Shown: positions 1-64,000 of the stretch, in pieces | Position numbering within the stretch: position 1 is the stretch's first letter | Layout: the number at the start of each line of letters is the position of its first letter | DNA from: Quadrisphaera sp. DSM 44207 | Lineage (GTDB): Bacteria; Actinomycetota; Actinomycetes; Actinomycetales; Quadrisphaeraceae | DNA length: 64,000 nucleotides | Direction: 5' to 3' | Assembly (NCBI RefSeq): GCF_900101335.1 | Contig: NZ_FNKA01000004.1 | Location: 1 to 64,000 of the forward strand | Notes under the pieces: model-generated | The model's input: the letters and a program-made list of their open reading frames with translations, nothing else | What the model was told of the DNA's origin: nothing | The model's database searches: none | Translations under genes and position numbers: made by a program

Positions 1-132
1 GGACTTCAGCTCGGTGTACTCCGGGCCCATCCGCGCCCGCGTCTTGATCCACTCCGGCTTGCGCTCGATCGGAACGGCCGCGTTGCGCGCCTCGACGCGC
101 AACAACCGCCGACCATCAGGAACCAGGGTCAC
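1..132 (-). CDS. lipA: lipoyl synthase LipA, N-terminal part (cut by window edge)
   Basis: Only the first 44 codons lie in the window. The reading begins at a GTG and carries [18 protein letters not shown] and MGPEYTELK, which match the start of actinobacterial LipA just before its first cysteine cluster. LipA is a radical-SAM enzyme that inserts two sulfurs into protein-bound octanoyl groups to make lipoyl groups. The start overlaps the stop of the E2 gene by four bases (GTGA), so it closes the 2-oxoacid dehydrogenase operon. Its placement suggests the operon brings its own lipoylation capacity for the small lipoyl protein at 1665-1907. Whether this is the only lipA in the genome cannot be seen. 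Confidence 0.85.
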
Positions 133-797
133 CGACCGGACTCCAGCCGGTCGCGCAGCGCGGTGAGGAAGGCGGCTCCCGTGGCGCCGTCGATCGCCCG
201 GTGGTCGCAGGTGAGGGTCATCTCCGCGACGGGTCGCCAGGCGGGGTCGCCGTCGTTCCACACCTGCCGCTGGCGGGTGCTGCCCACGGCGAGGATGGCC
301 ACCTGCGGCACGTTGAGGATGGCGTCGAACCGGTCGATCCCCAGCATCCCGAGGTTGGAGACGGTGAAGGTCCCCCCGGTGACGTCGGCCATGGCGAGCG
401 CGCCGGTGCGGGCGCGCTCGACCACCTCCCGCCGCTTCGCGGCGATCCCGGCCAGGTCGAGCGCCTCGACGCCGTGGACCACCGGGACCACCAGGCCCGC
501 GGGCGTGGCCACCGCGATGCCGAGGTTGGCCTGCTCGAAGGTGGTCACGGCCTCGTCGGCGTAGTGGGCGTTCAGCGCCGGGTGCTCCCGGAGCGCGCCG
601 GCGCACGCGGCGAGCAGGGCGTCCGTGACCGTCGCGCCGGGCGCCCGGCCCTTGACCGCCACGGGCGTGGTCATGTCGACCTCGACCGCGAGGTGGAAGA
701 CGGGGGCCTCCCACGCGGCGACCATGCGCCGGGCCGCGGTGCGCCGGATCCCCTTCAGGGGGGTCGTGGTGCCGGCGGGCGTCGCGGTGGTGGTCAT
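129..797 (-). CDS. 2-oxoacid dehydrogenase E2 acyltransferase, catalytic core only
   Basis: The 222-residue product is a stand-alone catalytic domain of a dihydrolipoamide acyltransferase. It has the [12 protein letters not shown] start typical of the core, [18 protein letters not shown] in the middle and DHRAIDG near the end, with catalytic His199 and Asp203. Classical E2 proteins carry one to three lipoyl domains and a peripheral subunit-binding domain before this core; none is present. The lipoyl domain is encoded separately at 1665-1907. The ATG overlaps the aldolase stop by four bases and the stop overlaps lipA. The acyl group transferred is unknown; acetyl is the simplest guess. Loss of the binding domain raises the question of how E1 and E3 are held. 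Confidence 0.85.
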
Positions 798-1651
798 GCG
801 GCCACCGCCGACCCGGCGCGCCCGGCGCACCCGTACAGGCGCATCTTGGCGACCGTCGCCTCGATCATGCGCGAGCGGCCCTCGGCCATCGCGTCCTCCA
901 GCTGCCGGTCGCCCTGGGCCCACACGGCCTCGATCCCGGAGCGGAAGGCGTGGCGGAGGTCGGTGTCGGCGTTGAACTTGCGCACCCCGGCGTCGGTGGC
1001 GGCGCGGATCTCGTCGTCGGGGACGCCGGAGGCCCCGTGCAGCACCAGCGGGACGCCGGTGACCGCCTTGATCTCCTTGATCCGCGCGATGTCGAGCGGC
1101 TGCGGCTCGGACAGGGGCACGCCGTGGACGATGCCGACCGAGACGGCCAGCCAGTCGACGCCGGTCTCGGCGACGAACCGCTCCGCCTCGGCGACGTCCG
1201 TGTAGTACGACGCCCAGTCCACCTCCTGGTCGGCGTCGGGGATCTTCCCGAGCTCCGCCTCCACGGGGATGCCGAAGTCGTGCGCGACCTCGACGATGCG
1301 CTTCGTGGTGCGGATGTTCTCCTCGAAGGGCAGGTGCGCGCCGTCGTACATGATCGACCCGAAGCCCAGCCGGATGGCCTCGAAGACCTCGTCCCACGGG
1401 CCGTGGTCGAGGTGGATGACCATCTCGGCGTCGGACTCCTCCGCCACCCGCCGGGTCAGCTCGTACGCCCTGCGCAGGCCCATGTGGGGCACGATGGCGC
1501 GCCCGACCTGCAGGAACACGGGCGCCCCGGCCTGCTCGGCGGCTCGCACGAGGGCCTGGGTGGTCTCCTCGTTGTGCATGTTGAAGCCGCCGACGGCGTA
1601 GCCGCCGGCCTTCGCCTGCTCGACGACCCTCCTCGGGTCGGCCCAGACCAC
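794..1651 (-). CDS. class II ketose-bisphosphate aldolase family protein
   Basis: The product is 285 residues, normal for the FbaA/GatY/KbaY family. Seen motifs are HLDHG at 80-84 (first zinc histidine and catalytic aspartate region), [22 protein letters not shown] and NADTDLR, which binds the dihydroxyacetone-phosphate moiety in characterised members. These zinc enzymes reversibly cleave a ketose (bis)phosphate into dihydroxyacetone phosphate and an aldehyde. A GTG start at 1651 is chosen because it follows a G-rich ribosome site and gives the normal length. The gene lies 13 bases after the lipoyl gene and overlaps the E2 gene, so it sits inside a dehydrogenase operon, which is unusual. The substrate is not predictable from sequence. 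Confidence 0.85.
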
Positions 1652-1664
1652 GGTCCCGCCCCCG

Positions 1665-1907
1665 TCAGTCGGTCTCGATGACGGCGACGACGGTGCGGAC
1701 CTCGACGGTCTCGCCCTCGGGCACGACGATCTCCGAGAGCGTGCCGCTGGCCGGGGCCTCGAGGGTCTCCTCGACCTTCTCGGCCTCGACCTCCGCCAGG
1801 GGCTCGTCCTCGGAGACGGTGTCACCCACGGACTTCAGCCAGCTGCTGATGGTGCCCTCGCTCATGCCCATCCCCCACTGCGGGAGCAGGACCTCGACCC
1901 TCGCCAT
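1665..1907 (-). CDS. free-standing lipoyl-domain carrier protein
   Basis: This 80-residue protein is one lipoyl domain and nothing else. It begins with the PQWGMGMSEGTISSWL signature and has the lysine turn EAEKVEETLEAP, where Lys44 is the expected lipoylation site (the canonical turn is usually a DKA or AKA triplet). It should act as the swinging arm between the E1 at 1954-4001 and the E2 core at 129-797. In ordinary complexes this domain is fused to E2. The operon position, between E1 beta and the aldolase, supports a partnership with these subunits. A biotin carrier is less likely because the turn lacks the MKM motif. Confidence 0.88.
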   Translation of the reverse strand: MARVEVLLPQWGMGMSEGTISSWLKSVGDTVSEDEPLAEVEAEKVEETLEAPASGTLSEIVVPEGETVEVRTVVAVIETD

Positions 1908-1953
1908 GTTCGCCCCATCTCTGTCGTCGGTGTGCTGCGGCCGTGCGGGTGGT

Positions 1954-3018
1954 TCAGCGCGGCGCGCTGGTGGAGAGCTCGTCGTCCGCGCGCTCCGGGG
2001 ACGCCGGCAGCTGCACCCGCTCCCCCAGCACGCGGCGGACCGCGTCGGCGATGGAGGTGCGGCTCGGGTAGAGCTGCTTCTCCAGCGCCGGGCTGAAGGG
2101 GATCTGCGTGTCCGGGGTCGTCACGCGCACGATCGGCGCGCGCAGGGACTCGAACGCCTCCTCCGCGACGATCGCGGAGATCTCCGCGGCCGCGCCGCAG
2201 GTGCGGTGGGCGGGGTCGGCGACGACCAGGTGACCGGTGCGCTGGACCGACCGCACGACCGCCTCGGCGTCCAGGGGGACGAGGGTGCGGGGGTCGACGA
2301 CCTCCACGGAGATCCCCTGCTCGGCCAGGGCGTCGGCGGCCTTGACCGCCTCCGGCACGGCGCTGGAGACGGCCACGACCGTGATGTCGGACCCCTGGCG
2401 GACGGTGCGCGCCTGTCCGAGGGGGATGCGGTACTCCTCCTCGGACACCTCCTCCTTGGTGCCCCAGAGCAGGCACGCCTCGAAGGTCAGCACCGGGTCG
2501 TCCGTGTCGATCGCCGTGCGCAGCAGCCCCTTGGCGTCGCTGGGGCACGCCGGAGCGATGATCTTCAGGCCCGGCACGTTCATGAACATCGGGTAGGGCC
2601 GGTCGGAGTGGTGGGCGCCGGTGTTCAGGCCGTAGAACATCGCGGAGCGGAAGACCACGGGGATCGAGGCCTGGCCCCCGAACATGTACCGGTTCTTGGC
2701 GGCCTGGTTCACGAACTGGTCCATGGCCATGTACAGGAAGCTGGAGTAGGACAGGTCCACGATCGGGCGCAGGCCGGTCATGGCCGCGCCGATCGCCACG
2801 CCGACGATCCCCTCCTCGGAGATGGGGGTGTTGCGGATGCGGTCGCGCCCGTACATCTGCAGGAAGTCGCCCTTCTCGGCACGGGACTTCCCGCTCCCTC
2901 CGGTGGTGCCGTAGACGTTGGCCTCGACGTCCTCCCCGATGATGACCACGCGCTCGTCGGCCTCCATGGCCTCGCGCTGGGCGGCGCCGATGGCTCCGAG
3001 GTAGCTCATGACGGTCAT
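1954..3018 (-). CDS. 2-oxoacid (or acetoin-type) dehydrogenase E1 subunit beta
   Basis: The 354-residue product matches the transketolase-like beta subunit of two-subunit E1 enzymes: the thiamine-binding and interface stretch GEDVEANVYGTT, the SEEGIVGVAIGAAMTGLRP region, and a C-terminal transketolase domain with EVVDPRTLVPLD. It pairs with E1 alpha just upstream; the alpha stop and this ATG share one base (TGATG). Together they would decarboxylate a 2-oxoacid, or cleave a diketone or acetoin, using thiamine diphosphate and pass the acyl group to a lipoyl arm. The family is clear; which substrate is used is not. The short C-terminal tail after the conserved domain shows no special motif. Confidence 0.88.
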   Translation of the reverse strand: MTVMSYLGAIGAAQREAMEADERVVIIGEDVEANVYGTTGGSGKSRAEKGDFLQMYGRDRIRNTPISEEGIVGVAIGAAMTGLRPIVDLSYSSFLYMAMDQFVNQAAKNRYMFGGQASIPVVFRSAMFYGLNTGAHHSDRPYPMFMNVPGLKIIAPACPSDAKGLLRTAIDTDDPVLTFEACLLWGTKEEVSEEEYRIPLGQARTVRQGSDITVVAVSSAVPEAVKAADALAEQGISVEVVDPRTLVPLDAEAVVRSVQRTGHLVVADPAHRTCGAAAEISAIVAEEAFESLRAPIVRVTTPDTQIPFSPALEKQLYPSRTSIADAVRRVLGERVQLPASPERADDELSTSAPR

Positions 3019-4001
3019 CAGCGGGCTCCGATCGGCTCGGTGTAGAGGTCCTGGAAGGCGATCGACGGGTCCGGGAACGGGCTCTCCTCGGTGAAGCGCA
3101 CGGCCTCGTCGACCTCGGCGAGCACCTCGGCCTCGAGGGCGTCCATCTGCTCGGCGGTGGCGACGCCGTCGTCGACGAGCCGCTGCCGGAGGATCATGAG
3201 GGGGTCGCGCTCGACCCACTGCGCCTTCTCGTCCTTGTCCCGGTAGTCGACGCCGATCCGCAGGCCCTCGGAGTGCTCGTTGAAGCGGTAGGTCACGACC
3301 TCGACCAGGCTCGGGCCCTCCCCGCGGCGGGCGCGGTCGACGGCGGCCTTCACCGCCTCGTAGACCTCCAGGACGTCCTGGCCGTCCTCGACCCGCACCC
3401 CCGGCATGCCGAAGCCCGCCGCGCGCTCGGCGATGACGCCCGAGGTGACCGTGTGCGCCGGCGTGGACAGGGCGTACTGGTTGTTCTCGCACAGGAAGAT
3501 CACGGGCAGGTCCCACGCGCCCGCCATGTTCATCGACTCGTACAGGCAGCCCTGGTTGGCGGCGCCGTCCCCGAAGAACGCCAGGGCCACCCGCCCGTTG
3601 CCGAGCACCTTGCTGGAGAACGCCGCGCCGGTGGCGATCGGGATCGAGGACCCCACGATGCCGGACTCGCCGAGGCTGCCGACCTTGAAGTCAGCCAGGT
3701 GCAGGGAGCCGCCCTTGCCGCCGCAGACACCGCCGGCCTTGCCCACCAGCTCGGCCATCAGCGGGCCCAGGGGGGAGCCCTTGCCGATCGGGTGGCCGTG
3801 GCTGCGGTGGTTGCCGCTCATGTAGTCCTGGTCGCCGAGGGCCATCGTGGCCCCGACCACCTGCGCCTCCTGGCCGATGCTCGTGTGCACCGTGCCGGGG
3901 ATCGCTCCGCGCTTGACCATCTTCGAGGCCCGCTCGTCGAACCGGCGGATCCGCAGCATGCGCCGCTGCATCTCCACCAGGGTCTCGGGTGAGAGCTCCA
4001 T
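3018..4001 (-). CDS. 2-oxoacid (or acetoin-type) dehydrogenase E1 subunit alpha
   Basis: The 327-residue product has the thiamine diphosphate motif GDGAANQG followed by ENNQYALST, and GNHRSHGHPIGKG and GGKGGSLHLAD upstream, as in PdhA, BkdA1 and AcoA proteins. I chose the ATG at 4001 because a strong site, GAGGAGGAG, lies just before it; ATGs at 4016 and 4022 have no such site. It is the first gene of an operon running to lipA. The leader holds a palindrome shared with the araM leader. The look of the GSLHLAD and GIVGSSIP stretches is closer to acetoin-dehydrogenase-type than to classical pyruvate dehydrogenase subunits, but this is a weak hint. Confidence 0.88.
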   Translation of the reverse strand: MELSPETLVEMQRRMLRIRRFDERASKMVKRGAIPGTVHTSIGQEAQVVGATMALGDQDYMSGNHRSHGHPIGKGSPLGPLMAELVGKAGGVCGGKGGSLHLADFKVGSLGESGIVGSSIPIATGAAFSSKVLGNGRVALAFFGDGAANQGCLYESMNMAGAWDLPVIFLCENNQYALSTPAHTVTSGVIAERAAGFGMPGVRVEDGQDVLEVYEAVKAAVDRARRGEGPSLVEVVTYRFNEHSEGLRIGVDYRDKDEKAQWVERDPLMILRQRLVDDGVATAEQMDALEAEVLAEVDEAVRFTEESPFPDPSIAFQDLYTEPIGAR

Positions 4002-4022
4002 CGCTCCTCCTCGCATATTCAT

Positions 4023-4044
4023 TCGATGTCAGCATCACGATGCT
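4023..4044. promoter_or_regulatory. candidate operator in the E1 operon leader
   Basis: The 96-base gap between the kinase stop and the E1 alpha start is locally AT-richer than its surroundings. It contains TCGATG-TC-AGCATC at 4023-4036 and the overlapping perfect repeat AGCATC-AC-GATGCT at 4031-4044. A TCGATG/AGCATC palindrome with four-base spacing recurs at 17726-17741 before araM and sorC2. I infer a SorC-family operator shared by both operons; a promoter for the E1 operon probably lies here too. Confidence 0.45.
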
Positions 4045-4097
4045 AGTGGACCACGCAGGGAGCCACAAGGCCCGCGAGGGGCGGGCGGGCGGGAGGG

Positions 4098-5618
4098 CTA
4101 GGGCGCGGCGGCGGCCCCCACCGGGGTGCGCCCGCGCACGGACGCGACGGCGTCCTGCCACCCCGCGTACAGCTCCTCGCGCCGGTCGGCGGGCATGGAG
4201 GGCTCGAAGACGCGCTCGGCGCGCCAGCCGCCCTCGACGTCGTCCGGCACCCTCCACACCCCGGCGCCGGCGCCGGCCAGGTAGGCCACGCCCAGGGCCG
4301 TGCGCTCCAGCTGGTCGGGCCGGACGACGGGGATCCCGCTGATGTCGGCCTGGAACTGGCAGAGCAGGTCGTTGCGCGTGGCCCCGCCGTCGACCTTCAG
4401 CTCGGGCACGGGCACGCCGCCCCGCACGAGCGCGTCGATGTTGTCGCGGGTCTGGTAGGCCATCGCCTCCAGCCCGGCGCGCACGACGTGCTCGGCGCCG
4501 CTCTCCAGGGTCAGGCCCACGATGCTGGCCCGCGCCTGCCGGTCCCAGTGCGGTGCGCACAGGCCGGCGAAGGCCGGCACCAGGTACACCCCGCCGCTGT
4601 CCCCCGCGCGGCGCGCGAGGGCCTCGACGTCGTCCCCCGGGCCGAAGACGCCCAGCCGGTCCCGGAGCCACTGCAGGGTCTGCCCGCAGGAGAAGACGAC
4701 GCCCTCGGCCTCGAAGTCGGTGCGCCCCTGCACCGTCCAGGCCACGCTCGAGGTCAGCCCCGGCAGGTCGACCGGCGCCTGGCCGCAGTTGGCGGTCAGC
4801 ACCCCGGCGGTGCCGTAGGTGTTCTTCACGGAGCCGACGGTGAAGCACGCCTGGCCGAACATCCCCGCCTGCTGGTCGGCCAGCACGGCGGTGACCGGCA
4901 CGGGCGGCCCTCCGGGGCCGCCGAGGACCGCGGGGTCGACCTCCCCGAAGCGGCTGTCCGAGGCGACGGCCGGCGCCAGGAGCTCCAGCGGCACGTCGCA
5001 GGCCGCGCACAGCTCCTCGTCCCAGGCCAGCTGCCCGAGGTTGAACAGCGCCGTCCGCGAGGCCTCGCTGTGGTCGGTCAGGTGGGACCGGCCGCCGGTG
5101 AGGTTCCACAGCAGCCACGTGTCGACCGTCCCCGCCGCGAGCTCCCCGCGCAGCGCCCGCTCCCGGGCGCCGGGCACGTTCTCCACCAGCCACGCCAGCT
5201 TGCCCGCGCTGAAGTAGGAGTCGTTGTTGACCCCGGTGCGCTCGCGCACGACCGGGTCCAGCCCCGCGGCGCTCCAGCGGCGGACGAGGGGGTCGGTCTG
5301 CTTCGACATCCACATCACCGCGTTGTGGACGGGCTCGCCGGTGCGCCGGTCCCAGACCATCGCCGACTCGCGGTGGGTCGTGATGCCGACCGCGGCGATG
5401 TCGGCCCCGCTCGCGCCGACCTGGGCCATCGCCTGGCGCATGCTGTCGTGCTGGGCGCGCCAGAGGGCGACCGGGTCGAACTCGACCCACCCGGGCCGCG
5501 GGAAGATCGGCACCAGCGGGTTGCGGGCCTCGCTGACGATCCGGCCCTCGGGGTCCACCAGCACCGTGCGGGCGCTGGTGGACCCCTCGTCCAGGGCCAT
5601 CACGTACCGGGGGCTCAT
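4098..5618 (-). CDS. glycerol-kinase-like FGGY carbohydrate kinase
   Basis: The 506-residue FGGY kinase aligns over its full length with glycerol kinase. The glycerol-contacting residues of the E. coli enzyme are all present, at nearly the same numbers: Arg83-Glu84 (THRES), Trp103 (MWMSK), Tyr135 (DSYFSAGK) and Asp248-Gln249 (ADQQAG). Several flanking motifs differ from standard GlpK: DEGSTSART instead of DQGTTS, MWMSKQTD instead of WQDRRT, and LCAPHWDRQARA instead of GAPYWDPYARG. The likely reaction is ATP-dependent phosphorylation of glycerol or a related polyol. It overlaps the GlpD-like gene by four bases (ATGA), so kinase and dehydrogenase are translationally coupled, as in ery-type operons. 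The glycerol assignment is plausible but not secure. Confidence 0.82.
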   Translation of the reverse strand: MSPRYVMALDEGSTSARTVLVDPEGRIVSEARNPLVPIFPRPGWVEFDPVALWRAQHDSMRQAMAQVGASGADIAAVGITTHRESAMVWDRRTGEPVHNAVMWMSKQTDPLVRRWSAAGLDPVVRERTGVNNDSYFSAGKLAWLVENVPGARERALRGELAAGTVDTWLLWNLTGGRSHLTDHSEASRTALFNLGQLAWDEELCAACDVPLELLAPAVASDSRFGEVDPAVLGGPGGPPVPVTAVLADQQAGMFGQACFTVGSVKNTYGTAGVLTANCGQAPVDLPGLTSSVAWTVQGRTDFEAEGVVFSCGQTLQWLRDRLGVFGPGDDVEALARRAGDSGGVYLVPAFAGLCAPHWDRQARASIVGLTLESGAEHVVRAGLEAMAYQTRDNIDALVRGGVPVPELKVDGGATRNDLLCQFQADISGIPVVRPDQLERTALGVAYLAGAGAGVWRVPDDVEGGWRAERVFEPSMPADRREELYAGWQDAVASVRGRTPVGAAAAP

Positions 5619-7288
5619 CGCCGTGCGCCCGCAGGGGCCGGGTCCGCCGCCCGACCCGGCACGGCCAGCCGCTCCAGCCACTGCCGGTAGCCGGCCACCT
5701 CGGCGCGCTGGCGCTCCTCGTCCCACCCGAGCCGGTCACCGAGGACCGCCGCCGCCCGGTCGACGGTCTCCAGGCCGTGCCCGGGCTGGAACGCCAGCAG
5801 GACGCGCCGCGCCATCACGTCGGCGAGGCTGACCGCCAGCTCGCGCCGGACGGCGAAGAGCAGCTCCGCGCCGATCGCCCCGGACTCCGGGTCGAAGACC
5901 TCCAGCAGCTCGGGGTCGCCCGCCGCGCAGGCCACGACGTCCGCGGCCCGGGCCCCGTACAGGCCGAGCAGGCGGTCGGCGGTGCGCTCGGACAGCCCGG
6001 CCCGGGACAGCAGCGCGGCGCGCACGGCGCCTCGGTCCCCGACCGCGCCCGGGAAGGGGATCTTCTGCGTCACGCAGGGCGGGGCCTTGCGCCCGAGCCT
6101 GGTGAAGACGTCGTCGACCGCGTCCTCGGCGAGCTGGCGGTAGGTCGACAGCTTCCCGCCCACCACCGTGACCAGGCCCTGCAGCTGCGGGCCGTGGTCG
6201 TGCAGGACGTGGGTGCGGGTGACCTTCGACTCCGGCACGCCGGGGGCGTAGGGCAGGGGCCGCACTCCGGAGTAGGTGTAGAGGACGTCGTCCTGGGTCA
6301 GGTTCGCCCCGGGCACCAGGCTGTTGACCTCGTTGAGCATGTAGGCCATCTCGTCCGCGTCGCAGCGGGCCTGCACCGGGTCCTCCTCGAACCGGATGTC
6401 CGTGGTCCCGATGAGGTAGCGCTGCATCCACGGGATGACGAGCACCAGGCGCCCGTCGCGGCGGGACTCGTAGTAGACGACGTCCGCGGGCGCCCCGGGG
6501 AAGGGGTCCACGACGAGGTGGCTGCCCTTGGTGCCCCCGTTCAGCCGCGGCTGCTCCGGGGCGCCGCGGCGGAAGACCCGGTCGATCCAGGGGCCCGCGA
6601 CGTTGTAGACGACGGGCGCCCGGACCTCCCCGACCTCTCCGCTGCGGGTGTCGACGAAGCGGACGCCCTGGACCCTCCCGCCCTCGACGAGGACCTCCTC
6701 GACCCGCGCCCGGGTGCGGATGACCGCCCCGTCCCCGACGGCGGCCACCGCCAGCTCGACGCACAGCCGCTCGGCGGCCTCCACCTGGCCGTCGGTGAAC
6801 AGCGCCGCCCCGCTGAGCCCGTCGCGGTTGATCCCGGTGAACCGCTCCACGGTCTCCCGCAGCGAGAGGATGCGGTGGCTCGGGGACTTCTTGTCGAAGG
6901 ACAGGACGTCGTAGAGCACCATCCCGAGCCGGATCATCCAGCCGGGGCGCTTGTTGTGCCGGTAGAACGGCATCATCAGCCGCACCGGCTCCACCAGGTG
7001 CGGCGCCACGCGGAAGAGCAGCTCGCGCTCGCGCAGGGACTCGCGCACCAGGCCGACCTCGTAGTGCTCCAGGTAGCGCAGGCCGCCGTGGACCAGCCGC
7101 CCGGACCACGCCGAGACCCCGCTGCACAGGTCGTCCTGCTCCAGCAGCGCCACGCGCAGGCCCCGCAGGGCCGCGTCGCGGGCGATGCCCAGCCCGTTGA
7201 TGCCCGCGCCGACGACGACGACGTCGAAGGGCGCGGACAGCTCGTCGACGGCGGGAGGGCGCGCTCCCGCGCCCGGTGCGGCGCTCAC
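5615..7288 (-). CDS. GlpD-like FAD-dependent (polyol or glycerol) phosphate dehydrogenase
   Basis: The 557-residue product has an N-terminal FAD-binding Rossmann motif (VVVGAGINGLGIARDAALRG), the GlpD hallmark SGRLVHGGLRYLEHYEVGLV and the C-terminal DAO_C domain. It should oxidise sn-glycerol-3-phosphate, or another polyol phosphate, at the membrane and pass electrons to quinone. In erythritol operons the homologous EryB oxidises a four-carbon polyol phosphate, so the true substrate depends on the partner kinase at 4098-5618, which it overlaps. It also overlaps the PepD-like gene upstream (GTGA). The GTG start follows from this overlap. No transmembrane segment is evident; this family is peripheral. 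Confidence 0.85.
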   Translation of the reverse strand: MSAAPGAGARPPAVDELSAPFDVVVVGAGINGLGIARDAALRGLRVALLEQDDLCSGVSAWSGRLVHGGLRYLEHYEVGLVRESLRERELLFRVAPHLVEPVRLMMPFYRHNKRPGWMIRLGMVLYDVLSFDKKSPSHRILSLRETVERFTGINRDGLSGAALFTDGQVEAAERLCVELAVAAVGDGAVIRTRARVEEVLVEGGRVQGVRFVDTRSGEVGEVRAPVVYNVAGPWIDRVFRRGAPEQPRLNGGTKGSHLVVDPFPGAPADVVYYESRRDGRLVLVIPWMQRYLIGTTDIRFEEDPVQARCDADEMAYMLNEVNSLVPGANLTQDDVLYTYSGVRPLPYAPGVPESKVTRTHVLHDHGPQLQGLVTVVGGKLSTYRQLAEDAVDDVFTRLGRKAPPCVTQKIPFPGAVGDRGAVRAALLSRAGLSERTADRLLGLYGARAADVVACAAGDPELLEVFDPESGAIGAELLFAVRRELAVSLADVMARRVLLAFQPGHGLETVDRAAAVLGDRLGWDEERQRAEVAGYRQWLERLAVPGRAADPAPAGARR

Positions 7289-8748
7289 CGGCCCAGCCGC
7301 CCGACGACCTCGCGCACCAGCGGCCACACCTTCGCGACCGACCGGTGGCTGACGGTCTCCTTGGGGTTGTGCAGGTCGTGCAGCTCCGTGCCGATGGAGA
7401 TGGTGTCCAGGCCCAGGGTGTTGCTGAAGATCCCCAGCTCGAGGCTGCACTGGGACACCTCCACCTCCGGCTCCTCGCCGATGACGTCGCGGTAGGCCTC
7501 GGAGGCGACCTTCAGCAGCGGCGAGTCCGGCTCGTAGGCGAACTCCGGCGCGTCCAGGCCGTACTGCTCGACGCCCACCCCGCCGCCGGCGAGGGCGGCC
7601 AGCGCGCGCACCCGGTCGAAGACCTCGTGCTTGCGCGAGGTCAGCGCCGAGGTGATCGTCGACATCAGCCGGGCGCCGTCGTCCGTGGTGCGGATCGTGC
7701 CGAGGTTGTTCGACGTCTCCACGCGCCCGGGCACCGCCAGGTTCCAGCTGATCACCCCGTTGGGGACCAGGGAGACCAGCCGGGCGAGGCGGGCGCCGGC
7801 CTCCGCCGAGAACACCCGCTCCGGCTGCTCGGCGGGCTCCAGCTCCAGGCGGATGCCGGGGTCGGCCCGCTCGTACTCCCGCTCCAGCTCGCCCTGCACG
7901 CGCGCGACCACCTCCTCCACGCCCGCGACGTCCTCGGGGCGCAGGGCGAGGACGACCTGGGCGTCGGCGGGGATGGCGTTGTTCTGGGCGCCGCCGGTGG
8001 GGTCGGCGATCCGCACGTCGAGCTCGTCGAGGGCCCGCGTCAGCACGCGCGCCAGCACCAGCAGGGCGTTCGCCCGCTCCAGGTGGATGTCGAACTCGCA
8101 GTGCCCGCCGGCGAGGCCCCGGACCTTCAGCAGCCGGGCCTCGGGATGGGTGGCGGGCGCGTCCTCCCACTGCGCGGGGACGTCGATGGTCATCGTGACG
8201 TCGCCGCTGCAGCCGGCGAGGATCTCCTTGTCGGTGATCCAGTTGAAGTCGATCATCCGCTTGCCGGTCAGCTGCGAGGTGTCGAAGCGCCCGGCGCCGT
8301 ACTTGCCCTTCTCCTCCATCGCCGTCAGGACGGCCTCCAGCGGGGGGTGCGGGATGTCCTTCGAGTCCAGCAGGGCGAGGATGTAGGAGACGCCGATGCC
8401 GTTGTCGGCGCCGAGGGAGGTGCCGTCGGCGGTGATGTAGTCGCCCTCGACGACGAGCCTGATGGGGTCGTTCTCGAAGTCGATGCTGACCCCCTCCTCC
8501 TTCTCGCACACCATGTCCAGGTGCCCGTGGAGGATCAGGGGCGGGGCGTCCTCCAGGCCGCCTTGTCCCGGCTTCCTCACGAGCACGCAGTGCATGTCGT
8601 CCTTCACGGCCTCCAGGCCGCGCTCGCGGGCGAAGCGCACCACCCACTCGGCCACGCGCTCCTCGTTGCCCGAGCCGCGGGGGATGCCGGCGAGGGTCTC
8701 GAAGAACGAGAGGACCTCTCGCGGCTGCAGGGACTCCAGGACGGTCAT
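7285..8748 (-). CDS. PepD-like aminoacyl-histidine dipeptidase (M20C), altered active site
   Basis: The 487-residue protein has the length and order of PepD: HGHLDMVCE (His76, Asp78), SLGADNGIG (Asp115), MEEKG (Glu145-Glu146) and LHNPKE (His460). Two features are odd. The residue that usually supplies an aspartate zinc ligand (the LINLD stretch) reads MIDFN, giving Asn169. The usual GGHSG loop reads GGHCEFD. A single catalytic zinc or a different activity is therefore possible. The gene is coupled by four-base overlaps to the SorC regulator before it and the GlpD-like gene after it, a strange place for a peptidase. It may hydrolyse an amide in the compound handled by this locus; that is speculation. 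Confidence 0.75.
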   Translation of the reverse strand: MTVLESLQPREVLSFFETLAGIPRGSGNEERVAEWVVRFARERGLEAVKDDMHCVLVRKPGQGGLEDAPPLILHGHLDMVCEKEEGVSIDFENDPIRLVVEGDYITADGTSLGADNGIGVSYILALLDSKDIPHPPLEAVLTAMEEKGKYGAGRFDTSQLTGKRMIDFNWITDKEILAGCSGDVTMTIDVPAQWEDAPATHPEARLLKVRGLAGGHCEFDIHLERANALLVLARVLTRALDELDVRIADPTGGAQNNAIPADAQVVLALRPEDVAGVEEVVARVQGELEREYERADPGIRLELEPAEQPERVFSAEAGARLARLVSLVPNGVISWNLAVPGRVETSNNLGTIRTTDDGARLMSTITSALTSRKHEVFDRVRALAALAGGGVGVEQYGLDAPEFAYEPDSPLLKVASEAYRDVIGEEPEVEVSQCSLELGIFSNTLGLDTISIGTELHDLHNPKETVSHRSVAKVWPLVREVVGRLGR

Positions 8749-9830
8749 CGGTGTGCTCCTTCTCGAGTCGTCAGGTGGTCAGCGGGTGGTCGTCGGGAGG
8801 TGGCGGTCAGGGGGTGGCCGGCGCGCGCGGCGGGCGCCCGCGGCGGCGGGCCGTCGCGGCGCGGCCCGGCCAGCAGGTGCCGGGCGGAGGCGGCGTCGGT
8901 GACGAGGACGTCGACCCAGCCGCCGGCGAGGGCGGCGGCCAGCGGCTCGTGCTTGCTGGCACCGCCCGCGACCGCGACCCGGCGCCGGGCCCCGCGCAGC
9001 TGCTCGAGGGTGGCGCCGACGACGAGGTCGTCCAGCGGCGTCGGCACGGCGCGGCCGCGGGCGTCGACCAGGCGCAGGTCCAGCTGGCCCACGGCGCCCC
9101 GCTCGCGGGCCGCGGCGAGCTGGTCCGCGCTGAAGAAGCCCTCGCCCGCCAGGCCGCTGTGGAAGTCCACCGGCCCGATCCCGACGAAGGCCACGTCGAG
9201 GCGGTCCAGCAGGTCCAGCGCGCGGCGCACGTGCGGGTCGCGCAGGCGCGCCCGGCGCAGGGCGGGCGTGGCCACGACGCCCGGGGTGCGCAGGAAGACG
9301 GGCTCGGCGCCCAGCGCCTCCGCCAGGCGCTGCGTGGCGCGGGCGGCCTCGTGCTGCAGCAGCGGCGGGCCCAGGTCGCCGAGCATCTCCACCACGTGCG
9401 CGGCGCCGGTGCGCCGCACGCCGTCCAGGGAGGCCGCCATCGCCCGCAGCGTGGAGCTCCAGGGCGTGAAGCCCACCACCGCCCGCTCCAGGGGGACGTC
9501 GGCGAGCAGCCGCGCGGCCGCCGGGCCGAGGGCGGTGGCGACCGCCCCGTCGCCACCGGGGACCTCCACGACGTGGACCTCGCTGAGGCCGTGCAGCTGC
9601 TCCAGCCTCTCCTCCAGGTCCGGGTGCAGCCCCTCGGGCACCGCGACGACGGTGCGCACGATGCCGTGGTCCTCGGCCTGGCGCAGCAGGCGCGAGACGC
9701 GCGCCTGGGACGTGGCCAGGCGCTCGGCGATGTCCCGCTGCCGCACGCCGTCGACGTGGTAGAGCCGGGCCGCGACGGTCATCGCGCGCAGCAGCTCCTG
9801 GCTGGGCCGGCTGGCCGGCGCCTCGCTCAT
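8745..9830 (-). CDS. SorC-family sugar-binding transcriptional regulator (paralog 1)
   Basis: The 361-residue protein has an N-terminal helix-turn-helix (VRQRDIAERLATSQARVSRL, about residues 29-48) and a SorC-type sugar-phosphate-binding domain with VVEMLGDLGPP, RTPGVV, VAFVGIG and TPLDDLVVGA. Such regulators sense a phosphorylated intermediate and control sugar or polyol operons; EryD of the erythritol operon is one. It is closely similar over its whole length to the regulator at 17859-18818. The last 40 or so residues are a Pro/Arg-rich tail absent from the paralog. A GAGGAGGA site lies before the ATG, and the stop overlaps the PepD-like gene. Confidence 0.88.
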   Translation of the reverse strand: MSEAPASRPSQELLRAMTVAARLYHVDGVRQRDIAERLATSQARVSRLLRQAEDHGIVRTVVAVPEGLHPDLEERLEQLHGLSEVHVVEVPGGDGAVATALGPAAARLLADVPLERAVVGFTPWSSTLRAMAASLDGVRRTGAAHVVEMLGDLGPPLLQHEAARATQRLAEALGAEPVFLRTPGVVATPALRRARLRDPHVRRALDLLDRLDVAFVGIGPVDFHSGLAGEGFFSADQLAAARERGAVGQLDLRLVDARGRAVPTPLDDLVVGATLEQLRGARRRVAVAGGASKHEPLAAALAGGWVDVLVTDAASARHLLAGPRRDGPPPRAPAARAGHPLTATSRRPPADHLTTREGAHR

Positions 9831-9876
9831 GACGGTCCTCCTCGACGCGCCCGGGTGGCCCGTGCTGGCCCGACGC

Positions 9877-10887
9877 TCAGGCGCGGGTCCTCGCCCCGCG
9901 GCGGTCGGTGACGACCGCCGCGATGATGGCGACGCCGATGACGACCGGCTGCAGGTTCGGCGACACGTTGAGCAGCGCCATCCCGTTGTTGAGGACGCCG
10001 ATGATCAGCAGGCCGATGAAGGTGCCGAGCATGCTGCCCGACCCGCCGGCGAGGCTCGCGCCGCCGATGACGACGACCGCGATGACGTTGAGCAGGTCCG
10101 CCGTGCCGGCCGTCGGCTGCGCGGAGTCGAGCCGGGACCCGACCACGACGCCGGCGACGGCGGCCAGGACGCCGGCGGTGACGTAGACGCGGATCGTCAG
10201 GGCCCGGACGCCGATCCCCGACAGGCGGGCGACCTCGGGGTTGCCCCCGATCGCGTACAGCGCCCGGCCGCTCGGGCGGTAGCGCAGCCAGAAGCCGGCG
10301 GCGAGGTAGATGGCGACGAGGATGACGCCCTCGATCGGGAACCCGAGCACCTCGGCGCTCGTCAGCGCGAGGTACCACGACGGGAAGCCGGTGATGGGGT
10401 TGCCGTCGGTGATGAACAGCGCCAGGCCGGCGGCGGCCGACATCGTCGCCAGCGTCGCCACGAACGCCTGGATCCGGCCGTGGGTGACGAGCAGCCCGTT
10501 GATCAGGCCGATGAGCGCGCCGACGCCCAGGCCGGCGAGCACCGCCACCCCGAAGGGGATGCCGTGGACCTCGTGCATCCAGGCGCTGGTCATCAGGCTC
10601 AGCGCCAGGGTCGACCCGACCGACAGGTCGATGCCCCCGATGATGATCACGAGGGCGGCGCCGACGGCCATGATGCCCACGTCGGAGACCTGGCTGACGA
10701 TGTTGGTCAGGTTCCTCACCGTGAGGAAGTACGGCGACAGGAAGGACATCACCACGACGATCACCACCAGGCCCACCAGGGGGCCGGGCAGGGAGCGCAG
10801 GGCGCCCAGCGCCCGCTGCGCCGGCGACGGCGCGGTGGTCGTGGTCCCCGTCCCGGTGCCGCGGGGAGCGGTCTGCTGCATCGTCAT
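9877..10887 (-). CDS. ribose-type ABC transporter permease
   Basis: The 336-residue membrane protein has eight to ten hydrophobic segments and RbsC-family motifs: GGIDLSVGSTLALS, GVGALIGLINGLLVTHG, and GGASLAGGSGSMLGTFIGLL near the end. It forms the channel of the importer with the ATPase 15 bases upstream and the lipoprotein at 12498-13517. The Thr- and Ala-rich first 25 residues are cytoplasmic. Only one permease gene is present, so a homodimer is expected, as in ribose systems. Confidence 0.9.
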   Translation of the reverse strand: MTMQQTAPRGTGTGTTTTAPSPAQRALGALRSLPGPLVGLVVIVVVMSFLSPYFLTVRNLTNIVSQVSDVGIMAVGAALVIIIGGIDLSVGSTLALSLMTSAWMHEVHGIPFGVAVLAGLGVGALIGLINGLLVTHGRIQAFVATLATMSAAAGLALFITDGNPITGFPSWYLALTSAEVLGFPIEGVILVAIYLAAGFWLRYRPSGRALYAIGGNPEVARLSGIGVRALTIRVYVTAGVLAAVAGVVVGSRLDSAQPTAGTADLLNVIAVVVIGGASLAGGSGSMLGTFIGLLIIGVLNNGMALLNVSPNLQPVVIGVAIIAAVVTDRRGARTRA

Positions 10888-10902
10888 GGGGTCCCCAGCT
10901 GC

Positions 10903-12471
10903 TCAGGTGCGGACGGCCGGCGCAGGGCCGGCGGACGGCTCGGAGCCGCCGGCGGCGGCGAGCGCGGAGCGGCTGACGGCGAGCGCCATCACCGCCTCGG
11001 GGGTGGCCTCGGCGCGGTCGAGGACCCCCTGCTGGCGCCCCGCGGACATCACGAGGACGCGGTGGCAGAGGCCCAGGACCTCCTCCAGCTCGGAGGAGAC
11101 CACGATCACGGCGACGCCCTCGGCGGCGAGGGAGCGCAGGATCTCGTAGATCGCCTCCTTCGCCCCGACGTCGACGCCGCGGGTGGGCTCGTCGATGATG
11201 AAGACCCGCGGCCGCTCGACGAGCCACTTGGCGAGCAGGACCTTCTGCTGGTTGCCCCCGGACATGCTGGCCACCGGCAGGTGCATCCGGCCGCGGATGT
11301 CCAGCTCGGCGCTCTTGCGCTCGCCGACGGCGCGCACGGTCCGGCTGGTCAGGAGGCCCCGCACGGCCAGGGCCTTCTCCCACGGCAGGGTGATGTTCTC
11401 CGCCGCCGAGCGCGGGAGGTTCAGGCCCTGGCCCTTGCGGTCCTCGGGGACCATGACGATCCCGGAGGCGATGGCGGCCCGCGGGTTCCCCGGGGGCACC
11501 CGCCGGCCGCCGACGAGCACCTCGCCGCCGTCGAGGGCGTCCACGCCGGCGAGGGCGCGCACCACCTCGGTGCGCCCGGCGCCCACCAGGCCGGCGAAGC
11601 CGAGCACCTCCCCCGCGGAGACGGTGAAGTCGACGTCCGCGAAGGCCCCGCGGCGCCGCAGCCCCCGCGCCTGGAGCACGACCTCCTCGCGCCGGGGCCG
11701 GGGCGCCACGTGCTGGTAGCTGAACTCGCGCCCGACCATGGCGTTGACCAGCTCCTGCTTGGGCACGTCCCCGGTCTCCCAGGAGGCCACGCGCCGGCCG
11801 TCGCGCAGGCACACGACGCGGTCCGCCACCTCGCGCACCTCGTCGAGGCGGTGGGAGATGTAGACGACGCCCGACCCGGCGTCCCGCAGGGCGCGGATCT
11901 GCTCGATGACGCGCTCGGTCTCCGACTCCCCGAGCGCCGCGGAGGGCTCGTCGAAGACGACGTAGCGCGGCGCGCGGCTGATCGCCTTCGCGATCTCGAT
12001 CTCCTGCTGCGCGGCGATCGACAGGCCCCGCACCGGCCGGCCGGGGTCGATCCCGACCCCGAGCCGGGCGAGCACCTCCGCCGCCTCGCGGTCGATCCGC
12101 CGCCGGTCCACGCGCCCGCCGCGCACCGGCAGGCGCCCGAGGAAGATGTTCTCCGCCACCGTGAGCTCCGGCAGCAGCCGGATCTCCTGGTGGATGAGGG
12201 CCACCCCCTGGTCGAGCGCGTCCGCGGGGGAGGACGGCGCGTACGGGCGCCCGTCGAGCGTCATCGTCCCGGAGTCCGGCTGCACGACGCCGGTGATGAT
12301 CGAGCTCAGCGTCGACTTGCCGGCGCCGTTCTCCCCGATCAGCCCCACGACCGCCGCCGGGGGGACGTCGAAGCCCACCGACCTCAGCACCGGGACCCCG
12401 GAGTAGCTCTTCCCCACCTGCGAGCACACCAGCCCGCTGGGCTCCTGCCCCACCGCCGCCACCCTCGACAC
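10903..12471 (-). CDS. ribose-type ABC transporter ATP-binding protein (two nucleotide-binding domains)
   Basis: The 522-residue protein has two ABC domains in RbsA order. The first has a Walker A GENGAGKST near residue 45 and Walker B YVVFDEPSAAL; its signature reads LSIAAQQ. The second has a degenerate P-loop (GLVGAGRTE), a good signature MSGGNQQK and Walker B VFIIDEPTRGVD, the normal pattern for this family. I start it at the GTG at 12471, which follows GGGGAGGGG. It energises uptake with the permease downstream and the binding protein 26 bases upstream. The family suggests a pentose, polyol or similar small carbohydrate. Confidence 0.9.
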   Translation of the reverse strand: MSRVAAVGQEPSGLVCSQVGKSYSGVPVLRSVGFDVPPAAVVGLIGENGAGKSTLSSIITGVVQPDSGTMTLDGRPYAPSSPADALDQGVALIHQEIRLLPELTVAENIFLGRLPVRGGRVDRRRIDREAAEVLARLGVGIDPGRPVRGLSIAAQQEIEIAKAISRAPRYVVFDEPSAALGESETERVIEQIRALRDAGSGVVYISHRLDEVREVADRVVCLRDGRRVASWETGDVPKQELVNAMVGREFSYQHVAPRPRREEVVLQARGLRRRGAFADVDFTVSAGEVLGFAGLVGAGRTEVVRALAGVDALDGGEVLVGGRRVPPGNPRAAIASGIVMVPEDRKGQGLNLPRSAAENITLPWEKALAVRGLLTSRTVRAVGERKSAELDIRGRMHLPVASMSGGNQQKVLLAKWLVERPRVFIIDEPTRGVDVGAKEAIYEILRSLAAEGVAVIVVSSELEEVLGLCHRVLVMSAGRQQGVLDRAEATPEAVMALAVSRSALAAAGGSEPSAGPAPAVRT

Positions 12472-12497
12472 CGCCCCTCCCCTCGCGCCGACCGGGA

Positions 12498-13517
12498 TCA
12501 GGAGGAGGCGGAACCGGCGTCGGGGCCGTAGAACTCGGTGACGTCCTCGCCGCCGACGGTCTCCGCGTCGATGCGCACGGTGTCCTGGTACTGCTCGGCG
12601 GGCAGCTCGGCGCCGTCCCGGACGTGCTCGATCGCCTGCTGGACCGCGAGCTGGCCCATCATGTAGGGCTGCTGGGCCATGGTGGCCTGGGTCAGCCCCT
12701 GCTCCACGGCCTCGAACATCGTCGGGAAGCCGTCGATGCCGACGAAGAGCATCCCCTCGTGGCGCCCGGCCTCCTGGGCCGCCTTGGCCGCGCCCATGGC
12801 CATCGCGTCGCTCTCGCCGAAGACGGCCTTCAGGTCCGGGTTCGCCGTCAGGATGTTCTGGGTCGCCTCGAACGCCTCGGCCTCGTCCCAGTTGGCCGTC
12901 TCCTCGGCCACGACCCGGATGCCCGGCGCGGCCTCGATCGCCTCCTGGCAGCCCTGCGTGCGCTGGATCTCGGCGGTCGAGCCCAGGACGCCGTGCAGGA
13001 TCGCGATCTCGCCCTCCCCGCCCATCTGCTCGAACAGCCAGGTGCACAGGTCGCGCGCGGCCTTGACGCTGTCGGTGGCGATGTAGGTCGCCAGCTCGCC
13101 CTCGCCGCTCTCCGGGCGCTGGTCCACCGCGAGGACCGGCACGTCCGCCTCGTTGGCGGCGCGGACGCCGGCGGCGGCGGCGGTCGAGTCCTGCGAGGTG
13201 AAGATGAGCGCGTCGATCTGCTGGGTGAGCAGGTCGTCGACCTGGCCCACCTGGGCGTCGGAGTCGTTGTTCGCCGAGGTCACGAGGAGCTCGACGCCGG
13301 CCTCCTCCGCGGCGGCCTCCATGCCCTGGACGGCGGCCACGTAGAACAGGGACTTCTGGTCGGCCACGGACACCCCGAGCCGGACGTCCTCCCCGCCGCC
13401 GCCGCCCGCGGCGGCGGAGCCGCCGTCGCCGGTGCCGCAGCCCGTGGCACCGAGGGCCAGCAGGGCCGCGGCCGCCGAGCCGAGCAGGGCCTCGTGGGAG
13501 CGTCGTCCTCGCAGCAT
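12498..13517 (-). CDS. ribose-type ABC transporter substrate-binding lipoprotein
   Basis: The 339-residue protein starts with Arg-rich MLRGRRSHEA, a hydrophobic segment and a lipobox ending ATGC, so it should be a lipid-anchored extracellular binding protein. The mature part is a periplasmic-binding-protein-1 fold with LGVSVADQ, DALIFTSQDS and FVGIDGFPTM. The ATG at 13517 follows GGAGGAGA; an ATG at 13532 has no such site. It is the first gene of the transporter operon, and the 120-base gap upstream contains a short palindrome. The ligand is not identifiable from sequence. Confidence 0.88.
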   Translation of the reverse strand: MLRGRRSHEALLGSAAAALLALGATGCGTGDGGSAAAGGGGGEDVRLGVSVADQKSLFYVAAVQGMEAAAEEAGVELLVTSANNDSDAQVGQVDDLLTQQIDALIFTSQDSTAAAAGVRAANEADVPVLAVDQRPESGEGELATYIATDSVKAARDLCTWLFEQMGGEGEIAILHGVLGSTAEIQRTQGCQEAIEAAPGIRVVAEETANWDEAEAFEATQNILTANPDLKAVFGESDAMAMGAAKAAQEAGRHEGMLFVGIDGFPTMFEAVEQGLTQATMAQQPYMMGQLAVQQAIEHVRDGAELPAEQYQDTVRIDAETVGGEDVTEFYGPDAGSASS

Positions 13518-13587
13518 CGCGGTCTCCTCCACGCCGTCGTGGGTCGTCCTCGCCGGGCGTCGTCGGTGACGCCGCCGAGTAGGTATT

Positions 13588-13600
13588 CAAGCGTTGCTTG
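13588..13600. promoter_or_regulatory. short palindrome upstream of the transporter operon
   Basis: CAAGC-GTT-GCTTG lies in the 120-base gap between the phosphatase stop and the binding-protein start, in a locally AT-richer stretch. It may be an operator for the importer operon. It differs from the TCGATG/AGCATC sites at 4023 and 17726, so a different regulator, or no regulator at all, may bind it. Confidence 0.3.
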
Positions 13601-13637
13601 GGTAGTCAGTGCAGCGTGGCGCAGTTCCCCGGCCGCG

Positions 13638-14507
13638 TCAAGACCCGCCGATCACGGACCGGCGCCGTCCTGCGGCGCCGGCGGGCAGCAGCTCGTCGAT
13701 GCGCTCGAGGACGTACCGCGGGCGGCGGTGCGGGGGCGCCTGCTCGACCGCGGCGCGCGTGCTCTCCCCGGTGAGCACGAGCGCGGAGTCCAGGCCGGCG
13801 TCGACGGCCATGGCGATGTCGGTGGACAGCCGGTCCCCGACCATGACGCAGTCCTGCGGCGCCAGCCCGAGGACGTCGAGGGCCGTGCTCAGCATCAGGG
13901 GGCTGGGCTTGCCGACGTTGACCTCGCAGCGCACGCCGGTGCACGCCTCGATGGCGGCCACGACGGCCGCGGCGTCCGGCTCGCCGCGCCCGCCCGGCAT
14001 CGGGCAGTAGGCGTCGGGGTTCGTCGTCACCAGGCGGGCCCGCCGGTGCATCCACAGCGCGTCGAACGCGATCTGCAGCTTGCGGTACCCGAACGCGCGG
14101 TCGTAGCTGGCGACGACGACGTCGATCTCCTCGGGCCGCTCCGTCAGCCGCAGGCCCGCGGCCTCGACGGCGCGGCGCAGCGGCTCCTCGCCGATGACGA
14201 AGACCCCCGCGCCCGGCGCGTTGCGGGCCAGCCACGCCGCCATCGTCACGGTGGTGTTGACGATGTGGCTGGTGGGCGTCGGCAGCCCCAGGCGCTGCAG
14301 CTTCTCCGCGTACATCGCCGGGTCCCGGGTGGGGTTGTTCGACAGGAACAGGGTCGCCCGGCCCGTCTCCCGCAGCCCGGTGACCAGCTCGTGCGCGCCC
14401 GGCAGCAGCTGGTCCCCGAGGTAGATGGTGCCGTCGAGGTCGAACAGGTAGCCGTCGTACGGGCGCGGGCGGACGCCGGCGCCGTCGAGCGGCTGCGCAG
14501 CGCTCAC
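13638..14507 (-). CDS. HAD-superfamily (NagD/PGP-like, class IIA) phosphatase
   Basis: The 289-residue protein has all HAD motifs: FDLDGTIYLGD (nucleophile and acid/base aspartates), FLSNNPTRD, then GKPSP and VMVGDRLSTDIAMA near the end. The C2-type cap between motifs places it with NagD, AraL and phosphoglycolate-type phosphatases, which hydrolyse small sugar phosphates. It overlaps the FGGY kinase by four bases (GTGA). Beside an AraM-like dehydrogenase, dephosphorylation of glycerol-1-phosphate or a related polyol phosphate is a reasonable inference; the araL-araM pairing in Bacillus is a precedent for the neighbourhood. Confidence 0.85.
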   Translation of the reverse strand: MSAAQPLDGAGVRPRPYDGYLFDLDGTIYLGDQLLPGAHELVTGLRETGRATLFLSNNPTRDPAMYAEKLQRLGLPTPTSHIVNTTVTMAAWLARNAPGAGVFVIGEEPLRRAVEAAGLRLTERPEEIDVVVASYDRAFGYRKLQIAFDALWMHRRARLVTTNPDAYCPMPGGRGEPDAAAVVAAIEACTGVRCEVNVGKPSPLMLSTALDVLGLAPQDCVMVGDRLSTDIAMAVDAGLDSALVLTGESTRAAVEQAPPHRRPRYVLERIDELLPAGAAGRRRSVIGGS

Positions 14508-16075
14508 CGGGAGGCCTCGGAGCGGGAGGCCTCGGAGCGGGAGGCCTCGGAGCGGGAGGCCTCGGAGCGGGAGGCCTCGGCCAGCCGCGGGAACAGGGCG
14601 CGCATCGCCGGGTAGATGTCGCGGTAGACCGCGTACAGCCGGTCGTAGGCCGCGCAGCGCTCCGCGTCCGGCTCGTACGAGCCCGCGGTCGCGCTCATCG
14701 CCTCGGCCGCGGCGGGGACGGAGTCGTGGACGCCGACCGCCGCAGCCGCCAGCATCCCGGCCCCCAGGCAGGTGCTCTCGGCCTCGCGCACGACGTCCAC
14801 GCGGCGGCGCATGACGTCGGCGAGGATCTGGCACCACACGCGGCTGCGCGAGCCCCCGCCGAGCGCGACGAGGGTGCTCACCGGCTCCTGCAGCACCGCC
14901 TCGGCCCCGTCGGTGAGCAGCCGCTGCTCGTACGCGATGCCCTCCAGCAGGGCGCGGTAGACGTGGGACTTGCCGTGGGAGCCGGTGAGGCCGACGAGCA
15001 CGCCGCGGGCGTGGTGGTCCCAGTAGGGCGTGAGGGCACCGGCCCAGTAGGGCAGGAGCAGCAGCCCGTCGGCGCCGGGCGGCAGCTGGGCGGCCGCGGT
15101 CTCGAGGATCTGCTCCGGGGTCAGCTCCAGGCCCAGGGCCCGGCTGTCCAGGCCGGAGAACTTCTCGACGAACCAGCTGAGGTTGTACGTCCCCCCGCCG
15201 ATGAACGTCTCCAGCGCGTAGGCGCCGGGCACGGCGGCGAACAGCGTGCGGTACTGCGCGCCGTAGGAGTAGGTCTCGCTGTAGGTGCCGGAGACGACGC
15301 CCGTGCCCAGGTTGAGGTAGGCGCGCCCGGACGCCGTCACGCCCGTGCCCAGCTGGGCGGCCTGGCCGTCGCCGACCCCGGCCACCACGGGCAGGCCCCT
15401 GGGCAGGCCGAGCTCGCGCGCCACGTCGTCCGCGACCCTGCCGAGCACCGTGCCGGGCGGCCGCAGCTCGCCCAGCTGCTCGCGGCGCAGCCCGGCCGCC
15501 GCCAGCAGCCCGTCGTCGTAGTCGCACGTGGTCATGTCCACGAGGCCGAGCGGGTCGGCGCTGGCCCAGGAGGTGGCCCACTCGCCGGTGAGCCGGTGCA
15601 CGAGGAACCCCTGGACGTCGACGACCTTGCCGGTGCGCGCCACCGTCTCCGGCTCGTGGCGGGCCAGCCACAGGAGCTTGTACCAGGCCGGCGTCGGGTT
15701 CGGCGGCTTGCCGGTGATCCGGTGCACCTCGGCGGTGCCGTGCTCCTCGACCTCCCGCACCGCGCGCCCGTCCAGCCAGAGCAGAGCCGGCCGCAGCGGG
15801 TTCCCGGCCGCGTCGAGGCAGACGAAGGTCTCGCGCTGGTGGGTGACGCACAGGGCCCCGACGCGGGAGGCGTCGACGGTCTGGACGGCGCGCCGCACGG
15901 CCGCCGCGGTCGCCGCCCACCAGTCCTCGGCGTTCTGCTCCCCCCACCCGGGCCGCGGGCGGCTGAGCTCGAACGTCGACCGGGCGGAGGAGACGGCGAG
16001 GCCGGCGGGGTTCCACACCACGGCCTTCGCGGCCGTGGTGGAGGAGTCGACGCCGATGACGTAGTCACCCGCCAC
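14504..16075 (-). CDS. FGGY-family carbohydrate kinase with repetitive C-terminus
   Basis: The 523-residue kinase has GVDSSTTAAKAVV at the N-terminus, THQRETFVCLD, a GVGDGQAAQLGTGV hinge and LGGGSRSRVWCQILAD, placing it with xylulokinase-like FGGY enzymes. It differs clearly from the glycerol-kinase-like paralog at 4098. The conserved fold ends near LFPRLAE; the tail is then a run of SRSEA repeats encoded by a 15-base tandem repeat. The GTG start overlaps araM by 11 bases. It should phosphorylate a sugar, ketose or polyol of this locus. Confidence 0.83.
   Translation of the reverse strand: MAGDYVIGVDSSTTAAKAVVWNPAGLAVSSARSTFELSRPRPGWGEQNAEDWWAATAAAVRRAVQTVDASRVGALCVTHQRETFVCLDAAGNPLRPALLWLDGRAVREVEEHGTAEVHRITGKPPNPTPAWYKLLWLARHEPETVARTGKVVDVQGFLVHRLTGEWATSWASADPLGLVDMTTCDYDDGLLAAAGLRREQLGELRPPGTVLGRVADDVARELGLPRGLPVVAGVGDGQAAQLGTGVTASGRAYLNLGTGVVSGTYSETYSYGAQYRTLFAAVPGAYALETFIGGGTYNLSWFVEKFSGLDSRALGLELTPEQILETAAAQLPPGADGLLLLPYWAGALTPYWDHHARGVLVGLTGSHGKSHVYRALLEGIAYEQRLLTDGAEAVLQEPVSTLVALGGGSRSRVWCQILADVMRRRVDVVREAESTCLGAGMLAAAAVGVHDSVPAAAEAMSATAGSYEPDAERCAAYDRLYAVYRDIYPAMRALFPRLAEASRSEASRSEASRSEASRSEASR
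14509..14580. repeat. 15-bp tandem repeat, about 4.8 copies
   Basis: The unit GGGAGGCCTCGGAGC is repeated four full times plus 12 bases, with no mismatch that I can see. On the minus strand it encodes SEASR units at the very end of the kinase. Because 15 is divisible by three, copy-number change would alter only tail length. Confidence 0.95.
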
Positions 16076-17555
16076 GGCCGACCCCCGAGACCTCCGCCGC
16101 CGGGCCCACCGCGCGCGCGGCCCGCTCGAGCACGTCGTCGACCTCGGCGTCCCCCCACCAGCCGAGGAGCGTCAGCAGGTCGACCGCGGTGAACCTGTCG
16201 CGCATCAGCGCGCAGTGCTGCACGGCCCAGCGGGCCAGGTCGGCGTCCACGCTCGGGGACAGCTCCTCGAACGTCGCCGCGGCCCCCGCGGCGCGCAGCG
16301 CCGAGCCCATCTGCGCGCTCGGGCGCAGCAGGGAGCGCAGCTCGCCCTCGTGCTGGCGCCACGAGCGCAGGAAGCCGCGGAGCTGCTCCCGGTGCTGCGC
16401 CACGGCCGCGAGCTTCTTCGCGTAGTCGCTCCAGCACTCGCCCCCGATGCGGCCCGTGGGGTCCAGCGGCGCGAAGGCGCGCTCGACGCGCCGGCGCGCC
16501 GCGTCGGCGTCGAGGGCCCGAGCGAGCGCCGCCTCGGTGCGGGGGGTCTCGTGCTCGCCGGCCGCCAGGCGCTCGAGGAGCAGCTCCCACGCGGCGGCGG
16601 CGACGACCGCGGCCACCCCGACCTGGGCGCCGTGCAGGCCGATGGGCTCCCCGCGCTCCCCGTGGTGCAGGTCGAGCATGTGGCTGACCAGGTGCTCCAC
16701 GCCCGACAGGGCGGCGGTGGTGCCGGCGACGCCGGTGGCGATGCCGCGCACGGCCAGGGCCCGGGTCAGCTGCTCGACGGCTTCCGGCTCGGCGGTGCGC
16801 AGGCCCGCGGACCACGTCCCGAGCTCCCCGCCCACCTCCTCCAGGAGGGCGATGGGGCCGCGGTGGAAGGTGGGGTCCACCCCGACCAGGGACGCCAGCC
16901 GCCAGTCGGCGGGAGCGGTGAACATCGAGGTCATCTCCCCGAAGCCCGCGCGGTTCATCCCGGGCGGGGCCCCGCCGATGACCTCCACGTCCGCGATCAC
17001 CGCGTCGGGCCAGCGGGAGGGGACCGTGCGCTTGACGCCATCGCGCAGGACGACGGAGACGTCGTCCGTGTACCCGTCGACGGAGGCGGCCGTCTGCACG
17101 ACCACGAGGGCGGCCGCGCCGGCGCGCGCGGTGGCGAGCTTGGCGATGTCGCTGATCGTCCCGCCGCCCACGGCGACGACGGCGTCGGCGCCGCGGGCGG
17201 CGTCGGTAGCGGCCTGCACGACCGCCTCGGACACGTGCAGCTCGCCGTGCCCGTCGTCGAGCACCTCCCGCCGCACGGCGGCCCGCTGCGCGAGCTGGTC
17301 CTGCACCAGGGCCTTGAGGTCGGCGCCGGCGCGCTCGATGCGGGTCCTGTCGACGAGCAGCAGGACGTCGGGGCGGCGCCCGGGCGAGGACCCGCCCGCG
17401 AGGAGGTCCTCCACGACGCCGCCCACCCGCTGGACCGCGTCCGCGCCGATGTGCAGCTGCGCGATCCCGCAGGGGACGAGCGAGCCGTCGGGGTCGGCGG
17501 CGGCGAGCCGGTCCCGGACGGCGGCGAGGGCGCCCGAGGCGGGCGGAGGGCTCAT
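16065..17555 (-). CDS. AraM-like sn-glycerol-1-phosphate dehydrogenase family protein
   Basis: The 496-residue protein has the iron/zinc dehydrogenase core of AraM and archaeal glycerol-1-phosphate dehydrogenase: VVAVGGGTISDIAK for NAD(P) binding, QTAASVDGYTDD, GVEHLVSHMLDLHHGE and GLHGAQVGV, which carry the expected Asp and two His metal ligands. It would interconvert dihydroxyacetone phosphate (or a related ketose phosphate) and the 1-phosphate polyol. At 496 residues it is roughly 100 longer than Bacillus AraM; the extra part is a C-terminal helical region. The ATG at 17555 starts at the normal N-terminus. It is the first gene of a three-gene unit with the kinase and phosphatase. Confidence 0.82.
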   Translation of the reverse strand: MSPPPASGALAAVRDRLAAADPDGSLVPCGIAQLHIGADAVQRVGGVVEDLLAGGSSPGRRPDVLLLVDRTRIERAGADLKALVQDQLAQRAAVRREVLDDGHGELHVSEAVVQAATDAARGADAVVAVGGGTISDIAKLATARAGAAALVVVQTAASVDGYTDDVSVVLRDGVKRTVPSRWPDAVIADVEVIGGAPPGMNRAGFGEMTSMFTAPADWRLASLVGVDPTFHRGPIALLEEVGGELGTWSAGLRTAEPEAVEQLTRALAVRGIATGVAGTTAALSGVEHLVSHMLDLHHGERGEPIGLHGAQVGVAAVVAAAAWELLLERLAAGEHETPRTEAALARALDADAARRRVERAFAPLDPTGRIGGECWSDYAKKLAAVAQHREQLRGFLRSWRQHEGELRSLLRPSAQMGSALRAAGAAATFEELSPSVDADLARWAVQHCALMRDRFTAVDLLTLLGWWGDAEVDDVLERAARAVGPAAEVSGVGRGG

Positions 17556-17620
17556 GGCAGGCCTCTCGTGGGAGCGGAGTCCTCGGTCAGCTGGCGCCCC
17601 GTGCGACGCCGCGGCGGTGC

Positions 17621-17700
17621 GGCGGTGCAGGAGTACGGCGGTGCAGGAGTACGGCGGTGCAGGAGTACGGCGGTGCAGGAGTGCGGCGGTGCAGGAATGC
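17621..17700. repeat. 16-bp tandem repeat, five copies
   Basis: The unit GGCGGTGCAGGAGTAC is present three times exactly and twice with one or two changes near its end. Every unit contains TGCAGGAG, which is also the centre of the palindrome 26 bases further on. The repeats may be extra half-sites for the SorC regulator. Alternatively they are a neutral expansion like the others in this window. Confidence 0.93.
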
Positions 17701-17725
17701 GGAATCAATATGCGTCATTTGACTC

Positions 17726-17742
17726 TCGATGCAGGAGCATCG
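17726..17742. promoter_or_regulatory. candidate SorC operator before araM and sorC2
   Basis: CGATGC-AGGA-GCATCG is a perfect inverted repeat (6-base arms, 4-base spacer) in the divergent araM/sorC2 region. Its outer form TCGATG-N4-AGCATC recurs with two-base spacing before the E1 operon at 4023-4036. I infer autoregulation by sorC2 and control of the araM operon. Confidence 0.5.
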
Positions 17743-17858
17743 TCCGCGCACCTGCTGCTGTCAAGGGCCGTCCTGCGGGCACCGAGGGTCACCGCGACGT
17801 AGGATCCGTGCGCCGCCACGGGCGCCGGCAGACGGCTCTAGGGCGGGGAGGGGTTCGC

Positions 17859-18818
17859 GTGGAGAACTTCGACGAGCTGCGGCTGATGACCAAGGTCGCG
17901 AGGCTCTACCACACCCACGGCCTGCGCCAGGTCGAGGTCGCGGAGAGGCTCCGCGTGTCCCAGTCCCGCGTCTCGCGGCTGCTCCAGCAGGCCGAGGCGG
18001 CGGGCATCATCCGCACGGTCGTGGCTCCGCCGCCCGGGCTGCACGCCGACCTCGAGGAGGGGCTGGAGAAGGCCTACGGCCTGTCCGAGGCCCACGTGGT
18101 CGACGCCGTCAGCCTCGACGAGGCCGGCCTGACGCGCGACCTCGGGCAGGCGATGGCCGCCGTGGTCGGCGACACGGCGCTGCAGGCGCGCACCGTCGGC
18201 TACACCTCCTGGAGCCGGACCCTGCGCGAGATGGTCGCCGCCCTCCAGCCGCGCCGCTCGGCCACGGAGCACGTGGTGGAGATGCTCGGCGACCTCGGGC
18301 CGCCGTCCCTGCAGCACGAGGCCGCCCGCTCCACGCAGCGGCTGGCCGACGTGCTGGGCAGCCAGCCGGTCTTCCTGCGCACGCCCGGGGTCGTCACCGC
18401 GCCCGAGATCCGCGAGGCCCTGCTCGAGCAGGACCCGTTCGCCCGGGAGGCGCTGCGGGTGCTCGACTCCCTCGACGTGGCCTTCGTCGGCATCGGCAAC
18501 GGCCGGATCGTCCCGCCCCTGAGCTCGGGCGACAACTTCTTCACGGAGGAGCAGCTGGCGCAGGCCCGGGCCCTGGGAGCCGTCGGCGAGGTCTGCCTGC
18601 ACTTCCTCGACCCCGAGGGGCGGGTCGTGCCGACCCCCCTGGACGACCTGGTCATCGGCGTGACCGCCGAGCAGCTGCGCTCCGCGCGCAGCCGGTGGGC
18701 GGTGGCGGGCGGCCCCAGCAAGCTCCCGGCCATCGCCGCGGCCCTGCGGGGCCGGTGGGTCGACGCCCTCGTGACCGACACCACCACGGCGAGCCAGCTG
18801 CTCGCCTCCGACGGCTGA
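17859..18818 (+). CDS. SorC-family sugar-binding transcriptional regulator (paralog 2)
   Basis: The 319-residue product has a helix-turn-helix (LRQVEVAERLRVSQSRVSRL) and a SorC ligand domain sharing VVEMLGDLGPP, FLRTPGVV, VAFVGIG and TPLDDLVIG with the regulator at 8745-9830. The GTG at 17859 follows a G-rich ribosome site. It is divergent from the araM operon across a repeat- and palindrome-rich control region, the usual arrangement for a local regulator. Two similar regulators in one locus suggest that the araM unit and the importer unit answer to different but related ligands. Confidence 0.88.
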   Translation: MENFDELRLMTKVARLYHTHGLRQVEVAERLRVSQSRVSRLLQQAEAAGIIRTVVAPPPGLHADLEEGLEKAYGLSEAHVVDAVSLDEAGLTRDLGQAMAAVVGDTALQARTVGYTSWSRTLREMVAALQPRRSATEHVVEMLGDLGPPSLQHEAARSTQRLADVLGSQPVFLRTPGVVTAPEIREALLEQDPFAREALRVLDSLDVAFVGIGNGRIVPPLSSGDNFFTEEQLAQARALGAVGEVCLHFLDPEGRVVPTPLDDLVIGVTAEQLRSARSRWAVAGGPSKLPAIAAALRGRWVDALVTDTTTASQLLASDG

Positions 18819-18822
18819 GGTC

Positions 18823-18878
18823 GCGTCAGCGGCCCTGGTCCGCGACCGCGGCGTCAGCGGCCCTGGTTCGCGACCGCG
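18823..18878. repeat. 28-bp tandem duplication across the gpmA stop codon
   Basis: Two adjacent 28-base copies (18823-18850 and 18851-18878) differ at one base. The inner copy contains the last codons and stop of gpmA; the outer copy is a downstream duplicate of the same gene end. Confidence 0.93.
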
Positions 18879-19597
18879 GCGGCGGCGACGGCCGCGGCCT
18901 CGGCGTCCAGGTAGCGCCCGCCGCGGGTGACCGGCGCCACGGCGTCGTCCAGCTCGTACAGCAGCGGGATGCCGGTGGGGATGTTCAGGCCCGCGATGGC
19001 CTCGTCGGAGATGCCGTCGAGGTGCTTGACGAGCGCGCGCAGGGAGTTGCCGTGCGCGGCGAGCAGCACCGTGCGCCCCGCGCGCAGGTCCGGCACGATC
19101 GCGTCGTACCAGTGCGGCAGCATCCGGACGACGACGTCGGCCAGGCACTCGGTCAGCGGCGCCGCGGCGCCCAGGTCCGCGTAGCGGGGGTCGCCGGCCT
19201 GGCTGAACTCGTCCGCGGGGTCGATCGGCGGCGGCGGCACGTCGTAGGAGCGCCGCCACGTCCTGAACTGCTCCTCGCCGAACTCCGCGAGGGTCTGCTT
19301 CTTGTCCTTGCCCTGCAGCGCCCCGTAGTGCCGCTCGTTGAGCCGCCAGCTGCGCCGCACCGGGATCCAGTGCCGGTCGGCGGCGTCCAGGGCGATGTGC
19401 GCCGTCGTGATCGCCCGGCGCAGCAGCGAGGTGTGGACGACGTCGGGCAGCAGGCCCTCGTCGCGCAGCAGCTGCCCGCCGCGCAGCGCCTCCGCGCGGC
19501 CCTTCTCGGACAGCGGGACGTCCACCCACCCGGTGAACAGGTTCTTCGCGTTCCACTCGCTCTCGCCGTGGCGGAGCAGCACGAGGGTCGAGGTCAT
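18854..19597 (-). CDS. gpmA: 2,3-bisphosphoglycerate-dependent phosphoglycerate mutase
   Basis: The 247-residue enzyme has [12 protein letters not shown] with the catalytic histidine at residue 10 or so, [27 protein letters not shown] and [16 protein letters not shown] with the second catalytic histidine. It interconverts 3- and 2-phosphoglycerate in glycolysis. Length and motifs are standard. The final [14 protein letters not shown] is alanine-rich. It is convergent with sorC2, and its 3' end is duplicated in tandem just downstream. Confidence 0.95.
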
Positions 19598-19699
19598 GCG
19601 CTCGACCCTAGCGACGGCGGGCCGCCCTCCGGGCCGGCGGCCCGCCCCCGGGACGCAGGACGTCAGGCCCTTGACGCCACCGGGCGGGCGGTGCCAGGA

Positions 19700-22333
19700 A
19701 TGAGCGGGGACAGGACGGGGCGGGGGGCCGATGACGTCAGCCGGAGCGGGCTCGTGAGCACGACCCTGCGCGCGGTGGGCCCGCCCGGCGGGAGGGCGGT
19801 CGGCGCCGCGGCCCCGGAGGTGCCCCTGTGCCCGGTGGCCGCCCGCTTCTGCGGGGCGGTCGCCGCCGCCCCGGCCTCCCCGCTCGCCGTCGCCCTGGTC
19901 GGGCCGGACGGGCACGGCAGGTCCAGCGCGCTGCGCGCCCTGCGGCGGGCGTACGAGGCGGCCGGCGTGCCCGTCGCGGGCGCGGACGCCCTCGAGCGCC
20001 CGCCGGGGTGGGCCGGGGCGGCGGTGCTCGTCGACGACGCCCACCTGCTGCCCGAGCCGGTGCTCGAGCAGCTGCTGGCGGTCGCCCGGGCCCCCTCCAG
20101 CCGCCTGGTCATCGCCTACCGCCCGTGGCCGTCGTCCCCGGCGCTCGGCCGCCTCGCGGCGGCGCTGCGCTCGCGGCGGCGGCCGGTGGTCCTCGAGCCG
20201 CTCGACCGCGCCGGCGTGGAGCGCTACGCCCGCCAGCACCTCGGCGCCCGGGCCGGCACGGCCGTCGTGGACCTGCTCGTCGAGCACACCGGCGGCGTCC
20301 CCCTGCTCGTGCGCGACGTCGTGCGCGGCCTGCAGGACGCCGGCGGCGCGCCCGGCGCGGTCCCGCGCGTGCCGGCGCGCGTGCTGGAGCGGCTGCGCGA
20401 CGACCTCGCGCAGGTCTCCCCCGCGCTGCGGCGGCTCCTGCTGGTGCTCGCGGCCGGGCACCCGCTCGACGAGCGCACCCTGCCCGACGCGCTCGAGCGG
20501 GACGGCGACGCGGTGCGCGAGCTGGTGGACGAGGCGCGGGCGCGCGGCCACCTGCTGCCCGACGGCGCGCTCGTGCCGCTGGTGCGCGCGGCGCTGCTGG
20601 AGAACACCCCGGCCGAGCGCCTCCTCGCGCTGCGCCACCACCTGCTCGACGTCGCCGCGCGGCGCGGCCAGGGGCTCGTCGAGCCCTCCCGCGCCCTCGC
20701 CCGCTCCGGCGTCCGGGACCACCGCGTCGCCGAGGCCCTCGCCGAGGCCGGCACCCGGGCGCTGCCGGAGGACCCGCAGCTGGCCGCGGCGCTGCTCGCG
20801 GAGGCGGTCGGCGCCGGCGCGCCGCCCGCGGCGACGGCGGCCCGGCGCGCCGAGGCCGCCGCCCTGACGGGCGACCTGGACACGGCGCTGGCGCTCACCG
20901 AGGAGCTGCTGGGCCTGGAGGACCCGCCGGACCTGCAGCGCGGCGTCCGGGTGGCCGCGGCGTGCCTGGCCCAGCGCGGCATGCTCGCCCGCAGCGCGGA
21001 GCTGTACCGCTGGCTCGGCCCGTCGAGGATCGCCGCGGCCGGACCGCTGGCGGCCGTGGCGATGGTCGGCACCGGGGACCGCGAGGGCGCCGAGGAGGTG
21101 CTCGCCGCGGCGCGGGCCGCGGCCGACCCGGCGCGCCCGCCCACCCTGGCCGCGACGGCGGCGGCGCTCATGGCCCAGGGGGTGCACGAGTCGCTGGAGC
21201 CGGCGTCCACGACGCTGCCGACGCTGATCTCCGCCGCGGCGGTGCTGCCGGCCGGCGGTCGCGCGACCCTGCTCCCGGACACCCCCGCCGCGCTGGCCGC
21301 CCTCGTGGCCATGCACACCGGCGAGCTGGGCGTGGCGGAGTCGGTGCTGCGGCGGGCGCTGGAGGCCGGGACCGGCGGCCGGTGCGCCGAGCCGCGCCAC
21401 CGGCTGCTGCTGGCGTGGGTGGCGATGCTCGACGGCCGCTACGAGCAGGCCCGCGCGGAGGTCGCCGCCGCCGTGCCGCCGGGCGCGCGCGCCGAGCCGC
21501 GCGACGAGGTCTTCCTGCGGGCCCTGCAGGTGGGCCTGGCGCGGCGCACCAGCGACGCGTCCGCGCTCGTGCGCGCGTGGTCGCAGACGAGGCACCGGCT
21601 GCCGTTCCTGCCGGTGGACCTCTACGCCCTGCTGCCGCTGGGCGAGCTGTCCGTGGCCGCCGCGCGCCTGCGCGAGCAGGCGCTGGTCGAGCCCTACCTG
21701 GCGCGGGCGCGCGCCCTGCTGGAGCGCCTGGGCGAGCCGCTCCTGTGGGCGGCGCCCCTGCACTGGTGCGGCGCGCAGGCCGCGGTCCTGTCCGAGCGCC
21801 CCGACCAGCTGCGGCCGCACGCCGCCGCGCTCGCGCGGGCCGCCGGGCGCAGCCCCTGCGCCGGCGCCCTGGCGCGCGCCGCGCAGGCCTGGGCGGGCGT
21901 GCTCGCCGGGTCCTTCGACGCCGAGGCCGTCGCGGACGCCGCGCGCGGGCTGCGCTCGGCGGGGCTGGCGTGGGACGGTTCCCGCCTCGCGGGCCAGGCC
22001 GCCGCCCGCACCGCCGACCGCCGCGACACGGCCGTGCTGCTCCAGTGCGCCCGCACGCTGCACCCGGGAGCGCCCGACGCCTCGCCGCCCGCGCCCGCTC
22101 CGGCGCCGGCCGCGCCCCCCTCCCGCGCGGGAGTGCTCAGCCCGCGCGAGCAGGAGGTCGCCGCGCTGGTGCTCAGCGGCAACACCTACCGCGAGGTGGG
22201 AGCGCAGCTGTACCTGTCGCCGAAGACGGTCGAGCACCACGTGGCCCGCATCCGCCAGCGCCTCGGGGCCACCGGGCGCTCGGACCTCATGGCCCGCCTG
22301 CGCGCCCTCCTCGAGCAGCCGCCGCCCTCCTGA
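19700..22333 (+). CDS. large LuxR-family regulator with ATPase-like (STAND) region
   Basis: The 877-residue protein ends in a LuxR helix-turn-helix ([20 protein letters not shown], then [18 protein letters not shown]). The N-terminal third resembles a P-loop NTPase: [14 protein letters not shown] at the Walker A position and [10 protein letters not shown] at Walker B. The Walker A lysine is replaced by arginine, so nucleotide binding may be altered. The middle is long, Ala/Leu-rich and helical, like the TPR-type sensor region of MalT/STAND regulators. The ATG at 19700 is poorly spaced from AGGA; a GTG at 19754 (859 residues) is an alternative start. Target genes are unknown. Confidence 0.8.
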
Positions 22334-22363
22334 GCGGGCCCCGCCGCTCCTGAGCGGGCCCCG
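22324..22363. repeat. 20-bp tandem duplication across a stop codon
   Basis: Two 20-base copies, nearly identical, each contain CTCCTGAGCGGGCCCCG. The TGA in the first copy is the stop of the LuxR-type gene, so the gene end is duplicated downstream. Confidence 0.9.
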
Positions 22364-22392
22364 ACCGGCCGGCCGGGATCCGTTCGCGCGCG

Positions 22393-23697
22393 TCAGCCCG
22401 CGGCGGGCAGGCGCTCGCCGCGCGCGGCCCGCAGGGCCGCGGCGTAGGAGGCCAGGACGCCGTCCGCCGTCGCGGCCCAGCCGAAGCGCTCGGCGTGGCG
22501 GCGGGCCCCGGCGCCCAGCCGCGCGCGCCGGGCGGGGTCGGCCAGCAGCTGCGCCAGCGCGCGCGCCCAGCGGTGCGGGTCGTGGCCGTCGACGAGCACG
22601 CCGGAGGTCCGCTCGTCCACGGCCGTGGGCAGGCCGCCCACGCGCGCGGCGACGACGGGCGTGCCGCAGGCCTGCGCCTCGAGCGCGACCAGCCCGAACG
22701 ACTCGTTGTGGGACGGCACGGCGACGAGGTCGGCGGCGCGGTACCAGTCGGCGAGCACGGGGCGCGGCGCCGGCGGCTCGAAGCGGACGGCGTCGGGCAC
22801 CCCCGGCACGTCGAGCAGGCCCAGGGAGCGGGCGAGGGCCTGCAGCTCGTGCGGGCGCTCCAGCCCGCTGCCCGAGGGCCCGCCGACCACGGCCACGAGC
22901 AGCCGGCCCCGCAGCGACGGGTCCTCCCGCAGCATCCGCGCGGCCGCGCGCACGAGCACGTCCGGGCCCTTCAGCGGCTGCACGCGACCGGCGAAGAGCA
23001 GCAGCGCGGCGTGCGCGGGCACGCCGATCCGGGCGCGGGCGGCGGCCGGCCCGCCCCGCCCCGGGGCGAACAGCGCCAGGTCGACGCCGGGCGGGACGAC
23101 GTCGACGCGGCCCGGGTCGGCGCCGTAGCGCCCGACGAGGTCGCGGGCCTCGTCGGCGGTGTTCGCCACCAGGCGGTCGGCCGCGGCCACCACCTGCTCC
23201 TCCCCGATCACGCGCCCGGCCGGCTCGGGGGCGTCGCCGGCGGCCAGGTGGGCGTTCTTGACCTTCGCGAGCGTGTGCGCCGAGTGCACCAGCGGCACGC
23301 CCCACCGCTCGGCGGCCAGGTACCCCACCTGCCCGGAGAGCCAGTAGTGGGAGTGGACGAGGTCGTACCAGCCCGGCTCGTGGCGCGCCTCGGTGCGCAT
23401 CACCCCGGCCGCGAAGGCGCACATCTGGCCGGGCAGGTCCGCCTTGGCGAGGCCCTCGAACGGCCCCGCCGGCACGTGGCGCACGAGGACGCCGTCCGCG
23501 ACGGGGACGACCGGCTCCAGCGCGGAGGAGGTGGCGCGGGTGAAGACCTCGACCTCGGTGCCGCGGGCGGCCAGCTGGCGCGCCAGCTCGACGACGTAGA
23601 CGTTCATGCCGCCGGCGTCCCCGGTGCCGGGCTGGTCGAGCGGGGAGGTGTGGAGGCTGATCACGGCCACGCGGCGCGGCTGCCAGAGGGCGCTCAC
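22393..23697 (-). CDS. mshA: D-inositol-3-phosphate glycosyltransferase (mycothiol synthesis)
   Basis: The 434-residue GT4 enzyme has the MshA pattern: [20 protein letters not shown] at the N-terminus, [30 protein letters not shown] and [20 protein letters not shown]. It transfers N-acetylglucosamine from UDP-GlcNAc to inositol-3-phosphate, the first step of mycothiol synthesis. The GTG start is followed directly by the conserved N-terminus. It is divergent from a methyltransferase gene with 38 bases between the starts. The mycothiol synthase gene mshD lies at 40633. Confidence 0.93.
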
Positions 23698-23735
23698 GGC
23701 CGGACACGCTAACCGACGCCTGCGACCATCGCGCC

Positions 23736-24560
23736 GTGGCGCGTCCCGGGCACCGGCCCCTCGGCTCCCCCACCCGGGGCACCACCGGCGCCAACCGGCT
23801 GCGCCGGATCGACCGGTGGCTGGTGGGGGCGCAGGCGCGGCGGCTGCGCGCGGCGCCCGACCCGCTCGTGGTCGACCTCGGCTACGGCGCGGCGGGCACC
23901 ACGGTGGTCGAGCTGGCCGACCGGCTGCGCGCCGTCCGCCCCGACGCGGAGGTCCTCGGCGTGGAGATCGACCCGCAGCGCGTCGCGGCCGCCCTGCCGC
24001 TGGCCCGCCCGGGGCTGCGCTTCGCCCGCGGCGGCTTCGAGCTGGGCGGGCCGGCGGTCCTGCGCGGGCGCCGTCCGGTGCTCGTGCGGGCGGCCAACGT
24101 GCTGCGCCAGTACCCCGAGGCGGCGGTGGCGCCGGCGTGGGCGGAGGTGGTCTCGCACCTGGCGCCGGGCGGGCTGCTCGTGGACGCCACGTGCGACGAG
24201 GTCGGCCGCCGGGCCGCGTGGCTCGCGGTGGAGGCGGGCGAGGACGGGCGCCCCCGGCCGCTGTCCCTGACGCTCTGCGTGCGCCTGGCGGGGCTGGAGC
24301 GGCCCGGCGCGGTCGCGGAGCGGCTGCCGAAGGCCCTGATCCACCGCAACACCCCCGGCGAGCCGGTGCACGCGTGGCTGTCGGCGCTGGACGCCGCGTG
24401 GGCGCGCAGCGCTCCCCTGGCCGCCTTCGGCGCGCGCCAGCGCTGGAGCGCGGCGTGCCGGGCGGTGCGCGACCAGGGCTGGCCCGTGCTCGGCGGCCCC
24501 GCGCGCTGGCGCCTGGGCGAGGTCACCGTGGCCGCGGCCGCGGTGGGCCTCCTCCCGTGA
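23736..24560 (+). CDS. class I SAM-dependent methyltransferase-like protein
   Basis: The 274-residue protein contains a nucleotide-binding start [20 protein letters not shown] and a following acidic stretch [10 protein letters not shown], as in class I methyltransferases. Later parts ([18 protein letters not shown]) fit the same fold. It is short of a recognisable substrate motif. It is divergent from mshA and its job is unknown to me. The GTG start is preceded by a short gap without a clear ribosome site, so a leaderless transcript is possible. Confidence 0.75.
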
Positions 24561-24604
24561 TCATGCGCGTCCGGGGTCCTCCTCCACGGCCTGCGGCCGC
24601 GCGC

Positions 24605-24943
24605 TCACCAGCCGCCGTACGGGCCGCCGCTGGAGCCGCCCCGGCCCTGCACGGCGCGCAGCGCGGGGCGCACGCCGGCCATGAAGATCCCCGCGGCGGC
24701 CACGGAGAGGATGCTGAGGAAGCTCAGCACGCTGAGGAAGTTCGCGATCGGCAGCGCGAGGAAGCCCAGCGCCGTGGCGACGGCGAGCACGCCGACCCAC
24801 AGGTTCTTGGTCTGCTTGCCCGCGGCGGTGTAGGAGCGGGCCCCGAAGCGCGAGGCCTCCACCAGCGCCCACAGCTCGAACGCGAAGGCGGCGATGCTGA
24901 GCAGCCAGAAGATCCCGGTCTGCCCGGCGCCGATGATGCCCAC
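24605..24943 (-). CDS. DUF2516-family small membrane protein
   Basis: The 112-residue protein begins with GQTGIFWLLSIAAFAFELWA and has three hydrophobic helices, the TAAGKQTKNLWVG linker between helices one and two, and a Gly-rich tail. This matches the actinobacterial DUF2516 family of unknown function. GTG start at 24943. It is followed upstream by the repeat array at the 3' end of dtd. Confidence 0.85.
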   Translation of the reverse strand: MGIIGAGQTGIFWLLSIAAFAFELWALVEASRFGARSYTAAGKQTKNLWVGVLAVATALGFLALPIANFLSVLSFLSILSVAAAGIFMAGVRPALRAVQGRGGSSGGPYGGW

Positions 24944-24968
24944 GGCGCGAATGCTAACCGCCGGCCGC

Positions 24969-25114
24969 GTCCAGGATGACGGTCACGGCGCTGGTGCTGT
25001 CCGCGGGCCGTGTCCAGGATGACGGTCACGGCGCTGGTGCTGTCCGCGGGCCGTGTCCAGGAGGACGGTCACGGCGCTGGTGCTGTCCGCGGGCCGTGTC
25101 CAGGAGGACGGTCA
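24969..25114. repeat. 43-bp tandem repeat at the 3' end of dtd
   Basis: Three full 43-base units start at 24969, 25012 and 25055; the fourth, from 25098, is the true dtd coding end. The unit carries the sequence for VTV(I/L)LDT. Since 43 is not divisible by three, each added copy shifts the frame. Beyond the last unit the outermost copy continues as LDAAGG and a TAG at 24954-24956, probably the original gene end. Confidence 0.93.
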
Positions 25115-25517
25115 CCGGGCCGTCGTTGACGACCTCGAGGGCCATGTCGGCGCCGAAGACCCCGGTGGCCACCCGCAGGCCGCGGGCGCGCAGGCCCGCC
25201 ACGACCGCGTCGACGAGCGGCTCGGCCTCCTCCGCCCGCGCGGCGCCGGACCAGCTGGGCCGCCGCCCCCTGCGCGTGTCGGCGAGCAGCGTGAACTGGC
25301 TGACCACGAGCACGGGCGCTCCCGCGTCGACCGCGGAGACCTCCCCGCGCAGGATCCGCAGCTCGGCGACCTTGCGGACCACCTGCGCGACGTCGTCCGG
25401 GCCGTCGCCGACGGCGGCGCCGACGAGGACGGCGAGGCCGGGGGCGTCGAGCGCGCCCACCACCGCGCCGTCGACGGCGACGCTGGCGCGGCTGGCCCGC
25501 TGGACGACGGCCCTCAC
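25026..25517 (-). CDS. dtd: D-aminoacyl-tRNA deacylase, C-terminus altered by a repeat
   Basis: The 163-residue product has the DTD hallmarks: [29 protein letters not shown] (catalytic SQFTL loop) and NDGPVTVLLDT (the GP/NxP region). It removes D-amino acids from tRNA. Normal DTD is about 145 residues and ends soon after the LDT stretch; here the frame runs on for about 20 basic residues (ARGQHQRRDRPPGHG...) because tandem 43-base copies displaced the stop. The catalytic part is intact, so it is probably functional. The start overlaps the asparaginase gene by four bases. Confidence 0.88.
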   Translation of the reverse strand: MRAVVQRASRASVAVDGAVVGALDAPGLAVLVGAAVGDGPDDVAQVVRKVAELRILRGEVSAVDAGAPVLVVSQFTLLADTRRGRRPSWSGAARAEEAEPLVDAVVAGLRARGLRVATGVFGADMALEVVNDGPVTVLLDTARGQHQRRDRPPGHGPRTAPAP

Positions 25518-26521
25518 GCGAGCAGGTCCGGGGGCAGGACGGCGGTCAGGGCGCCGACCGGCCGGCCGTGGCCGAGCACGCGGACGTCGCCGACCTCGTC
25601 GAGCGCGGGGGCCGCGACGCCGAGGCGGCGCAGCACGGCGGCCAGCACGACCGGGCGGGCGCGCGCGGACCCGTCGAGCACCTTCAGCGCGACCGCGCGC
25701 CCGTCGTCCAGCGCGGCGGCGCAGACGCCCTCCGCGCCGTCCTTGGCGACCAGGCCGGGGACGCCGGCCACGAGCGCGGTGACGTCGCGCCCGGTGCCGC
25801 CGAGCAGGTGCGGGTGGGCGCGCACGGCCGCGGCGACCTGGCCGGGCGCCGTCCCCGCCGGCGCGGTGGCGATGCGCCCGTAGGCGCGCGCGAGCCCCGT
25901 CAGGGACGTCGCCAGCAGCGGCGTCCCGCAGCCGTCGACCGTCGTGGCCCGCTCGCGCTCGCCGGTCAGCTCGGCGACCGTCGCACGCACCTGCCGCTGC
26001 ACGGGGTGGCCGAGGTCGAGGTAGCTGGCCGGGTCCCAGTCGGCGGCGGCGCTGGCGGCCAGCATCGCGGCGTGCTTGCCCGAGCAGTTCTGGGCCAGGG
26101 ACGACGGGCCCCTGCCCTGCGCTCGCCAGGCGGCGGCGACGTCAGGGTCCAGCGGCAGGTCCGGGGTGTTGCGCAGCGCCGCCTCGTCCAGCCCGGCCCG
26201 GGCGAGCAGGCGGCGCACGCCCTCCAGGTGCGCCGGCTCGCCGCTGTGGCTGGCCGCCGCGAGCGCGAGCAGGTCGAGGTCGCCGGAGAGGTCGAGCCCC
26301 GCCTGCACCAGGGCCACGGCCTGCAGCGGCTTGAGCGCGGAGCGGGGCCACAGCAGCGCGGACGGGTCCCCGCGGGAGGCCAGCACCTCGCCGCCGGGCC
26401 CGGTGACGACCAGGTGGCCCAGGTGCACGGACTCCACCAGGGGCCCGCGCACGAGCGCCGCCAGCGGCTGCGCGGTGGCCGCCAGGCGCAGATCGGGCAC
26501 GCGCGGCGCGGGGAACCTCAT
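25514..26521 (-). CDS. type II/thermolabile-like L-asparaginase family protein
   Basis: The 335-residue protein has [26 protein letters not shown] and [11 protein letters not shown], the motifs of the asparaginase family represented by the thermolabile Rhizobium etli enzyme, which is unrelated to E. coli AnsA/B. It should hydrolyse L-asparagine to aspartate and ammonia, probably in the cytoplasm as no signal peptide is visible. It overlaps dtd (ATGA), suggesting co-expression. Confidence 0.85.
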
Positions 26522-26712
26522 GGCCGGGAGGCTACGGCGTCCTCCCGGCGGGGCGGGTCACACTGGGGCGCGCGCGGACGGACCGCCCGAGCGCCCGTGC
26601 CGCAGCGGCGCCTCGCAGCGACGGCCCCGGCGGGTGCAGCAGCGGCGGGCCCAGCGGCGTCAGGGAGAGGAGGAGCGGTGGAGGGGCGGCGGGTGGAGCG
26701 GCGGCGGGGACG

Positions 26713-28440
26713 ATGACGGGTGCGGCGGGGGACGAGCAGCCGGGCGCGGGGGCGTGCGAGCACGCGCGGGCGATGCGCTCCGGCCTCGACGGCTTCTGGT
26801 GCGTGGACGCGGACGACCGCGTGCAGCACCTCGACACCCGGGCCCTGCGGCAGGTCGGGCGCCCGGCGGAGCAGGTCCTCGGGCGCGACCTGTGGGAGCT
26901 GCTCCCCGCCGCCCGCAACCCGCTGGCGCGCCTGCTCGCGCAGGTGCGCACGACCGGCGAGGCCGCCCGCGCCGAGCGCGACCTGCACCTGTGCGGGCGC
27001 GCGTTCGAGGTCCACGCGGTGCCGTCCGACGGGCTGGTCGGGCTGTGGTGGCGCGACGTGGACGACCGGGTGCGCGAGGCCGCCGAGCGCGAGCGCGCCC
27101 TGCTCGTCGAGCGCCAGGCCCGCCGGGCCGCCGAGGACGCGCGGGCGGAGCTGGCGCGCCAGGCGTCGTCCGACGCGCTGACCGGGCTGGCCAACCGCAC
27201 GGAGCTCGACCGCCGGCTGCGCGCCCACCTGACCCGCGACGGCCGCGCGGCGACGGTGCTGTTCCTCGACCTGGACCGCTTCAAGCCGATCAACGACAGC
27301 CTCGGGCACGCGGCCGGGGACGAGCTGCTGAGCCGGATCGCGGAGCGGCTGCGGCTGCTGGTGCGGGGCACCGACGTGGTGGCGCGCATCGGCGGCGACG
27401 AGTTCGTCGTCGCGCTCCTCGACGAGGACGTCACCAGCGCCGCCGCCGCGGCGGAGGACGTCGCCCGGCGCATCCTCGACGCCGTCCGCGAGCCGGTGCG
27501 GGTCGACGGCCACCGCCTGGCCGTCACCGCCAGCGTCGGCATCGCCGTCGGCGCGGCGCCGGGGGACGCCGACGCGCTCCTGCGCGACGCCGACGTCGCC
27601 CTGTACCGCACGAAGGACGCGGGCCGGGACGGCGTGACGTGGTTCGACGCCGTCCTGCGCCAGCAGGTGCAGGACCGGCACCAGCTCGAGTCCGACCTGC
27701 GCGGGGCGGTCAGGGCGGGCCAGCTCGCCCTGGCGTACCAGGCCGAGGTCGACCTGCGCAGCGGCGAGGTCGTCGGCGTCGAGGCGCTGCTGCGCTGGCA
27801 CCACCCCACCCGCGGGCCGGTGGACCCCGGGCAGTCGGTGGACCTCGCCGAGCAGACCGGCCTGATCGTGCCCGTGGGGGCGTGGGTGCTCGACACCGCC
27901 CTGGCCGACGCCGCCCGGTGGGCGCACCTGGAGCCGTTCACGACCTGGGTGAACGTCTCGGCCCGCCAGCTCGCGCGCCGCGGCTTCGCCGACTCCCTGC
28001 TCTCCCGGCTGGCGGCGGCGGACCTGCCGCCGTGGCGCGTCGGCGTGGAGGTGGCGGAGTCCGCGCTGGCCGAGCCGGGACGGGTCGGCGCCGAGCTGGC
28101 GCAGCTGTCCGGCAGCGGGGTGCGGATCGGGATCGACGACTTCGGCACGGGCTACAGCTCCCTGGCCCACCTCTCGCGCTTCCCGGTGGACGTGCTCAAG
28201 GTCGACGCGGCCTTCACCGCCCGCGCCGCCACCGCGCGCGGCGCGGCCCTGCTCGAGGGGATCACCACCCTCGGGCACGCCATCGACGCCCAGGTGATCG
28301 GCGAGGGGGTGGAGACGCCCGAGCAGCTGCGGCGCCTGCGGGACGCCGGCTGCGACGCCGCGATGGGCTTCCTGCTCGCCCGCCCGGTGCCGGCGGCGCA
28401 GGTGCCCACGGCGCCCCTGCGCCCGGGCCTGCTCCGCTGA
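26713..28440 (+). CDS. PAS-GGDEF-EAL c-di-GMP turnover protein
   Basis: The 575-residue cytoplasmic protein has an N-terminal PAS-like domain (to about residue 115), a short coiled coil (115-150), a GGDEF domain with an intact IGGDEF at 227-231 and an EAL domain starting with EALLRW at 357. The EAL part keeps [11 protein letters not shown] and GEGVET, so both synthesis and breakdown of c-di-GMP are possible. Near the end, the usual QG(Y/F) before the last strand reads MGF. It is convergent with rsiG, 32 bases apart, which links it in position to a c-di-GMP effector. Confidence 0.9.
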
Positions 28441-28444
28441 GCGC

Positions 28445-28484
28445 GCCGGGTCAGCGCCGGGTCAGTCCCGGGTCAGTCCCGGGC
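28445..28484. repeat. 11-12 bp tandem repeat across the rsiG stop
   Basis: CCGGGTCAG(C/T) units follow each other about every 11 bases. The TCA triplets at 28451, 28462 and 28473 are the complement of TGA; the last is the rsiG stop. The gene end has been multiplied downstream. Confidence 0.85.
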
Positions 28485-29024
28485 GACCTCGAAGCGGCGG
28501 GTCAGCTCCAGGGTCAGCGCCGCCTCGACGTCCTGGACGCGGCGGCGCAGGCCGGAGACCCTCCGCTCGAGCTCGCGCAGGTGGGTGACCGCGTCGGCGA
28601 GGTCGGCGTCGTCGAGCTGGGCCGGAGCGCTCAGGCGCACGTCCGCGACGGCCAGCTCCGCCTCGCGGCGGTGCTCGCCCACGCGGCTGGGCTGCGCCGA
28701 GAGGAAGCGGCCGCTGCCGCGCGTGGAGCGGGTGTCGTCGGCGAGGATCCGCGCGAGGGCCTCGGCGAGCTCCTCGTCGCTGCGGGCCTGGCCGCGCCCG
28801 GGCGCGGGGCGCTCGCCGGTGCGGTGCGCGCGCTCGGCCTCCAGCAGGTCCAGGCGCCCCTGCAGCAGCCGGCGGGTGTAGGACAGGTCCGTCTCCTCCT
28901 GCTGCGCGAGGTCGCGCCGCCGCCGCAGCGAGGAGTCGTCGAGGTCGCCCACGCCGGCCAGGAAGTCCGGTGAGAGCACCTGGTCGATCCGCCGACGTCC
29001 CCCGGGCCGGTACTCCACCGTCAT
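28473..29024 (-). CDS. rsiG: RsiG-type c-di-GMP-responsive anti-sigma factor
   Basis: The 183-residue, highly helical and charged protein contains the RsiG signature E(X)3S(X)2R(X)3Q(X)3D exactly once at Glu44-Ser48-Arg51-Gln55-Asp59. A second copy at Glu153-Ser157-Arg160-Gln164 has alanine (168) in the last position. In Streptomyces, RsiG holds the sigma factor WhiG inactive when two c-di-GMP molecules are clamped by these two motifs. WhiG-type sigma factors control sporulation or, in motile actinobacteria, flagella. I infer the same function; the sigma gene is not in the window. The ATG at 29024 gives the conserved start; the GT9 gene stop is 10 bases upstream, so co-transcription is likely. 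Confidence 0.85.
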   Translation of the reverse strand: MTVEYRPGGRRRIDQVLSPDFLAGVGDLDDSSLRRRRDLAQQEETDLSYTRRLLQGRLDLLEAERAHRTGERPAPGRGQARSDEELAEALARILADDTRSTRGSGRFLSAQPSRVGEHRREAELAVADVRLSAPAQLDDADLADAVTHLRELERRVSGLRRRVQDVEAALTLELTRRFEVARD

Positions 29025-29034
29025 GTCCGGCACG

Positions 29035-30345
29035 CTACCCGCGGGGACGGCGCGCCCGCAGGCCATCGGAGGACTCGCTGCCGAGCAGCTCCAGGCACTC
29101 GCCCAGCACGGCGGACGGCGCCAGGCGGGTGGCGCAGCGGAAGTCGATCGGGCAGTCCAGGTGCGGGCAGGGGCTGCACTCGACCTGGTGGCGGGCGACG
29201 CGGTGGCGCGAGGCGTCCGGGGCGGCCCAGCGCCGCGGGTCCCCGGAGAGGAAGACCACGACGCTCGGCACGGCGAGCGCGGAGGCGACGTGCGCGGCGC
29301 CGGTGTCGTTGCTGAGCAGCAGCGCCGCGCCCCGCAGCAGCGCGGCGAAGCCGCCCAGGCCGGTGCGCCCGCACACGTCGACCACGCCGGGGCCCGACGC
29401 CGTCGCCAGCGCCGGGGGCAGGGCGGCGAGGACGGCGTCGACGACGGGCTGCTCGGCGGGCACGCCCGTCAGCGCCACCCGCCACCCGGCGGCGACGAGG
29501 CCCGCGGCGACCTCGGCGAAGCGGGCGGGCGGCCAGCGGCGGCTGGAGCACGTGGCGCCGGCGTGCAGCGCGACGTAGCGGCCCGGCGCGAGGGCCGCCC
29601 CGGCGCGCACGGCGCCGGCCTCAGCCTCGTCGCGGGGGCCGACCGACAGCTCCAGGTGGCGCCCGGCGCCCGGCACGCCGAGGGCGGCGAACAGGTGCAG
29701 GTGCCGGTCGACCTCGTGCAGGTGGGCCGGGTAGGGCACGTGGGTGCTCAGGTCGACCAGGCCGGGCAGCTCCGGCGAGCCGAGGGCCGTGGTGGCGAAG
29801 AAGCCGCCCGTGCGGCGCGCGCCCACGGCCGCGGTGACGGCGTTGGCCACCGGGTTGGCGCCGTAGACCTGCAGGGCGAGGTCGAAGCGGCGCGCCCGGG
29901 CGTCGGCGACCCAGGCGTCCCAGCGCTCGGGCCGGGGCGGGCGCTCGGGGATGCCCGCGCGCCCGGGGAAGTCGAGCAGCTCGTCGACGTAGGCGCCCAT
30001 GCGCTCGACGACGGGGCGCATCTCGGCCCACGTGACGAGGGTGGTCCGCACGTCCGGCCGCGCGCGCCGCAGCGCCCGCAGCGCCGGCACGGTGCACAGC
30101 AGGTCGCCCATGCCGGTGCGCAGGCGCAGCAGCGCCACGGAGCGGACCGCGGGGTCGGCCAGCACGGGGTCGGCCAGCACGTGGTCGGCCAGCACGGGGT
30201 CGGCCAGCACGGGGTCGGCCAGCACGTGGTCGGCCAGCACGGGGTCGGCCAGCACGGGGTCGGCCAGCACGGGGTCGGCCAGCACGGGGTCGGCCAGCAC
30301 GGGGTCGGCCAGCACGGGGTCGCCCAGCGCGCCGGGCGCGCTCAC
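29035..30345 (-). CDS. glycosyltransferase family 9 protein with repetitive N-terminus
   Basis: The 436-residue protein has the GT9 (heptosyltransferase-like) core: [20 protein letters not shown] at the start of the fold, a [19 protein letters not shown] donor region and [20 protein letters not shown] cysteine cluster ([14 protein letters not shown]) near the end is common in this family. Before the core stand 11 VLADP or VLADH units encoded by 15-base repeats. The GTG start at 30345 overlaps the previous gene; each repeat unit also begins with GTG. It should add sugars to a cell-surface glycan together with the two GT4 enzymes upstream. Confidence 0.83.
30151..30330. repeat. 15-bp tandem repeat, 11 copies plus one degenerate
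   Basis: The unit GGGGTCGGCCAGCAC (with GTGG variants at 30181 and 30226) fills 30151-30315; a changed copy follows to 30330. On the coding strand each unit reads V-L-A-D-P/H. It forms the N-terminal tail of the GT9 protein. Confidence 0.95.
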
Positions 30346-31586
30346 GCGGCCCCGGTGGGGGGTGCCGGGGTGGCGCGGCGCTGGTCGCCGCCGGGGGTCA
30401 CGGCGTCGCGGTAGACCCGCAGCACGCCCGCGGCGAGCGACGGCCAGGCGTGGCCGGCCACCGCGCGGCGGGCCCGCGCGCCCATCGCCGCGGCGCGCAC
30501 GGGGTCGGCCAGCAGCTCGTCGAGCGCCGCGGCGAGCGCGGGCGCGTCGTCGACGGGCACGAGCCGGCCGGTCTCGCCGTCGCGCACGAGGCTGGGGATG
30601 CCGCCGGTGCGGGTGGCGACCACGGGCAGACCGGTGGCCATGGCCTCCACGACCGACGTGCCCATCTCCTCGTACCGGCTGGGCTGGACGGCGACCGCGG
30701 CGGTGCGCAGCGCGGCGGGCACGAGCCGGTGGTCGAGGTAGCCGGTCAGGCGCACGCGGCGCCCCGCGCCCAGCTGCGCCACGAGCGCCTCCAGCAAGGG
30801 CCGCTGCGGGCCCTCCCCGGCGAGGACGACGTCGGCGTCCTCGCGCATCAGCGCCGCGGCCCGCACGAGGGCGGGCAGGCCCTTCTGCTCCCCCAGCCGC
30901 CCGACGAAGAGCACCCGCGGGCGCGGCGGCCCGGGGGCCGGGTCGTCGGGGGCCAGCGGGTCGGGCCCGGGCGCGGCGGGCGGGGCGAACAGGTCGGGGT
31001 CGACGCCGGAGGGCAGCACGTGCACGCGCGCGGGAGCCGCGCCGTCGGCCAGGGCGGCCCGGGCGGCCCGCTCGGTGAGCACCAGCACGGCCGCGGCCTC
31101 GCGCACCGCGCCGAGCTCCAGGACCCCGCCGAGGCCGCGCATCAGGGCGGCGCGCGGACCGCGCCCGGGCAGGGTGTGGCGCAGGCTCAGGTGCACCGTG
31201 ACCACGAGCGGGACGCCGCGGGCCCGGGCGGCGGCGCGGGCCATCGGGAGGACCGCGAGGTCCTCGCCGAGGTGGGCGTGCACGAGGTCCACCCCGGCGG
31301 ACAGCCGCGGCAGCGCCGCCGCGGCCTGCGCCGCCCAGCCCTGGCGCAGCGCGGTGACCGGCCAGCCGAAGCGGTGCACCTCCGCGCCGGCGCCCAGCAG
31401 CTCCTCGCGCGGCTGGGACGGCGGCCACGACGTCACGACGCGCTGGCGCACGCCGAGGCGGTCGAGCGCCTGCACCAGGTGGCCGGTGTGGTTCTGCATG
31501 CCCCCGACGGCGTCGAAGCGCAGGTCCTCCGGCGGCACCGGCCGGTCGGGCACGCCGAAGACGGAGCACAGCCGCAGCACCCGCAT
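30342..31586 (-). CDS. glycosyltransferase family 4 protein
   Basis: The 414-residue protein is a GT-B glycosyltransferase: FDAVGGMQNHTGHLV at the N-terminal acceptor domain, VLPSGVDPDLF, VLFVGRLGEQKGL, and YEEMGTSVVEAMATGLPVV, the GT4 donor-binding loop. It may build part of an exopolysaccharide or glycan. The stop of the upstream GT and this ATG share a base (TGATG), and its own stop overlaps the GT9 gene, so all three are coupled. Confidence 0.87.
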   Translation of the reverse strand: MRVLRLCSVFGVPDRPVPPEDLRFDAVGGMQNHTGHLVQALDRLGVRQRVVTSWPPSQPREELLGAGAEVHRFGWPVTALRQGWAAQAAAALPRLSAGVDLVHAHLGEDLAVLPMARAAARARGVPLVVTVHLSLRHTLPGRGPRAALMRGLGGVLELGAVREAAAVLVLTERAARAALADGAAPARVHVLPSGVDPDLFAPPAAPGPDPLAPDDPAPGPPRPRVLFVGRLGEQKGLPALVRAAALMREDADVVLAGEGPQRPLLEALVAQLGAGRRVRLTGYLDHRLVPAALRTAAVAVQPSRYEEMGTSVVEAMATGLPVVATRTGGIPSLVRDGETGRLVPVDDAPALAAALDELLADPVRAAAMGARARRAVAGHAWPSLAAGVLRVYRDAVTPGGDQRRATPAPPTGAA

Positions 31587-32629
31587 CACGACCCCCACGC
31601 CGGGGCGAGGACCGCTGCCGTGCAGGCCGCCATCGCGGCGTCGGTGTGCGAGGCCAGCACCCGCTCGCGGCCGCAGCGGGCCAGCCGCGCGCGCAGGCCG
31701 GCGTCGGCGGCCAGGCGCGCCAGGGCCGCGGCCAGGGCCGCGGCGTCCCCGGGCTCGACGAGCAGCACGGCGCCGTCGAGGTGCTCGGGGACGTCCCCGA
31801 CCCGCGTCGCGGCGCACGGCAGGCCCGCGCCGGCGGCCTCGAGCAGCGCCAGCGGCAGGGCGTCCTCGCGGGAGGGCTGCACGTACGCGTCGAGGTCGGC
31901 GAGGAAGCCGTGCACGTCGGCGGCGAACCCGCGGAAGACCACGGGCAGGTCGCGCGCGGCGGCGGCGAGCGCGGCGGCCTCGCGGCCCTCGCCCGCCACG
32001 ACGACCTCGACGGTGCCCGCCGGCAGGGCCCGGACGGCGTCGAGGAGCACGTCGAGGCCCTTCTGCCGCGTCAGGCGCGCGAGGCAGCCGACGCGCAGCG
32101 GCGAGCCCGCCGGACGCTCGCGGAGCGCGACCGGCGGGGGCGGCGCCACCCCGTTGGGCACGTGGTGCACGCGGGCGGCCGGCACGCCGTGCTCGCGCAC
32201 CAGGTGCTCGGCGATCGGCCGCGACGGCGCGACGACGCCCCCCAGGGCCGCGTAGACCGCGGGCAGGTCCGCCGCCGCGGGCGTGCGGGCGTAGCGGTCG
32301 GTCATGTGCACCGTGGCCGTCACCGGCAGGCCCGTGGCCAGCGCCGCGCGCAGCAGCGGCACCTCGGCCACCGGGTCGGTGCAGTTCACGTGCACGGCGC
32401 GGGCGCCGGTGGCGGCCACGGCGTCGGCGACCTGCTGCGGAGCCGGGCCCTGCGCCGTGCGCCGCGGCCGGCCGGTGGCCTCGGCCCCGGCCGCCAGCTG
32501 CGCGTCCACCGGGGGCAGGGCCACGAGGGCCGCGGGCAGGTGGCGGAGCAGGGAGAGCAGGTAGCGCTGGGCGCCGCCGAACGCCGCCGGCCCGCTCAGC
32601 AGCGCCACCGGGCGCGACGGGGTCTGCAC
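31586..32629 (-). CDS. glycosyltransferase family 4 protein
   Basis: The 347-residue protein has GPAAFGGAQRYLLSLL, VPNGVAPPPPV, LRVGCLARLTRQKGLDVLLD and EDALPLALLEAAGAGLPC, as expected for a GT4 enzyme. It is the first of three coupled glycosyltransferase genes. It is shorter than its neighbour and the two are not close paralogs. GTG start. Confidence 0.85.
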   Translation of the reverse strand: MQTPSRPVALLSGPAAFGGAQRYLLSLLRHLPAALVALPPVDAQLAAGAEATGRPRRTAQGPAPQQVADAVAATGARAVHVNCTDPVAEVPLLRAALATGLPVTATVHMTDRYARTPAAADLPAVYAALGGVVAPSRPIAEHLVREHGVPAARVHHVPNGVAPPPPVALRERPAGSPLRVGCLARLTRQKGLDVLLDAVRALPAGTVEVVVAGEGREAAALAAAARDLPVVFRGFAADVHGFLADLDAYVQPSREDALPLALLEAAGAGLPCAATRVGDVPEHLDGAVLLVEPGDAAALAAALARLAADAGLRARLARCGRERVLASHTDAAMAACTAAVLAPAWGS

Positions 32630-32705
32630 GGCCGGAAGATAGCGCGCGCGACCGACGCCGCCTGCCCGGGCGCGCCCGCACGGACCAGCGCCCGCGCCGG
32701 GCGGG

Positions 32706-33224
32706 TCAGACGCGCTTGAGGCGGGCGGAGACGCGGGCGTGCAGCGGCTCGGTCGACGAGGCGACGTCCTGCACCCAGAGCAGGTCGCCCTCGACCTGGC
32801 CGTAGGTGCGCCTGGCGGCCGTGTAGTCCGGGCCGCCGGCGGTGCGGACGACGGCGTCCGTGACGAGCTCCGTCCGGGTGCCGACCGCGCGGCCGACGAA
32901 GACCTCCACCACCCCGGTCGGGTGGGCCAGCAGCAGCTCGACGTCCGCGCCCGGGCGCGTCGGCGCCGACTGCTCGGCCGCCAGGCGCCAGTAGCCGGCC
33001 TCGCTGTCGAGGGGCTCGGTGCGCTGCCCGTCGGCGTCCAGGCGCCACAGCTGCGAGCGGTGGTGCAGGAAGCCGCGCGGGTCGGCGGTCAGCTCCAGCT
33101 CCTGGCCGACCTGCGCCTCACCGGCCCGGGGGTCGGCGAGGACGCCGGCGCCCTCCCAGCGGCCCACCAGCCACGACAGCGGGACGAGGGAGGCCGGCAG
33201 GTCCGGGTCGATCTCGAGGGCCAC
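32706..33224 (-). CDS. nitrobindin-like heme-binding beta-barrel (FABP/THAP4-like) protein
   Basis: The 172-residue product has the LVGRWEGAGV motif near the start and a basic LHARVSARLKRV end. In nitrobindins these form the barrel lid and supply the heme-ligating histidine. Mycobacterial members isomerise peroxynitrite. Length fits the family. GTG start. It is followed by a very short membrane-protein gene and then ygfZ, a common actinobacterial neighbourhood as I recall it. Confidence 0.82.
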   Translation of the reverse strand: MALEIDPDLPASLVPLSWLVGRWEGAGVLADPRAGEAQVGQELELTADPRGFLHHRSQLWRLDADGQRTEPLDSEAGYWRLAAEQSAPTRPGADVELLLAHPTGVVEVFVGRAVGTRTELVTDAVVRTAGGPDYTAARRTYGQVEGDLLWVQDVASSTEPLHARVSARLKRV

Positions 33225-33239
33225 GGCAGCGGCTCCCGC

Positions 33240-33353
33240 TCAGCGCTGGCCCTTGAACAGGCGGTAGACCACGAAGCCGGAGAACCACGTGATCACCACC
33301 GCGCTGAGGCCGAGCAGCCCGGTGTAGAACGCTTCCAGCACGCCGAGGTCCAC
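33240..33353 (-). CDS. 37-residue single-span membrane protein
   Basis: A GTG-started frame encodes 37 residues: an acidic start (MDLGVLEAFY), one long hydrophobic helix containing SAVVITWFSGFVVY, and a basic end RLFKGQR. The positive-inside pattern implies the C-terminus is cytoplasmic. Very similar short proteins sit beside ygfZ in other actinobacteria, from memory. Function unknown. It lies between the nitrobindin-like gene and ygfZ in the same direction. Confidence 0.65.
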   Translation of the reverse strand: MDLGVLEAFYTGLLGLSAVVITWFSGFVVYRLFKGQR

Positions 33354-33376
33354 GACCGCCAGCCTACCCGCCGCCT

Positions 33377-33437
33377 GCGCCGGGTCAGGGGGCGCGCCGG
33401 GTCAGGGGTGCGCCGGGTCAGGGGCGCGCCGGGTCCG
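33377..33437. repeat. 16-17 bp tandem repeat across the ygfZ stop
   Basis: GCGCCGGGTCAGGGG units recur four times with small changes. TCA triplets at 33385, 33402 and 33418 mark three copies of the gene end; the last is the active ygfZ stop. Confidence 0.88.
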
Positions 33438-34566
33438 GGCGGGCGCCGCCGCGCGCCGGGGGCGGCGCGAAGCCCGCGCGCGGGCGCGGCGCGGCGGTCC
33501 CGGCGTCCGGGGAGACGACGACCTCCTGGGCGGCCGCGATCCCGTCGGCCAGCAGGCGGGCGTCGACGGGGGTGGAGCGCCGCACGACGGCGAGCGCGAC
33601 GGGGCCGAGCTCGTGGTGGCGCGCGGGCGTCGTCACGCGCCCCACGGGCCGCTGCGAGGCGGCGTCCACGACCTCCGCGCCCGGCGCGGGCAGCCCGGCG
33701 CCGCTGCCGTCGAGGTGCAGCAGCACCAGGCGGCGCGGCGGGCGACCGAGGTTGTGCACCTTGGCGACGGTCTCCTGGCCGCGGTAGCAGCCCTTGGCCA
33801 GGTGCACGGCGGTGCGCAGCCAGTCCAGCTCGTGCGGGATGGACCGCTCGTCGGTCTCGAAGCCCCAGCGGGGGCGCCACGCGGCCACGCGCAGCGCCTC
33901 GGACGCCCACGTGCCCGCCAGCGGCCGGTCGGCCGTGGCGGCCGCGAGGTCCGCGCGCGGCACGAGGACCTCGCGCCACGGGCGGTCGGCGCCCGGGTGG
34001 GCGGCGTCGGGCACCGCGGCGTAGGAGGCGGAGGTGGGCGCCGTGGCCGGCCAGCGGTCGACCCACGCCAGCGGCTCCCCCGCCGCGGACTCGCGGGCGA
34101 CGGGCTCGCCGACCACCGCGAGGTCGGCCGTGGCGTCGCGCACCTCCACGCGGAGCAGGAAGCGCATCCGCTCCAGCCACGCCACCAGCGGCGCGACCTC
34201 GGCGGCCTCGACGACGAGGTGCGTGACCTGGCCGTCGTCGACGACGCGCAGCGCGTGCTCGATGCGGCCCTCGGGGCTGAGCACGAGGGACTCCGTGGAC
34301 GTGCGCGGCGCCAGCCCGCTCAGGCGCTGGCTGGTCAGGGAGTCGAGCCAGCCCAGCCGGTCCGGTCCGCTGACCTGCACGACCCCGCGGGAGGAGAGGT
34401 CGACGAGCGCCAGGCCCTGCTCGAGCATCCGCTGCTCGCGCACGGGATCGCCGTAGTGCCAGGCGACGCCGGCGTCGGCGCCCTCGGCCTCGACGGCGCC
34501 GGGGCGCTCCAGCAGCGGGCTGCGCCGGGCGCGCGGGAAGGCGCCCGGGCTCGCGGTCGTGCTCAT
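33418..34566 (-). CDS. ygfZ: YgfZ/GcvT-domain folate-binding protein (Fe-S maintenance)
   Basis: The 382-residue protein has the YgfZ signature KGCYRGQETVAK and GcvT-type N-terminal regions (ALVDLSSRGVVQVSGPDRLG, LSPEGRIEHALRVVDDG). YgfZ uses tetrahydrofolate to support repair or assembly of certain Fe-S enzymes, in the cytoplasm. The ATG at 34566 fits the family start. The C-terminal 35 residues are Pro/Ala/Arg-rich and end in the tandem-repeat region. Confidence 0.9.
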   Translation of the reverse strand: MSTTASPGAFPRARRSPLLERPGAVEAEGADAGVAWHYGDPVREQRMLEQGLALVDLSSRGVVQVSGPDRLGWLDSLTSQRLSGLAPRTSTESLVLSPEGRIEHALRVVDDGQVTHLVVEAAEVAPLVAWLERMRFLLRVEVRDATADLAVVGEPVARESAAGEPLAWVDRWPATAPTSASYAAVPDAAHPGADRPWREVLVPRADLAAATADRPLAGTWASEALRVAAWRPRWGFETDERSIPHELDWLRTAVHLAKGCYRGQETVAKVHNLGRPPRRLVLLHLDGSGAGLPAPGAEVVDAASQRPVGRVTTPARHHELGPVALAVVRRSTPVDARLLADGIAAAQEVVVSPDAGTAAPRPRAGFAPPPARGGARPDPARP

Positions 34567-34914
34567 GACGAGCACAGCGCTCGGCGGCCGCTGCGCCTTC
34601 CCGGCCGTAGCCGGTCGTGGACCACACACAGTCGACCCCGGCGGGCTGGCAGGCCGATGCGGCCGCGGCATGTGCAGGAGGGCGCCGCGCCACAGAGCGC
34701 ATGCATCCTCCACGACGACCGCGGTCAGGGGACGTCGGGGCTGTAGCGACCGGTGATGGCGTTGAGCACCTGAAACGTACGATGCACCTGCTCCGCATCA
34801 GGTGTTGACAAGACCACCGTTCGCTGCAGTTCAATGGTCAGGTCGGGCCTTCGGGACTGGCAAAGGCAGAGCAACGTCGCTTCGCCTCTCGTCACCACCT
34901 GATCCGGGCAGTCA
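34567..34914. other. gene-free stretch at the left edge of a lower-GC region
   Basis: These 348 bases separate ygfZ from a secreted-protein gene on the other strand. Base composition falls from about 75% GC to near 60%. A minus-strand frame ending at 34725 looks partly gene-like but would overlap the next gene's signal peptide. I see no clear promoter, tRNA or repeat. Confidence 0.5.
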
Positions 34915-35844
34915 ATGAAGACAGCATCAGGCAGGCTCAGCCTCTTGACAGCAGCGGCAGTCATGGTAGCCACCGCGTCCCCCGCATACGCCTCGTTGGA
35001 ACCAGCGACCGTGGACGAGACGCAGGATGTGGGGAAGGCGGGTATGCCGGACCTCGGACCCCAGGTCACACCTGAGGCATCGCTCACTGGAGCGCTGACA
35101 GCAGACTTAAACGAGTCGACCGCCCTCGCGGTCTCGGCCGACGACGGAACCGTTGAGCTCACCTCTGACGAGGCGCCCTCTTCGCTGAGCGTCACATTGC
35201 CTCCGGAGGTCGCAAGCGAGACTCCCGAGGTGTCGGAACAGGGAGCTATCGTCTTTCCGCCCAGCGGATCTACAGGGGTCACCACGGAAGTCCTCGCCCT
35301 CGCAGACGGCCGAGTCTCGATCCAAGCGACGCTGGCCGGTCCGCAAAGCCCTGACTCGTTCCGCTACGAGCTCGGCGACGGCCAGGTTCCTCACCTCCGG
35401 CCTGACGGCGGTATCGATCTCGTTTCGAGCGCGACGGGGTCGGTCATCGGAGCGATCGATCCACCATGGGCATTCGATGCGGACGGCCGAGCGGTGCCCA
35501 CGTCGTACTCCATTGACGGCAGTACGGTGGTCCAGACCGTCAAGGCGCCGGACGATGCGACTTATCCAGTTGTGGCTGATCCCACGTTCGGTCACACGTA
35601 CGGGATCCCGACTGCGTACCTCAACAAGAGAGAGTCTCGGCAAGCCGCTGACGCTGGCGACATCTCCGCGGTGTGCGGCGCCATCGGCCTTTGGAGCCCC
35701 CCTGCAGGAGTGATCTGCGGCCTTAACATCTCCATCATCGTACGAGGGTCTAAGCCCATCGTGGCCTCCGGTAAGTGCGTGAAGCTGCTCCTCAGCCCCG
35801 TCTCCGCTACCCCAGTGGCCTACACGGGAGGTAACTGTCGATAG
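34915..35844 (+). CDS. secreted protein of unknown function
   Basis: The 309-residue product begins with a typical signal peptide: MKTASGRLSLL, a hydrophobic core and a predicted cleavage after ASPAYA. The mature part is acidic with many Ser, Thr and Val. It contains DDATYPVVADPTF, a motif often seen in secreted actinobacterial proteins before variable C-terminal domains. The end has four cysteines (VCGAIGLW, VICGLN, GKCVKL, GNCR) that could form disulfides. Codon use is less GC-rich than in neighbours, consistent with acquisition. No enzymatic motif is seen. Confidence 0.7.
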   Translation: MKTASGRLSLLTAAAVMVATASPAYASLEPATVDETQDVGKAGMPDLGPQVTPEASLTGALTADLNESTALAVSADDGTVELTSDEAPSSLSVTLPPEVASETPEVSEQGAIVFPPSGSTGVTTEVLALADGRVSIQATLAGPQSPDSFRYELGDGQVPHLRPDGGIDLVSSATGSVIGAIDPPWAFDADGRAVPTSYSIDGSTVVQTVKAPDDATYPVVADPTFGHTYGIPTAYLNKRESRQAADAGDISAVCGAIGLWSPPAGVICGLNISIIVRGSKPIVASGKCVKLLLSPVSATPVAYTGGNCR

Positions 35845-36353
35845 ACCGACCTGCATAGTTGCACTTGCAGTCGCTGCCGCCCGGAACTACTTGCCTCCAA
35901 GTGGTGGTGACGCATCGTGACACGACCGCCGCGGGCTGGGTGCCGGGCAACTACATGAACGGCCACAGGCCCGGGGAGTGGCGATCCTTTCAAGGAGGAC
36001 AAAGGCACGATGCTGCTCCTCGGGCCTGCTAGTCCGCTGATGTCTCCGGCGAGCACCGCACCTGAGCGCAGACATGTCCTCCGCTCAGGTCGAGCGGCAG
36101 GCGCGGCTGACGGCGTCACGGCGGCTGGTGGTCAGGTAGCTCGTGACGAGTTTGCGCCACGAGGTCGTGTCGCCGCTGTCCTGTGCACAGAGGTAGTGAC
36201 AGGGTGAGCTTCACGGGGAAACATTCACCCCTACGCATAATCCACTCACGTCCTCCGCCATCACCGTACGTGATGACAACGCCGCTAGTATCATCGTCGC
36301 AGTCAATCCAGACGGACGAGGGCGGTCTGACATGCGGGGCATGAGGTAGACTC
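35845..36353. other. intergenic, lower-GC, no convincing gene
   Basis: These 509 bases hold only short frames without matching features. A minus-strand frame (36116-36355) has a plausible amino-acid pattern (VWIDCDDDTSG...GGREWIM) but no ribosome site, and it overlaps the leader of the next gene. GAGGTAG just before 36354 is a fair ribosome site for that gene. Confidence 0.45.
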
Positions 36354-36623
36354 ATGGATGTGAACGCGTGGATTGCCGCGGTGGCGCTGAGTGCGGGCGC
36401 AGGCTTCGTCGGGGGATGGGTCTATCGGAGAGCCCTCGAGGACCGCAGTCTGCGGCTGCGCGTTATAGCCGCGCTGCTACTCGTCTTCGGCTTCGGGTTG
36501 GGCCTGAACTTGGGCTCGTACCTCGTACCTGCAATCTCTAGTTTCGCAATTTTTTGGTGCATCGGCTACTGGGGTATGATATCTCGCGCCTCCCGAGGCA
36601 GTGATGAGCAGCTCCAGCAGTAG
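36354..36623 (+). CDS. small membrane protein of unknown function
   Basis: The 89-residue product has a hydrophobic N-terminal helix (WIAAVALSAGAGFVGGWVY), a basic loop (RRALEDRSLRLR), then a longer hydrophobic region (VIAALLLVFGFGLGL and SSFAIFWCIGYW) and a polar tail. Two or three membrane spans are likely. GAGGTAG precedes the ATG. It lies in the lower-GC island and I recognise no family. Confidence 0.55.
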   Translation: MDVNAWIAAVALSAGAGFVGGWVYRRALEDRSLRLRVIAALLLVFGFGLGLNLGSYLVPAISSFAIFWCIGYWGMISRASRGSDEQLQQ

Positions 36624-37871
36624 AACGCCTATTGCTGCGCAGAGCCCTGCAGTAATCTATCGTGGTATGTGCGGTATCACGAGTGCAAGCGCAGCCGTAA
36701 ACGGCATCGCGCGTCGCCAAGGCGTTCGGGATGTAATACTGCTCTGCTAGCGGGATGTGACCGCCTGAGCGAACGCACGGTGCCTGCTGGACAATTGGTA
36801 CACCCTCGGTAGCACCGTAGTGCGCCCTCCGAATCATCGGCTGCAACTCGCAGCGCCTGGCTCGTCATGATCGGAGTAGGACAGCATCTTTGCTTGATCA
36901 TTGCACATCGAGCACGATGTGTCATGGACCCGCGCGAGTAGTACCACCACCTTGTAAGTCAATCTTTCACCTTGAGAGCGCACCCGGATTGATCGATCGT
37001 GATCATGGGATGCGTTAGAGGTTACTAGGCGCATCAAAAGCGTCGGTTGTGCGGCGCTGTTGAAGACCCATACGGGTTGCACACCGACATGACAAAGCCG
37101 TGATTAATGTACCCGCGAGGGCCACTCTGTTCCGAACTCCTTGCCGGCGTAGCGTGCCCCTCGTAGGCCCGCTGTAACACTCCCACTTCGTGGGATGGGA
37201 GTCCGCCGCATTGCCGACCGTGTCGATGAGCAGCGCACAGCGGTACCGTCGTCGCCATGATTCACCACCGACGCACTGAGTTCCCGGGCCGAGGAGCCGG
37301 TTAGCGACTCCGATCACATGTTCCAGGCATTGATGAGTCGCCTCGCCCAGGGTTAGGCGTCGAGATGGAGCGAAATGGGCCGCGGCGCGAGCGAGGAGTA
37401 AACGAAGGACGCCCGGGCGACGGAGAGGCGGCATGCGGGACATGACCGCCGAGGTGCCTACCAGAGAGGGCGCAGGGCTACGGAATGCGTCGTTGAAGAA
37501 GCCGGTGATGGTGGTACTCCCGCTGCAGCTAGCAGAGGACGGGGTCCTAGGGCTCAGGACCCCGGCGCGATGCTGGCTGCCTTACCTGGCGGACCGGTAA
37601 ATGCTGCGGTGGTTGATGGTCCATTAAGTGGTCTCGAGCCCGCCGGCCGGCCACTTGAGGGGCTGCGCCAACTCGCAGCCGCCCGCGCCAGACGCTCCTT
37701 ATTGCGCCGGGCGACCGCTAGGCTCGTCGCGCCGGTCGAGGGGCGCTGCGACGGACCCGCTGCACGAGGCGTGCACGGGGTCCGCCACGCTCGGGCGGTC
37801 CCGTGGTCCAAGGGCGCCTCCGACGGCGGAGGAGCGGCCGCAGCGGCCCGCCCTCCGCGGGAAGGCGCCTC
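36624..37871. other. 1.25 kb without a recognisable gene
   Basis: All frames here are short, cysteine- or arginine-rich and lack family features, and GC is below the window average. Visible structures are a small hairpin at 37181-37195 (TCCCAC-TTC-GTGGGA) and a strong one at 37540-37564. GC content climbs from about 37620 toward the exporter gene. The stretch looks like decayed coding DNA or foreign sequence. No integrase, transposase or terminal repeat is visible. Confidence 0.5.
37540..37564. terminator. strong hairpin in the gene-poor region
   Basis: CGGGGTCCT, a seven-base loop, then AGGACCCCG form a perfect 9-bp stem. No U-tract follows in either direction, so it may be a factor-assisted terminator, a processing site or a remnant of a mobile-element end. 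Confidence 0.35.
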
Positions 37872-38516
37872 GTGGTCGCTCCCTCCGCAGTGCTCGGCAT
37901 CGCCGCCGTCGCCCTGGGCCTGGTCCTCACGCCCGGCCCGAACATGCTCTACCTGGTCTCCCGCTCGGTCACCCAGGGCCGGCGCGCGGGGCTGGTCTCC
38001 CTCCTCGGCGTGGCCGCCGGCTTCGGGGTCTACCTGGCCGCGGCCACCGCCGGCCTGGCGACCGTCTTCGTCGCCGTCCCCGCCGCCTACACCGTCCTGA
38101 AGCTGGCCGGTGCCGCCTACCTGCTGCACCTGGCCTGGCAGGCGGTGCGCCCGGGCGGGGTCTCGGTGCTCGCGGTGCGGCAGCTGCCGGTGGACCCTCC
38201 GCGCCGGCTGTTCACGATGGGCCTGGTGACGAACCTGCTCAACCCCAAGATCGCCGTCCTGTACGTGAGCCTGCTGCCGCAGTTCGTCGACCCCGCGCGC
38301 GGCTCGGTCGCGCTGCAGTCCCTGGTGCTGGGCGCCACGCAGATCGCCGTCGCGCTGTCCGTCAACGCCGCGATCGTGGTCTTCGCCGGGTCGCTGGCGT
38401 CCTTCCTGGCCGCCCGGCCGCGGTGGCTCCGGGCGCAGCGGTGGGTCGTGGGCGGGGTGCTGGGCGCGCTGGCGGTGCACCTGCTCACCGACCGCTCCCG
38501 CCCCGCGCCGGCCTGA
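37872..38516 (+). CDS. LysE/RhtB-family amino-acid exporter
   Basis: The 214-residue membrane protein has the family N-terminal motif [38 protein letters not shown] and [20 protein letters not shown]. Six hydrophobic helices fit. It should export a neutral amino acid or homoserine-like compound. The GTG at 37872 is chosen because GGGAAGG lies before it and the family N-terminus follows at once. It is the first core gene after the low-GC region. Confidence 0.85.
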
Positions 38517-38552
38517 GCGCCCCAGGCCCCTGGGCGCAGGAGGGATCCGGCG

Positions 38553-38693
38553 TCAGGAGCCGGTGGCGGCGGCCGGCTCGGCGGGGGCCGCGCAGGGCGC
38601 CACCTGGCGCGCGGAGGGGTCGACCGCGAGCCGCGCGACGCGGACCGCGACGAAGACGAAGAGCAGGGCCAGGACCAGGGGCAGGATCTCCAC
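38553..38693 (-). CDS. 46-residue single-span membrane protein
   Basis: A GTG-started frame gives one hydrophobic helix ([17 protein letters not shown]) followed by a polar, Ala/Pro-rich tail with one cysteine. The downstream base pattern is coding-like, but there is no known family and no strong ribosome site. It lies between two convergent or co-directional genes and could be real or chance. Confidence 0.4.
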
Positions 38694-38858
38694 GCCCCGG
38701 ACGCTCCCAGCGCGCGGCGCCGGGCAGCGGGATGGCGCGCGGGACGAAACGGACGGTCGGGCGACCCAACCTCGGCCGATCGGACGACACGGCCTGGACC
38801 CGGCTGGCCAGACCACCCGGGCCGCCCGAACCGCCGGAGCCGCCCGGACCGCCCCGGG

Positions 38859-39602
38859 TCAGGCGGTGACGACCCGCCCGAGCACGTGCACGACGATCCC
38901 GCACGCCGCCACCGGCGCCGCTCCCATCGCGAGGGCCGCCACGGGCCGCGCGCGCGTCGGGAGGTGCACGAGCAGGCGGTGCAGCAGGACGACGACGGTC
39001 GCGACGGCGAGGCCGAGGACGGCGCCGGCCAGGGGCGCCACCCCGCCGGTCGCGCCGGCCAGCAGCGCCCCGCCCGCGGCGGCGGCCAGCAGCCCGAGGG
39101 CGCCGGTCGTGCGCACCGGGTACGGCAGCGCGGTGCTCGAGGACGCCAGGGCCACGCCCAGGGCGCCGACGAGCACCACCGAGCCGCCCGCGGGGCCGGC
39201 GAGCGCCGTCAGCCACCCGGCGCCCAGCCCGACGACGACGAGGCCCGTCACCGCGCCGCTGAGCCCGTCGGCCACCCGCGGGCGCAGGTCGCGCCGCAGC
39301 AGCTGGTGGGCGAAGGCGCCCAGCACGGCCAGCGCCAGCACGGGCGGCAGGCGGCTCAGGCGCGGGTCGGGAGCGCCCGCGACGGCGAGGACCGCCGCGA
39401 CCGCGGTGCCCGCCACCACGGCGGCGCTGCCGCGCGGGCTGGGCAGGGACAGCAGCGCGGACCACCCGGCGCTGACCGCGCCGGCCACCACGAGCACCGC
39501 GGCGGCCGCCGTCCCCGGGGAGGCGAGCGCCCCCAGGGCCACGAGCCCGGCCAGCGCGGCGCCGGCGGCGGCGGGGGCGGTCCGGCTGGTCGCGGCGGTC
39601 AC
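38859..39602 (-). CDS. polytopic membrane protein of unknown function
   Basis: The 247-residue product has about eight hydrophobic segments rich in Ala, Gly, Val and Leu, with few charges outside loops such as [16 protein letters not shown] recognise no domain. I choose the GTG at 39602, because GGGAGGA lies eight bases before it; a longer start at 39629 would place that site inside the gene. It is divergent from glnR. Confidence 0.65.
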
Positions 39603-39629
39603 CGCGGCATCCTCCCAGAGCGCCCGCAC

Positions 39630-39690
39630 GGCGCCCCGCGCGTCGCTCGCGCGCCGGAGGAGGCCGGATCACCTCCGGTCGCGGGGCGCC
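39630..39690. promoter_or_regulatory. nested inverted repeat upstream of glnR
   Basis: GGCGCCCCGCG (39630-39640) and CGCGGGGCGCC (39680-39690) form a perfect 11-bp outer stem. Inside, CCGGAGG (39654-39660) and CCTCCGG (39672-39678) form a 7-bp stem. It lies between the divergent membrane-protein gene and glnR. It may fold in an RNA leader or be a protein-binding site. Confidence 0.5.
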
Positions 39691-39707
39691 GTCGTCTACT
39701 CTTCATC

Positions 39708-39723
39708 CCGTCGTAAGCGACGG
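39708..39723. promoter_or_regulatory. palindrome before glnR
   Basis: CCGTCG-TAAG-CGACGG is a perfect inverted repeat with 6-base arms, 46 bases before the glnR start. It could be an operator for glnR, possibly for autoregulation. Confidence 0.4.
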
Positions 39724-39768
39724 CGCGCCGGCGCGGCGACGTGCTGGCGCCAGCCCCTGGAGGCGGCA

Positions 39769-40542
39769 TTGGCCCGGTTGCTCCTGCTCACGAACGCCCT
39801 CGCGCCGTCCGCGGAGGTGCTGCCCGCCCTCGGGCTGCTGCCCCACCACGTGCGCGTGCTGCCCGCCGAGCCGGCCGCGCTGGTCGACGCCCCGCCGGCG
39901 GACGCCGTCCTCGTCGATGCGCGCCGCGAGCTGGTGGCCGCCCGCTCCCTCGCCCGCCTGCTGCGCACGACGGGCGTCAGCTGTCCCCTCCTCCTCGTGC
40001 TCACCGAGGGCGGGCTGGCCGCGGTCGCGGCCGACTGGGGCGCGGACGACGTCCTGCTCGACACGGCCGGCCCCGCGGAGGTCGAGGCCCGGCTGCGCCT
40101 GGCCGCCGGGCGCGCCGCCCTGGCCGACAGCGGCGAGGAGGCGTCCGAGGAGATCCGCGCGGGCGACCTCGTCATCGACGAGTCCGCGTACACCGCCAGG
40201 GTGCGCGGGCGGGTCCTGGACCTGACCTACAAGGAGTTCGAGCTCCTCAAGCACCTCGCCCAGCACCCCGGCCGGGTCTTCAGCCGGGCGCAGCTGCTGC
40301 AGGAGGTGTGGGGGTACGACTACTTCGGCGGCACCCGCACGGTCGACGTCCACGTGCGCCGGCTGCGGGCGAAGCTGGGCGCCGACCACGAGCAGCTGAT
40401 CGGGACGGTGCGCAACGTCGGCTACCGGTTCGTGCCGCAGGTGCGCGAGCGCCGCGAGATGGACCGCGACGCCGCGAGCACCGCCGAGCCGGCCGCCGAG
40501 CCGGCCGCCGAGCCGGCCGCCGAGCGAGCCGCCGACCGGTAG
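39769..40542 (+). CDS. glnR: GlnR-type orphan response regulator of nitrogen metabolism
   Basis: The 257-residue OmpR-type regulator matches actinobacterial GlnR along its length: [20 protein letters not shown] at the N-terminus, [20 protein letters not shown], then the winged helix [29 protein letters not shown] and [13 protein letters not shown]. GlnR controls ammonium assimilation genes and in several actinomycetes carbon and phosphate genes, without a partner kinase. I place the start at TTG 39769 after GGAGGCGG. The last 20 or so residues are AEPA repeats from a 12-base array. No GlnR-regulated nitrogen gene is in the window. Confidence 0.92.
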
Positions 40543-40580
40543 CGGCCGGGTGGCGGCCGGGTGACGGCCGGGCAGCGGCC
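40486..40580. repeat. two adjacent tandem arrays at the glnR end
   Basis: Inside the gene, GAGCCGGCCGCC is repeated (three exact copies plus one altered, 40486-40533) and encodes EPAA units. Directly after the TAG, an 11-base unit (GCGGCCGGGTG-like) is repeated from 40540 to about 40580. The period changes from a multiple of three to eleven exactly at the stop codon. Confidence 0.88.
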
Positions 40581-40632
40581 TGCTGGCCCGTCGTCGGCGG
40601 AGCCGGAGCGGCGCGCTCCCTAGGGTGTGCCC

Positions 40633-41673
40633 GTGCGCGCCGAGCCGTCCGAGCCCGAGGTCCTGCCCCAGCTCGACCCGCTCGACGTCGGGCGGGTGCG
40701 CTCGCTGCTCGCCGCGGCCGCCGCGGCGGACGGCGCGGAGGCCGCGTCCGAGGACGCCCGGCTGGCGCTGACCGCTCCCGCCCGCCCGGGCCTCGCGCAC
40801 GTGCTCCTGCGCGCCCGCGGCGACGGCACGGGCGCGGGCGACGGCACGGGCGCGGGCGACAGCACGGGCGACGGCGCGGGCGACGGCGGGGGCGACGGCG
40901 GGCTGCTCGGCTACGCCCAGGTGGCCGCCGACCCCGGGGTCAGCCCCGACGCGCCTCCCGGCGCTCCCGCCGCGCCCCCCGGCGCGACGGCCGAGCTGGT
41001 GGTGGCGCCGTCCGCGCGCGGTGCCGGCCTCGGCGGCCTGCTGGCCGGCGCCGTGGAGCGCACGGCCGCGGCCACCGCGCCCGGCCCGCTGCGCGCGTGG
41101 TCCCACGCGGACTCCCCGGCCGCCGCGGCGCTGGCCGCCCGGCGCGGCTACCGGCGCGCGCGCGAGCTGTGGCGCATGGCCCGCCCGCTGGGGGACGGCG
41201 CCCCGCCGCTGCCCGCCCTAGCCGTGCCCGAGGGCGTGCGGCTGCGCGCCTTCCGGGCCGGCCGCGACGAGGAGGCGTGGCTGGCGCTCAACGCGCGGGC
41301 CTTCGCCACGCACCCCGAGCAGGGCCGGTGGACCCTCGCCGACCTGCGCGCCCGCCAGGGCGAGCCCTGGTACGACCCCAGCGGCGTCGTCCTCGCCGAG
41401 GACGCCGCGGACGGCCGGCTGCTGGCCTCGCACTGGACCAAGGAGCCCGGGGACGGCACGGGCGAGGTGTACGTGGTGGGGGTCGACCCCGACGCGCAGG
41501 GCCGCGGCCTCGGCACGGCCGTCGTGCTCGCCGGGCTGCACCTGCTGGCCGCCCGCGGGCACCGCCTGGTGCGCCTGTACGTCGAGGGCGACAGCGCCGC
41601 GGCCCGGCGGCTGTACACCCGCCTGGGCTTCGAGCACGCGGGCAGCGACGTCCTCTACGAGCGGCGGGTCTGA
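40633..41673 (+). CDS. mshD: mycothiol synthase
   Basis: The 346-residue protein has two GNAT acetyltransferase halves: the first with [19 protein letters not shown], the second with [20 protein letters not shown] and [20 protein letters not shown]. This is the layout of MshD, which acetylates Cys-GlcN-Ins with acetyl-CoA in the last step of mycothiol synthesis. Within the first half a Gly/Asp/Thr-rich insert (about residues 63-91) from an 18-base repeat replaces what is normally a short loop. The GTG at 40633 is preferred over GTG 40627 by spacing. mshA at 22393 belongs to the same pathway. Confidence 0.88.
40819..40901. repeat. 18-bp tandem repeat inside mshD
   Basis: GGCGACGGCACGGGCGCG occurs twice exactly, followed by degenerate copies to about 40901. 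It encodes GDGTGA units forming a flexible loop in the first acetyltransferase domain. Confidence 0.85.
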
Positions 41674-41737
41674 GCCGCCCCGCTCGCAGGGCGCGCGCGG
41701 CGGGGGCGCCGCGGGCGCGGCGGGCCGCGCGGCTGCG

Positions 41738-44020
41738 ATGATGCCGGGCATGGCCAGCACTGCGAGCACGACGGGCCCCGCGACCAGCACGGGAACCGGC
41801 CCGGCGGCCGCGGCGGCGCCGGGGGTCGACGCCCCCGAGCGCCCGGGGTCCCTCGCCGAGCACCTGCAGGAGCACCTCGCCGAGGAGGACGAGGCCCCCG
41901 CGCGCGCGGCCGCGGCCGGGACCGAGCCGCTGCCGGCCGACCGGTTCCTCGACCGCGAGCTGAGCTGGCTGGCGTTCAACGAGCGGGTGCTGGAGCTGGC
42001 GCAGGACGACTCGCTGCCGCTGCTGGAGCGCGCCCGCTTCCTGGCGATCTTCGCCAGCAACCTGGACGAGTTCTTCATGGTGCGGGTGGCGGGCCTGAAG
42101 CGCCGCATCGCCACGGGCCTGGCCGTCACGGCCGCCTCCGGCCTGCAGCCGCGCGAGGTCCTCGACGCCATCAGCGCCCGCGCCCACGAGCTCATGGCGC
42201 GCCACGCGGAGGTCTTCACGCGGGCCGTGCGCCCGGCCCTCGCCGAGGCGGGCGTCCGCCTGGTCGGCTGGAGCGAGCTGGCCGACACCGAGCAGGACCA
42301 CCTGCACCGCTTCTTCCGCGACGCCGTCTTCCCCGTGCTCACGCCCCTGGCGGTGGACCCGGCGCACCCGTTCCCCTACATCTCCGGCCTCTCGCTGAAC
42401 CTGGCGGTCGTCGTGCGCAACCCCGCGACGCAGAAGGAGCACTTCGCGCGCGTGAAGGTGCCGCCGCTGCTGCCGCGGCTGGTGCGCGCGGAGGCCGACG
42501 GCGCGGCCTCGGACCGCGAGGCGCGCTTCCTGCCCCTCGAGGACCTCATCGCCGTGCACCTGGAGATGCTCTTCCCGGGCATGGACGTGCTGGCGGCGCA
42601 CACGTTCCGCGTCACCCGCAACGAGGACGTCGAGGTCGAGGAGGACGACGCGGAGAACCTGCTCCAGGCGCTGGAGAAGGAGCTGCTGCGCCGCCGCTTC
42701 GGCCCGCCCGTGCGCCTGGAGCTGGCGCAGGACGCCGACGTGCACCTGCGCTCCCTGCTGATCCGCGAGCTGGGGGTGAGCGAGGCCGAGACGTACGTGC
42801 TGCCGGTGCCCCTGGACCTGCGGGCCCTGCACCTGGTCGCCGACCTGGAGCGGCCGGAGCTGAGGTTCCCCCGCTTCGTGGCCGCCACCCACCGGCACCT
42901 GACGGACGGGCGCGAGAGCTCCCAGCCGCGCGACGTCTTCGCGGCGGTCGCCCAGCGCGATGTGCTGCTGCACCACCCGTACGACTCCTTCTCCACGAGC
43001 GTGCAGGCCTTCCTCGAGCAGGCGGCCGCCGACCCGCAGGTGCTGGCGATCAAGCAGACGCTGTACCGCACGTCCGGGGACTCCCCCATCGTCGACGCCC
43101 TCATCGACGCCGCCGACGCCGGCAAGCAGGTGCTCGCGCTCGTGGAGATCAAGGCGCGCTTCGACGAGGAGGCGAACATCTCCTGGGCGCGCAAGCTCGA
43201 GCAGGCCGGCGTCCACGTCGTCTACGGCATCGTCGGCCTGAAGACCCACGCGAAGCTGAGCCTGGTGGTGCGCCAGGAGGGCGAGGCGCTGCACCGCTAC
43301 TGCCACGTCGGCACGGGCAACTACAACCCCAAGACCGCCCGCGTCTACGAGGACCTGGGGCTGCTCACCTGCGACGACGAGGTCGCCGAGGACCTGACGA
43401 AGCTGTTCAACCAGCTCTCCGGCTACGCCCCGCAGACGCGCTACCGGCGCCTGCTCGTGGCCCCGCGCAGCCTGCGCCGCGGCCTGGTCGAGCGGATCGA
43501 GCGCGAGGCCGAGCACGCCCGCGCCGGCCGCCCGTGCGGGGTGCGCATCAAGGTGAACTCGATGGTCGACGAGGCCGTCATCGACGCCCTCTACCGCGCC
43601 AGCCGGGCCGGGGTGCCCGTGGACGTCGTCGTGCGCGGCATCTGCGCGCTGCGCCCGGGCGTGCCGGGCCTGAGCGAGACGGTGCGCGTGCGCTCGATCC
43701 TCGGCCGCTTCCTCGAGCACTCGCGGGTCTTCGCCTTCGAGGACGGCGGCTCCCCGTCGGTGTGGATCGGCAGCGCCGACATGATGCACCGCAACCTCGA
43801 CCGGCGCGTGGAGTGCCTCGTGCGCCTGCGCGACCCCGAGCACGTCGCCGAGCTGCGGGCCCTGCTCGACCTGTCGATGGATGACGGCACGGCCAGCTGG
43901 CACCTGGACGCGCAGGGGTGCTGGACCCGGCACGCGGTCGGCGAGGACGGCCGCCCCCTGCTGGACCTGCAGGAGCACCTGATCGCCGAGCGCTCGCCGC
44001 GGCGCCCCCGTCGCCGGTGA
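41738..44020 (+). CDS. ppk: polyphosphate kinase 1
   Basis: The 760-residue enzyme begins its conserved part at [19 protein letters not shown]. It has the catalytic histidine in [13 protein letters not shown] and the second site [20 protein letters not shown], then [15 protein letters not shown] and [15 protein letters not shown]. It polymerises phosphate from ATP into polyphosphate. The first 65 residues are low-complexity; ATG at 41738, 41741 or 41750 could be the true start. It is followed by mutT1 and the pst operon, a phosphate-related block. Confidence 0.95.
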
Positions 44021-44048
44021 GGCGGGGGGAGGCGGCGGGGGGCCGCCC

Positions 44049-44993
44049 GTGAGCGGCGCGGCGGACGGCGCCCTGGTGCGCGCCGCGGGAGCGGTGTGCT
44101 GGCACCGGGGGGACGACGGGCTGAGGGTGCTGCTCGTGCACCGGCCCAGGTACCAGGACTGGTCGTGGCCGAAGGGCAAGCTGGAGGGTCCCGAGCCCGT
44201 GGTGGCGGCCGCCGTCCGCGAGCTCGCCGAGGAGACCGGCCTGGTGCGCCCGCTCGGCGTGCCGCTGCCGAGCGCCCGCTACCCGCTGGGCACCGACGCC
44301 ACCAAGCACGTCTCCTACTGGGCGGCGCACGTGCCCGGCCCGGCGCTGCCGCCGCCGCCGCGCCCGGACGAGGTGGACGAGACCGCCTGGGTCACCCCCG
44401 AGGAGGCGGACCGGCGCCTGACCCGGCGCGCGGACCGCGTGCAGCTGCGGGCCCTGCTCGACGCCGACGCCGGCGGCGCGCTGGACACCTGGCCCCTGGT
44501 GGTGCTGCGCCACGCCCACGCCCACCCGCGCACCGGCTGGGACGGCACGGACGCCGACCGCCCTCTCGCGCCGCCCGGCATGGCGCAGGCGCGGGCCCTG
44601 CCCGAGCTGCTGACCGCGTGGTCGCCGCTGCGGGTGGTCTCCAGCCCGTGGGAGCGCTGCGTGCAGACGCTCGAGCCGTACCTGTACGCCACGGGCACGC
44701 GCCTGCGCACCAAGCGGCGCCTGAGCGAGGACGGGCACCGCACCGGCAGCGCCGCGGTGGCCCACTACGTCTCCGGCCTGCTGGCCAAGGCCCGGCCCGT
44801 GCTGGTGTGCACCCACCGGCCCGTGCTGCCCACCCTGCTGGGCACCCTGGCGGGTCACGCGGGCGCGGGCGTCGCGGAGGCCGTGCCGCGCGCGGACCCC
44901 TACCTGCAGCCCGGGGAGGTGCTCGTCGCGCACGTCGCGCGCCGCTCCGGGCGGGTGGTGGCGGTGGAGCGGCACAGCCCCGTCCCCCGGTGA
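44049..44993 (+). CDS. mutT1: MutT1-like Nudix plus histidine-phosphatase protein
   Basis: The 314-residue protein has an N-terminal Nudix domain (GKLEGPEPV... RELAEETGL box) and a C-terminal histidine-phosphatase domain (LVVLRHAHAHPR). This fusion is typical of mycobacterial MutT1, which cleans 8-oxo-dGTP and can act on diadenosine polyphosphates. The GTG start is 28 bases after ppk, so the two are probably co-transcribed. Confidence 0.9.
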   Translation: MSGAADGALVRAAGAVCWHRGDDGLRVLLVHRPRYQDWSWPKGKLEGPEPVVAAAVRELAEETGLVRPLGVPLPSARYPLGTDATKHVSYWAAHVPGPALPPPPRPDEVDETAWVTPEEADRRLTRRADRVQLRALLDADAGGALDTWPLVVLRHAHAHPRTGWDGTDADRPLAPPGMAQARALPELLTAWSPLRVVSSPWERCVQTLEPYLYATGTRLRTKRRLSEDGHRTGSAAVAHYVSGLLAKARPVLVCTHRPVLPTLLGTLAGHAGAGVAEAVPRADPYLQPGEVLVAHVARRSGRVVAVERHSPVPR

Positions 44994-45054
44994 GCGGATC
45001 GCGGTGGCGCAGTGTGACGGATTGTCAAGGCCCGCGCGCGGTGCGACCGGGGCT

Positions 45055-45098
45055 GTTCACCCGCGGTTCACCCGACCCGGGCCGGGCCTTCACCTGCC
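45055..45098 (+). promoter_or_regulatory. PHO box (PhoP-binding direct repeats) before pstS
   Basis: Two adjacent 11-base direct repeats, GTTCACCCGCG (45055-45065) and GTTCACCCGAC (45066-45076), are followed at the same 11-base phase by CTTCACCTGCC (45088-45098). This matches the GTTCACC-type PHO box described for Streptomyces PhoP. It lies 64 bases before the pstS start. Induction under phosphate starvation is the natural inference. Confidence 0.85.
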
Positions 45099-45161
45099 CT
45101 CCCTAGCGTCCTCGTCGTCCTGGGACCGGACCCTCCGGCCCCGACCGATGAGGAGTCGCAC

Positions 45162-46286
45162 GTGAAGCGCAGCACCCGGAGCCGCACCGCCCTCCCCGCG
45201 GCCGCCGTGCTCACCCTGGCCCTGTCCGCCTGCAGCGCGGCCAACGAGGCCAGCACCGAGCCCGCCGCGAGCGGCTCGGCGTCCGAGGGCGGCACCGCGA
45301 CCGCGGTCTCGGGCACGCTGGACGGCGCGGGCGCCAGCTCCCAGCAGGCGGCGATGCAGGCCTGGCAGGCGGGCTTCACCGGCGCCAACCCCGACGCGAC
45401 GGTCAACTACGACCCCGCGGGCTCCGGCGCCGGGCGCGAGCAGTTCCTCGCCGGGGCGGTCGACCTCGCCGGCTCCGACGCCTACCTGGACGACGAGGAG
45501 CTCGCCGCGGCGCAGGAGCGCTGCAGCGGCGGGACCGCCCTGGACCTGCCGGTCTACGTCTCCCCGATCGCCGTGCTCTACAACCTCGAGGGCGTGGACT
45601 CCCTGCAGCTGTCCCCCGCCACGATCGCGGGGATCTTCGACCAGCGGATCACCTCCTGGGACGACCCGGCCGTCGCCGCGGACAACCCCGGCGTCACGCT
45701 GCCCGCGCGGCCGATCACCCCGGTCAACCGCGCCGACGACTCGGGGACGACGGAGAACTTCACCGAGTACCTGGCCGCCGCGGCCCCCGAGGCGTGGCCG
45801 CACGAGCCGGACGGCGAGTGGCCGGTCGCCGGCGGCGAGGCCGCCCAGGGCACCTCCGGCGTCGTCTCCGCGGTCGGGGCGGGCGACGGGACCATCGGGT
45901 ACGCGGACGCCTCCCAGGCCGGTGACCTGGGCGTCGCCACCGTGAGGGTGGGCGAGGAGTTCGTCGGCCCCACCCCGGAGGCCGCGGCCGCCGTCCTCGA
46001 CACCGCCAGCCCCGTCGAGGGCCGGCCGGACGGCGACATCGCGCTGGAGGTCGACCGCGCCACCACCGAGAGCGGCGTCTACCCGATCGTCCTGGCGAGC
46101 TACCACATCGCCTGCAGCACCTACGAGGACGCCGAGACCGCCGACCTCGTCAAGGCGTTCCTCGCCTACGTCGTCAGCGAGGAGGGCCAGCAGGCGGCGG
46201 CGGACAACGCCGGCTCGGCGCCCATCTCCGACGACCTCCGCTCGCAGGTCGAGTCCTCCATCGGGATGATCGCCGCGGCCGGTTGA
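45162..46286 (+). CDS. pstS: phosphate ABC transporter substrate-binding lipoprotein
   Basis: The 374-residue protein has a basic N-terminus, hydrophobic core and lipobox LALSAC, so it is a lipid-anchored binding protein. The mature part has the PstS phosphate loop pattern: GAGASSQQAAMQAW, YDPAGSGAGREQF and DDSGTTENFTEYL. GTG start after GATGAGGAG. It is the first gene of pstSCAB under a PHO box. Confidence 0.95.
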   Translation: MKRSTRSRTALPAAAVLTLALSACSAANEASTEPAASGSASEGGTATAVSGTLDGAGASSQQAAMQAWQAGFTGANPDATVNYDPAGSGAGREQFLAGAVDLAGSDAYLDDEELAAAQERCSGGTALDLPVYVSPIAVLYNLEGVDSLQLSPATIAGIFDQRITSWDDPAVAADNPGVTLPARPITPVNRADDSGTTENFTEYLAAAAPEAWPHEPDGEWPVAGGEAAQGTSGVVSAVGAGDGTIGYADASQAGDLGVATVRVGEEFVGPTPEAAAAVLDTASPVEGRPDGDIALEVDRATTESGVYPIVLASYHIACSTYEDAETADLVKAFLAYVVSEEGQQAAADNAGSAPISDDLRSQVESSIGMIAAAG

Positions 46287-46292
46287 GCCGGA

Positions 46293-46327
46293 CGCGCCGG
46301 TGCGGCGCCCGCCGCCGCACCGGCGCG
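46293..46327 (+). terminator. perfect 15-bp hairpin between pstS and pstC
   Basis: CGCGCCGGTGCGGCG and CGCCGCACCGGCGCG form a perfect stem around a five-base loop, seven bases after the pstS stop. A stable stem here would block 3' decay or end part of the transcripts, giving more PstS than transporter subunits, as known in other bacteria. There is no U-run, so it may be partial. Confidence 0.65.
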
Positions 46328-46401
46328 GTGCATCATCTGCCACGGCTCCGGGCACCCGGAGCCACCCGAGCGGCACCCCGAGCGGCACCCGAGAGGACCC
46401 G

Positions 46402-47343
46402 GTGACCACCACCACTGCAGCACCCCGCCGGAGCGCCCGGCAGCGCCCGGGCGACCGGGTCTTCCGCGGCACCACGCAGGCCGCGGGCGTGCTCATCCTC
46501 CTCGTGCTGGCGGGCGTCGCCCTCTTCCTCACGGTCGAGGCCCTGCCCGCGCTGACCGCCCCCGCCGAGGAGGTCATCGGCGGGCGGGGCCTGGCCGCGT
46601 ACGTCGCGCCGCTGCTGTTCGGCACGGTGCTCGCCGCGCTCATCGCGCTGCTGGTCGGCGCGCCGCTCGGCGTCGCCATCGCGCTCTTCCTGTCGCACTA
46701 CGCCCCGCGGCGGCTGGCCGCGCCGCTCGGCTACGTCGTCGACCTGCTGGCGGCCATCCCCAGCATCGTCTACGGCCTGTGGGGCGCCGTGACGCTCTCG
46801 CAGGCCCTCGTGCCGGTCTACCGGTGGCTCGAGGCGAACCTCGGCTTCATCCCGTTCTTCGCGGGCCCGACCTCCGCCACCGGGCGCACGATCCTCACCG
46901 CGGGCCTCGTGCTGGCCGTGATGATCCTGCCGGTGGTCACGGCGATCAGCCGCGAGATCTTCCGCCAGACCCCGCGCCTGCACCAGGAGGCGGCGCTGGC
47001 CCTGGGGGCCACGCGCTGGGAGATGATCCGCTACGCCGTCATCCCCTACGGCCGCTCCGGGGTCGTCTCGGCGTCCATGCTGGGCCTGGGCCGCGCCCTG
47101 GGCGAGACGATGGCGGTGGCCCTGGTGCTCTCGGCGTCCGGCGGGGTGACGCTCAACCTCATCGGCACGGGCAACCCCGGCACCATCGCCGCGAACATCG
47201 CGCTCGACTTCCCCGAGGCCACGGGCGTGGAGACCAGCACGCTGATCGCGGGCGGCCTCGTGCTCTTCGTCATCACCTTCGCCGTCAACTTCGCCGCCCG
47301 CTGGATCGTCAACCGCCGCGCCGAGTTCTCCGGAGCCAACTGA
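46402..47343 (+). CDS. pstC: phosphate ABC transporter permease PstC
   Basis: The 313-residue membrane protein has six predicted helices, the PstC-type [14 protein letters not shown] and the permease motif [22 protein letters not shown] start it at GTG 46402 after GAGAGGA. Its stop shares bases with the pstA start (TGATG), so translation is coupled. Confidence 0.93.
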
Positions 47344-48416
47344 TGACCGACCTCGGCACGCGCCCGCGCCCCGTCGCGGTGCCCCTCGCGGTGAGCGCCT
47401 CCGCCCGCCGCCTGCCCCGGTGGGCGCCGCTGGCCGCGCTCGCGGCCGCCGCCGCCCTGGCCGGCGGCCTGCTCGCCGTCCTCGGGTGGTCCACCGCCGG
47501 CTTCGCCGTCCTGGTGGCGCTGCTGTCCGTCGTCCTGCTCGTCGGCGCCTCGCGGGCGGTCGAGGGCAGCCGCAAGGCCACGGACCGGCTGGTCACGGCG
47601 CTCGTCACGGGCGCCTTCCTCGTGGCGCTGCTGCCCCTGATGTCCCTGGTCTGGACGGTGGTCCGCCAGGGCGCCGCCCGCTTCGACCCGGAGTTCTTCA
47701 CGTGGTCCATGGCGGGCGTCGTCGGGGCGGGCGGCGGCGCCTACCACGCCATCCTCGGCACCCTCGTCGTCACGGCGCTGGCGACGGTGATCTCCGTGCC
47801 GGTGGGGCTGCTGACCGCCGTCTACCTCGTGGAGTACGGGCGCGGGCGCCTCGCGCGCGGCATCACCTTCCTCGTCGACGTGATGACGGGCATCCCCTCG
47901 ATCGTGGCGGGCCTGTTCGCCTACGCGCTGTTCACGCTCGTCCTGGGCCCGGGCACGCGGCTGGGCATCATGGGCGCCGTCGCCCTGTCGGTGCTGATGA
48001 TCCCGCTGGTGGTCCGCTCGACGGAGGAGATGCTCAAGCTCGTGCCGAACGAGCTGCGCGAGGCCGCCTACGCACTGGGCGTCCCCAAGTGGCTGACCGT
48101 CGTGAAGGTCGTGCTGCGCACGGCCGTGGGCGGGATCGCCACCGGCATCACGCTGGCCATCGCGCGCGTCATCGGCGAGACCGCCCCGCTGCTGGTCACG
48201 CTCGGGATCACCACGGGCACGAACCTCAACCCGTTCGCCGAGCGCATGGCGACGCTGCCCGTGTTCTCCTACTACCAGTACACCCAGCCGGGCGTTCCCC
48301 CGGAGCCGGCGATCGACCGGGCCTGGACAGCGGCGCTGGTCCTCATCATCCTCGTGATGCTGTTCAACCTGCTGGCCAGGCTGATCTCGCGCTGGTTCTC
48401 CCCCCGCGCGCACTGA
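47343..48416 (+). CDS. pstA: phosphate ABC transporter permease PstA
   Basis: The 357-residue membrane protein has [20 protein letters not shown] and the loop [20 protein letters not shown] typical of PstA. About 60 extra N-terminal residues carry two more hydrophobic helices than the minimal six-span permease. It partners PstC and the ATPase PstB. Confidence 0.93.
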
Positions 48417-48460
48417 CCAGCACCCCGCCGCAGCACCGAGACGGAGCCCGAGGAACGACC

Positions 48461-49240
48461 ATGGCCAAACGCATCGACGTGTCCGACCTGGACATCTACT
48501 ACGGCGACTTCCTCGCGGTCGAAGCGGTCACGATGACCATCGAGCCGCGCACGGTCACCGCGCTCATCGGACCGTCCGGCTGCGGCAAGTCCACCTTCCT
48601 GCGCTCCCTGAACCGCATGCACGAGGTGATCCCGGGCGCTCGCGTGGAGGGCAAGGTCGTCATGGACGGGCAGGACCTCTACGCCCCCGAGGTCGACCCC
48701 GTCGACGTGCGGCGCTCGGTCGGCATGGTCTTCCAGCGCCCCAACCCGTTCCCCACCATGTCGATCGCCGAGAACGTCCTCGCCGGCGTGCGGCTGAACA
48801 ACGCGCGCATGCGCAAGGCGGACGCCGAGGAGCTGGTCGAGCGCTCGCTGCGCGGCGCCAACCTGTGGAACGAGGTCAAGGACCGGCTCGGGCGCCCCGG
48901 CTCCAGCCTGTCCGGCGGCCAGCAGCAGCGCCTGTGCATCGCCCGCGCGATCGCCGTGCAGCCGCAGGTGCTCCTCATGGACGAGCCGGCCTCGGCGCTG
49001 GACCCGATCTCCACGCTGGCGATCGAGGACCTCATCGCCGAGCTGAAGCAGGACTACACGATCGTCATCGTCACCCACAACATGCAGCAGGCCGCCCGCG
49101 TCAGCGACACCACGGCGTTCTTCAACATCGCCGGCACCGGCAAGCCGGGCAAGCTCATCGAGATGTCCGACACCACGACGATCTTCTCCAAGCCGGCGCA
49201 GAAGGCCACGGAGGACTACGTCTCCGGCCGCTTCGGGTGA
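48461..49240 (+). CDS. pstB: phosphate ABC transporter ATP-binding protein
   Basis: The 259-residue ATPase has Walker [11 protein letters not shown]-loop [11 protein letters not shown], signature LSGGQQQRL and Walker [14 protein letters not shown]. Family-typical length and C-terminus ([19 protein letters not shown]). GAGGAACG precedes the ATG. It completes pstSCAB; no phoU follows. Confidence 0.95.
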
Positions 49241-49279
49241 GCTGCGGGGTGCGAGCGGGCGGCCTGCTGACGCGGTGCG

Positions 49280-49317
49280 GTGCGCGGTCCGCACCCGGAG
49301 GCGAGGGGGTCCTCGCC
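49280..49317 (+). terminator. candidate terminator hairpins after pstB
   Basis: Two adjacent hairpins, GTGCG-CGGTC-CGCAC (49280-49294) and GGCGAGG-GGGT-CCTCGCC (49300-49317), lie 40-77 bases after the pstB stop. No U-tract follows. They probably mark the end of the pst transcript. Confidence 0.4.
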
Positions 49318-49433
49318 GAGCGAGAGCACACCTCCTGCTCGCCGGTGGCGGCGCGTCGGGCGCGGGAGCGGGGCCGGGGCGGGGTGCGGACGGATCCGTG
49401 GTGCGAGGCGGCGGGGCCGGGCGTGCCGGCCGG

Positions 49434-49577
49434 TCAGTCGCGGCGGATGCCGAGGAGGCGGTCGATCTCCTCCTGGGGCAGCGCCTCGTCGGCCTCCGAC
49501 GCGGCCACGACCAGGTCTCCGTACAGCTCGATCTCCTCGGCCAGCTCGTCGTCGTCGAGGCGCCGTCTGGGCTCCAT
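49434..49577 (-). CDS. small acidic conserved actinobacterial protein
   Basis: The 47-residue product is acidic and probably helical (DDDELAEEIELYG, then EEIDRLLGIRRD). Similar short proteins ending in a DRLLG-type helix are common in actinobacteria, as I recall; no function is known. The ATG at 49577 has a moderate upstream purine stretch. It is convergent with the pst operon. Confidence 0.55.
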   Translation of the reverse strand: MEPRRRLDDDELAEEIELYGDLVVAASEADEALPQEEIDRLLGIRRD

Positions 49578-49716
49578 GTCGCCACGGTAGCGGTCAGCAC
49601 CCGGGCGCCACGCGAGCTTCACGGCTCCGAGCCGCTGTGTCACGCAGCGTGATCGGTGGTCGGCGTGTCGCCCGCCGAGTCGCCGCCCGCACCCTCGCGT
49701 GCTAACCCTTCCGGAC

Positions 49717-50409
49717 GTGACCACTCCGAACGGCTCCGGCCGGCCGGGCGTCCTCTTCGACGTCGACGGCACCCTGCTCGACACCAACTACCTGCAGGTC
49801 CTCGCCTGGTGGCAGGGGCTGCGGGACGCCGGGCACGAGGGGATCTCGATGTCGGCCCTGCACCGGGCCATCGGGATCGGCAGCGGCGAGCTGGTCCGGC
49901 GCGTCACCGGCCAGGACGACGAGGCGGCCCTGACGGCCAAGGCGGAGCGCTACGAGCCCCTGCGCGAGCAGGTCGTCGCCTTCCCCCGGGTCGCGGACCT
50001 GCTGCGCGCGTGCGACGAGCGCGGCCTGGCGGTCGTGCTGGCCACCAGCGGCGAGCCCTCCGACCTGGAGTGGATGGTCCCGGCCACCGGCTCGCAGGAC
50101 CTGCTGGCCGGTGCGACGACGTCCGGGGACGTGGAGTCGGCCAAGCCGGCGCCGGACCTGCTCACCACCGCGGTCGAGCAGCACGGCCTCGACCCGGCGC
50201 GCACGGTGGTCGTGGGCGACACGGTCTGGGACGTCGAGGCCGCCCGCAGGGCCGGGTTGCCGTGCGTCGCGCTGCTGTGCGGAGGCGTCTCCCGCGGCGA
50301 GCTGGAGGAGGCCGGCGCGACGGAGGTGCACGAGGACCCGGCGGACCTGCTGGAGCACCTCGACGGCTCCGTGATCGCGCGCGCCGCGCGGGGTCCGCTG
50401 GCGGGCTGA
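49717..50409 (+). CDS. HAD-superfamily hydrolase
   Basis: The 230-residue protein has HAD motif I FDVDGTLLDTN, motif II LATSGEP, a conserved lysine in SAKPAPDLL, and GDTVWDVEAARRAG. The helical cap after motif I places it with beta-phosphoglucomutase/phosphoglycolate-type phosphatases. Substrate unknown. The GTG at 49717 lacks a strong ribosome site; a TAACCCT box 12-18 bases upstream suggests a leaderless or near-leaderless transcript. Confidence 0.85.
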   Translation: MTTPNGSGRPGVLFDVDGTLLDTNYLQVLAWWQGLRDAGHEGISMSALHRAIGIGSGELVRRVTGQDDEAALTAKAERYEPLREQVVAFPRVADLLRACDERGLAVVLATSGEPSDLEWMVPATGSQDLLAGATTSGDVESAKPAPDLLTTAVEQHGLDPARTVVVGDTVWDVEAARRAGLPCVALLCGGVSRGELEEAGATEVHEDPADLLEHLDGSVIARAARGPLAG

Positions 50410-50413
50410 GCGC

Positions 50414-51442
50414 CTACAGCTTCGGGAACAGGCGGCCGGCGCCCTCGCCCTCCTCCCACATCTGCGCCGCCGGCCCGATCCCGACGACGAGCGGGTCCGG
50501 CGTGCCGACGACGTCCTCGTCCTTGCCGTCGTAGGGCAGGGACGAGAGCACGTAGCGCATCGCCTCGATGCGGGCGCGCTTCTTGTCGTTGGAGCGCACG
50601 ATCGTCCAGGGCGCGTCGGCGGTGTCGGTGTAGAAGAACATCGCCTCCTTGGCCTCGGTGTACTCGTCCCACTTGTCGAGGGACTCCAGGTCCATCGGCG
50701 AGAGCTTCCACCGCCGCACCGGGTCGGTGCCGCGCAGCGCGAAGCGCGTGCGCTGCTCGGCGCGCGAGACGGAGAACCACATCTTGCGCAGGTGGATGCC
50801 GCTGCGCACCCACATGCGCTCCAGGTCCGGAGCCTGGCGCATGAACTCCAGGTACTCGCGCGGGGTGGCGAAGCCCATCACCCGCTCGACGCCCGCGCGG
50901 TTGTACCAGGAGCGGTCGAACAGGACGATCTCCCCGCCGCTGGGCAGCGCCTGAACGTAGCGCTGGAAGTACCACTGGGTGCGCTCGCGCTCGGTCGGCT
51001 TCTCCAGCGCGACCACGCGCGCGCCGCGGGGGTTGAGGTTCTCGGTGAAGCGCTTGATGGTGCCGCCCTTGCCGGCGGCGTCGCGGCCCTCGAAGACGAG
51101 CACGACCTTGGCCTCGGTGCGCCTGACCCAGCCCTGCATCTTCAGCAGCTCGATCTGCAGGCCGCGCTTGAGCCCCTCGTACTCCTTGCGCGTCATCTTC
51201 GTGTCGTACGGGTAGTCCTCGCGCCACGTCTCGCCCGCCTGCGGGCCGACGTGCTCGAGCAGGCGGGGCGCCAGGTCGCCGACGGCGTCGCGCACGTCCT
51301 CGACGTCCTCGTCGGCGAGCGCGACGGGCTGCCGCGGCTGCTCGGGCTGCGCGGCGGCCTGCTGCTCCGGCTGCGGGTCCTTCGCGGCGTCGCGGCGGGC
51401 GCGGGTGCGGGCCTTCTCGCGGGGCTGCGCATCGGTGCTCAT
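50414..51442 (-). CDS. ppk2: polyphosphate kinase 2 family protein
   Basis: The 342-residue protein has the PPK2 core: Walker A-like VLVFEGRDAAGKGGTIKRF, FDRSWYNRAGVERVMGF (Walker B/lid) and DYPYDTKMTRKEYE at the N-terminus. PPK2 uses polyphosphate to phosphorylate nucleoside mono- or diphosphates. One domain and this length fit class I. The first 60 residues are Gln/Pro/Ala-rich and disordered. It is convergent with the HAD gene, four bases apart. Confidence 0.92.
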   Translation of the reverse strand: MSTDAQPREKARTRARRDAAKDPQPEQQAAAQPEQPRQPVALADEDVEDVRDAVGDLAPRLLEHVGPQAGETWREDYPYDTKMTRKEYEGLKRGLQIELLKMQGWVRRTEAKVVLVFEGRDAAGKGGTIKRFTENLNPRGARVVALEKPTERERTQWYFQRYVQALPSGGEIVLFDRSWYNRAGVERVMGFATPREYLEFMRQAPDLERMWVRSGIHLRKMWFSVSRAEQRTRFALRGTDPVRRWKLSPMDLESLDKWDEYTEAKEAMFFYTDTADAPWTIVRSNDKKRARIEAMRYVLSSLPYDGKDEDVVGTPDPLVVGIGPAAQMWEEGEGAGRLFPKL

Positions 51443-51587
51443 GCCACCGTCGTACCCCGTCGCGTCTGACCGGACGCCGGTAGAGCGGGAACAGCCCCAC
51501 AGCGCTGGCCACGTACAGGCCCACGGGCACCACCTCGTCCTGAGGACGGGACCGTCCCGTGTCGTGAGCACCCGATATCGTGTGCGT

Positions 51588-52223
51588 ATGACACGAAAGC
51601 CGTCAGCACTGCTGCCGGTGCTGCGCAGTGAGACCCAGGCTCGGCTGCTGGCGGCCACGCTGCTGCATCCTGAGCACGAGGCTTCCATCGCTGGACTGGC
51701 TCGCGCCGTCGGCGCCGATGCCGCCAACCTGCACAGCGAGGTCGCTCGACTGCTGGATGCCGGGATCCTGGTCGACCGGCGGGTGGGCCGGGCCCGGTTG
51801 GTGCGCGCCGGCGACAGCCCGCTGATCCGGCCCCTGCAGGACCTGCTGCTGCTCGCCCACGGACCCAAGGTGCTGCTCGAGGAGGCCTTGGCCGGCGTCC
51901 CGGGCATCGACCGGGCGGTGATCGTCGGATCTTGGGCCGCCCGCTACACCGGCACTCCCGGGCCGCTACCTCGTGACGTCGACCTGGTCGTCATCGGCAC
52001 CCCGGACCGCGACCAGGTGATCGAGACGACGGGCGAGGTCGCCGCGCGCCTGGGCCGCGAGGTGCAGGCGGTCTTCCGCAGCCCTCAGGCTTGGGAGCAG
52101 GCGGCGGACTCCTTCACCGCCACCGTGCGCGCAGCCGCGCACGTGGACCTGGATCTGAGCACCAGCCACGACGCCGACAGGACCGCACCCGGTGACAGCC
52201 GGATCGATGGGGTTCTGGCGTGA
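51588..52223 (+). CDS. winged-helix plus MNT-type nucleotidyltransferase (HEPN partner)
   Basis: The 211-residue protein begins with a winged-helix domain (residues 1-75) and continues with a nucleotidyltransferase fold: VIVGSWAARYTG and then DVDLVVIG, the GS...DxD active-site pattern. Such proteins pair with HEPN-domain RNases in MNT-HEPN toxin-antitoxin modules, where the nucleotidyltransferase modifies and silences the HEPN toxin. The next gene, overlapping by four bases (GTGA), is a HEPN gene, supporting this. GC content is slightly lower than in neighbours. Confidence 0.75.
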   Translation: MTRKPSALLPVLRSETQARLLAATLLHPEHEASIAGLARAVGADAANLHSEVARLLDAGILVDRRVGRARLVRAGDSPLIRPLQDLLLLAHGPKVLLEEALAGVPGIDRAVIVGSWAARYTGTPGPLPRDVDLVVIGTPDRDQVIETTGEVAARLGREVQAVFRSPQAWEQAADSFTATVRAAAHVDLDLSTSHDADRTAPGDSRIDGVLA

Positions 52224-52683
52224 CCTGGCCCACCGGACAGGACGCCATCCGGGCACTGCTGGCCAGCGGTGATCTGCAGCAGGTGAGCGCCACCCGCGAG
52301 GACGCTGCGGCCCAGGTGAACGCCGCCGCCCGGCACCTGCACTCAGCACGCTCCCTGGCTGCCCGCGATCCCGAGGGCGCCTACAGCCTGCTCTACGACG
52401 CCGCCCGCAAGTCCCCGGCCGCCGTGCTGCAGGGCCAAGGGCTGCGTGCCACCAGCCGCGGCGGGCACTACGCCCTCGAACGAGCGATCCGCGCTCAGTT
52501 CACCGCGCCCCCGCCCTCGGAGCCTTCCGCCCCTTCGGACGGCTGCGACGAACGCGCAACCGCGTCGAGTGCGAACCGGCCACTGCGATCCTGTCCGAGG
52601 ACGTCGAAGCCGACCTGGACAACGACTCCCGCCTGCACTCCACCGCCGCAACTCTGCTCGACCAGCACGGCGAAGTGGACACC
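52220..52683 (+). pseudogene. frameshifted HEPN-domain (toxin-like) gene
   Basis: The first 95 or so codons encode a helical HEPN-like domain (HSARSLAARDPEGAYSLLYD, AARKSPAAVL). At a CCCCC run (52508-52512) the coherent reading moves by one base: in the new frame it continues with GAFRPFGRLRRTRNRVE and then DVEADLDNDSRLHSTAATLL, where the RxxRN stretch resembles the HEPN end. One missing base explains it. No proper stop follows near 52683, so the 3' end also looks broken. Sequencing error in the homopolymer is an alternative to a real mutation. Confidence 0.65.
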
Positions 52684-52816
52684 TCGTCGGCCCGAGGCAC
52701 CGGGTGCCCGCGGCCCAGCGGGTCGTCGGTGTGCACCTCCTCCCCTGCGCCACCAGTAGGCGCTCCACCGCCGCGCGCGCCGCGCCGACCGCGCACGCGC
52801 GTGGTGGACTTCCGCC

Positions 52817-53848
52817 GTGCACCCGGTCGACGCGCTGCGCCGCATCGCGTTCGTCCTCGAGCGGGACGACGCCCCGACCTACCGCGTGCGCGCCTTCCGG
52901 ACGGCGGCCGCCGCCCTCGCCGCCCTCGACGAGGAGGAGCTGGCCGCGCGCGTGCGCGAGGGCACCCTGACGGAGCTGCCCGGCGTCGGGGCCCGCACGA
53001 GCGAGGTCGCGACCCAGGCCACCGCGGGCGCCGTCCCGGACTACCTCGCCCGCCTGGAGCGCGACGCCGCGCCGCTGGTGCGGCTCACCGAGGAGGCCAC
53101 CGCGCTGCGCGACGCGCTGCGCGGGGACCTGCACGCGCACACCGACTGGAGCGACGGCGGCAGCCCCGTGGAGGAGATGGCGCTCGCGGCCCTGGAGCTG
53201 GGCCACGACTACCTGGCGATCACCGACCACTCCCCGCGCCTGGTGGTCGCGAACGGCCTCACCCCGCAGCGCCTGGAGCGCCAGCTGGACCTGCTCGAGC
53301 ACCTGGCGGGTCAGCTGGCGCCGCTGCACCTGCTCTCCGGCATCGAGGTCGACGTGCGCGGCGACGGCACCCTCGACCAGGAGGACGAGCTGCTGGACCG
53401 GCTCGACGTCGTCGTCGCCTCCGTGCACTCCGGGCTCGGCGGCAGGCAGAGCCCGGAGAAGATGACGCACCGGATGCTCACCGCCGTCGCGGACCCTCGC
53501 GTCGACGTCCTCGGGCACTGCACCGGGCGGCTGCTGCGCGGCGGGCGCGGCACCCGCCCCGAGGCGCCCTTCGACGCCGAGGCCGTCTTCGCCGCGTGCG
53601 CCGAGCACGGCGTGGCCGTGGAGGTCAACAGCCGGCCCGAGCGCCTCGACCCCCCGCGCCGCCTGCTGCGCCTCGCCGTGGAGGCGGGCTGCCTGTTCAG
53701 CATCGACAGCGACGCGCACGCGCCGGGGCAGCTGGCGTGGCTGGAGCACGGGGTGGCGCGGGCGGCCGAGTGCGGCGTGCCCGGCGACCGCGTCGTCACC
53801 ACGTGGGACGCCGAGCGGCTGCTCGGCTGGCTCAGGCGAGCAGCGTGA
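52817..53848 (+). CDS. PHP-domain phosphoesterase with helix-hairpin-helix start
   Basis: The 343-residue protein has an N-terminal helical region with LPGVGARTSEV, a helix-hairpin-helix type motif, then a PHP domain: GDLHAHTDWSDGG, LAITDHSPR, ASVHSG, LGHCTGR and SDAHAPGQL, which carry metal-binding His and Asp. It resembles the C-terminal part of PolX-type proteins without the polymerase domain. It may be a nuclease or histidinol-phosphatase-like phosphatase. GTG start. The end overlaps the convergent EAL gene by 17 bases. Confidence 0.83.
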   Translation: MHPVDALRRIAFVLERDDAPTYRVRAFRTAAAALAALDEEELAARVREGTLTELPGVGARTSEVATQATAGAVPDYLARLERDAAPLVRLTEEATALRDALRGDLHAHTDWSDGGSPVEEMALAALELGHDYLAITDHSPRLVVANGLTPQRLERQLDLLEHLAGQLAPLHLLSGIEVDVRGDGTLDQEDELLDRLDVVVASVHSGLGGRQSPEKMTHRMLTAVADPRVDVLGHCTGRLLRGGRGTRPEAPFDAEAVFAACAEHGVAVEVNSRPERLDPPRRLLRLAVEAGCLFSIDSDAHAPGQLAWLEHGVARAAECGVPGDRVVTTWDAERLLGWLRRAA

Positions 53849-55727
53849 GGCGCCGCGCGCCCTCCCGCCCCGGCTGCTGACCGGCCGGCTGGCCCGCCAC
53901 CTGACCGACCGGCTGACCGACCGGCTGACCGACCGGCTGACCGGCCGGCTGACCGGCCGGCTGACCCGGCTGCTGCGCGCGCTGCCGGCCGAAGCCGACC
54001 TCGGTGGCGCGCTGCTGCCAGGTCAGGACGGCGGCGGGCAGCGCCGCCTCGGTCGCCGGACGGCCGAACCACCAGCCCTGGCCGTGGTCGCAGCCGAGGT
54101 CGGCCAGCAGCTCGGCCTGCGCCTGCGTCTCGACGCCCTCGGCGATCACCGTGAGGCCGTGGGCGTGCCCGAGGTCGACGATCGCCCGCACGACGGCGGC
54201 GGCGGCGGCGTCCGAGCCCAGGCGCGCGACGAAGGCGCGGTCGACCTTGAGGAAGCCGAGGTCCAGGCCCGACAGGTACGACAGCGCGGACCAGCCGGTG
54301 CCGAAGTCGTCGACGCCGACGCTGACCGACAGGCGGTCCAGCGAGCGCAGCGTCGCGCTCACGGTGCCGCCGGGGCCGAGCAGCGAGTGCTCGGTGATCT
54401 CCACGAGCAGGCGGCTGCCCGCCGCACCGGCCCGCTCGAGGGCGTCGCGCACGAGGTCGGCGAGGTCCGGGCGCGCGAGCGTGCGCGGCGACATGTTGAC
54501 GGCGACGGTCACGGGCGCGCGCGTGGGCAGGTCCCACCGCGCGGCGCGGGCGGTGGCGGTGCGCAGCACCCACTCGTCGAGCTCGACGACGAGGCCCGTC
54601 TCCTCCGCGACGTCCATGAACACCGCCGGGGACAGCGGCCCCAGCTCGGGGTCGACGACGCGCCCGAGGGCCTCGACGCCGATCACGTCGCCGGTGCGAA
54701 GGTCCACGACCGGCTGGTAGAGCACCTGGAGGCGCTCGGCGGCCAGCGCGGAGCGCAGCACGGCCTCGCTGCGCACGCGCGCCTCGGCCTGCTCGCGCAG
54801 CTGCGGGCCGAAGGCGACCCACCGGTCGGGGCCCGAGCATCGGCCGCGCTGCAGCGCCAGCTCGGCGTGGCGCACGAGGTCCTCGCCGTCGAGGGCGCCT
54901 CCGGGAGCGGGCGTGCCGTCGGCCAGGGCGAGGCCGACGACGGCGGTCACGGCGATCGGGCCCGGCACGCCGTCCAGGTGCAGGGGCTCGCGCACGGCCG
55001 ACAGCACCGCCTCGGCGGCGGACCCGGCGGCCGCGGCGTCCGGCAGGTCGGTCAGCAGGACGCCGAACTGGCCGCCCTCGAGGCGGGCGAGCGTGCCGCC
55101 CGCCGGCAGCGCGGTGCGCAGCCGGGCGGCGACGGCGACGAGGACGGCGTCGCCCGCGCGGCGCCCGAGGGCGGCGTTGACGGAGCCGAAGCGGTCGAGG
55201 TCGACCAGCAGCAGCGCGCTCGCGCGCGCCGGGGCCGCGCCCGGGACGGCCGCGGCGGCGCGGGCCTCCAGCGCGGCGCGCCCCACGAGCCCGGTCAGCG
55301 GGTCGCGAGCGGGCGGCCGCCCGGCGCCGGCCACGTCGACGGCGGCGCCGAACATCCGCACCGCCCGCCCCTGCTCGTCCGCCTGCACCTCGGTCCACGC
55401 GTGGACGGCGCGCTCGACGCCGTCGTGGCCGACCAGGCGGTACTGCTCCTGGTAGCCGCGGCACGACTCGCGCGCCAGCAGCCAGCTCGCGCGGCAGCGC
55501 GGGCGGTCGGCCGGGTGGACGAGCGCGAGCCAGGCCTCCAGGGAGGGCCGCAGCGCCCCGGGCTCGGAGCCCACGAGCCGGTAGGCGCCGTCGGACCACG
55601 AGACCTCGCCGGTGCGCAGGTCGATCTCCCAGGCGGCGACGGCGGTCAGCCCGCCGACGCCCCGGCCGCCCGGTGCCCGCTGCACCGGCAGGGCCGGGGA
55701 GGCGGGAGGGGACCAGGGCTCGGGCAC
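53832..55727 (-). CDS. PAS-degenerate GGDEF-EAL c-di-GMP phosphodiesterase-like protein
   Basis: The 631-residue protein has a PAS domain (about 30-135), a GGDEF-like domain whose active-site loop reads LEGGQFGVLL instead of GGDEF, and an EAL domain with VEALGRV, VEITEHS, VGVDDFGTGWSAL, LKVDRAFV and VIAEGVET. The GGDEF half should be inactive; the EAL half keeps the catalytic residues, so c-di-GMP breakdown is likely. The C-terminus carries (A/V)GQP repeats from a 12-base array. GTG start. It is one of two EAL proteins in the window. Confidence 0.87.
   Translation of the reverse strand: MPEPWSPPASPALPVQRAPGGRGVGGLTAVAAWEIDLRTGEVSWSDGAYRLVGSEPGALRPSLEAWLALVHPADRPRCRASWLLARESCRGYQEQYRLVGHDGVERAVHAWTEVQADEQGRAVRMFGAAVDVAGAGRPPARDPLTGLVGRAALEARAAAAVPGAAPARASALLLVDLDRFGSVNAALGRRAGDAVLVAVAARLRTALPAGGTLARLEGGQFGVLLTDLPDAAAAGSAAEAVLSAVREPLHLDGVPGPIAVTAVVGLALADGTPAPGGALDGEDLVRHAELALQRGRCSGPDRWVAFGPQLREQAEARVRSEAVLRSALAAERLQVLYQPVVDLRTGDVIGVEALGRVVDPELGPLSPAVFMDVAEETGLVVELDEWVLRTATARAARWDLPTRAPVTVAVNMSPRTLARPDLADLVRDALERAGAAGSRLLVEITEHSLLGPGGTVSATLRSLDRLSVSVGVDDFGTGWSALSYLSGLDLGFLKVDRAFVARLGSDAAAAAVVRAIVDLGHAHGLTVIAEGVETQAQAELLADLGCDHGQGWWFGRPATEAALPAAVLTWQQRATEVGFGRQRAQQPGQPAGQPAGQPVGQPVGQPVGQVAGQPAGQQPGREGARRLTLLA
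53880..53974. repeat. 12-bp tandem repeat in the EAL protein C-terminus
   Basis: GGCTGACCGACC and the variant GGCTGACCGGCC repeat about seven times. On the coding strand they give a Gly/Gln/Pro-rich tail (VGQP and AGQP units). Period 12 keeps the frame. Confidence 0.88.
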
Positions 55728-55849
55728 CGCCCTACCGTGCCACGCAGCGTCACCGCGTGCGGCGCAATCGGCGCAGACACGCCGCGGCGGTGACGGACCG
55801 GCACGACGCGGGCGCGGGCGCCGGGCGCGCCGTCACCGACCGTCGCCGG

Positions 55850-55886
55850 CACCCGGCGCCACCCGGCGTCGGCGTCACCCGGCGTC
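55850..55886. repeat. short tandem repeat across the galE stop
   Basis: CACCCGGCG(C/T)C recurs three times (about 55850, 55860 and 55876). The TCA at 55875 is the galE stop; earlier copies lie just downstream of the gene. Confidence 0.75.
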
Positions 55887-56894
55887 GCCGTACCCGTGCG
55901 GGTTCGCCTGCTGCCACCGCCACGTGTCGGCGCACATCTGCGCCAGGTCGCGCCGCGCCTCCCAGCCCAGCTCCTCGCGGGCGCGGGCGGGGTCGGCGTA
56001 GGAGACCGCGACGTCCCCGGGACGGCGCGGGAGGACCGTGACGGGGATCGTCCGGCCGCTGGCCTCCTCGAAGGCCTTGACGACATCGAGCACGGACGAG
56101 CCGCGCCCGGTGCCGAGGTTCCACGCGTGCGCGCCGCCGACCTCGCGGACGCGGCGCAGGGCGGCCAGGTGGCCCTCGGCGAGGTCCATCACGTGGATGT
56201 AGTCGCGCACGCCGGTGCCGTCGGGGGTGTCGTAGTCGTTCCCGTACACCGACAGCTCCTCGCGGCGCCCGACCGCGACCTGCGCGATGAAGGGGACGAG
56301 GTTGTTCGGCACGCCCTGCGGGTCCTCGCCGATGCGCCCCGACGGGTGCGCGCCGACGGGGTTGAAGTAGCGCAGCAGCGCCACCGCCCAGCGCTCGTCG
56401 GCGGCGGCCACGTCACGCAGGACCTGCTCGATCATGAACTTCGTCCAGCCGTACGGGTTCGTCGCCCCGCGCGGGGAGTCCTCCGTCAGCGGCACCCGGG
56501 TCGCCGCGCCGTAGACGGTGGCGGAGGAGCTGAAGACGATCGTGCGGCAGTCGACCCCCGCCATGGCGCGCACGAGGTTCAGGGTGCCGACGACGTTCGT
56601 GCGGTAGTAGCGCTCGGGCTGGGCGACGGACTCCCCGACCGCCTTCAGCCCGGCGAAGTGGACGACGGCCTCGGGGCGGGTCAGCTCGAAGACGCCGGTC
56701 AGGCCCGGCTCGTCGAGCAGGTCGACCTGGTGCAGGTCCACCGGGCGCCCGGTGATCTCCGTGACGCGCCGCAGGGCCTCGCGCCTGCTGTTGGACAGGT
56801 CGTCCACGACGACGACGTCGTGCCCGTCCTCGAGCAGCGAGACCACGGTGTGGCTGCCGATGTACCCCGCCCCGCCGGTGACCAGGATGCGCAT
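55875..56894 (-). CDS. galE: UDP-glucose 4-epimerase
   Basis: The 339-residue enzyme has VTGGAGYIGSHTV (NAD binding), SSSATVYG, the catalytic tyrosine in NPYGWTKFMIE and LRYFNPVGAHPSG. It interconverts UDP-glucose and UDP-galactose. Length and motifs are standard for GalE. Its neighbours are a vapC remnant and the Weimberg cluster, with no other galactose gene. Confidence 0.94.
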   Translation of the reverse strand: MRILVTGGAGYIGSHTVVSLLEDGHDVVVVDDLSNSRREALRRVTEITGRPVDLHQVDLLDEPGLTGVFELTRPEAVVHFAGLKAVGESVAQPERYYRTNVVGTLNLVRAMAGVDCRTIVFSSSATVYGAATRVPLTEDSPRGATNPYGWTKFMIEQVLRDVAAADERWAVALLRYFNPVGAHPSGRIGEDPQGVPNNLVPFIAQVAVGRREELSVYGNDYDTPDGTGVRDYIHVMDLAEGHLAALRRVREVGGAHAWNLGTGRGSSVLDVVKAFEEASGRTIPVTVLPRRPGDVAVSYADPARAREELGWEARRDLAQMCADTWRWQQANPHGYGDAG

Positions 56895-56905
56895 GTCCGG
56901 CGACG

Positions 56906-57130
56906 CTACACGCGCGACGCCTCCCGGGGGGCCTCCTCGCCGGTCCTCCAGCGCGGCACCGCGGTGATGGCGCACCGCAGGCCCGGCGCCCGGCTCATCC
57001 GCGCGTCCGCCGTGACCGCACCGCAGCCGAGGGCCTCGGCGAGCGCGACGCACGAAGCGTCGTGAGCGGTGACGTCCGCCCGCAGCTGCCAGACGCGGCC
57101 CAGCACCGGCAGGACCGGGTGCCGCCTGAG
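56906..57130 (-). pseudogene. VapC (PIN-domain toxin) remnant, C-terminal half only
   Basis: A 74-residue tail frame contains GRVWQLRADVTAHDASCVAL, EALGCGAVTADARMSRAPGL and ends just before galE. This matches the second half of VapC toxins, with the TADARMSRAPG acidic site. The N-terminal half, normally with a VVDAS motif, is absent: the frame upstream turns into unrelated, non-coding-like sequence. No vapB antitoxin is visible. I read it as the remains of a toxin-antitoxin module. Confidence 0.55.
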
Positions 57131-57423
57131 GCCGAGACGCACGGCCAGGCCGAGCCCGAGCCTGCACGGGTCGCCGCCGGCGGGGGCGTCGTCGCGTGCT
57201 CCGCCCGGCAGCGCAGGGCGCGCCGTCAGGGGCGGCGGGGCTGCGGCGGGCTGGTACCCACGGTCCCGCGTCGATCTTGAGGTCGGTGCGCGCGACACGC
57301 CGCGGCTGCTCGCACCGACCCCCATGCCGATGCCTCGCGGGCGCACCAGCACCGCGGCGACCGGAGCGCGAGGTGGCAGCGGCGCGCCCGGTGCGCGCGG
57401 CGCTCCCGGCCGGGCGGGCCCGC
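57131..57423. other. spacer between vapC remnant and dehydratase
   Basis: About 290 bases without a convincing gene in either strand. It may include decayed parts of the vapBC module. No clear promoter or hairpin was found. Confidence 0.4.
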
Positions 57424-59238
57424 TCAGTGGTTGTGGCGCGGCACGCCCCTGCTCGCCACCCGCTGGTGGGCCACCGCCGGCTCGAGCACCATGCCGTCGG
57501 CGAGCTGGGAGACCATCGAGCGCTGGATCTCCTGCCACGGCGTCTGCGAGGGCGGCACCGGGTAGCCGCCGGCGGCGGCCAGGGCCTCGTGCCGCGCTCG
57601 CAGCTCGGCCTCGGACAGCAGCGCGTCCACCCGGCCCGCGGCCAGGTCGACGCGCACGACGTCCCCGGTGCGCAGCACCGCCAGCCCACCGCCGGCCGCG
57701 GCCTCGGGGGAGGCGTTGAGGATCGACGGGGACCCCGACGTCCCGGACTGCCGGCCGTCGCCCACGCACGGCAGGGCGTGCACGCCGCGCTTGATCAGCG
57801 CGGCCGGCGGCTGCATGTTCACGACCTCCGCCCCGCCGGGGTAGCCCAGCGGCCCGGTCCCGCGCACGAACAGCACGCACCCCTCGTCGACGCCGAGGTC
57901 GGGGTCGTCGATGCGCCGGTGGTAGTCCTCCGGCCCGTCGAAGACGATCGCCCGGCCCTCGAAGCAGTCCGGGTGCTCGGGGTCGGAGAGGTACCGCGCC
58001 CGGAACTCGGCCGAGATCACGCTCCTCTTCATGATCGCGCTGTCGAAGAGGTTGCCGCGCAGGACGAGGAAGCCGGCCTCGCCCTTGAGGGGGTCCTCGA
58101 CCGGGCGGATCACCGCGCGGTCGGTGGACGGCGTGTCCCGGCAGTTCTCCCCGATCGTGCGGCCGGTGACCGTGAGGGCGTCCTCGTGCAGCAGCCCGGA
58201 GCGCAGGAGCTCGTGCACGACCGCGGGCACGCCCCCGGCGCGGTGGTACTCCTCCCCCAGGTACTCCCCCGCCGGCTGCAGGTTCACCAGCAGCGGCACG
58301 TCCAGGCCGATCGTCTGCCAGTCCTGGATCTCGAGGGGCACCCCGACGTGCCGCGCGATCGCCCCGAGGTGGACGGGCGCGTTGGTGGACCCGCCGATGG
58401 CGGAGTTGACGACGATCGCGTTCTCGAACGCCTCCCGCGTGAGGACGTCGGAGGGCTTGAGGTCCTCGTGGACCATCTCCACGATGCGCCGTCCGGTCAG
58501 GTACGCCGCCTTCGCGCGGTCGCGGTGCACCGCGGGGATCGCCGCCGACCCGGGCAGGCTCATCCCGAGGGCCTCCGCGAGGGAGTTCATCGTCGAGGCG
58601 GTGCCCATGGTGTTGCAGTGGCCCGGCGAGGGCGCCGAGGAGGCGACGAGGTCGACGAACCCGGCCTCGTCGATCTCCCCCGCGGCGAGCATCTCGCGGG
58701 CGCGCCAGATGATCGTCCCCGACCCGGTGCGCACGCCCTGGTACCAGCCGTTGAGCATCGGGCCGCCCGAGAGCACGATCGCCGGCAGGTCGACGGTGGC
58801 GGCGGCCATGAGGCACGCGGGCGTCGTCTTGTCGCAGCCGGTGGTGAGCACGACGCCGTCGAGGGGGTAGCCGTGGAGGACCTCGACGAGCCCGAGGTAG
58901 GCGAGGTTGCGGTCCAGGGCGGCCGTGGGGCGCCGCCCCGTCTCCTGGATCGGGTGGACCGGGAACTCGAACGCCAGGCCGCCGGCGTCGCGGATCCCCT
59001 CGCGCACCCGCTCGGCGAGGACGAGGTGGTGGCGGTTGCAGGGCGCGAGGTCGGAGCCGGTCTGCGCGATGCCGATGACCGGCCGGCCCGACTGCAGCTC
59101 CTGGCGCGTGATGCCCCAGTTCATGTACCGCTCGATGTACAGGGCCGTCATGCCGGGGTCCGCGGGGTCGTCGAACCACTGCTGGCTGCGCAGCGGGCGC
59201 CCCGCGGCGCCGTCCTCGGCGTGCTCCTGGGTGTGCAC
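57424..59238 (-). CDS. IlvD/Edd-family dehydratase (pentonate dehydratase type)
   Basis: The 604-residue protein has [16 protein letters not shown] and [15 protein letters not shown] (Fe-S cysteines), [16 protein letters not shown] and [20 protein letters not shown]. This marks an Fe-S sugar-acid dehydratase, like L-arabonate or D-xylonate dehydratase, rather than amino-acid IlvD. It would make a 2-keto-3-deoxy-pentonate. The neighbouring XylX-like and semialdehyde dehydrogenase genes complete a Weimberg-type route. GTG start; 38 bases separate it from the XylX-like gene stop. Confidence 0.85.
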
Positions 59239-59254
59239 GGGAGACCTCTCTGGA

Positions 59255-59289
59255 AGTGCGGGTCAGGGAGTGCGGGTCATGGGGTGCGG
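59255..59289. repeat. 14-bp tandem repeat across the stop of the XylX-like gene
   Basis: AGTGCGGGTCAGGG-like units recur two to three times. The TCA at 59277 is the stop of the XylX-like gene; the TCA at 59262 is a downstream duplicate. Confidence 0.75.
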
Positions 59290-60509
59290 GCGCCGGGTGC
59301 GCCGGCGCCCGCCCGGGCGACCAGGTAGTCGGCGAGGGCGCCCACGCCGAAGTCCCACGGCGGCAGGCCCTCGGTGGGCGCGACCTCGTTGCTCAGCGCC
59401 CCGAGGCGGGGGCTGCTGATGGTGACCCGGTCGCCGGTCCGGTGGGTGAAGCCCATCCCGGGTGCGCCGCGGTCCTGGATCGGGGCGAACAGCGTGCCGG
59501 TGTAGAGCGCGAAGCCGTCCGGGTACTGGTGGTGAGGGCCGAAGGCGGCCGCCACGAGGCGCTCGAAGGAGCGGCTCAGCCTGCTCACGTCGTTGGCGCC
59601 CTCGAGCAGGTAGCCGTCGTCCGCGCCCTCGACCCGCAGGGTGATCCGCTCGGCGCGCACGGCGTCCAGCCCGAACCCGTCGGAGCCGTCGGAGCCGTCT
59701 GAGCCGTCTGAGCCGTCTGAGCCGTCGGTGAAGAGGCGCACGAACGGGCCGAGCGCGCTGGAGGCCGTGTTGTCCTTCGCCATGCCGAGCAGCAGGGCGC
59801 TGCGCCCCTCCACGTCGCGCAGGTTCACGTCGTTGCCGAGGGTGGCGCCGCGCGGGCGGCCCGCGGAGTCCACCACGAGCACCAGCTCCGGCTCGGGGTT
59901 GTTCCACGACGAGAACGCCGGCACGCCGACCTGCGCGCCCCAGCCGACCGAGGACAGCACGGGCGCCTTCGTGAACACCTCCGGGTCCGGGCCGAGACCG
60001 ACCTCCAGGTACGGCGACCACAGCCCCTGCCCGAGCAGCGCCTCCTTGAGGGCGGCGGCCTCGGCCGAGCCGGGCTCCACGGTCCCGGCGCTGGTCCCGA
60101 GCGCCTCCTGGACGACGGCGCGCACCTGCGCGGCCCGGGCGGGGTCGCCCGCGCACCGCTCCTCGATCACCCGCTCGACCATGCTGTCGGCGAAGGTGAC
60201 GCCGCAGGCCTTCACGACCTGCAGGTCGACCGGGGCGAGCAGGTGCGGGCGCTCGCGCGTGCGGGCCAGCGACCCCTCGAGCAGGTCCTCCAGGCGCCAG
60301 CGCCGCCCGGCCGGCGCCGCCGCGACGCGCGCGGGCGCGTCGTCCGCCTCCAGCAGCGCGGAGACCGTCGGCGCGACGTCGAAGAGGTCGACGACCTCGT
60401 CGCCGCGGACGGCGACCGGCCGCGGGCCGCCCGTCTCGACGTCCCAGACCCGGCCGACGAGGACGGCGCGCTCGGCGTCGACCGGCAGGACGTCCTCCAG
60501 GGCCGTCAC
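59277..60509 (-). CDS. XylX-like 2-keto-3-deoxy-pentonate dehydratase (FAH family)
   Basis: The 410-residue protein resembles Caulobacter XylX: VKACGVTFADSMVERVIEER, WSPYLEVGLGPDPEVFTKAP, SSWNNPEPELVLVVDS, TLGNDVNLRDVEGRSALLLG and GTLFAPIQDR. XylX converts 2-keto-3-deoxy-xylonate (or arabinonate) to 2-oxoglutarate semialdehyde. The FAH-type metal site fits NNPEPE. In the middle is an insert of SDG repeats (9-base array) not expected in the family. It overlaps the aldehyde dehydrogenase gene by four bases (GTGA). Confidence 0.85.
   Translation of the reverse strand: MTALEDVLPVDAERAVLVGRVWDVETGGPRPVAVRGDEVVDLFDVAPTVSALLEADDAPARVAAAPAGRRWRLEDLLEGSLARTRERPHLLAPVDLQVVKACGVTFADSMVERVIEERCAGDPARAAQVRAVVQEALGTSAGTVEPGSAEAAALKEALLGQGLWSPYLEVGLGPDPEVFTKAPVLSSVGWGAQVGVPAFSSWNNPEPELVLVVDSAGRPRGATLGNDVNLRDVEGRSALLLGMAKDNTASSALGPFVRLFTDGSDGSDGSDGSDGSDGFGLDAVRAERITLRVEGADDGYLLEGANDVSRLSRSFERLVAAAFGPHHQYPDGFALYTGTLFAPIQDRGAPGMGFTHRTGDRVTISSPRLGALSNEVAPTEGLPPWDFGVGALADYLVARAGAGAPGARTP
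59684..59729. repeat. 9-bp tandem repeat inside the XylX-like gene
   Basis: GAGCCGTCT or GAGCCGTCG repeats five times and encodes (GSD) units between RLFTD and GFGLDAV. Period 9 keeps the reading frame. Confidence 0.9.
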
Positions 60510-62116
60510 CGCGAGCCCCGCGGGCCCTGGCCGGGCTCGACCCACGCGCCGTCCACGCGCCGGCGCACCCCCCACGGGTTCGCCTCCTGCAGCGGCGGCG
60601 GCAGCCGGTCGTCGGGGAAGCCCTGGTAGGCCACCGGCCGCAGCCACCGCCGCACGGCCGCGGTGCCCACGGACGTCGCCCCGGGCGTCGTCGTGGCCGG
60701 GTAGGGGCCGCCGTGCTGCTGCGCGTGGGTGACGCTCACGCCGGTCGGCCAGCCGTTCCACACCACGCGCCCGCAGCGCTCCTGCAGCACCCGCACCAGC
60801 GCGTCGGGGGACTCGCCGGGCTCGGCGTGCACGGTGGTGGTCAGCTGCCCCTCGACGAGGGCGGCGACCCGCAGCAGCTCGGCCTCGCCGGCGTAGCGGA
60901 CCACGACGCTGGCCGGCCCGAACACCTCCTGCGCCAGCACCTCGGGACGGCGCAGCACGGCCTGCGCCGTCGTGGTGAGCACGGTGGGGCCCGGGGCCTG
61001 CCCGCCGCCGCCGGCGACGAGGACGTCGACGCCCTCGGCACCGGCCAGCTCGGCCAGCCCGCCGGCGAAGCCCTCGGCGATGCGGTCGGTGAGCATCGGG
61101 GTCGGCTCCACCTGCGCGAGGGCCTCGCGCAGCGCCGCCAGGTCGTCCCCGCCGTCCGCACCGCCCCCGCCGTCCCCGTTGTCCGCGGCGTCCCCGCCGC
61201 CCTGCGGCACGAACAGGAGCCCGGGCTTGGTGCAGAACTGGCCCGCCCCGAGGGTGAAGGACCCGGCGTACCCGGTGAGGACCTCGTCGCGGCGCGCCGC
61301 CCAGGCCCGCTCGGTGACGAGGACCGGGTTGACGCTGCCCAGCTCGCCGTAGAAGGGGATCGGCACCTCGCGGCGGGTGGCCCGCTCCAGCAGCAGCCGG
61401 CCCACGCGCGTGGAGCCGGTGAACCCGACCGCCCGCACGAGGGGGTGGTCCACGAGCGCCTCGCCCGCCTCCCGGCCGGTCACGGCGGCGAAGAGCCCCG
61501 CGGGGGCGCCCGCACCGGCCAGGGCCGCCACGACGAGCTCCGCGGTCCGGACGCCGAGGCGCTCGTGGGCCTCGTGGACCTTGTGGACGACGGCGCACCC
61601 GGCCGCCAGGGCCGACGCGCTGTCCCCGCCCACGACGCTGAAGGCGAAGGGGAAGTTGGAGGCGCCGAAGACCCCGACCACCCCCAGCGGCACGGCGACG
61701 CGGCGCAGGTCGGGCCGCGGGCCCGTGCCCCAGGTCTCGTCCGCGTGGTCGATCGTGGCGTCCAGGTGCTCGCCGCGCACGACCTCGCGGGTGAGCAGGC
61801 GCAGCTGGAACGTCGTGCGCACCACCTCCCGCCGCAGCTGCGCCTCGGCGAGGTGCGTCTCGGTGCGGGCCAGGGCGACCAGCTCGTCGGCGTGCTCGTC
61901 GAGGACGCCGGCCACGGCCTCCAGCCAGGAGGCCCGGCGGCGCAGGTCGACCCCGGCGGACTCCTCGCCCGCCGCGGCGGCCGCGCGCACGAGCCGGTCG
62001 AGCTCCTCGACGCCGGTCGGCGCCGGCGCGCCGCCCCCGGTCGTCCCGGTCGTCCCGGTCGTCCCGGTCGTCCCGGTCGTCCCGGTCACCTGGGTCGTCT
62101 GGGTCGTCTGGGTCAT
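60506..62116 (-). CDS. 2-oxoglutarate semialdehyde dehydrogenase (aldehyde dehydrogenase)
   Basis: The 536-residue aldehyde dehydrogenase has VFGASNFPFAFSVVGGD, VGFTGSTRVG, PFYGELGSVNPV (catalytic glutamate) and the catalytic cysteine in GAGQFCTKPGLLF. These variants are typical of KGSADH enzymes of sugar-acid pathways, which oxidise 2-oxoglutarate semialdehyde to 2-oxoglutarate. A Gly/Asp/Asn-rich loop follows the cysteine. The first 28 residues are TTG or TTQ repeats. Overlaps on both sides (ATGA, GTGA) place it firmly in the operon. Confidence 0.86.
   Translation of the reverse strand: MTQTTQTTQVTGTTGTTGTTGTTGTTGGGAPAPTGVEELDRLVRAAAAAGEESAGVDLRRRASWLEAVAGVLDEHADELVALARTETHLAEAQLRREVVRTTFQLRLLTREVVRGEHLDATIDHADETWGTGPRPDLRRVAVPLGVVGVFGASNFPFAFSVVGGDSASALAAGCAVVHKVHEAHERLGVRTAELVVAALAGAGAPAGLFAAVTGREAGEALVDHPLVRAVGFTGSTRVGRLLLERATRREVPIPFYGELGSVNPVLVTERAWAARRDEVLTGYAGSFTLGAGQFCTKPGLLFVPQGGGDAADNGDGGGGADGGDDLAALREALAQVEPTPMLTDRIAEGFAGGLAELAGAEGVDVLVAGGGGQAPGPTVLTTTAQAVLRRPEVLAQEVFGPASVVVRYAGEAELLRVAALVEGQLTTTVHAEPGESPDALVRVLQERCGRVVWNGWPTGVSVTHAQQHGGPYPATTTPGATSVGTAAVRRWLRPVAYQGFPDDRLPPPLQEANPWGVRRRVDGAWVEPGQGPRGSR
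62035..62108. repeat. 9-bp tandem repeat at the start of the aldehyde dehydrogenase gene
   Basis: GTCGTCCCG repeats about six times (62035-62089), then related GTCGTCTGG units approach the start codon. The product has a threonine/glycine-rich N-terminal tail. Period 9 is in frame. Confidence 0.9.
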
Positions 62117-63231
62117 GTCGGTCCTCCTGCGGACGGCGCGGCAGTGGTGGGCGGCGTCCCGGCGCCGGGGGTGGCCGGGTCCGGCAGCGGGTCGGGCAGC
62201 GGGAGACCGAGCTGGCGGGCGAGCTGCTCGAGCTGCTCGACGGTGGAGCGGGCCAGGGCCACGGCCGCGACCCGGGCGTGGGCCCGCGCGGCCTCGACGT
62301 CGCCCGGGGCGTGGACGACGGCACCCGCGCGCCCGGAGGAGCGCACCGCCTCCTGCAGCTGCGCCACCCGCCGCTCGGTGTGCTCGCGGCCGGTGAAGGC
62401 CGCGGTGTCGACCGCGACGAGCAGGTGGCCGGTGTCCATCCTCGAGGCCGGGTCGGTCCAGATGTCCACGGTCTGGGCGGCGAACGTCGCCTCGGTCAGG
62501 GACGCCGCGAGCGCCTCGAGGACGACGGCCAGCGCGGAGCCCTTGTGCCCCCCGAAGGGCACCAGGGCGCCGGCCGCGGCCTGGGCCGGGTCCGTGGTCG
62601 GGCGGCCCTGCGGGTCCACGGCCCAGCCGGCGGGGATCGGCGCGCCCTCGTCGCGCGCGGCCACCACCTTGCCGTAGGCCCCGGCGCTGGTGGCCATGTC
62701 CGCGGTCAGCGGGACGTCGCCGGCGCTGGGGATCCCCACGGTGAGCGGGTTGGTGCCGAGCACCTTCGCGGCGCCGCCGTACGGGGCCACGGTCGGGCCG
62801 GTCGTCGAGGTGAGGACGCCGATGACGCCCTCGGCCGCCAGCTGGTCGGTCCAGAACGCGCCCGCCCCGTAGTGGGTGCTGCGCTGCACCGCGACGACCG
62901 CCGCGCCGGAGGAGCGCGCCAGCTGCAGCGCCCGCCGCACCGCGGCGGCGACGGCGACCTGCCCCAGGCCGCCGTCGGCGTCGAGGACGGCGGTGCAGCC
63001 GACCTCGCGCACCCACCGCAGCCGCGGGCGCGCGGTGATGCCGCCGGCGCGCAGGGCCGCCGCGTACAGCGGCAGCCGCAGCACCCCGTGGGAGTGCACC
63101 CCGCGCCGGTCGGCCTCGACCAGCGACGTGCTGGTGAGCTTCGCGTCCTCCTCGGGCACGCCGAGGACCTGCAGCGCCGCGGACCCGAAGTCCACGAGCG
63201 CGTGCGGTGCGAACCGCGGCCCCTCCGACAC
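62113..63231 (-). CDS. Ldh_2-family (malate/L-lactate-type) oxidoreductase
   Basis: The 372-residue protein has EADRRGVHSHGVLRLPLY at the substrate end, STHYGAGAFWTDQLA, LGTNPLTVGIP and PFGGHKGSALAVVLEAL. These are hallmarks of the NAD(P)-dependent family that includes ComC, DpkA and ureidoglycolate dehydrogenase; it reduces 2-oxoacids or imines. Its role in a pentonate operon is unclear, perhaps handling a 2-keto intermediate. The GTG at 63231 is better spaced from AGGAGGGG than the GTG at 63237. A Pro-rich tail follows the fold. Confidence 0.85.
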   Translation of the reverse strand: MSEGPRFAPHALVDFGSAALQVLGVPEEDAKLTSTSLVEADRRGVHSHGVLRLPLYAAALRAGGITARPRLRWVREVGCTAVLDADGGLGQVAVAAAVRRALQLARSSGAAVVAVQRSTHYGAGAFWTDQLAAEGVIGVLTSTTGPTVAPYGGAAKVLGTNPLTVGIPSAGDVPLTADMATSAGAYGKVVAARDEGAPIPAGWAVDPQGRPTTDPAQAAAGALVPFGGHKGSALAVVLEALAASLTEATFAAQTVDIWTDPASRMDTGHLLVAVDTAAFTGREHTERRVAQLQEAVRSSGRAGAVVHAPGDVEAARAHARVAAVALARSTVEQLEQLARQLGLPLPDPLPDPATPGAGTPPTTAAPSAGGPT

Positions 63232-63289
63232 GGCCACCCCTCCTGGTGGGAGTCGCCGGGACGGTACGCACGGTGCCCGGCGCGTGGCA

Positions 63290-63352
63290 AGGCTCCCGGC
63301 ACGCGCGGTGAGGCTCCCGGCGCCCGCGGCGAGGCTCCCGGCGCCCGCGTCG
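63290..63352. repeat. 21-bp tandem repeat, three copies
   Basis: AGGCTCCCGGCGCCCGCGGCG-type units occupy 63290-63310, 63311-63331 and 63332-63352 with few changes. They lie between the divergent Ldh_2 and Nramp-like genes, directly before the promoter element at 63356. Confidence 0.88.
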
Positions 63353-63355
63353 GTC

Positions 63356-63386
63356 TTGACCGGCGCGACCGCGCCGGGAGTAGCGT
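63356..63386 (+). promoter_or_regulatory. promoter with internal palindrome before the Nramp-like gene
   Basis: TTGACC (63356-63361) and TAGCGT (63381-63386) are separated by 19 bases, a fair sigma-70-type pair. Between them CGGCGC-GACC-GCGCCG (63361-63376) is a perfect inverted repeat, well placed for a repressor. It could control the transporter and perhaps the divergent pentonate operon. Confidence 0.5.
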
Positions 63387-63433
63387 GCTGACACGCGCCG
63401 CGGACCAGCGCGGACGCGGTCGAGGGGGATCGC

Positions 63434-64000
63434 ATGACCGAGCTCGAGTTCCCCGGCGGGGGTCCGTCGTCCGGGTCGGCGGCGGCCCGGTTCCCGAGCA
63501 GGCACCTGGCTCCGCCGGTGGTGCGCGACCTGCCGCCGGCGCCGCGCAGCATCTGGCCGATCATCGGGCCCGGCGTCGTCGCCGCCGGCGTCGGGCTGGC
63601 GAGCGGGGAGTTCATCCTCTACCCCTACATCGCCTCCCAGGTGGGCCTGGTCTTCGTCTGGGCCGCCTTCGTGGGGCTGATCACCCAGTTCTTCATCAAC
63701 ATGGAGATCGAGCGGTACACCCTGGCCACCGGGGAGACCGCGCTGACCGGGTTCAGCCGCTTCTGGCGGCACTGGGGCCTGGTCTTCGCCCTGATGGCGT
63801 ACTTCGCCAACCTCTGGCCCGGGTGGGCGACCAGCTCGGCGACCCTGGTCACCTACCTCGTCGGCGGCGAGGTGACGCCCATCGCGATCGGGATGCTGCT
63901 GTCCATCGGCGTCATCCTCACCCTCGCGCCCGTGGTGTACGTGGCGCTGGAGCGGATCGAGATGGGCAAGGTCGTCGCGGTGCTCCTGCTGCTGGTCATC
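63434..64000 (+). CDS. Nramp-superfamily transporter, N-terminal part (cut by window edge)
   Basis: The frame starts at ATG 63434 after GAGGGGGAT and stays open to the window end (189 codons). It has a soluble head and four to five hydrophobic helices. IIGPGVVAAGVGLASGEFIL aligns with the first Nramp helix, but the canonical metal-binding DPGN is replaced by ASGE. It is therefore a non-canonical Nramp-related carrier whose substrate may not be Mn or Fe. Divergence from the pentonate operon suggests, weakly, a link to that pathway. Confidence 0.7.
   Translation, partial: MTELEFPGGGPSSGSAAARFPSRHLAPPVVRDLPPAPRSIWPIIGPGVVAAGVGLASGEFILYPYIASQVGLVFVWAAFVGLITQFFINMEIERYTLATGETALTGFSRFWRHWGLVFALMAYFANLWPGWATSSATLVTYLVGGEVTPIAIGMLLSIGVILTLAPVVYVALERIEMGKVVAVLLLLVI

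Follow-up and report, generated by a model that had tools for sequence, protein, structure and literature searches.

Separation of a lipoyl carrier from its E2 catalytic core in a sugar/polyol-type operon of Quadrisphaera and related loci

Introduction

The working of 2-oxoacid dehydrogenase complexes is generally attributed to swinging arms that are tethered to a large core. The first genes of a 64,000-nucleotide stretch of Quadrisphaera sp. DSM 44207 (contig NZ_FNKA01000004.1, positions 1 to 64,000; hereafter the window) raise the question of whether an E2 has here been divided into a free lipoyl protein and a bare acyltransferase core and, if so, how these parts might work together with their E1 and with the aldolase encoded between them.

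Results

On the minus strand the window encodes, in order, E1 alpha, E1 beta, an 80-residue lipoyl protein, a class II aldolase, a 222-residue E2 core and lipA. The features of the operon are:

1..132, minus strand: lipA (lipoyl synthase; family name presumed by us), truncated after 44 codons at the end of the contig; the genome's second lipA copy
129..797, minus strand: bare E2 acyltransferase catalytic domain, 222 aa; Pfam PF00198, 225.4 bits
794..1651, minus strand: class II ketose-bisphosphate-type aldolase; Pfam PF01116, 282.1 bits
1665..1907, minus strand: stand-alone lipoyl carrier, 80 aa, Lys44, ATG start; Pfam PF00364, 72.0 bits
1954..3018, minus strand: E1 beta subunit (ThDP enzyme); Pfam Transket_pyr and Transketolase_C
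3018..4022, minus strand: E1 alpha subunit; Pfam E1_dh, 273.9 bits
4098..5618, minus strand: GlpK-like FGGY kinase; PRK00047, 558.1 bits
5615..7291, minus strand: GlpD-like FAD dehydrogenase, start near 7291 by eye; PRK12266, 362.7 bits
7285..8748, minus strand: M20 dipeptidase (PepD-like); TIGR01893, 429 bits, cut-off 343.75
8745..9830, minus strand: SorC/DeoR-type sugar-binding regulator; PF04198, 163.9 bits
9877..10887, minus strand: ribose-type ABC permease; 75% identity to the L106 permease
10903..12471, minus strand: ribose-type ABC ATPase, start approximate; 70% identity to the L106 ATPase
12498..13532, minus strand: probable sugar-binding lipoprotein of the ABC transporter; assigned from a signal/lipobox-like start and its position, family presumptive
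13638..14507, minus strand: HAD-IIA phosphatase, start approximate; 58% identity to the L116 HAD protein
14504..16075, minus strand: XylB-like FGGY kinase; 53% identity to the L116 kinase
16065..17555, minus strand: AraM/glycerol-1-phosphate-dehydrogenase-like protein (AraM being the name we presume); 59% identity to the L106 protein

As the ATG of the E2 core gene overlaps the stop of the aldolase gene and the GTG (132) of lipA overlaps the stop (129) of the E2 core gene, the lipoyl-aldolase-E2-lipA genes look translationally coupled. The aldolase likely starts with the GTG at 1651, 1663 having been taken as its end in the family scans, and in the scans of the GlpD-like protein start 7225 was used instead of 7291.

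Pfam Biotin_lipoyl spans residues 5-77 of the 80-residue protein (cut-off 22.1 bits). The protein was aligned with three relatives, and Lys44 lies in VEAEKVEE, at the lipoyl-hairpin position. Two biotin-type domains of the same genome (L006, L007) have an AMKM motif, unlike the VEAEKVEE of this protein, which we take to be a lipoyl rather than a biotin carrier. In NCBIfam it scores highest with the acetoin dehydrogenase E2 model, over the lipoyl part of that model (76.7 bits; cut-off for the whole protein 307). A sequence-only reading of the window had claimed a free 80-residue lipoyl protein with Lys44, and this is borne out by the separate ORF, the Biotin_lipoyl score and the conservation of the split described below. 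The glycine cleavage H protein is a free single-domain lipoyl shuttle, and the same reading's comparison with it stands for the free carrier but not for the family, since the GCV_H score is 20.1 bits, under the cut-off of 22.2; glycine cleavage P or T proteins were not found among the operon genes assigned.

In the 222-residue protein, 2-oxoacid_dh spans residues 10-220 and is the sole Pfam family at E 0.001, with no lipoyl or peripheral subunit-binding domain detected, which agrees with the earlier description of an acyltransferase core lacking both. The catalytic motif DHRAIDG (His199, Asp203) is present, and His199, Asp203 and Gly204 are invariant across 22 aligned E2 sequences, 18 of them cores from loci with the same division (here called the module). 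AlphaFold predicts an entire catalytic domain for this protein (pLDDT 91.1), and Foldseek matches the model to E2 cores of known structure (best E 7.3e-25). All 19 cores of the module group together in a single clade (100/99). Most of the aligned fused E2s finish with hydrophobic residues that are absent from most module cores, including that of the window, while those of L116 and L123 end in APL; the window core may be trimeric. The core of L235 has few relatives (2/396 genomes at E 1e-38).

In order to establish how far the division is conserved, the 22 closest loci of an E1 alpha scan (L105-L126; L111 is a contig of the same-family genome G073) were compared, 21 of which cover the lipoyl gene. 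In all 21, from many genera, the lipoyl gene and E2 are never in one ORF, the lipoyl ORFs end 0-3 residues past the domain match, and a separate E2 core is found in 16 of them, no core being found in the other 5. The same-family genomes G101 and G143 carry the same split. At 39 loci with a more distant E1 (10 of L091-L104 and 29 of L127-L183), lipoyl domain and E2 are fused in one ORF; three further split pairs adjoin more distant E1 genes, in Bacillus and Nocardioides. Nine loci with E2 matches of 37-44% identity (L061-L069) lie outside the ORF test and all counts. Modules occur in Actinomycetota, with Arthrobacter sp. OY3WO11 and Cryobacterium as cultured examples, and in assemblies labelled as Alphaproteobacteria.

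The lack of any joined lipoyl-E2 ORF in the 21 loci confirms that the E2 is truly divided. That a normal E2 has merely been broken up by a frameshift or a sequencing error, or has become a pseudogene, has a negligible probability given the intact aldolase gene between the parts and the recurrence of the split in 21/21 loci from many genera, and an artefact of this kind was rejected on account of the conserved arrangement. Alternatively, the lipoyl protein and the core might reassemble non-covalently into an E2 that joins E1, the whole being an ordinary complex with a nicked chain. This is compatible with the 16 loci that have both genes, where these are co-oriented and close together, and with the E1 subunits from same-family members, which extend C-terminally past the part aligned with the window and could dock; however, Pfam detects no subunit-binding domain in the lipoyl, E2, E1 or aldolase proteins, hardly any linker is left on the two pieces of the window, and up to three other genes separate lipoyl and core genes, so that we consider such a reassembly quite unlikely.

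The five loci without a core (L112, L113, L119, L121 and L124) keep the E1, lipoyl, aldolase and LplA-like genes. The genomes of these loci give 16 E2-domain matches, of which one is in a frame of 120 aa at the edge of a contig and all others are in ORFs of at least 342 aa. This lineage would thus either lack the core or replace it in trans, unless the assemblies are incomplete. In L113 and L121 an E2 gene on the same contig is SucB-like and stands beside a 2-oxoglutarate-dehydrogenase-like sequence (names read from the translations), and was therefore set aside as housekeeping and not as a dedicated E2; succinyl-CoA-synthetase-like genes, again named from translations, are also near E2 in L226. 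The genome of L112 (G583) has a second operon, L225, with a fused E2. It might be supposed that the carrier works with E1 but delivers the acyl group elsewhere, to a housekeeping E2 or some other acceptor, and that the bare core is an accessory or a relic. The core-less loci, in the stretches compared, and the SucB-like genes of L113 and L121 would fit this supposition, but the core is kept in 16/21 loci and its His199 and Asp203 are invariant in 18 module cores, where a relic would decay, and this explanation is thus regarded as unlikely.

The gene between the lipoyl and E2 core genes of the window is indeed that of an aldolase, as had been read from the sequence (F_bP_aldolase at 794..1651; NCBIfam cbbA subfamily 224.9 bits, cut-off 215.6). 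Aldolase and core are both present in 12 of the 21 related loci, with the aldolase alone between lipoyl and core genes in 6 and a GlpD-GlpK-aldolase set there in 6; 5 have an aldolase but no core, and in 4 split loci no aldolase was matched. With its varying neighbours and its absence from four of the split loci, the aldolase seems to belong to the pathway rather than to the structure of the enzyme. The proposal that it is physically associated is not supported, given these four loci and the intervening GlpD-GlpK genes, and the aldolase was rejected as an obligatory physical partner for its variable position and absence. A single channel in which aldolase, lipoyl protein and core pass an aldehyde or acyl unit directly draws on the adjacency in the window and on the 6/21 loci with the aldolase alone between the two genes; the other six, in which GlpD-GlpK also intervene, and the 4/21 without an aldolase match make it very improbable.

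All NCBIfam E1 models score under their curated cut-offs (E1 beta, PRK09212, 304.9 bits against 321; E1 alpha, TIGR03182, 325.8 against 393.85); E1 alpha contains GDG...NN, presumably the ThDP motif. Three other E2-type genes are present in the genome of the window: a multidomain E2 (G000:C4:210718) adjoining its own E1 beta and E1 alpha, an OdhA (C1:414671) with E1 in the same reading frame, and a SucB-like E2 with two lipoyl domains (C2:9470), for which no E1 match was found in the 20 kb compared. Full-length E2s thus exist elsewhere in the genome, an eventuality that the sequence-only reading had weighed against itself, but as the first has an adjacent E1 pair, OdhA carries its own E1 and the SucB-like gene has none in the 20 kb compared, none of them appears evidently to be this E1's, and a full-length E2 dedicated to it was set aside, though one of them might act on it in trans. 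A search of 25 stretches for a dihydrolipoyl dehydrogenase motif gave no hit, with a pattern that was also silent around housekeeping E2 genes and had no positive control. Outside the module, the closest E1 alpha sequences after that of L142 (64%) reach up to 56% and are mostly Chloroflexota genes. In the gene-called loci with such an E1 alpha (L127, L133, L146) the E2 is fused and no sugar-catabolic genes were recognised by eye, a context that speaks for an ordinary 2-oxoacid role; the fused-E2 relatives found via E1 alpha could equally be ordinary 2-oxoacid dehydrogenases.

With respect to lipoylation, the 44 residues of the window's lipA piece have 91% identity with the beginning of a lipA-like gene at G000:C2:1-132, and contigs C1 and C3 of the window genome each begin with the C-terminal end of a lipA gene (TIGR00510, partial matches). 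On C3, which also carries an ABC transporter, an LplA-like (lipoate-ligase-like) gene follows a lipA tail, and the window lipA may join this tail and the LplA-like gene across the assembly gap. In related loci, lipA follows the E2 core gene in L059 and is also present in L105 and L108. Using one query and flanks of unequal length, an LplA-like gene was found near 18/22 split-type loci versus 0/39 fused-E2 loci; L106 and L109 gave no match although the stretch runs past the core. Each residue of EYC-G--S and K--G--QR is kept in at least 18 of 19 LplA-like sequences. LipA and the LplA-like protein may be dedicated to this carrier.

The operon contains ribose-type ABC genes, two FGGY kinases, GlpD-, AraM- and HAD-like genes and a SorC regulator, and because of this content it is probably catabolic. 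The GlpK-like kinase exceeds the subfamily cut-off of PRK00047 (498) and stays under the equivalog cut-off of TIGR01311 (537.1 bits against 590.35), and the GlpD-like protein narrowly passes that of PRK12266 (360). The L106 ATPase matches AraG/XylG/RbsA models under their cut-offs, and the type of the permease is suggested by the ATPase and binding-protein neighbours of the L106 permease. The L116 HAD protein scores 121.1 bits with HAD-IIA (cut-off 100.15) and under the cut-off of PGP_euk, the L116 kinase 304.8 bits with XylB (under 380.25), and the L106 AraM-type protein 75.8 bits with Pfam Fe-ADH_2 and 118.9 with PRK00843 (under 413).

The enzyme might also be a sugar-cleaving ketol dehydrogenase and not a 2-oxoacid dehydrogenase: E1 would split a ketose or 1-deoxyketose (phosphate) into acyl-CoA and a shorter aldose (phosphate) in one step, cleaving the ketose as acetoin dehydrogenase cleaves acetoin, with the free lipoyl protein taking the acyl unit. 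A DXR-II homologue, of the 1-deoxyxylulose-5-phosphate reductoisomerase type, adjoins E1 in cousin operons, once with a sugar-kinase-like gene, and PF21135 was matched in 12 of the 19 genomes that bear a module, the window genome among them with one match at C3:314895. Since no DXR-type gene was matched in the window's operon and the C3:314895 protein is 32-36% identical to two DRL queries, the operon gives no direct support to a role for deoxyxylulose. We hold the ketol dehydrogenase as a whole to be doubtful. If true, the freedom of the carrier would enable a single lipoyl pool to supply a sugar-induced system of loose organisation.

Discussion

The genes described here are probably best explained as a dissociated acyl-transferring dehydrogenase of the 2-oxoacid/acetoin type with a diffusible lipoyl carrier, within a sugar/polyol catabolic operon. 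With the split conserved and LipA and LplA-like genes adjoining, the divided E2 is most naturally understood as working with a mobile lipoyl carrier. E1 (alpha/beta, ThDP) would make an acyl group from its substrate and load it onto the Lys44-lipoyl group of the free carrier, which would diffuse, in place of a swinging arm, to the bare E2 core; the core would hand the acyl group to CoA, and a dihydrolipoyl dehydrogenase shared with other systems and encoded elsewhere in the genome might reoxidise the carrier. The LipA and LplA-like proteins encoded alongside would lipoylate the carrier, and the aldolase, the kinases and the GlpD-, AraM- and HAD-type enzymes may act earlier or later in the same pathway.

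The importance of tethering could be tested directly in a natural, conserved system in which arm, core and E1 are separate and the operon has lipoylation-type genes of its own, and small lipoyl and E2 parts that can be expressed separately would be of use in enzymology. The operon also marks an uncharacterised sugar/polyol-type pathway in Actinomycetota and in the assemblies labelled as Alphaproteobacteria. Among the matches listed from the open-licence PubMed Central literature, no title or abstract start was found that describes a split lipoyl/E2-core pair or this operon.

Compared with a canonical E2, the catalytic HxxxDG motif is present whereas the lipoyl domain in the E2 chain and the subunit-binding domain are absent. 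The acetoin dehydrogenase E2, which supplies the best match to the lipoyl protein, is in NCBIfam one chain of 372 positions with the lipoyl part first, whereas here the parts are split and the operon is of sugar/polyol type. The acoABCSL genes of Pelobacter carbinolicus are reported to form an E1/E2 operon that serves the catabolism of a ketol and includes a lipoyl synthase gene, acoS (PMC3543383). A free lipoyl carrier is also known in LbpA of Hdr-like sulfur oxidation, whose LplA-like ligase and radical SAM maturation genes are reported to be mostly adjacent (PMC6067878), and the putative ligase gene in 18/22 related loci recalls this LbpA/sHdr arrangement. LbpA is reported to be GcvH-like and to serve Hdr-like proteins (PMC6067878), whereas the partner here would be an E1/E2 pair; no Hdr-like genes were found among the operon genes assigned, 12498-13532 lying outside the scan and downstream genes on other contigs. 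The acyltransferase of actinobacterial OdhA is reported to be served by lipoyl groups in trans, and E2p to be trimeric, not a 24- or 60-mer (PMC10415282); OdhA and the enzyme of the window share an acyltransferase domain without a lipoyl domain of its own, but in OdhA, by the same account, the E2 core is fused to E1 and the lipoyl group is borrowed from E2p (PMC10415282), while in the window the core is a protein by itself and the lipoyl domain a free protein with a gene of its own.

A free lipoyl protein and a bare E2 core

Contig C4, whose first 64 kb make up the window, has 243,559 bases and belongs to a genome of 3.2 Mb in 4 contigs. Close to its start, the genes for E1alpha, E1beta, a lipoyl protein, an aldolase and an E2 core follow each other in close succession on the minus strand (assigned by Pfam and NCBIfam at the family level), and a lipA fragment is found at the contig end:

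3018-4022, minus strand, E1alpha
1954-3018, minus strand, E1beta
1665-1907, minus strand, lipoyl protein of 80 residues
794-1651, minus strand, class II aldolase
129-797, minus strand, E2 catalytic domain of 222 residues, with one Pfam domain only (residues 10 to 220)
from 132, overlapping the E2 stop, start of the lipoyl synthase gene lipA (first 44 residues by reading), cut by the contig end

Close relatives of the E2 core (72-75% identity) were found in three of 198 genomes of the order, all from the same family, and an E2 match at 1e-42 was obtained in 21 of 396 genomes of the phylum, only the window itself exceeding 50% identity. An E1alpha alignment and two peptide patterns were scanned against 84,980 species genomes, which gave at least 555 relatives, and the best 80 were kept. 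Among these best 80 of at least 555, the closest named relatives of the window are mostly Actinomycetota, and 22 loci (L105-L126, E1alpha 74-85% identical) carry the module; their records are labelled as Nocardioidaceae, Arthrobacter, Geodermatophilus, Microbacteriaceae genera, Streptosporangium, Nonomuraea, Hyphomicrobiaceae, Bradyrhizobiaceae, Rhodobacter, Alphaproteobacteria and others. L111 and L060 of the same-family genome G073 are one contig (81,686 bases, same coordinates), which places L111 in the same-family set.

As L126 stops short of the lipoyl gene, 21 loci cover it. In none of these do lipoyl domain and E2 share an ORF, the frame ending 0-3 residues past the lipoyl match; in L058, L060/L111, L108 and L124 the open frame extends upstream of the match, and the boundary is firm only downstream. 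A separate core is present in 16 of the 21 loci, and an aldolase match is absent from four (L109, L114, L120, L122). In L112, L113, L119, L121 and L124, four of them labelled alphaproteobacterial and L112 only 'bacterium', E1, free lipoyl protein, aldolase and a lipoate-ligase-like (LplA-like) gene were found, and no dedicated E2 core was detected within the compared stretch. Among the control loci with more distant E1, 39 encode lipoyl domain and E2 in one ORF (10 of L091-L104 and 29 of L127-L183), and the remainder lacked either a lipoyl match or an E2 match, apart from L142, which is not fused. The separate genes in the window and the same arrangement in the covered relatives confirm the sequence-only reading that E2 is split. 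Its proposal that the lipoyl protein acts as a mobile carrier is likely to be correct, and of the physical association suggested for the aldolase there is left, at most, a metabolic link to lipoyl protein and core.

Lipoylation genes and contig ends

An LplA-like gene lies near 18 of the 22 module loci and near 0 of the 39 loci with fused E2, as judged with a single query from the window's genome, which remote ligases could escape. No match was obtained in L106, L109, L111 and L126, the contigs of L111 and L126 ending early. The conserved positions of EYC-G--S and K--G--QR are each kept in at least 18 of 19 LplA-like sequences, which are putative ligases or octanoyltransferases.

The first 95 bases of the window contig are identical to those of contig C2, where a lipA start is preceded by lipB-like sequence (by eye). 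The first 95 bases are likewise shared between C1 and C3, each of which opens with the terminal part of lipA, followed further on in C1 by a glutamine-synthetase-like gene (by eye) and in C3 by an LplA-like gene (PF21948, 36.8 bits, cut-off 27), beyond which a serine-hydrolase-like gene and ABC sugar transporter genes were recognised by eye. From these shared starts and lipA pieces, two near-identical lipA copies seem to account for the four contig ends at which the assembly broke, and gene conversion between the housekeeping lipA and the operon lipA is suggested. The sites of these breaks are window 1-95 and the starts of C1, C2 and C3 (L048, L050, L055). We infer that the window contig joins C3, because in L105 and L108 a LipA gene accompanies an LplA-like gene, and L106, L107, L118 and L125 contain relatives of the C3 binding protein (59-61% identity). 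In three same-family relatives, contigs too end at, or just past, the E2 core.

The operon and its possible substrate

Upstream on the same strand are GlpK- and GlpD-like genes and genes for an M20 dipeptidase, a SorC regulator, an ABC permease and ATPase, a probable binding protein, a HAD-IIA protein, a XylB-like kinase and an AraM-like protein, named after AraM of B. subtilis. Matches to the AraM-like and XylB-like (at least 48% identity) proteins were each found in 16 of the 17 aldolase-bearing loci of L105-L125, L124 having neither, and a HAD match in 10 of the 17. In place of these, the four split loci that lack an aldolase carry a GlpK-like kinase (33-36%), an SDR and ABC genes. This gene content points to an operon that would serve sugar or polyol catabolism. 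The M20 dipeptidase gene (window 7285-8748), within this sugar-type operon, is also present in L105, L106, L108, L110, L117 and L125. In L109:152-1989, two ORFs in a row ahead of the kinase weakly match E1alpha (28%) and E1beta (30%) and perhaps represent a split transketolase of the same pathway.

With regard to deoxyxylulose as a possible substrate, DXR-II homologues (DRL) were found in 9 of 107 sequences searched (L094, L097, L099, L100, L104, L113, L121, L162, L182). The L104 and L113 homologues match the enzyme of Brucella, that of structures 3upl/3upy, with E values of 3e-103 and 2e-150, respectively. Both keep Gly121, Thr229, His250 and Arg320 (positions counted by eye), which are tied to DXR-II function in PMC3847144; Val351 is conserved in L113 and replaced by Ser in L104. 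In PMC3847144 two related families, DLO1 and DLO2, are also described, four tested members of which are without the activity, so that the DRL homologues are only candidate DXR-II enzymes. Genome G583 possesses a compact operon of DRL, E1alpha, E1beta, fused E2 and a sugar-kinase-like gene (L225:7130-12716), possibly for methylerythritol or deoxyxylulose catabolism. AceE is a one-chain E1 of pyruvate dehydrogenase. Mutants in E. coli aceE make deoxyxylulose phosphate (PMC3424233), which shows no more than that enzymes of the E1 type are capable of such chemistry. Two results count against the deoxyxylulose idea: the window's operon gave no DRL match, and inspection by eye of gene-called loci revealed no sugar genes beside Chloroflexota E1alpha relatives.

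Further split loci and the E2 core

Bacillus sp. B15-48 (L184:9941-12920) is likewise split and encodes consecutively an E1alpha 46% identical to that of the window, E1beta, an 80-residue lipoyl protein and a 233-residue core, with neither an aldolase nor an LplA-like match in the locus. Two further split pairs occur in Nocardioides immobilis. In L235:3847-10810, a fully dispersed complex, E1alpha (40%), E1beta, lipoyl protein (45%) and core (42%) precede AMP-ligase-like, LipA and dihydrolipoyl-dehydrogenase-like genes (names beyond tblastn matches were read from translations). In L236, which covers L142, E1alpha (33%), E1beta (37%), lipoyl protein (71%) and core (41%) are consecutive and a LipA gene (read from translation) lies about 6 kb away on the opposite strand. 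Within L236:3-12792, the 71%-identical lipoyl protein sits with a distant E1 pair, and a module-like E1alpha (70% in L236, 64% in L142), some 9 kb downstream from the core, lacks a neighbouring lipoyl gene; two E1 enzymes may share one carrier here.

In a tree of 48 cores, the 19 module cores form one clade (100/99), adjacent to the fused E2s of L091-L093 (92/83), and L142 and L184 are placed elsewhere on long branches with unsure position; L235 is outside the tree. L236 is not clearly independent of the module; L184 and L235 look independent and, together with the tree, indicate that the split may have arisen more than once.

The AlphaFold2 model from 22 aligned cores (pLDDT 91.1, pTM 0.87) retrieved solved E2 cores with Foldseek (best E 7.3e-25, 34% identity, TM-score 0.82 on query, rmsd 8.1). 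Its last helix stops at residue 220. Fused E2s in the alignment mostly end in hydrophobic residues past the last helix, and most module cores do not, though those of L116 and L123 end in APL; this weakly suggests that the module core might be a trimer. Actinobacterial E2p is already described as trimeric (PMC10415282).
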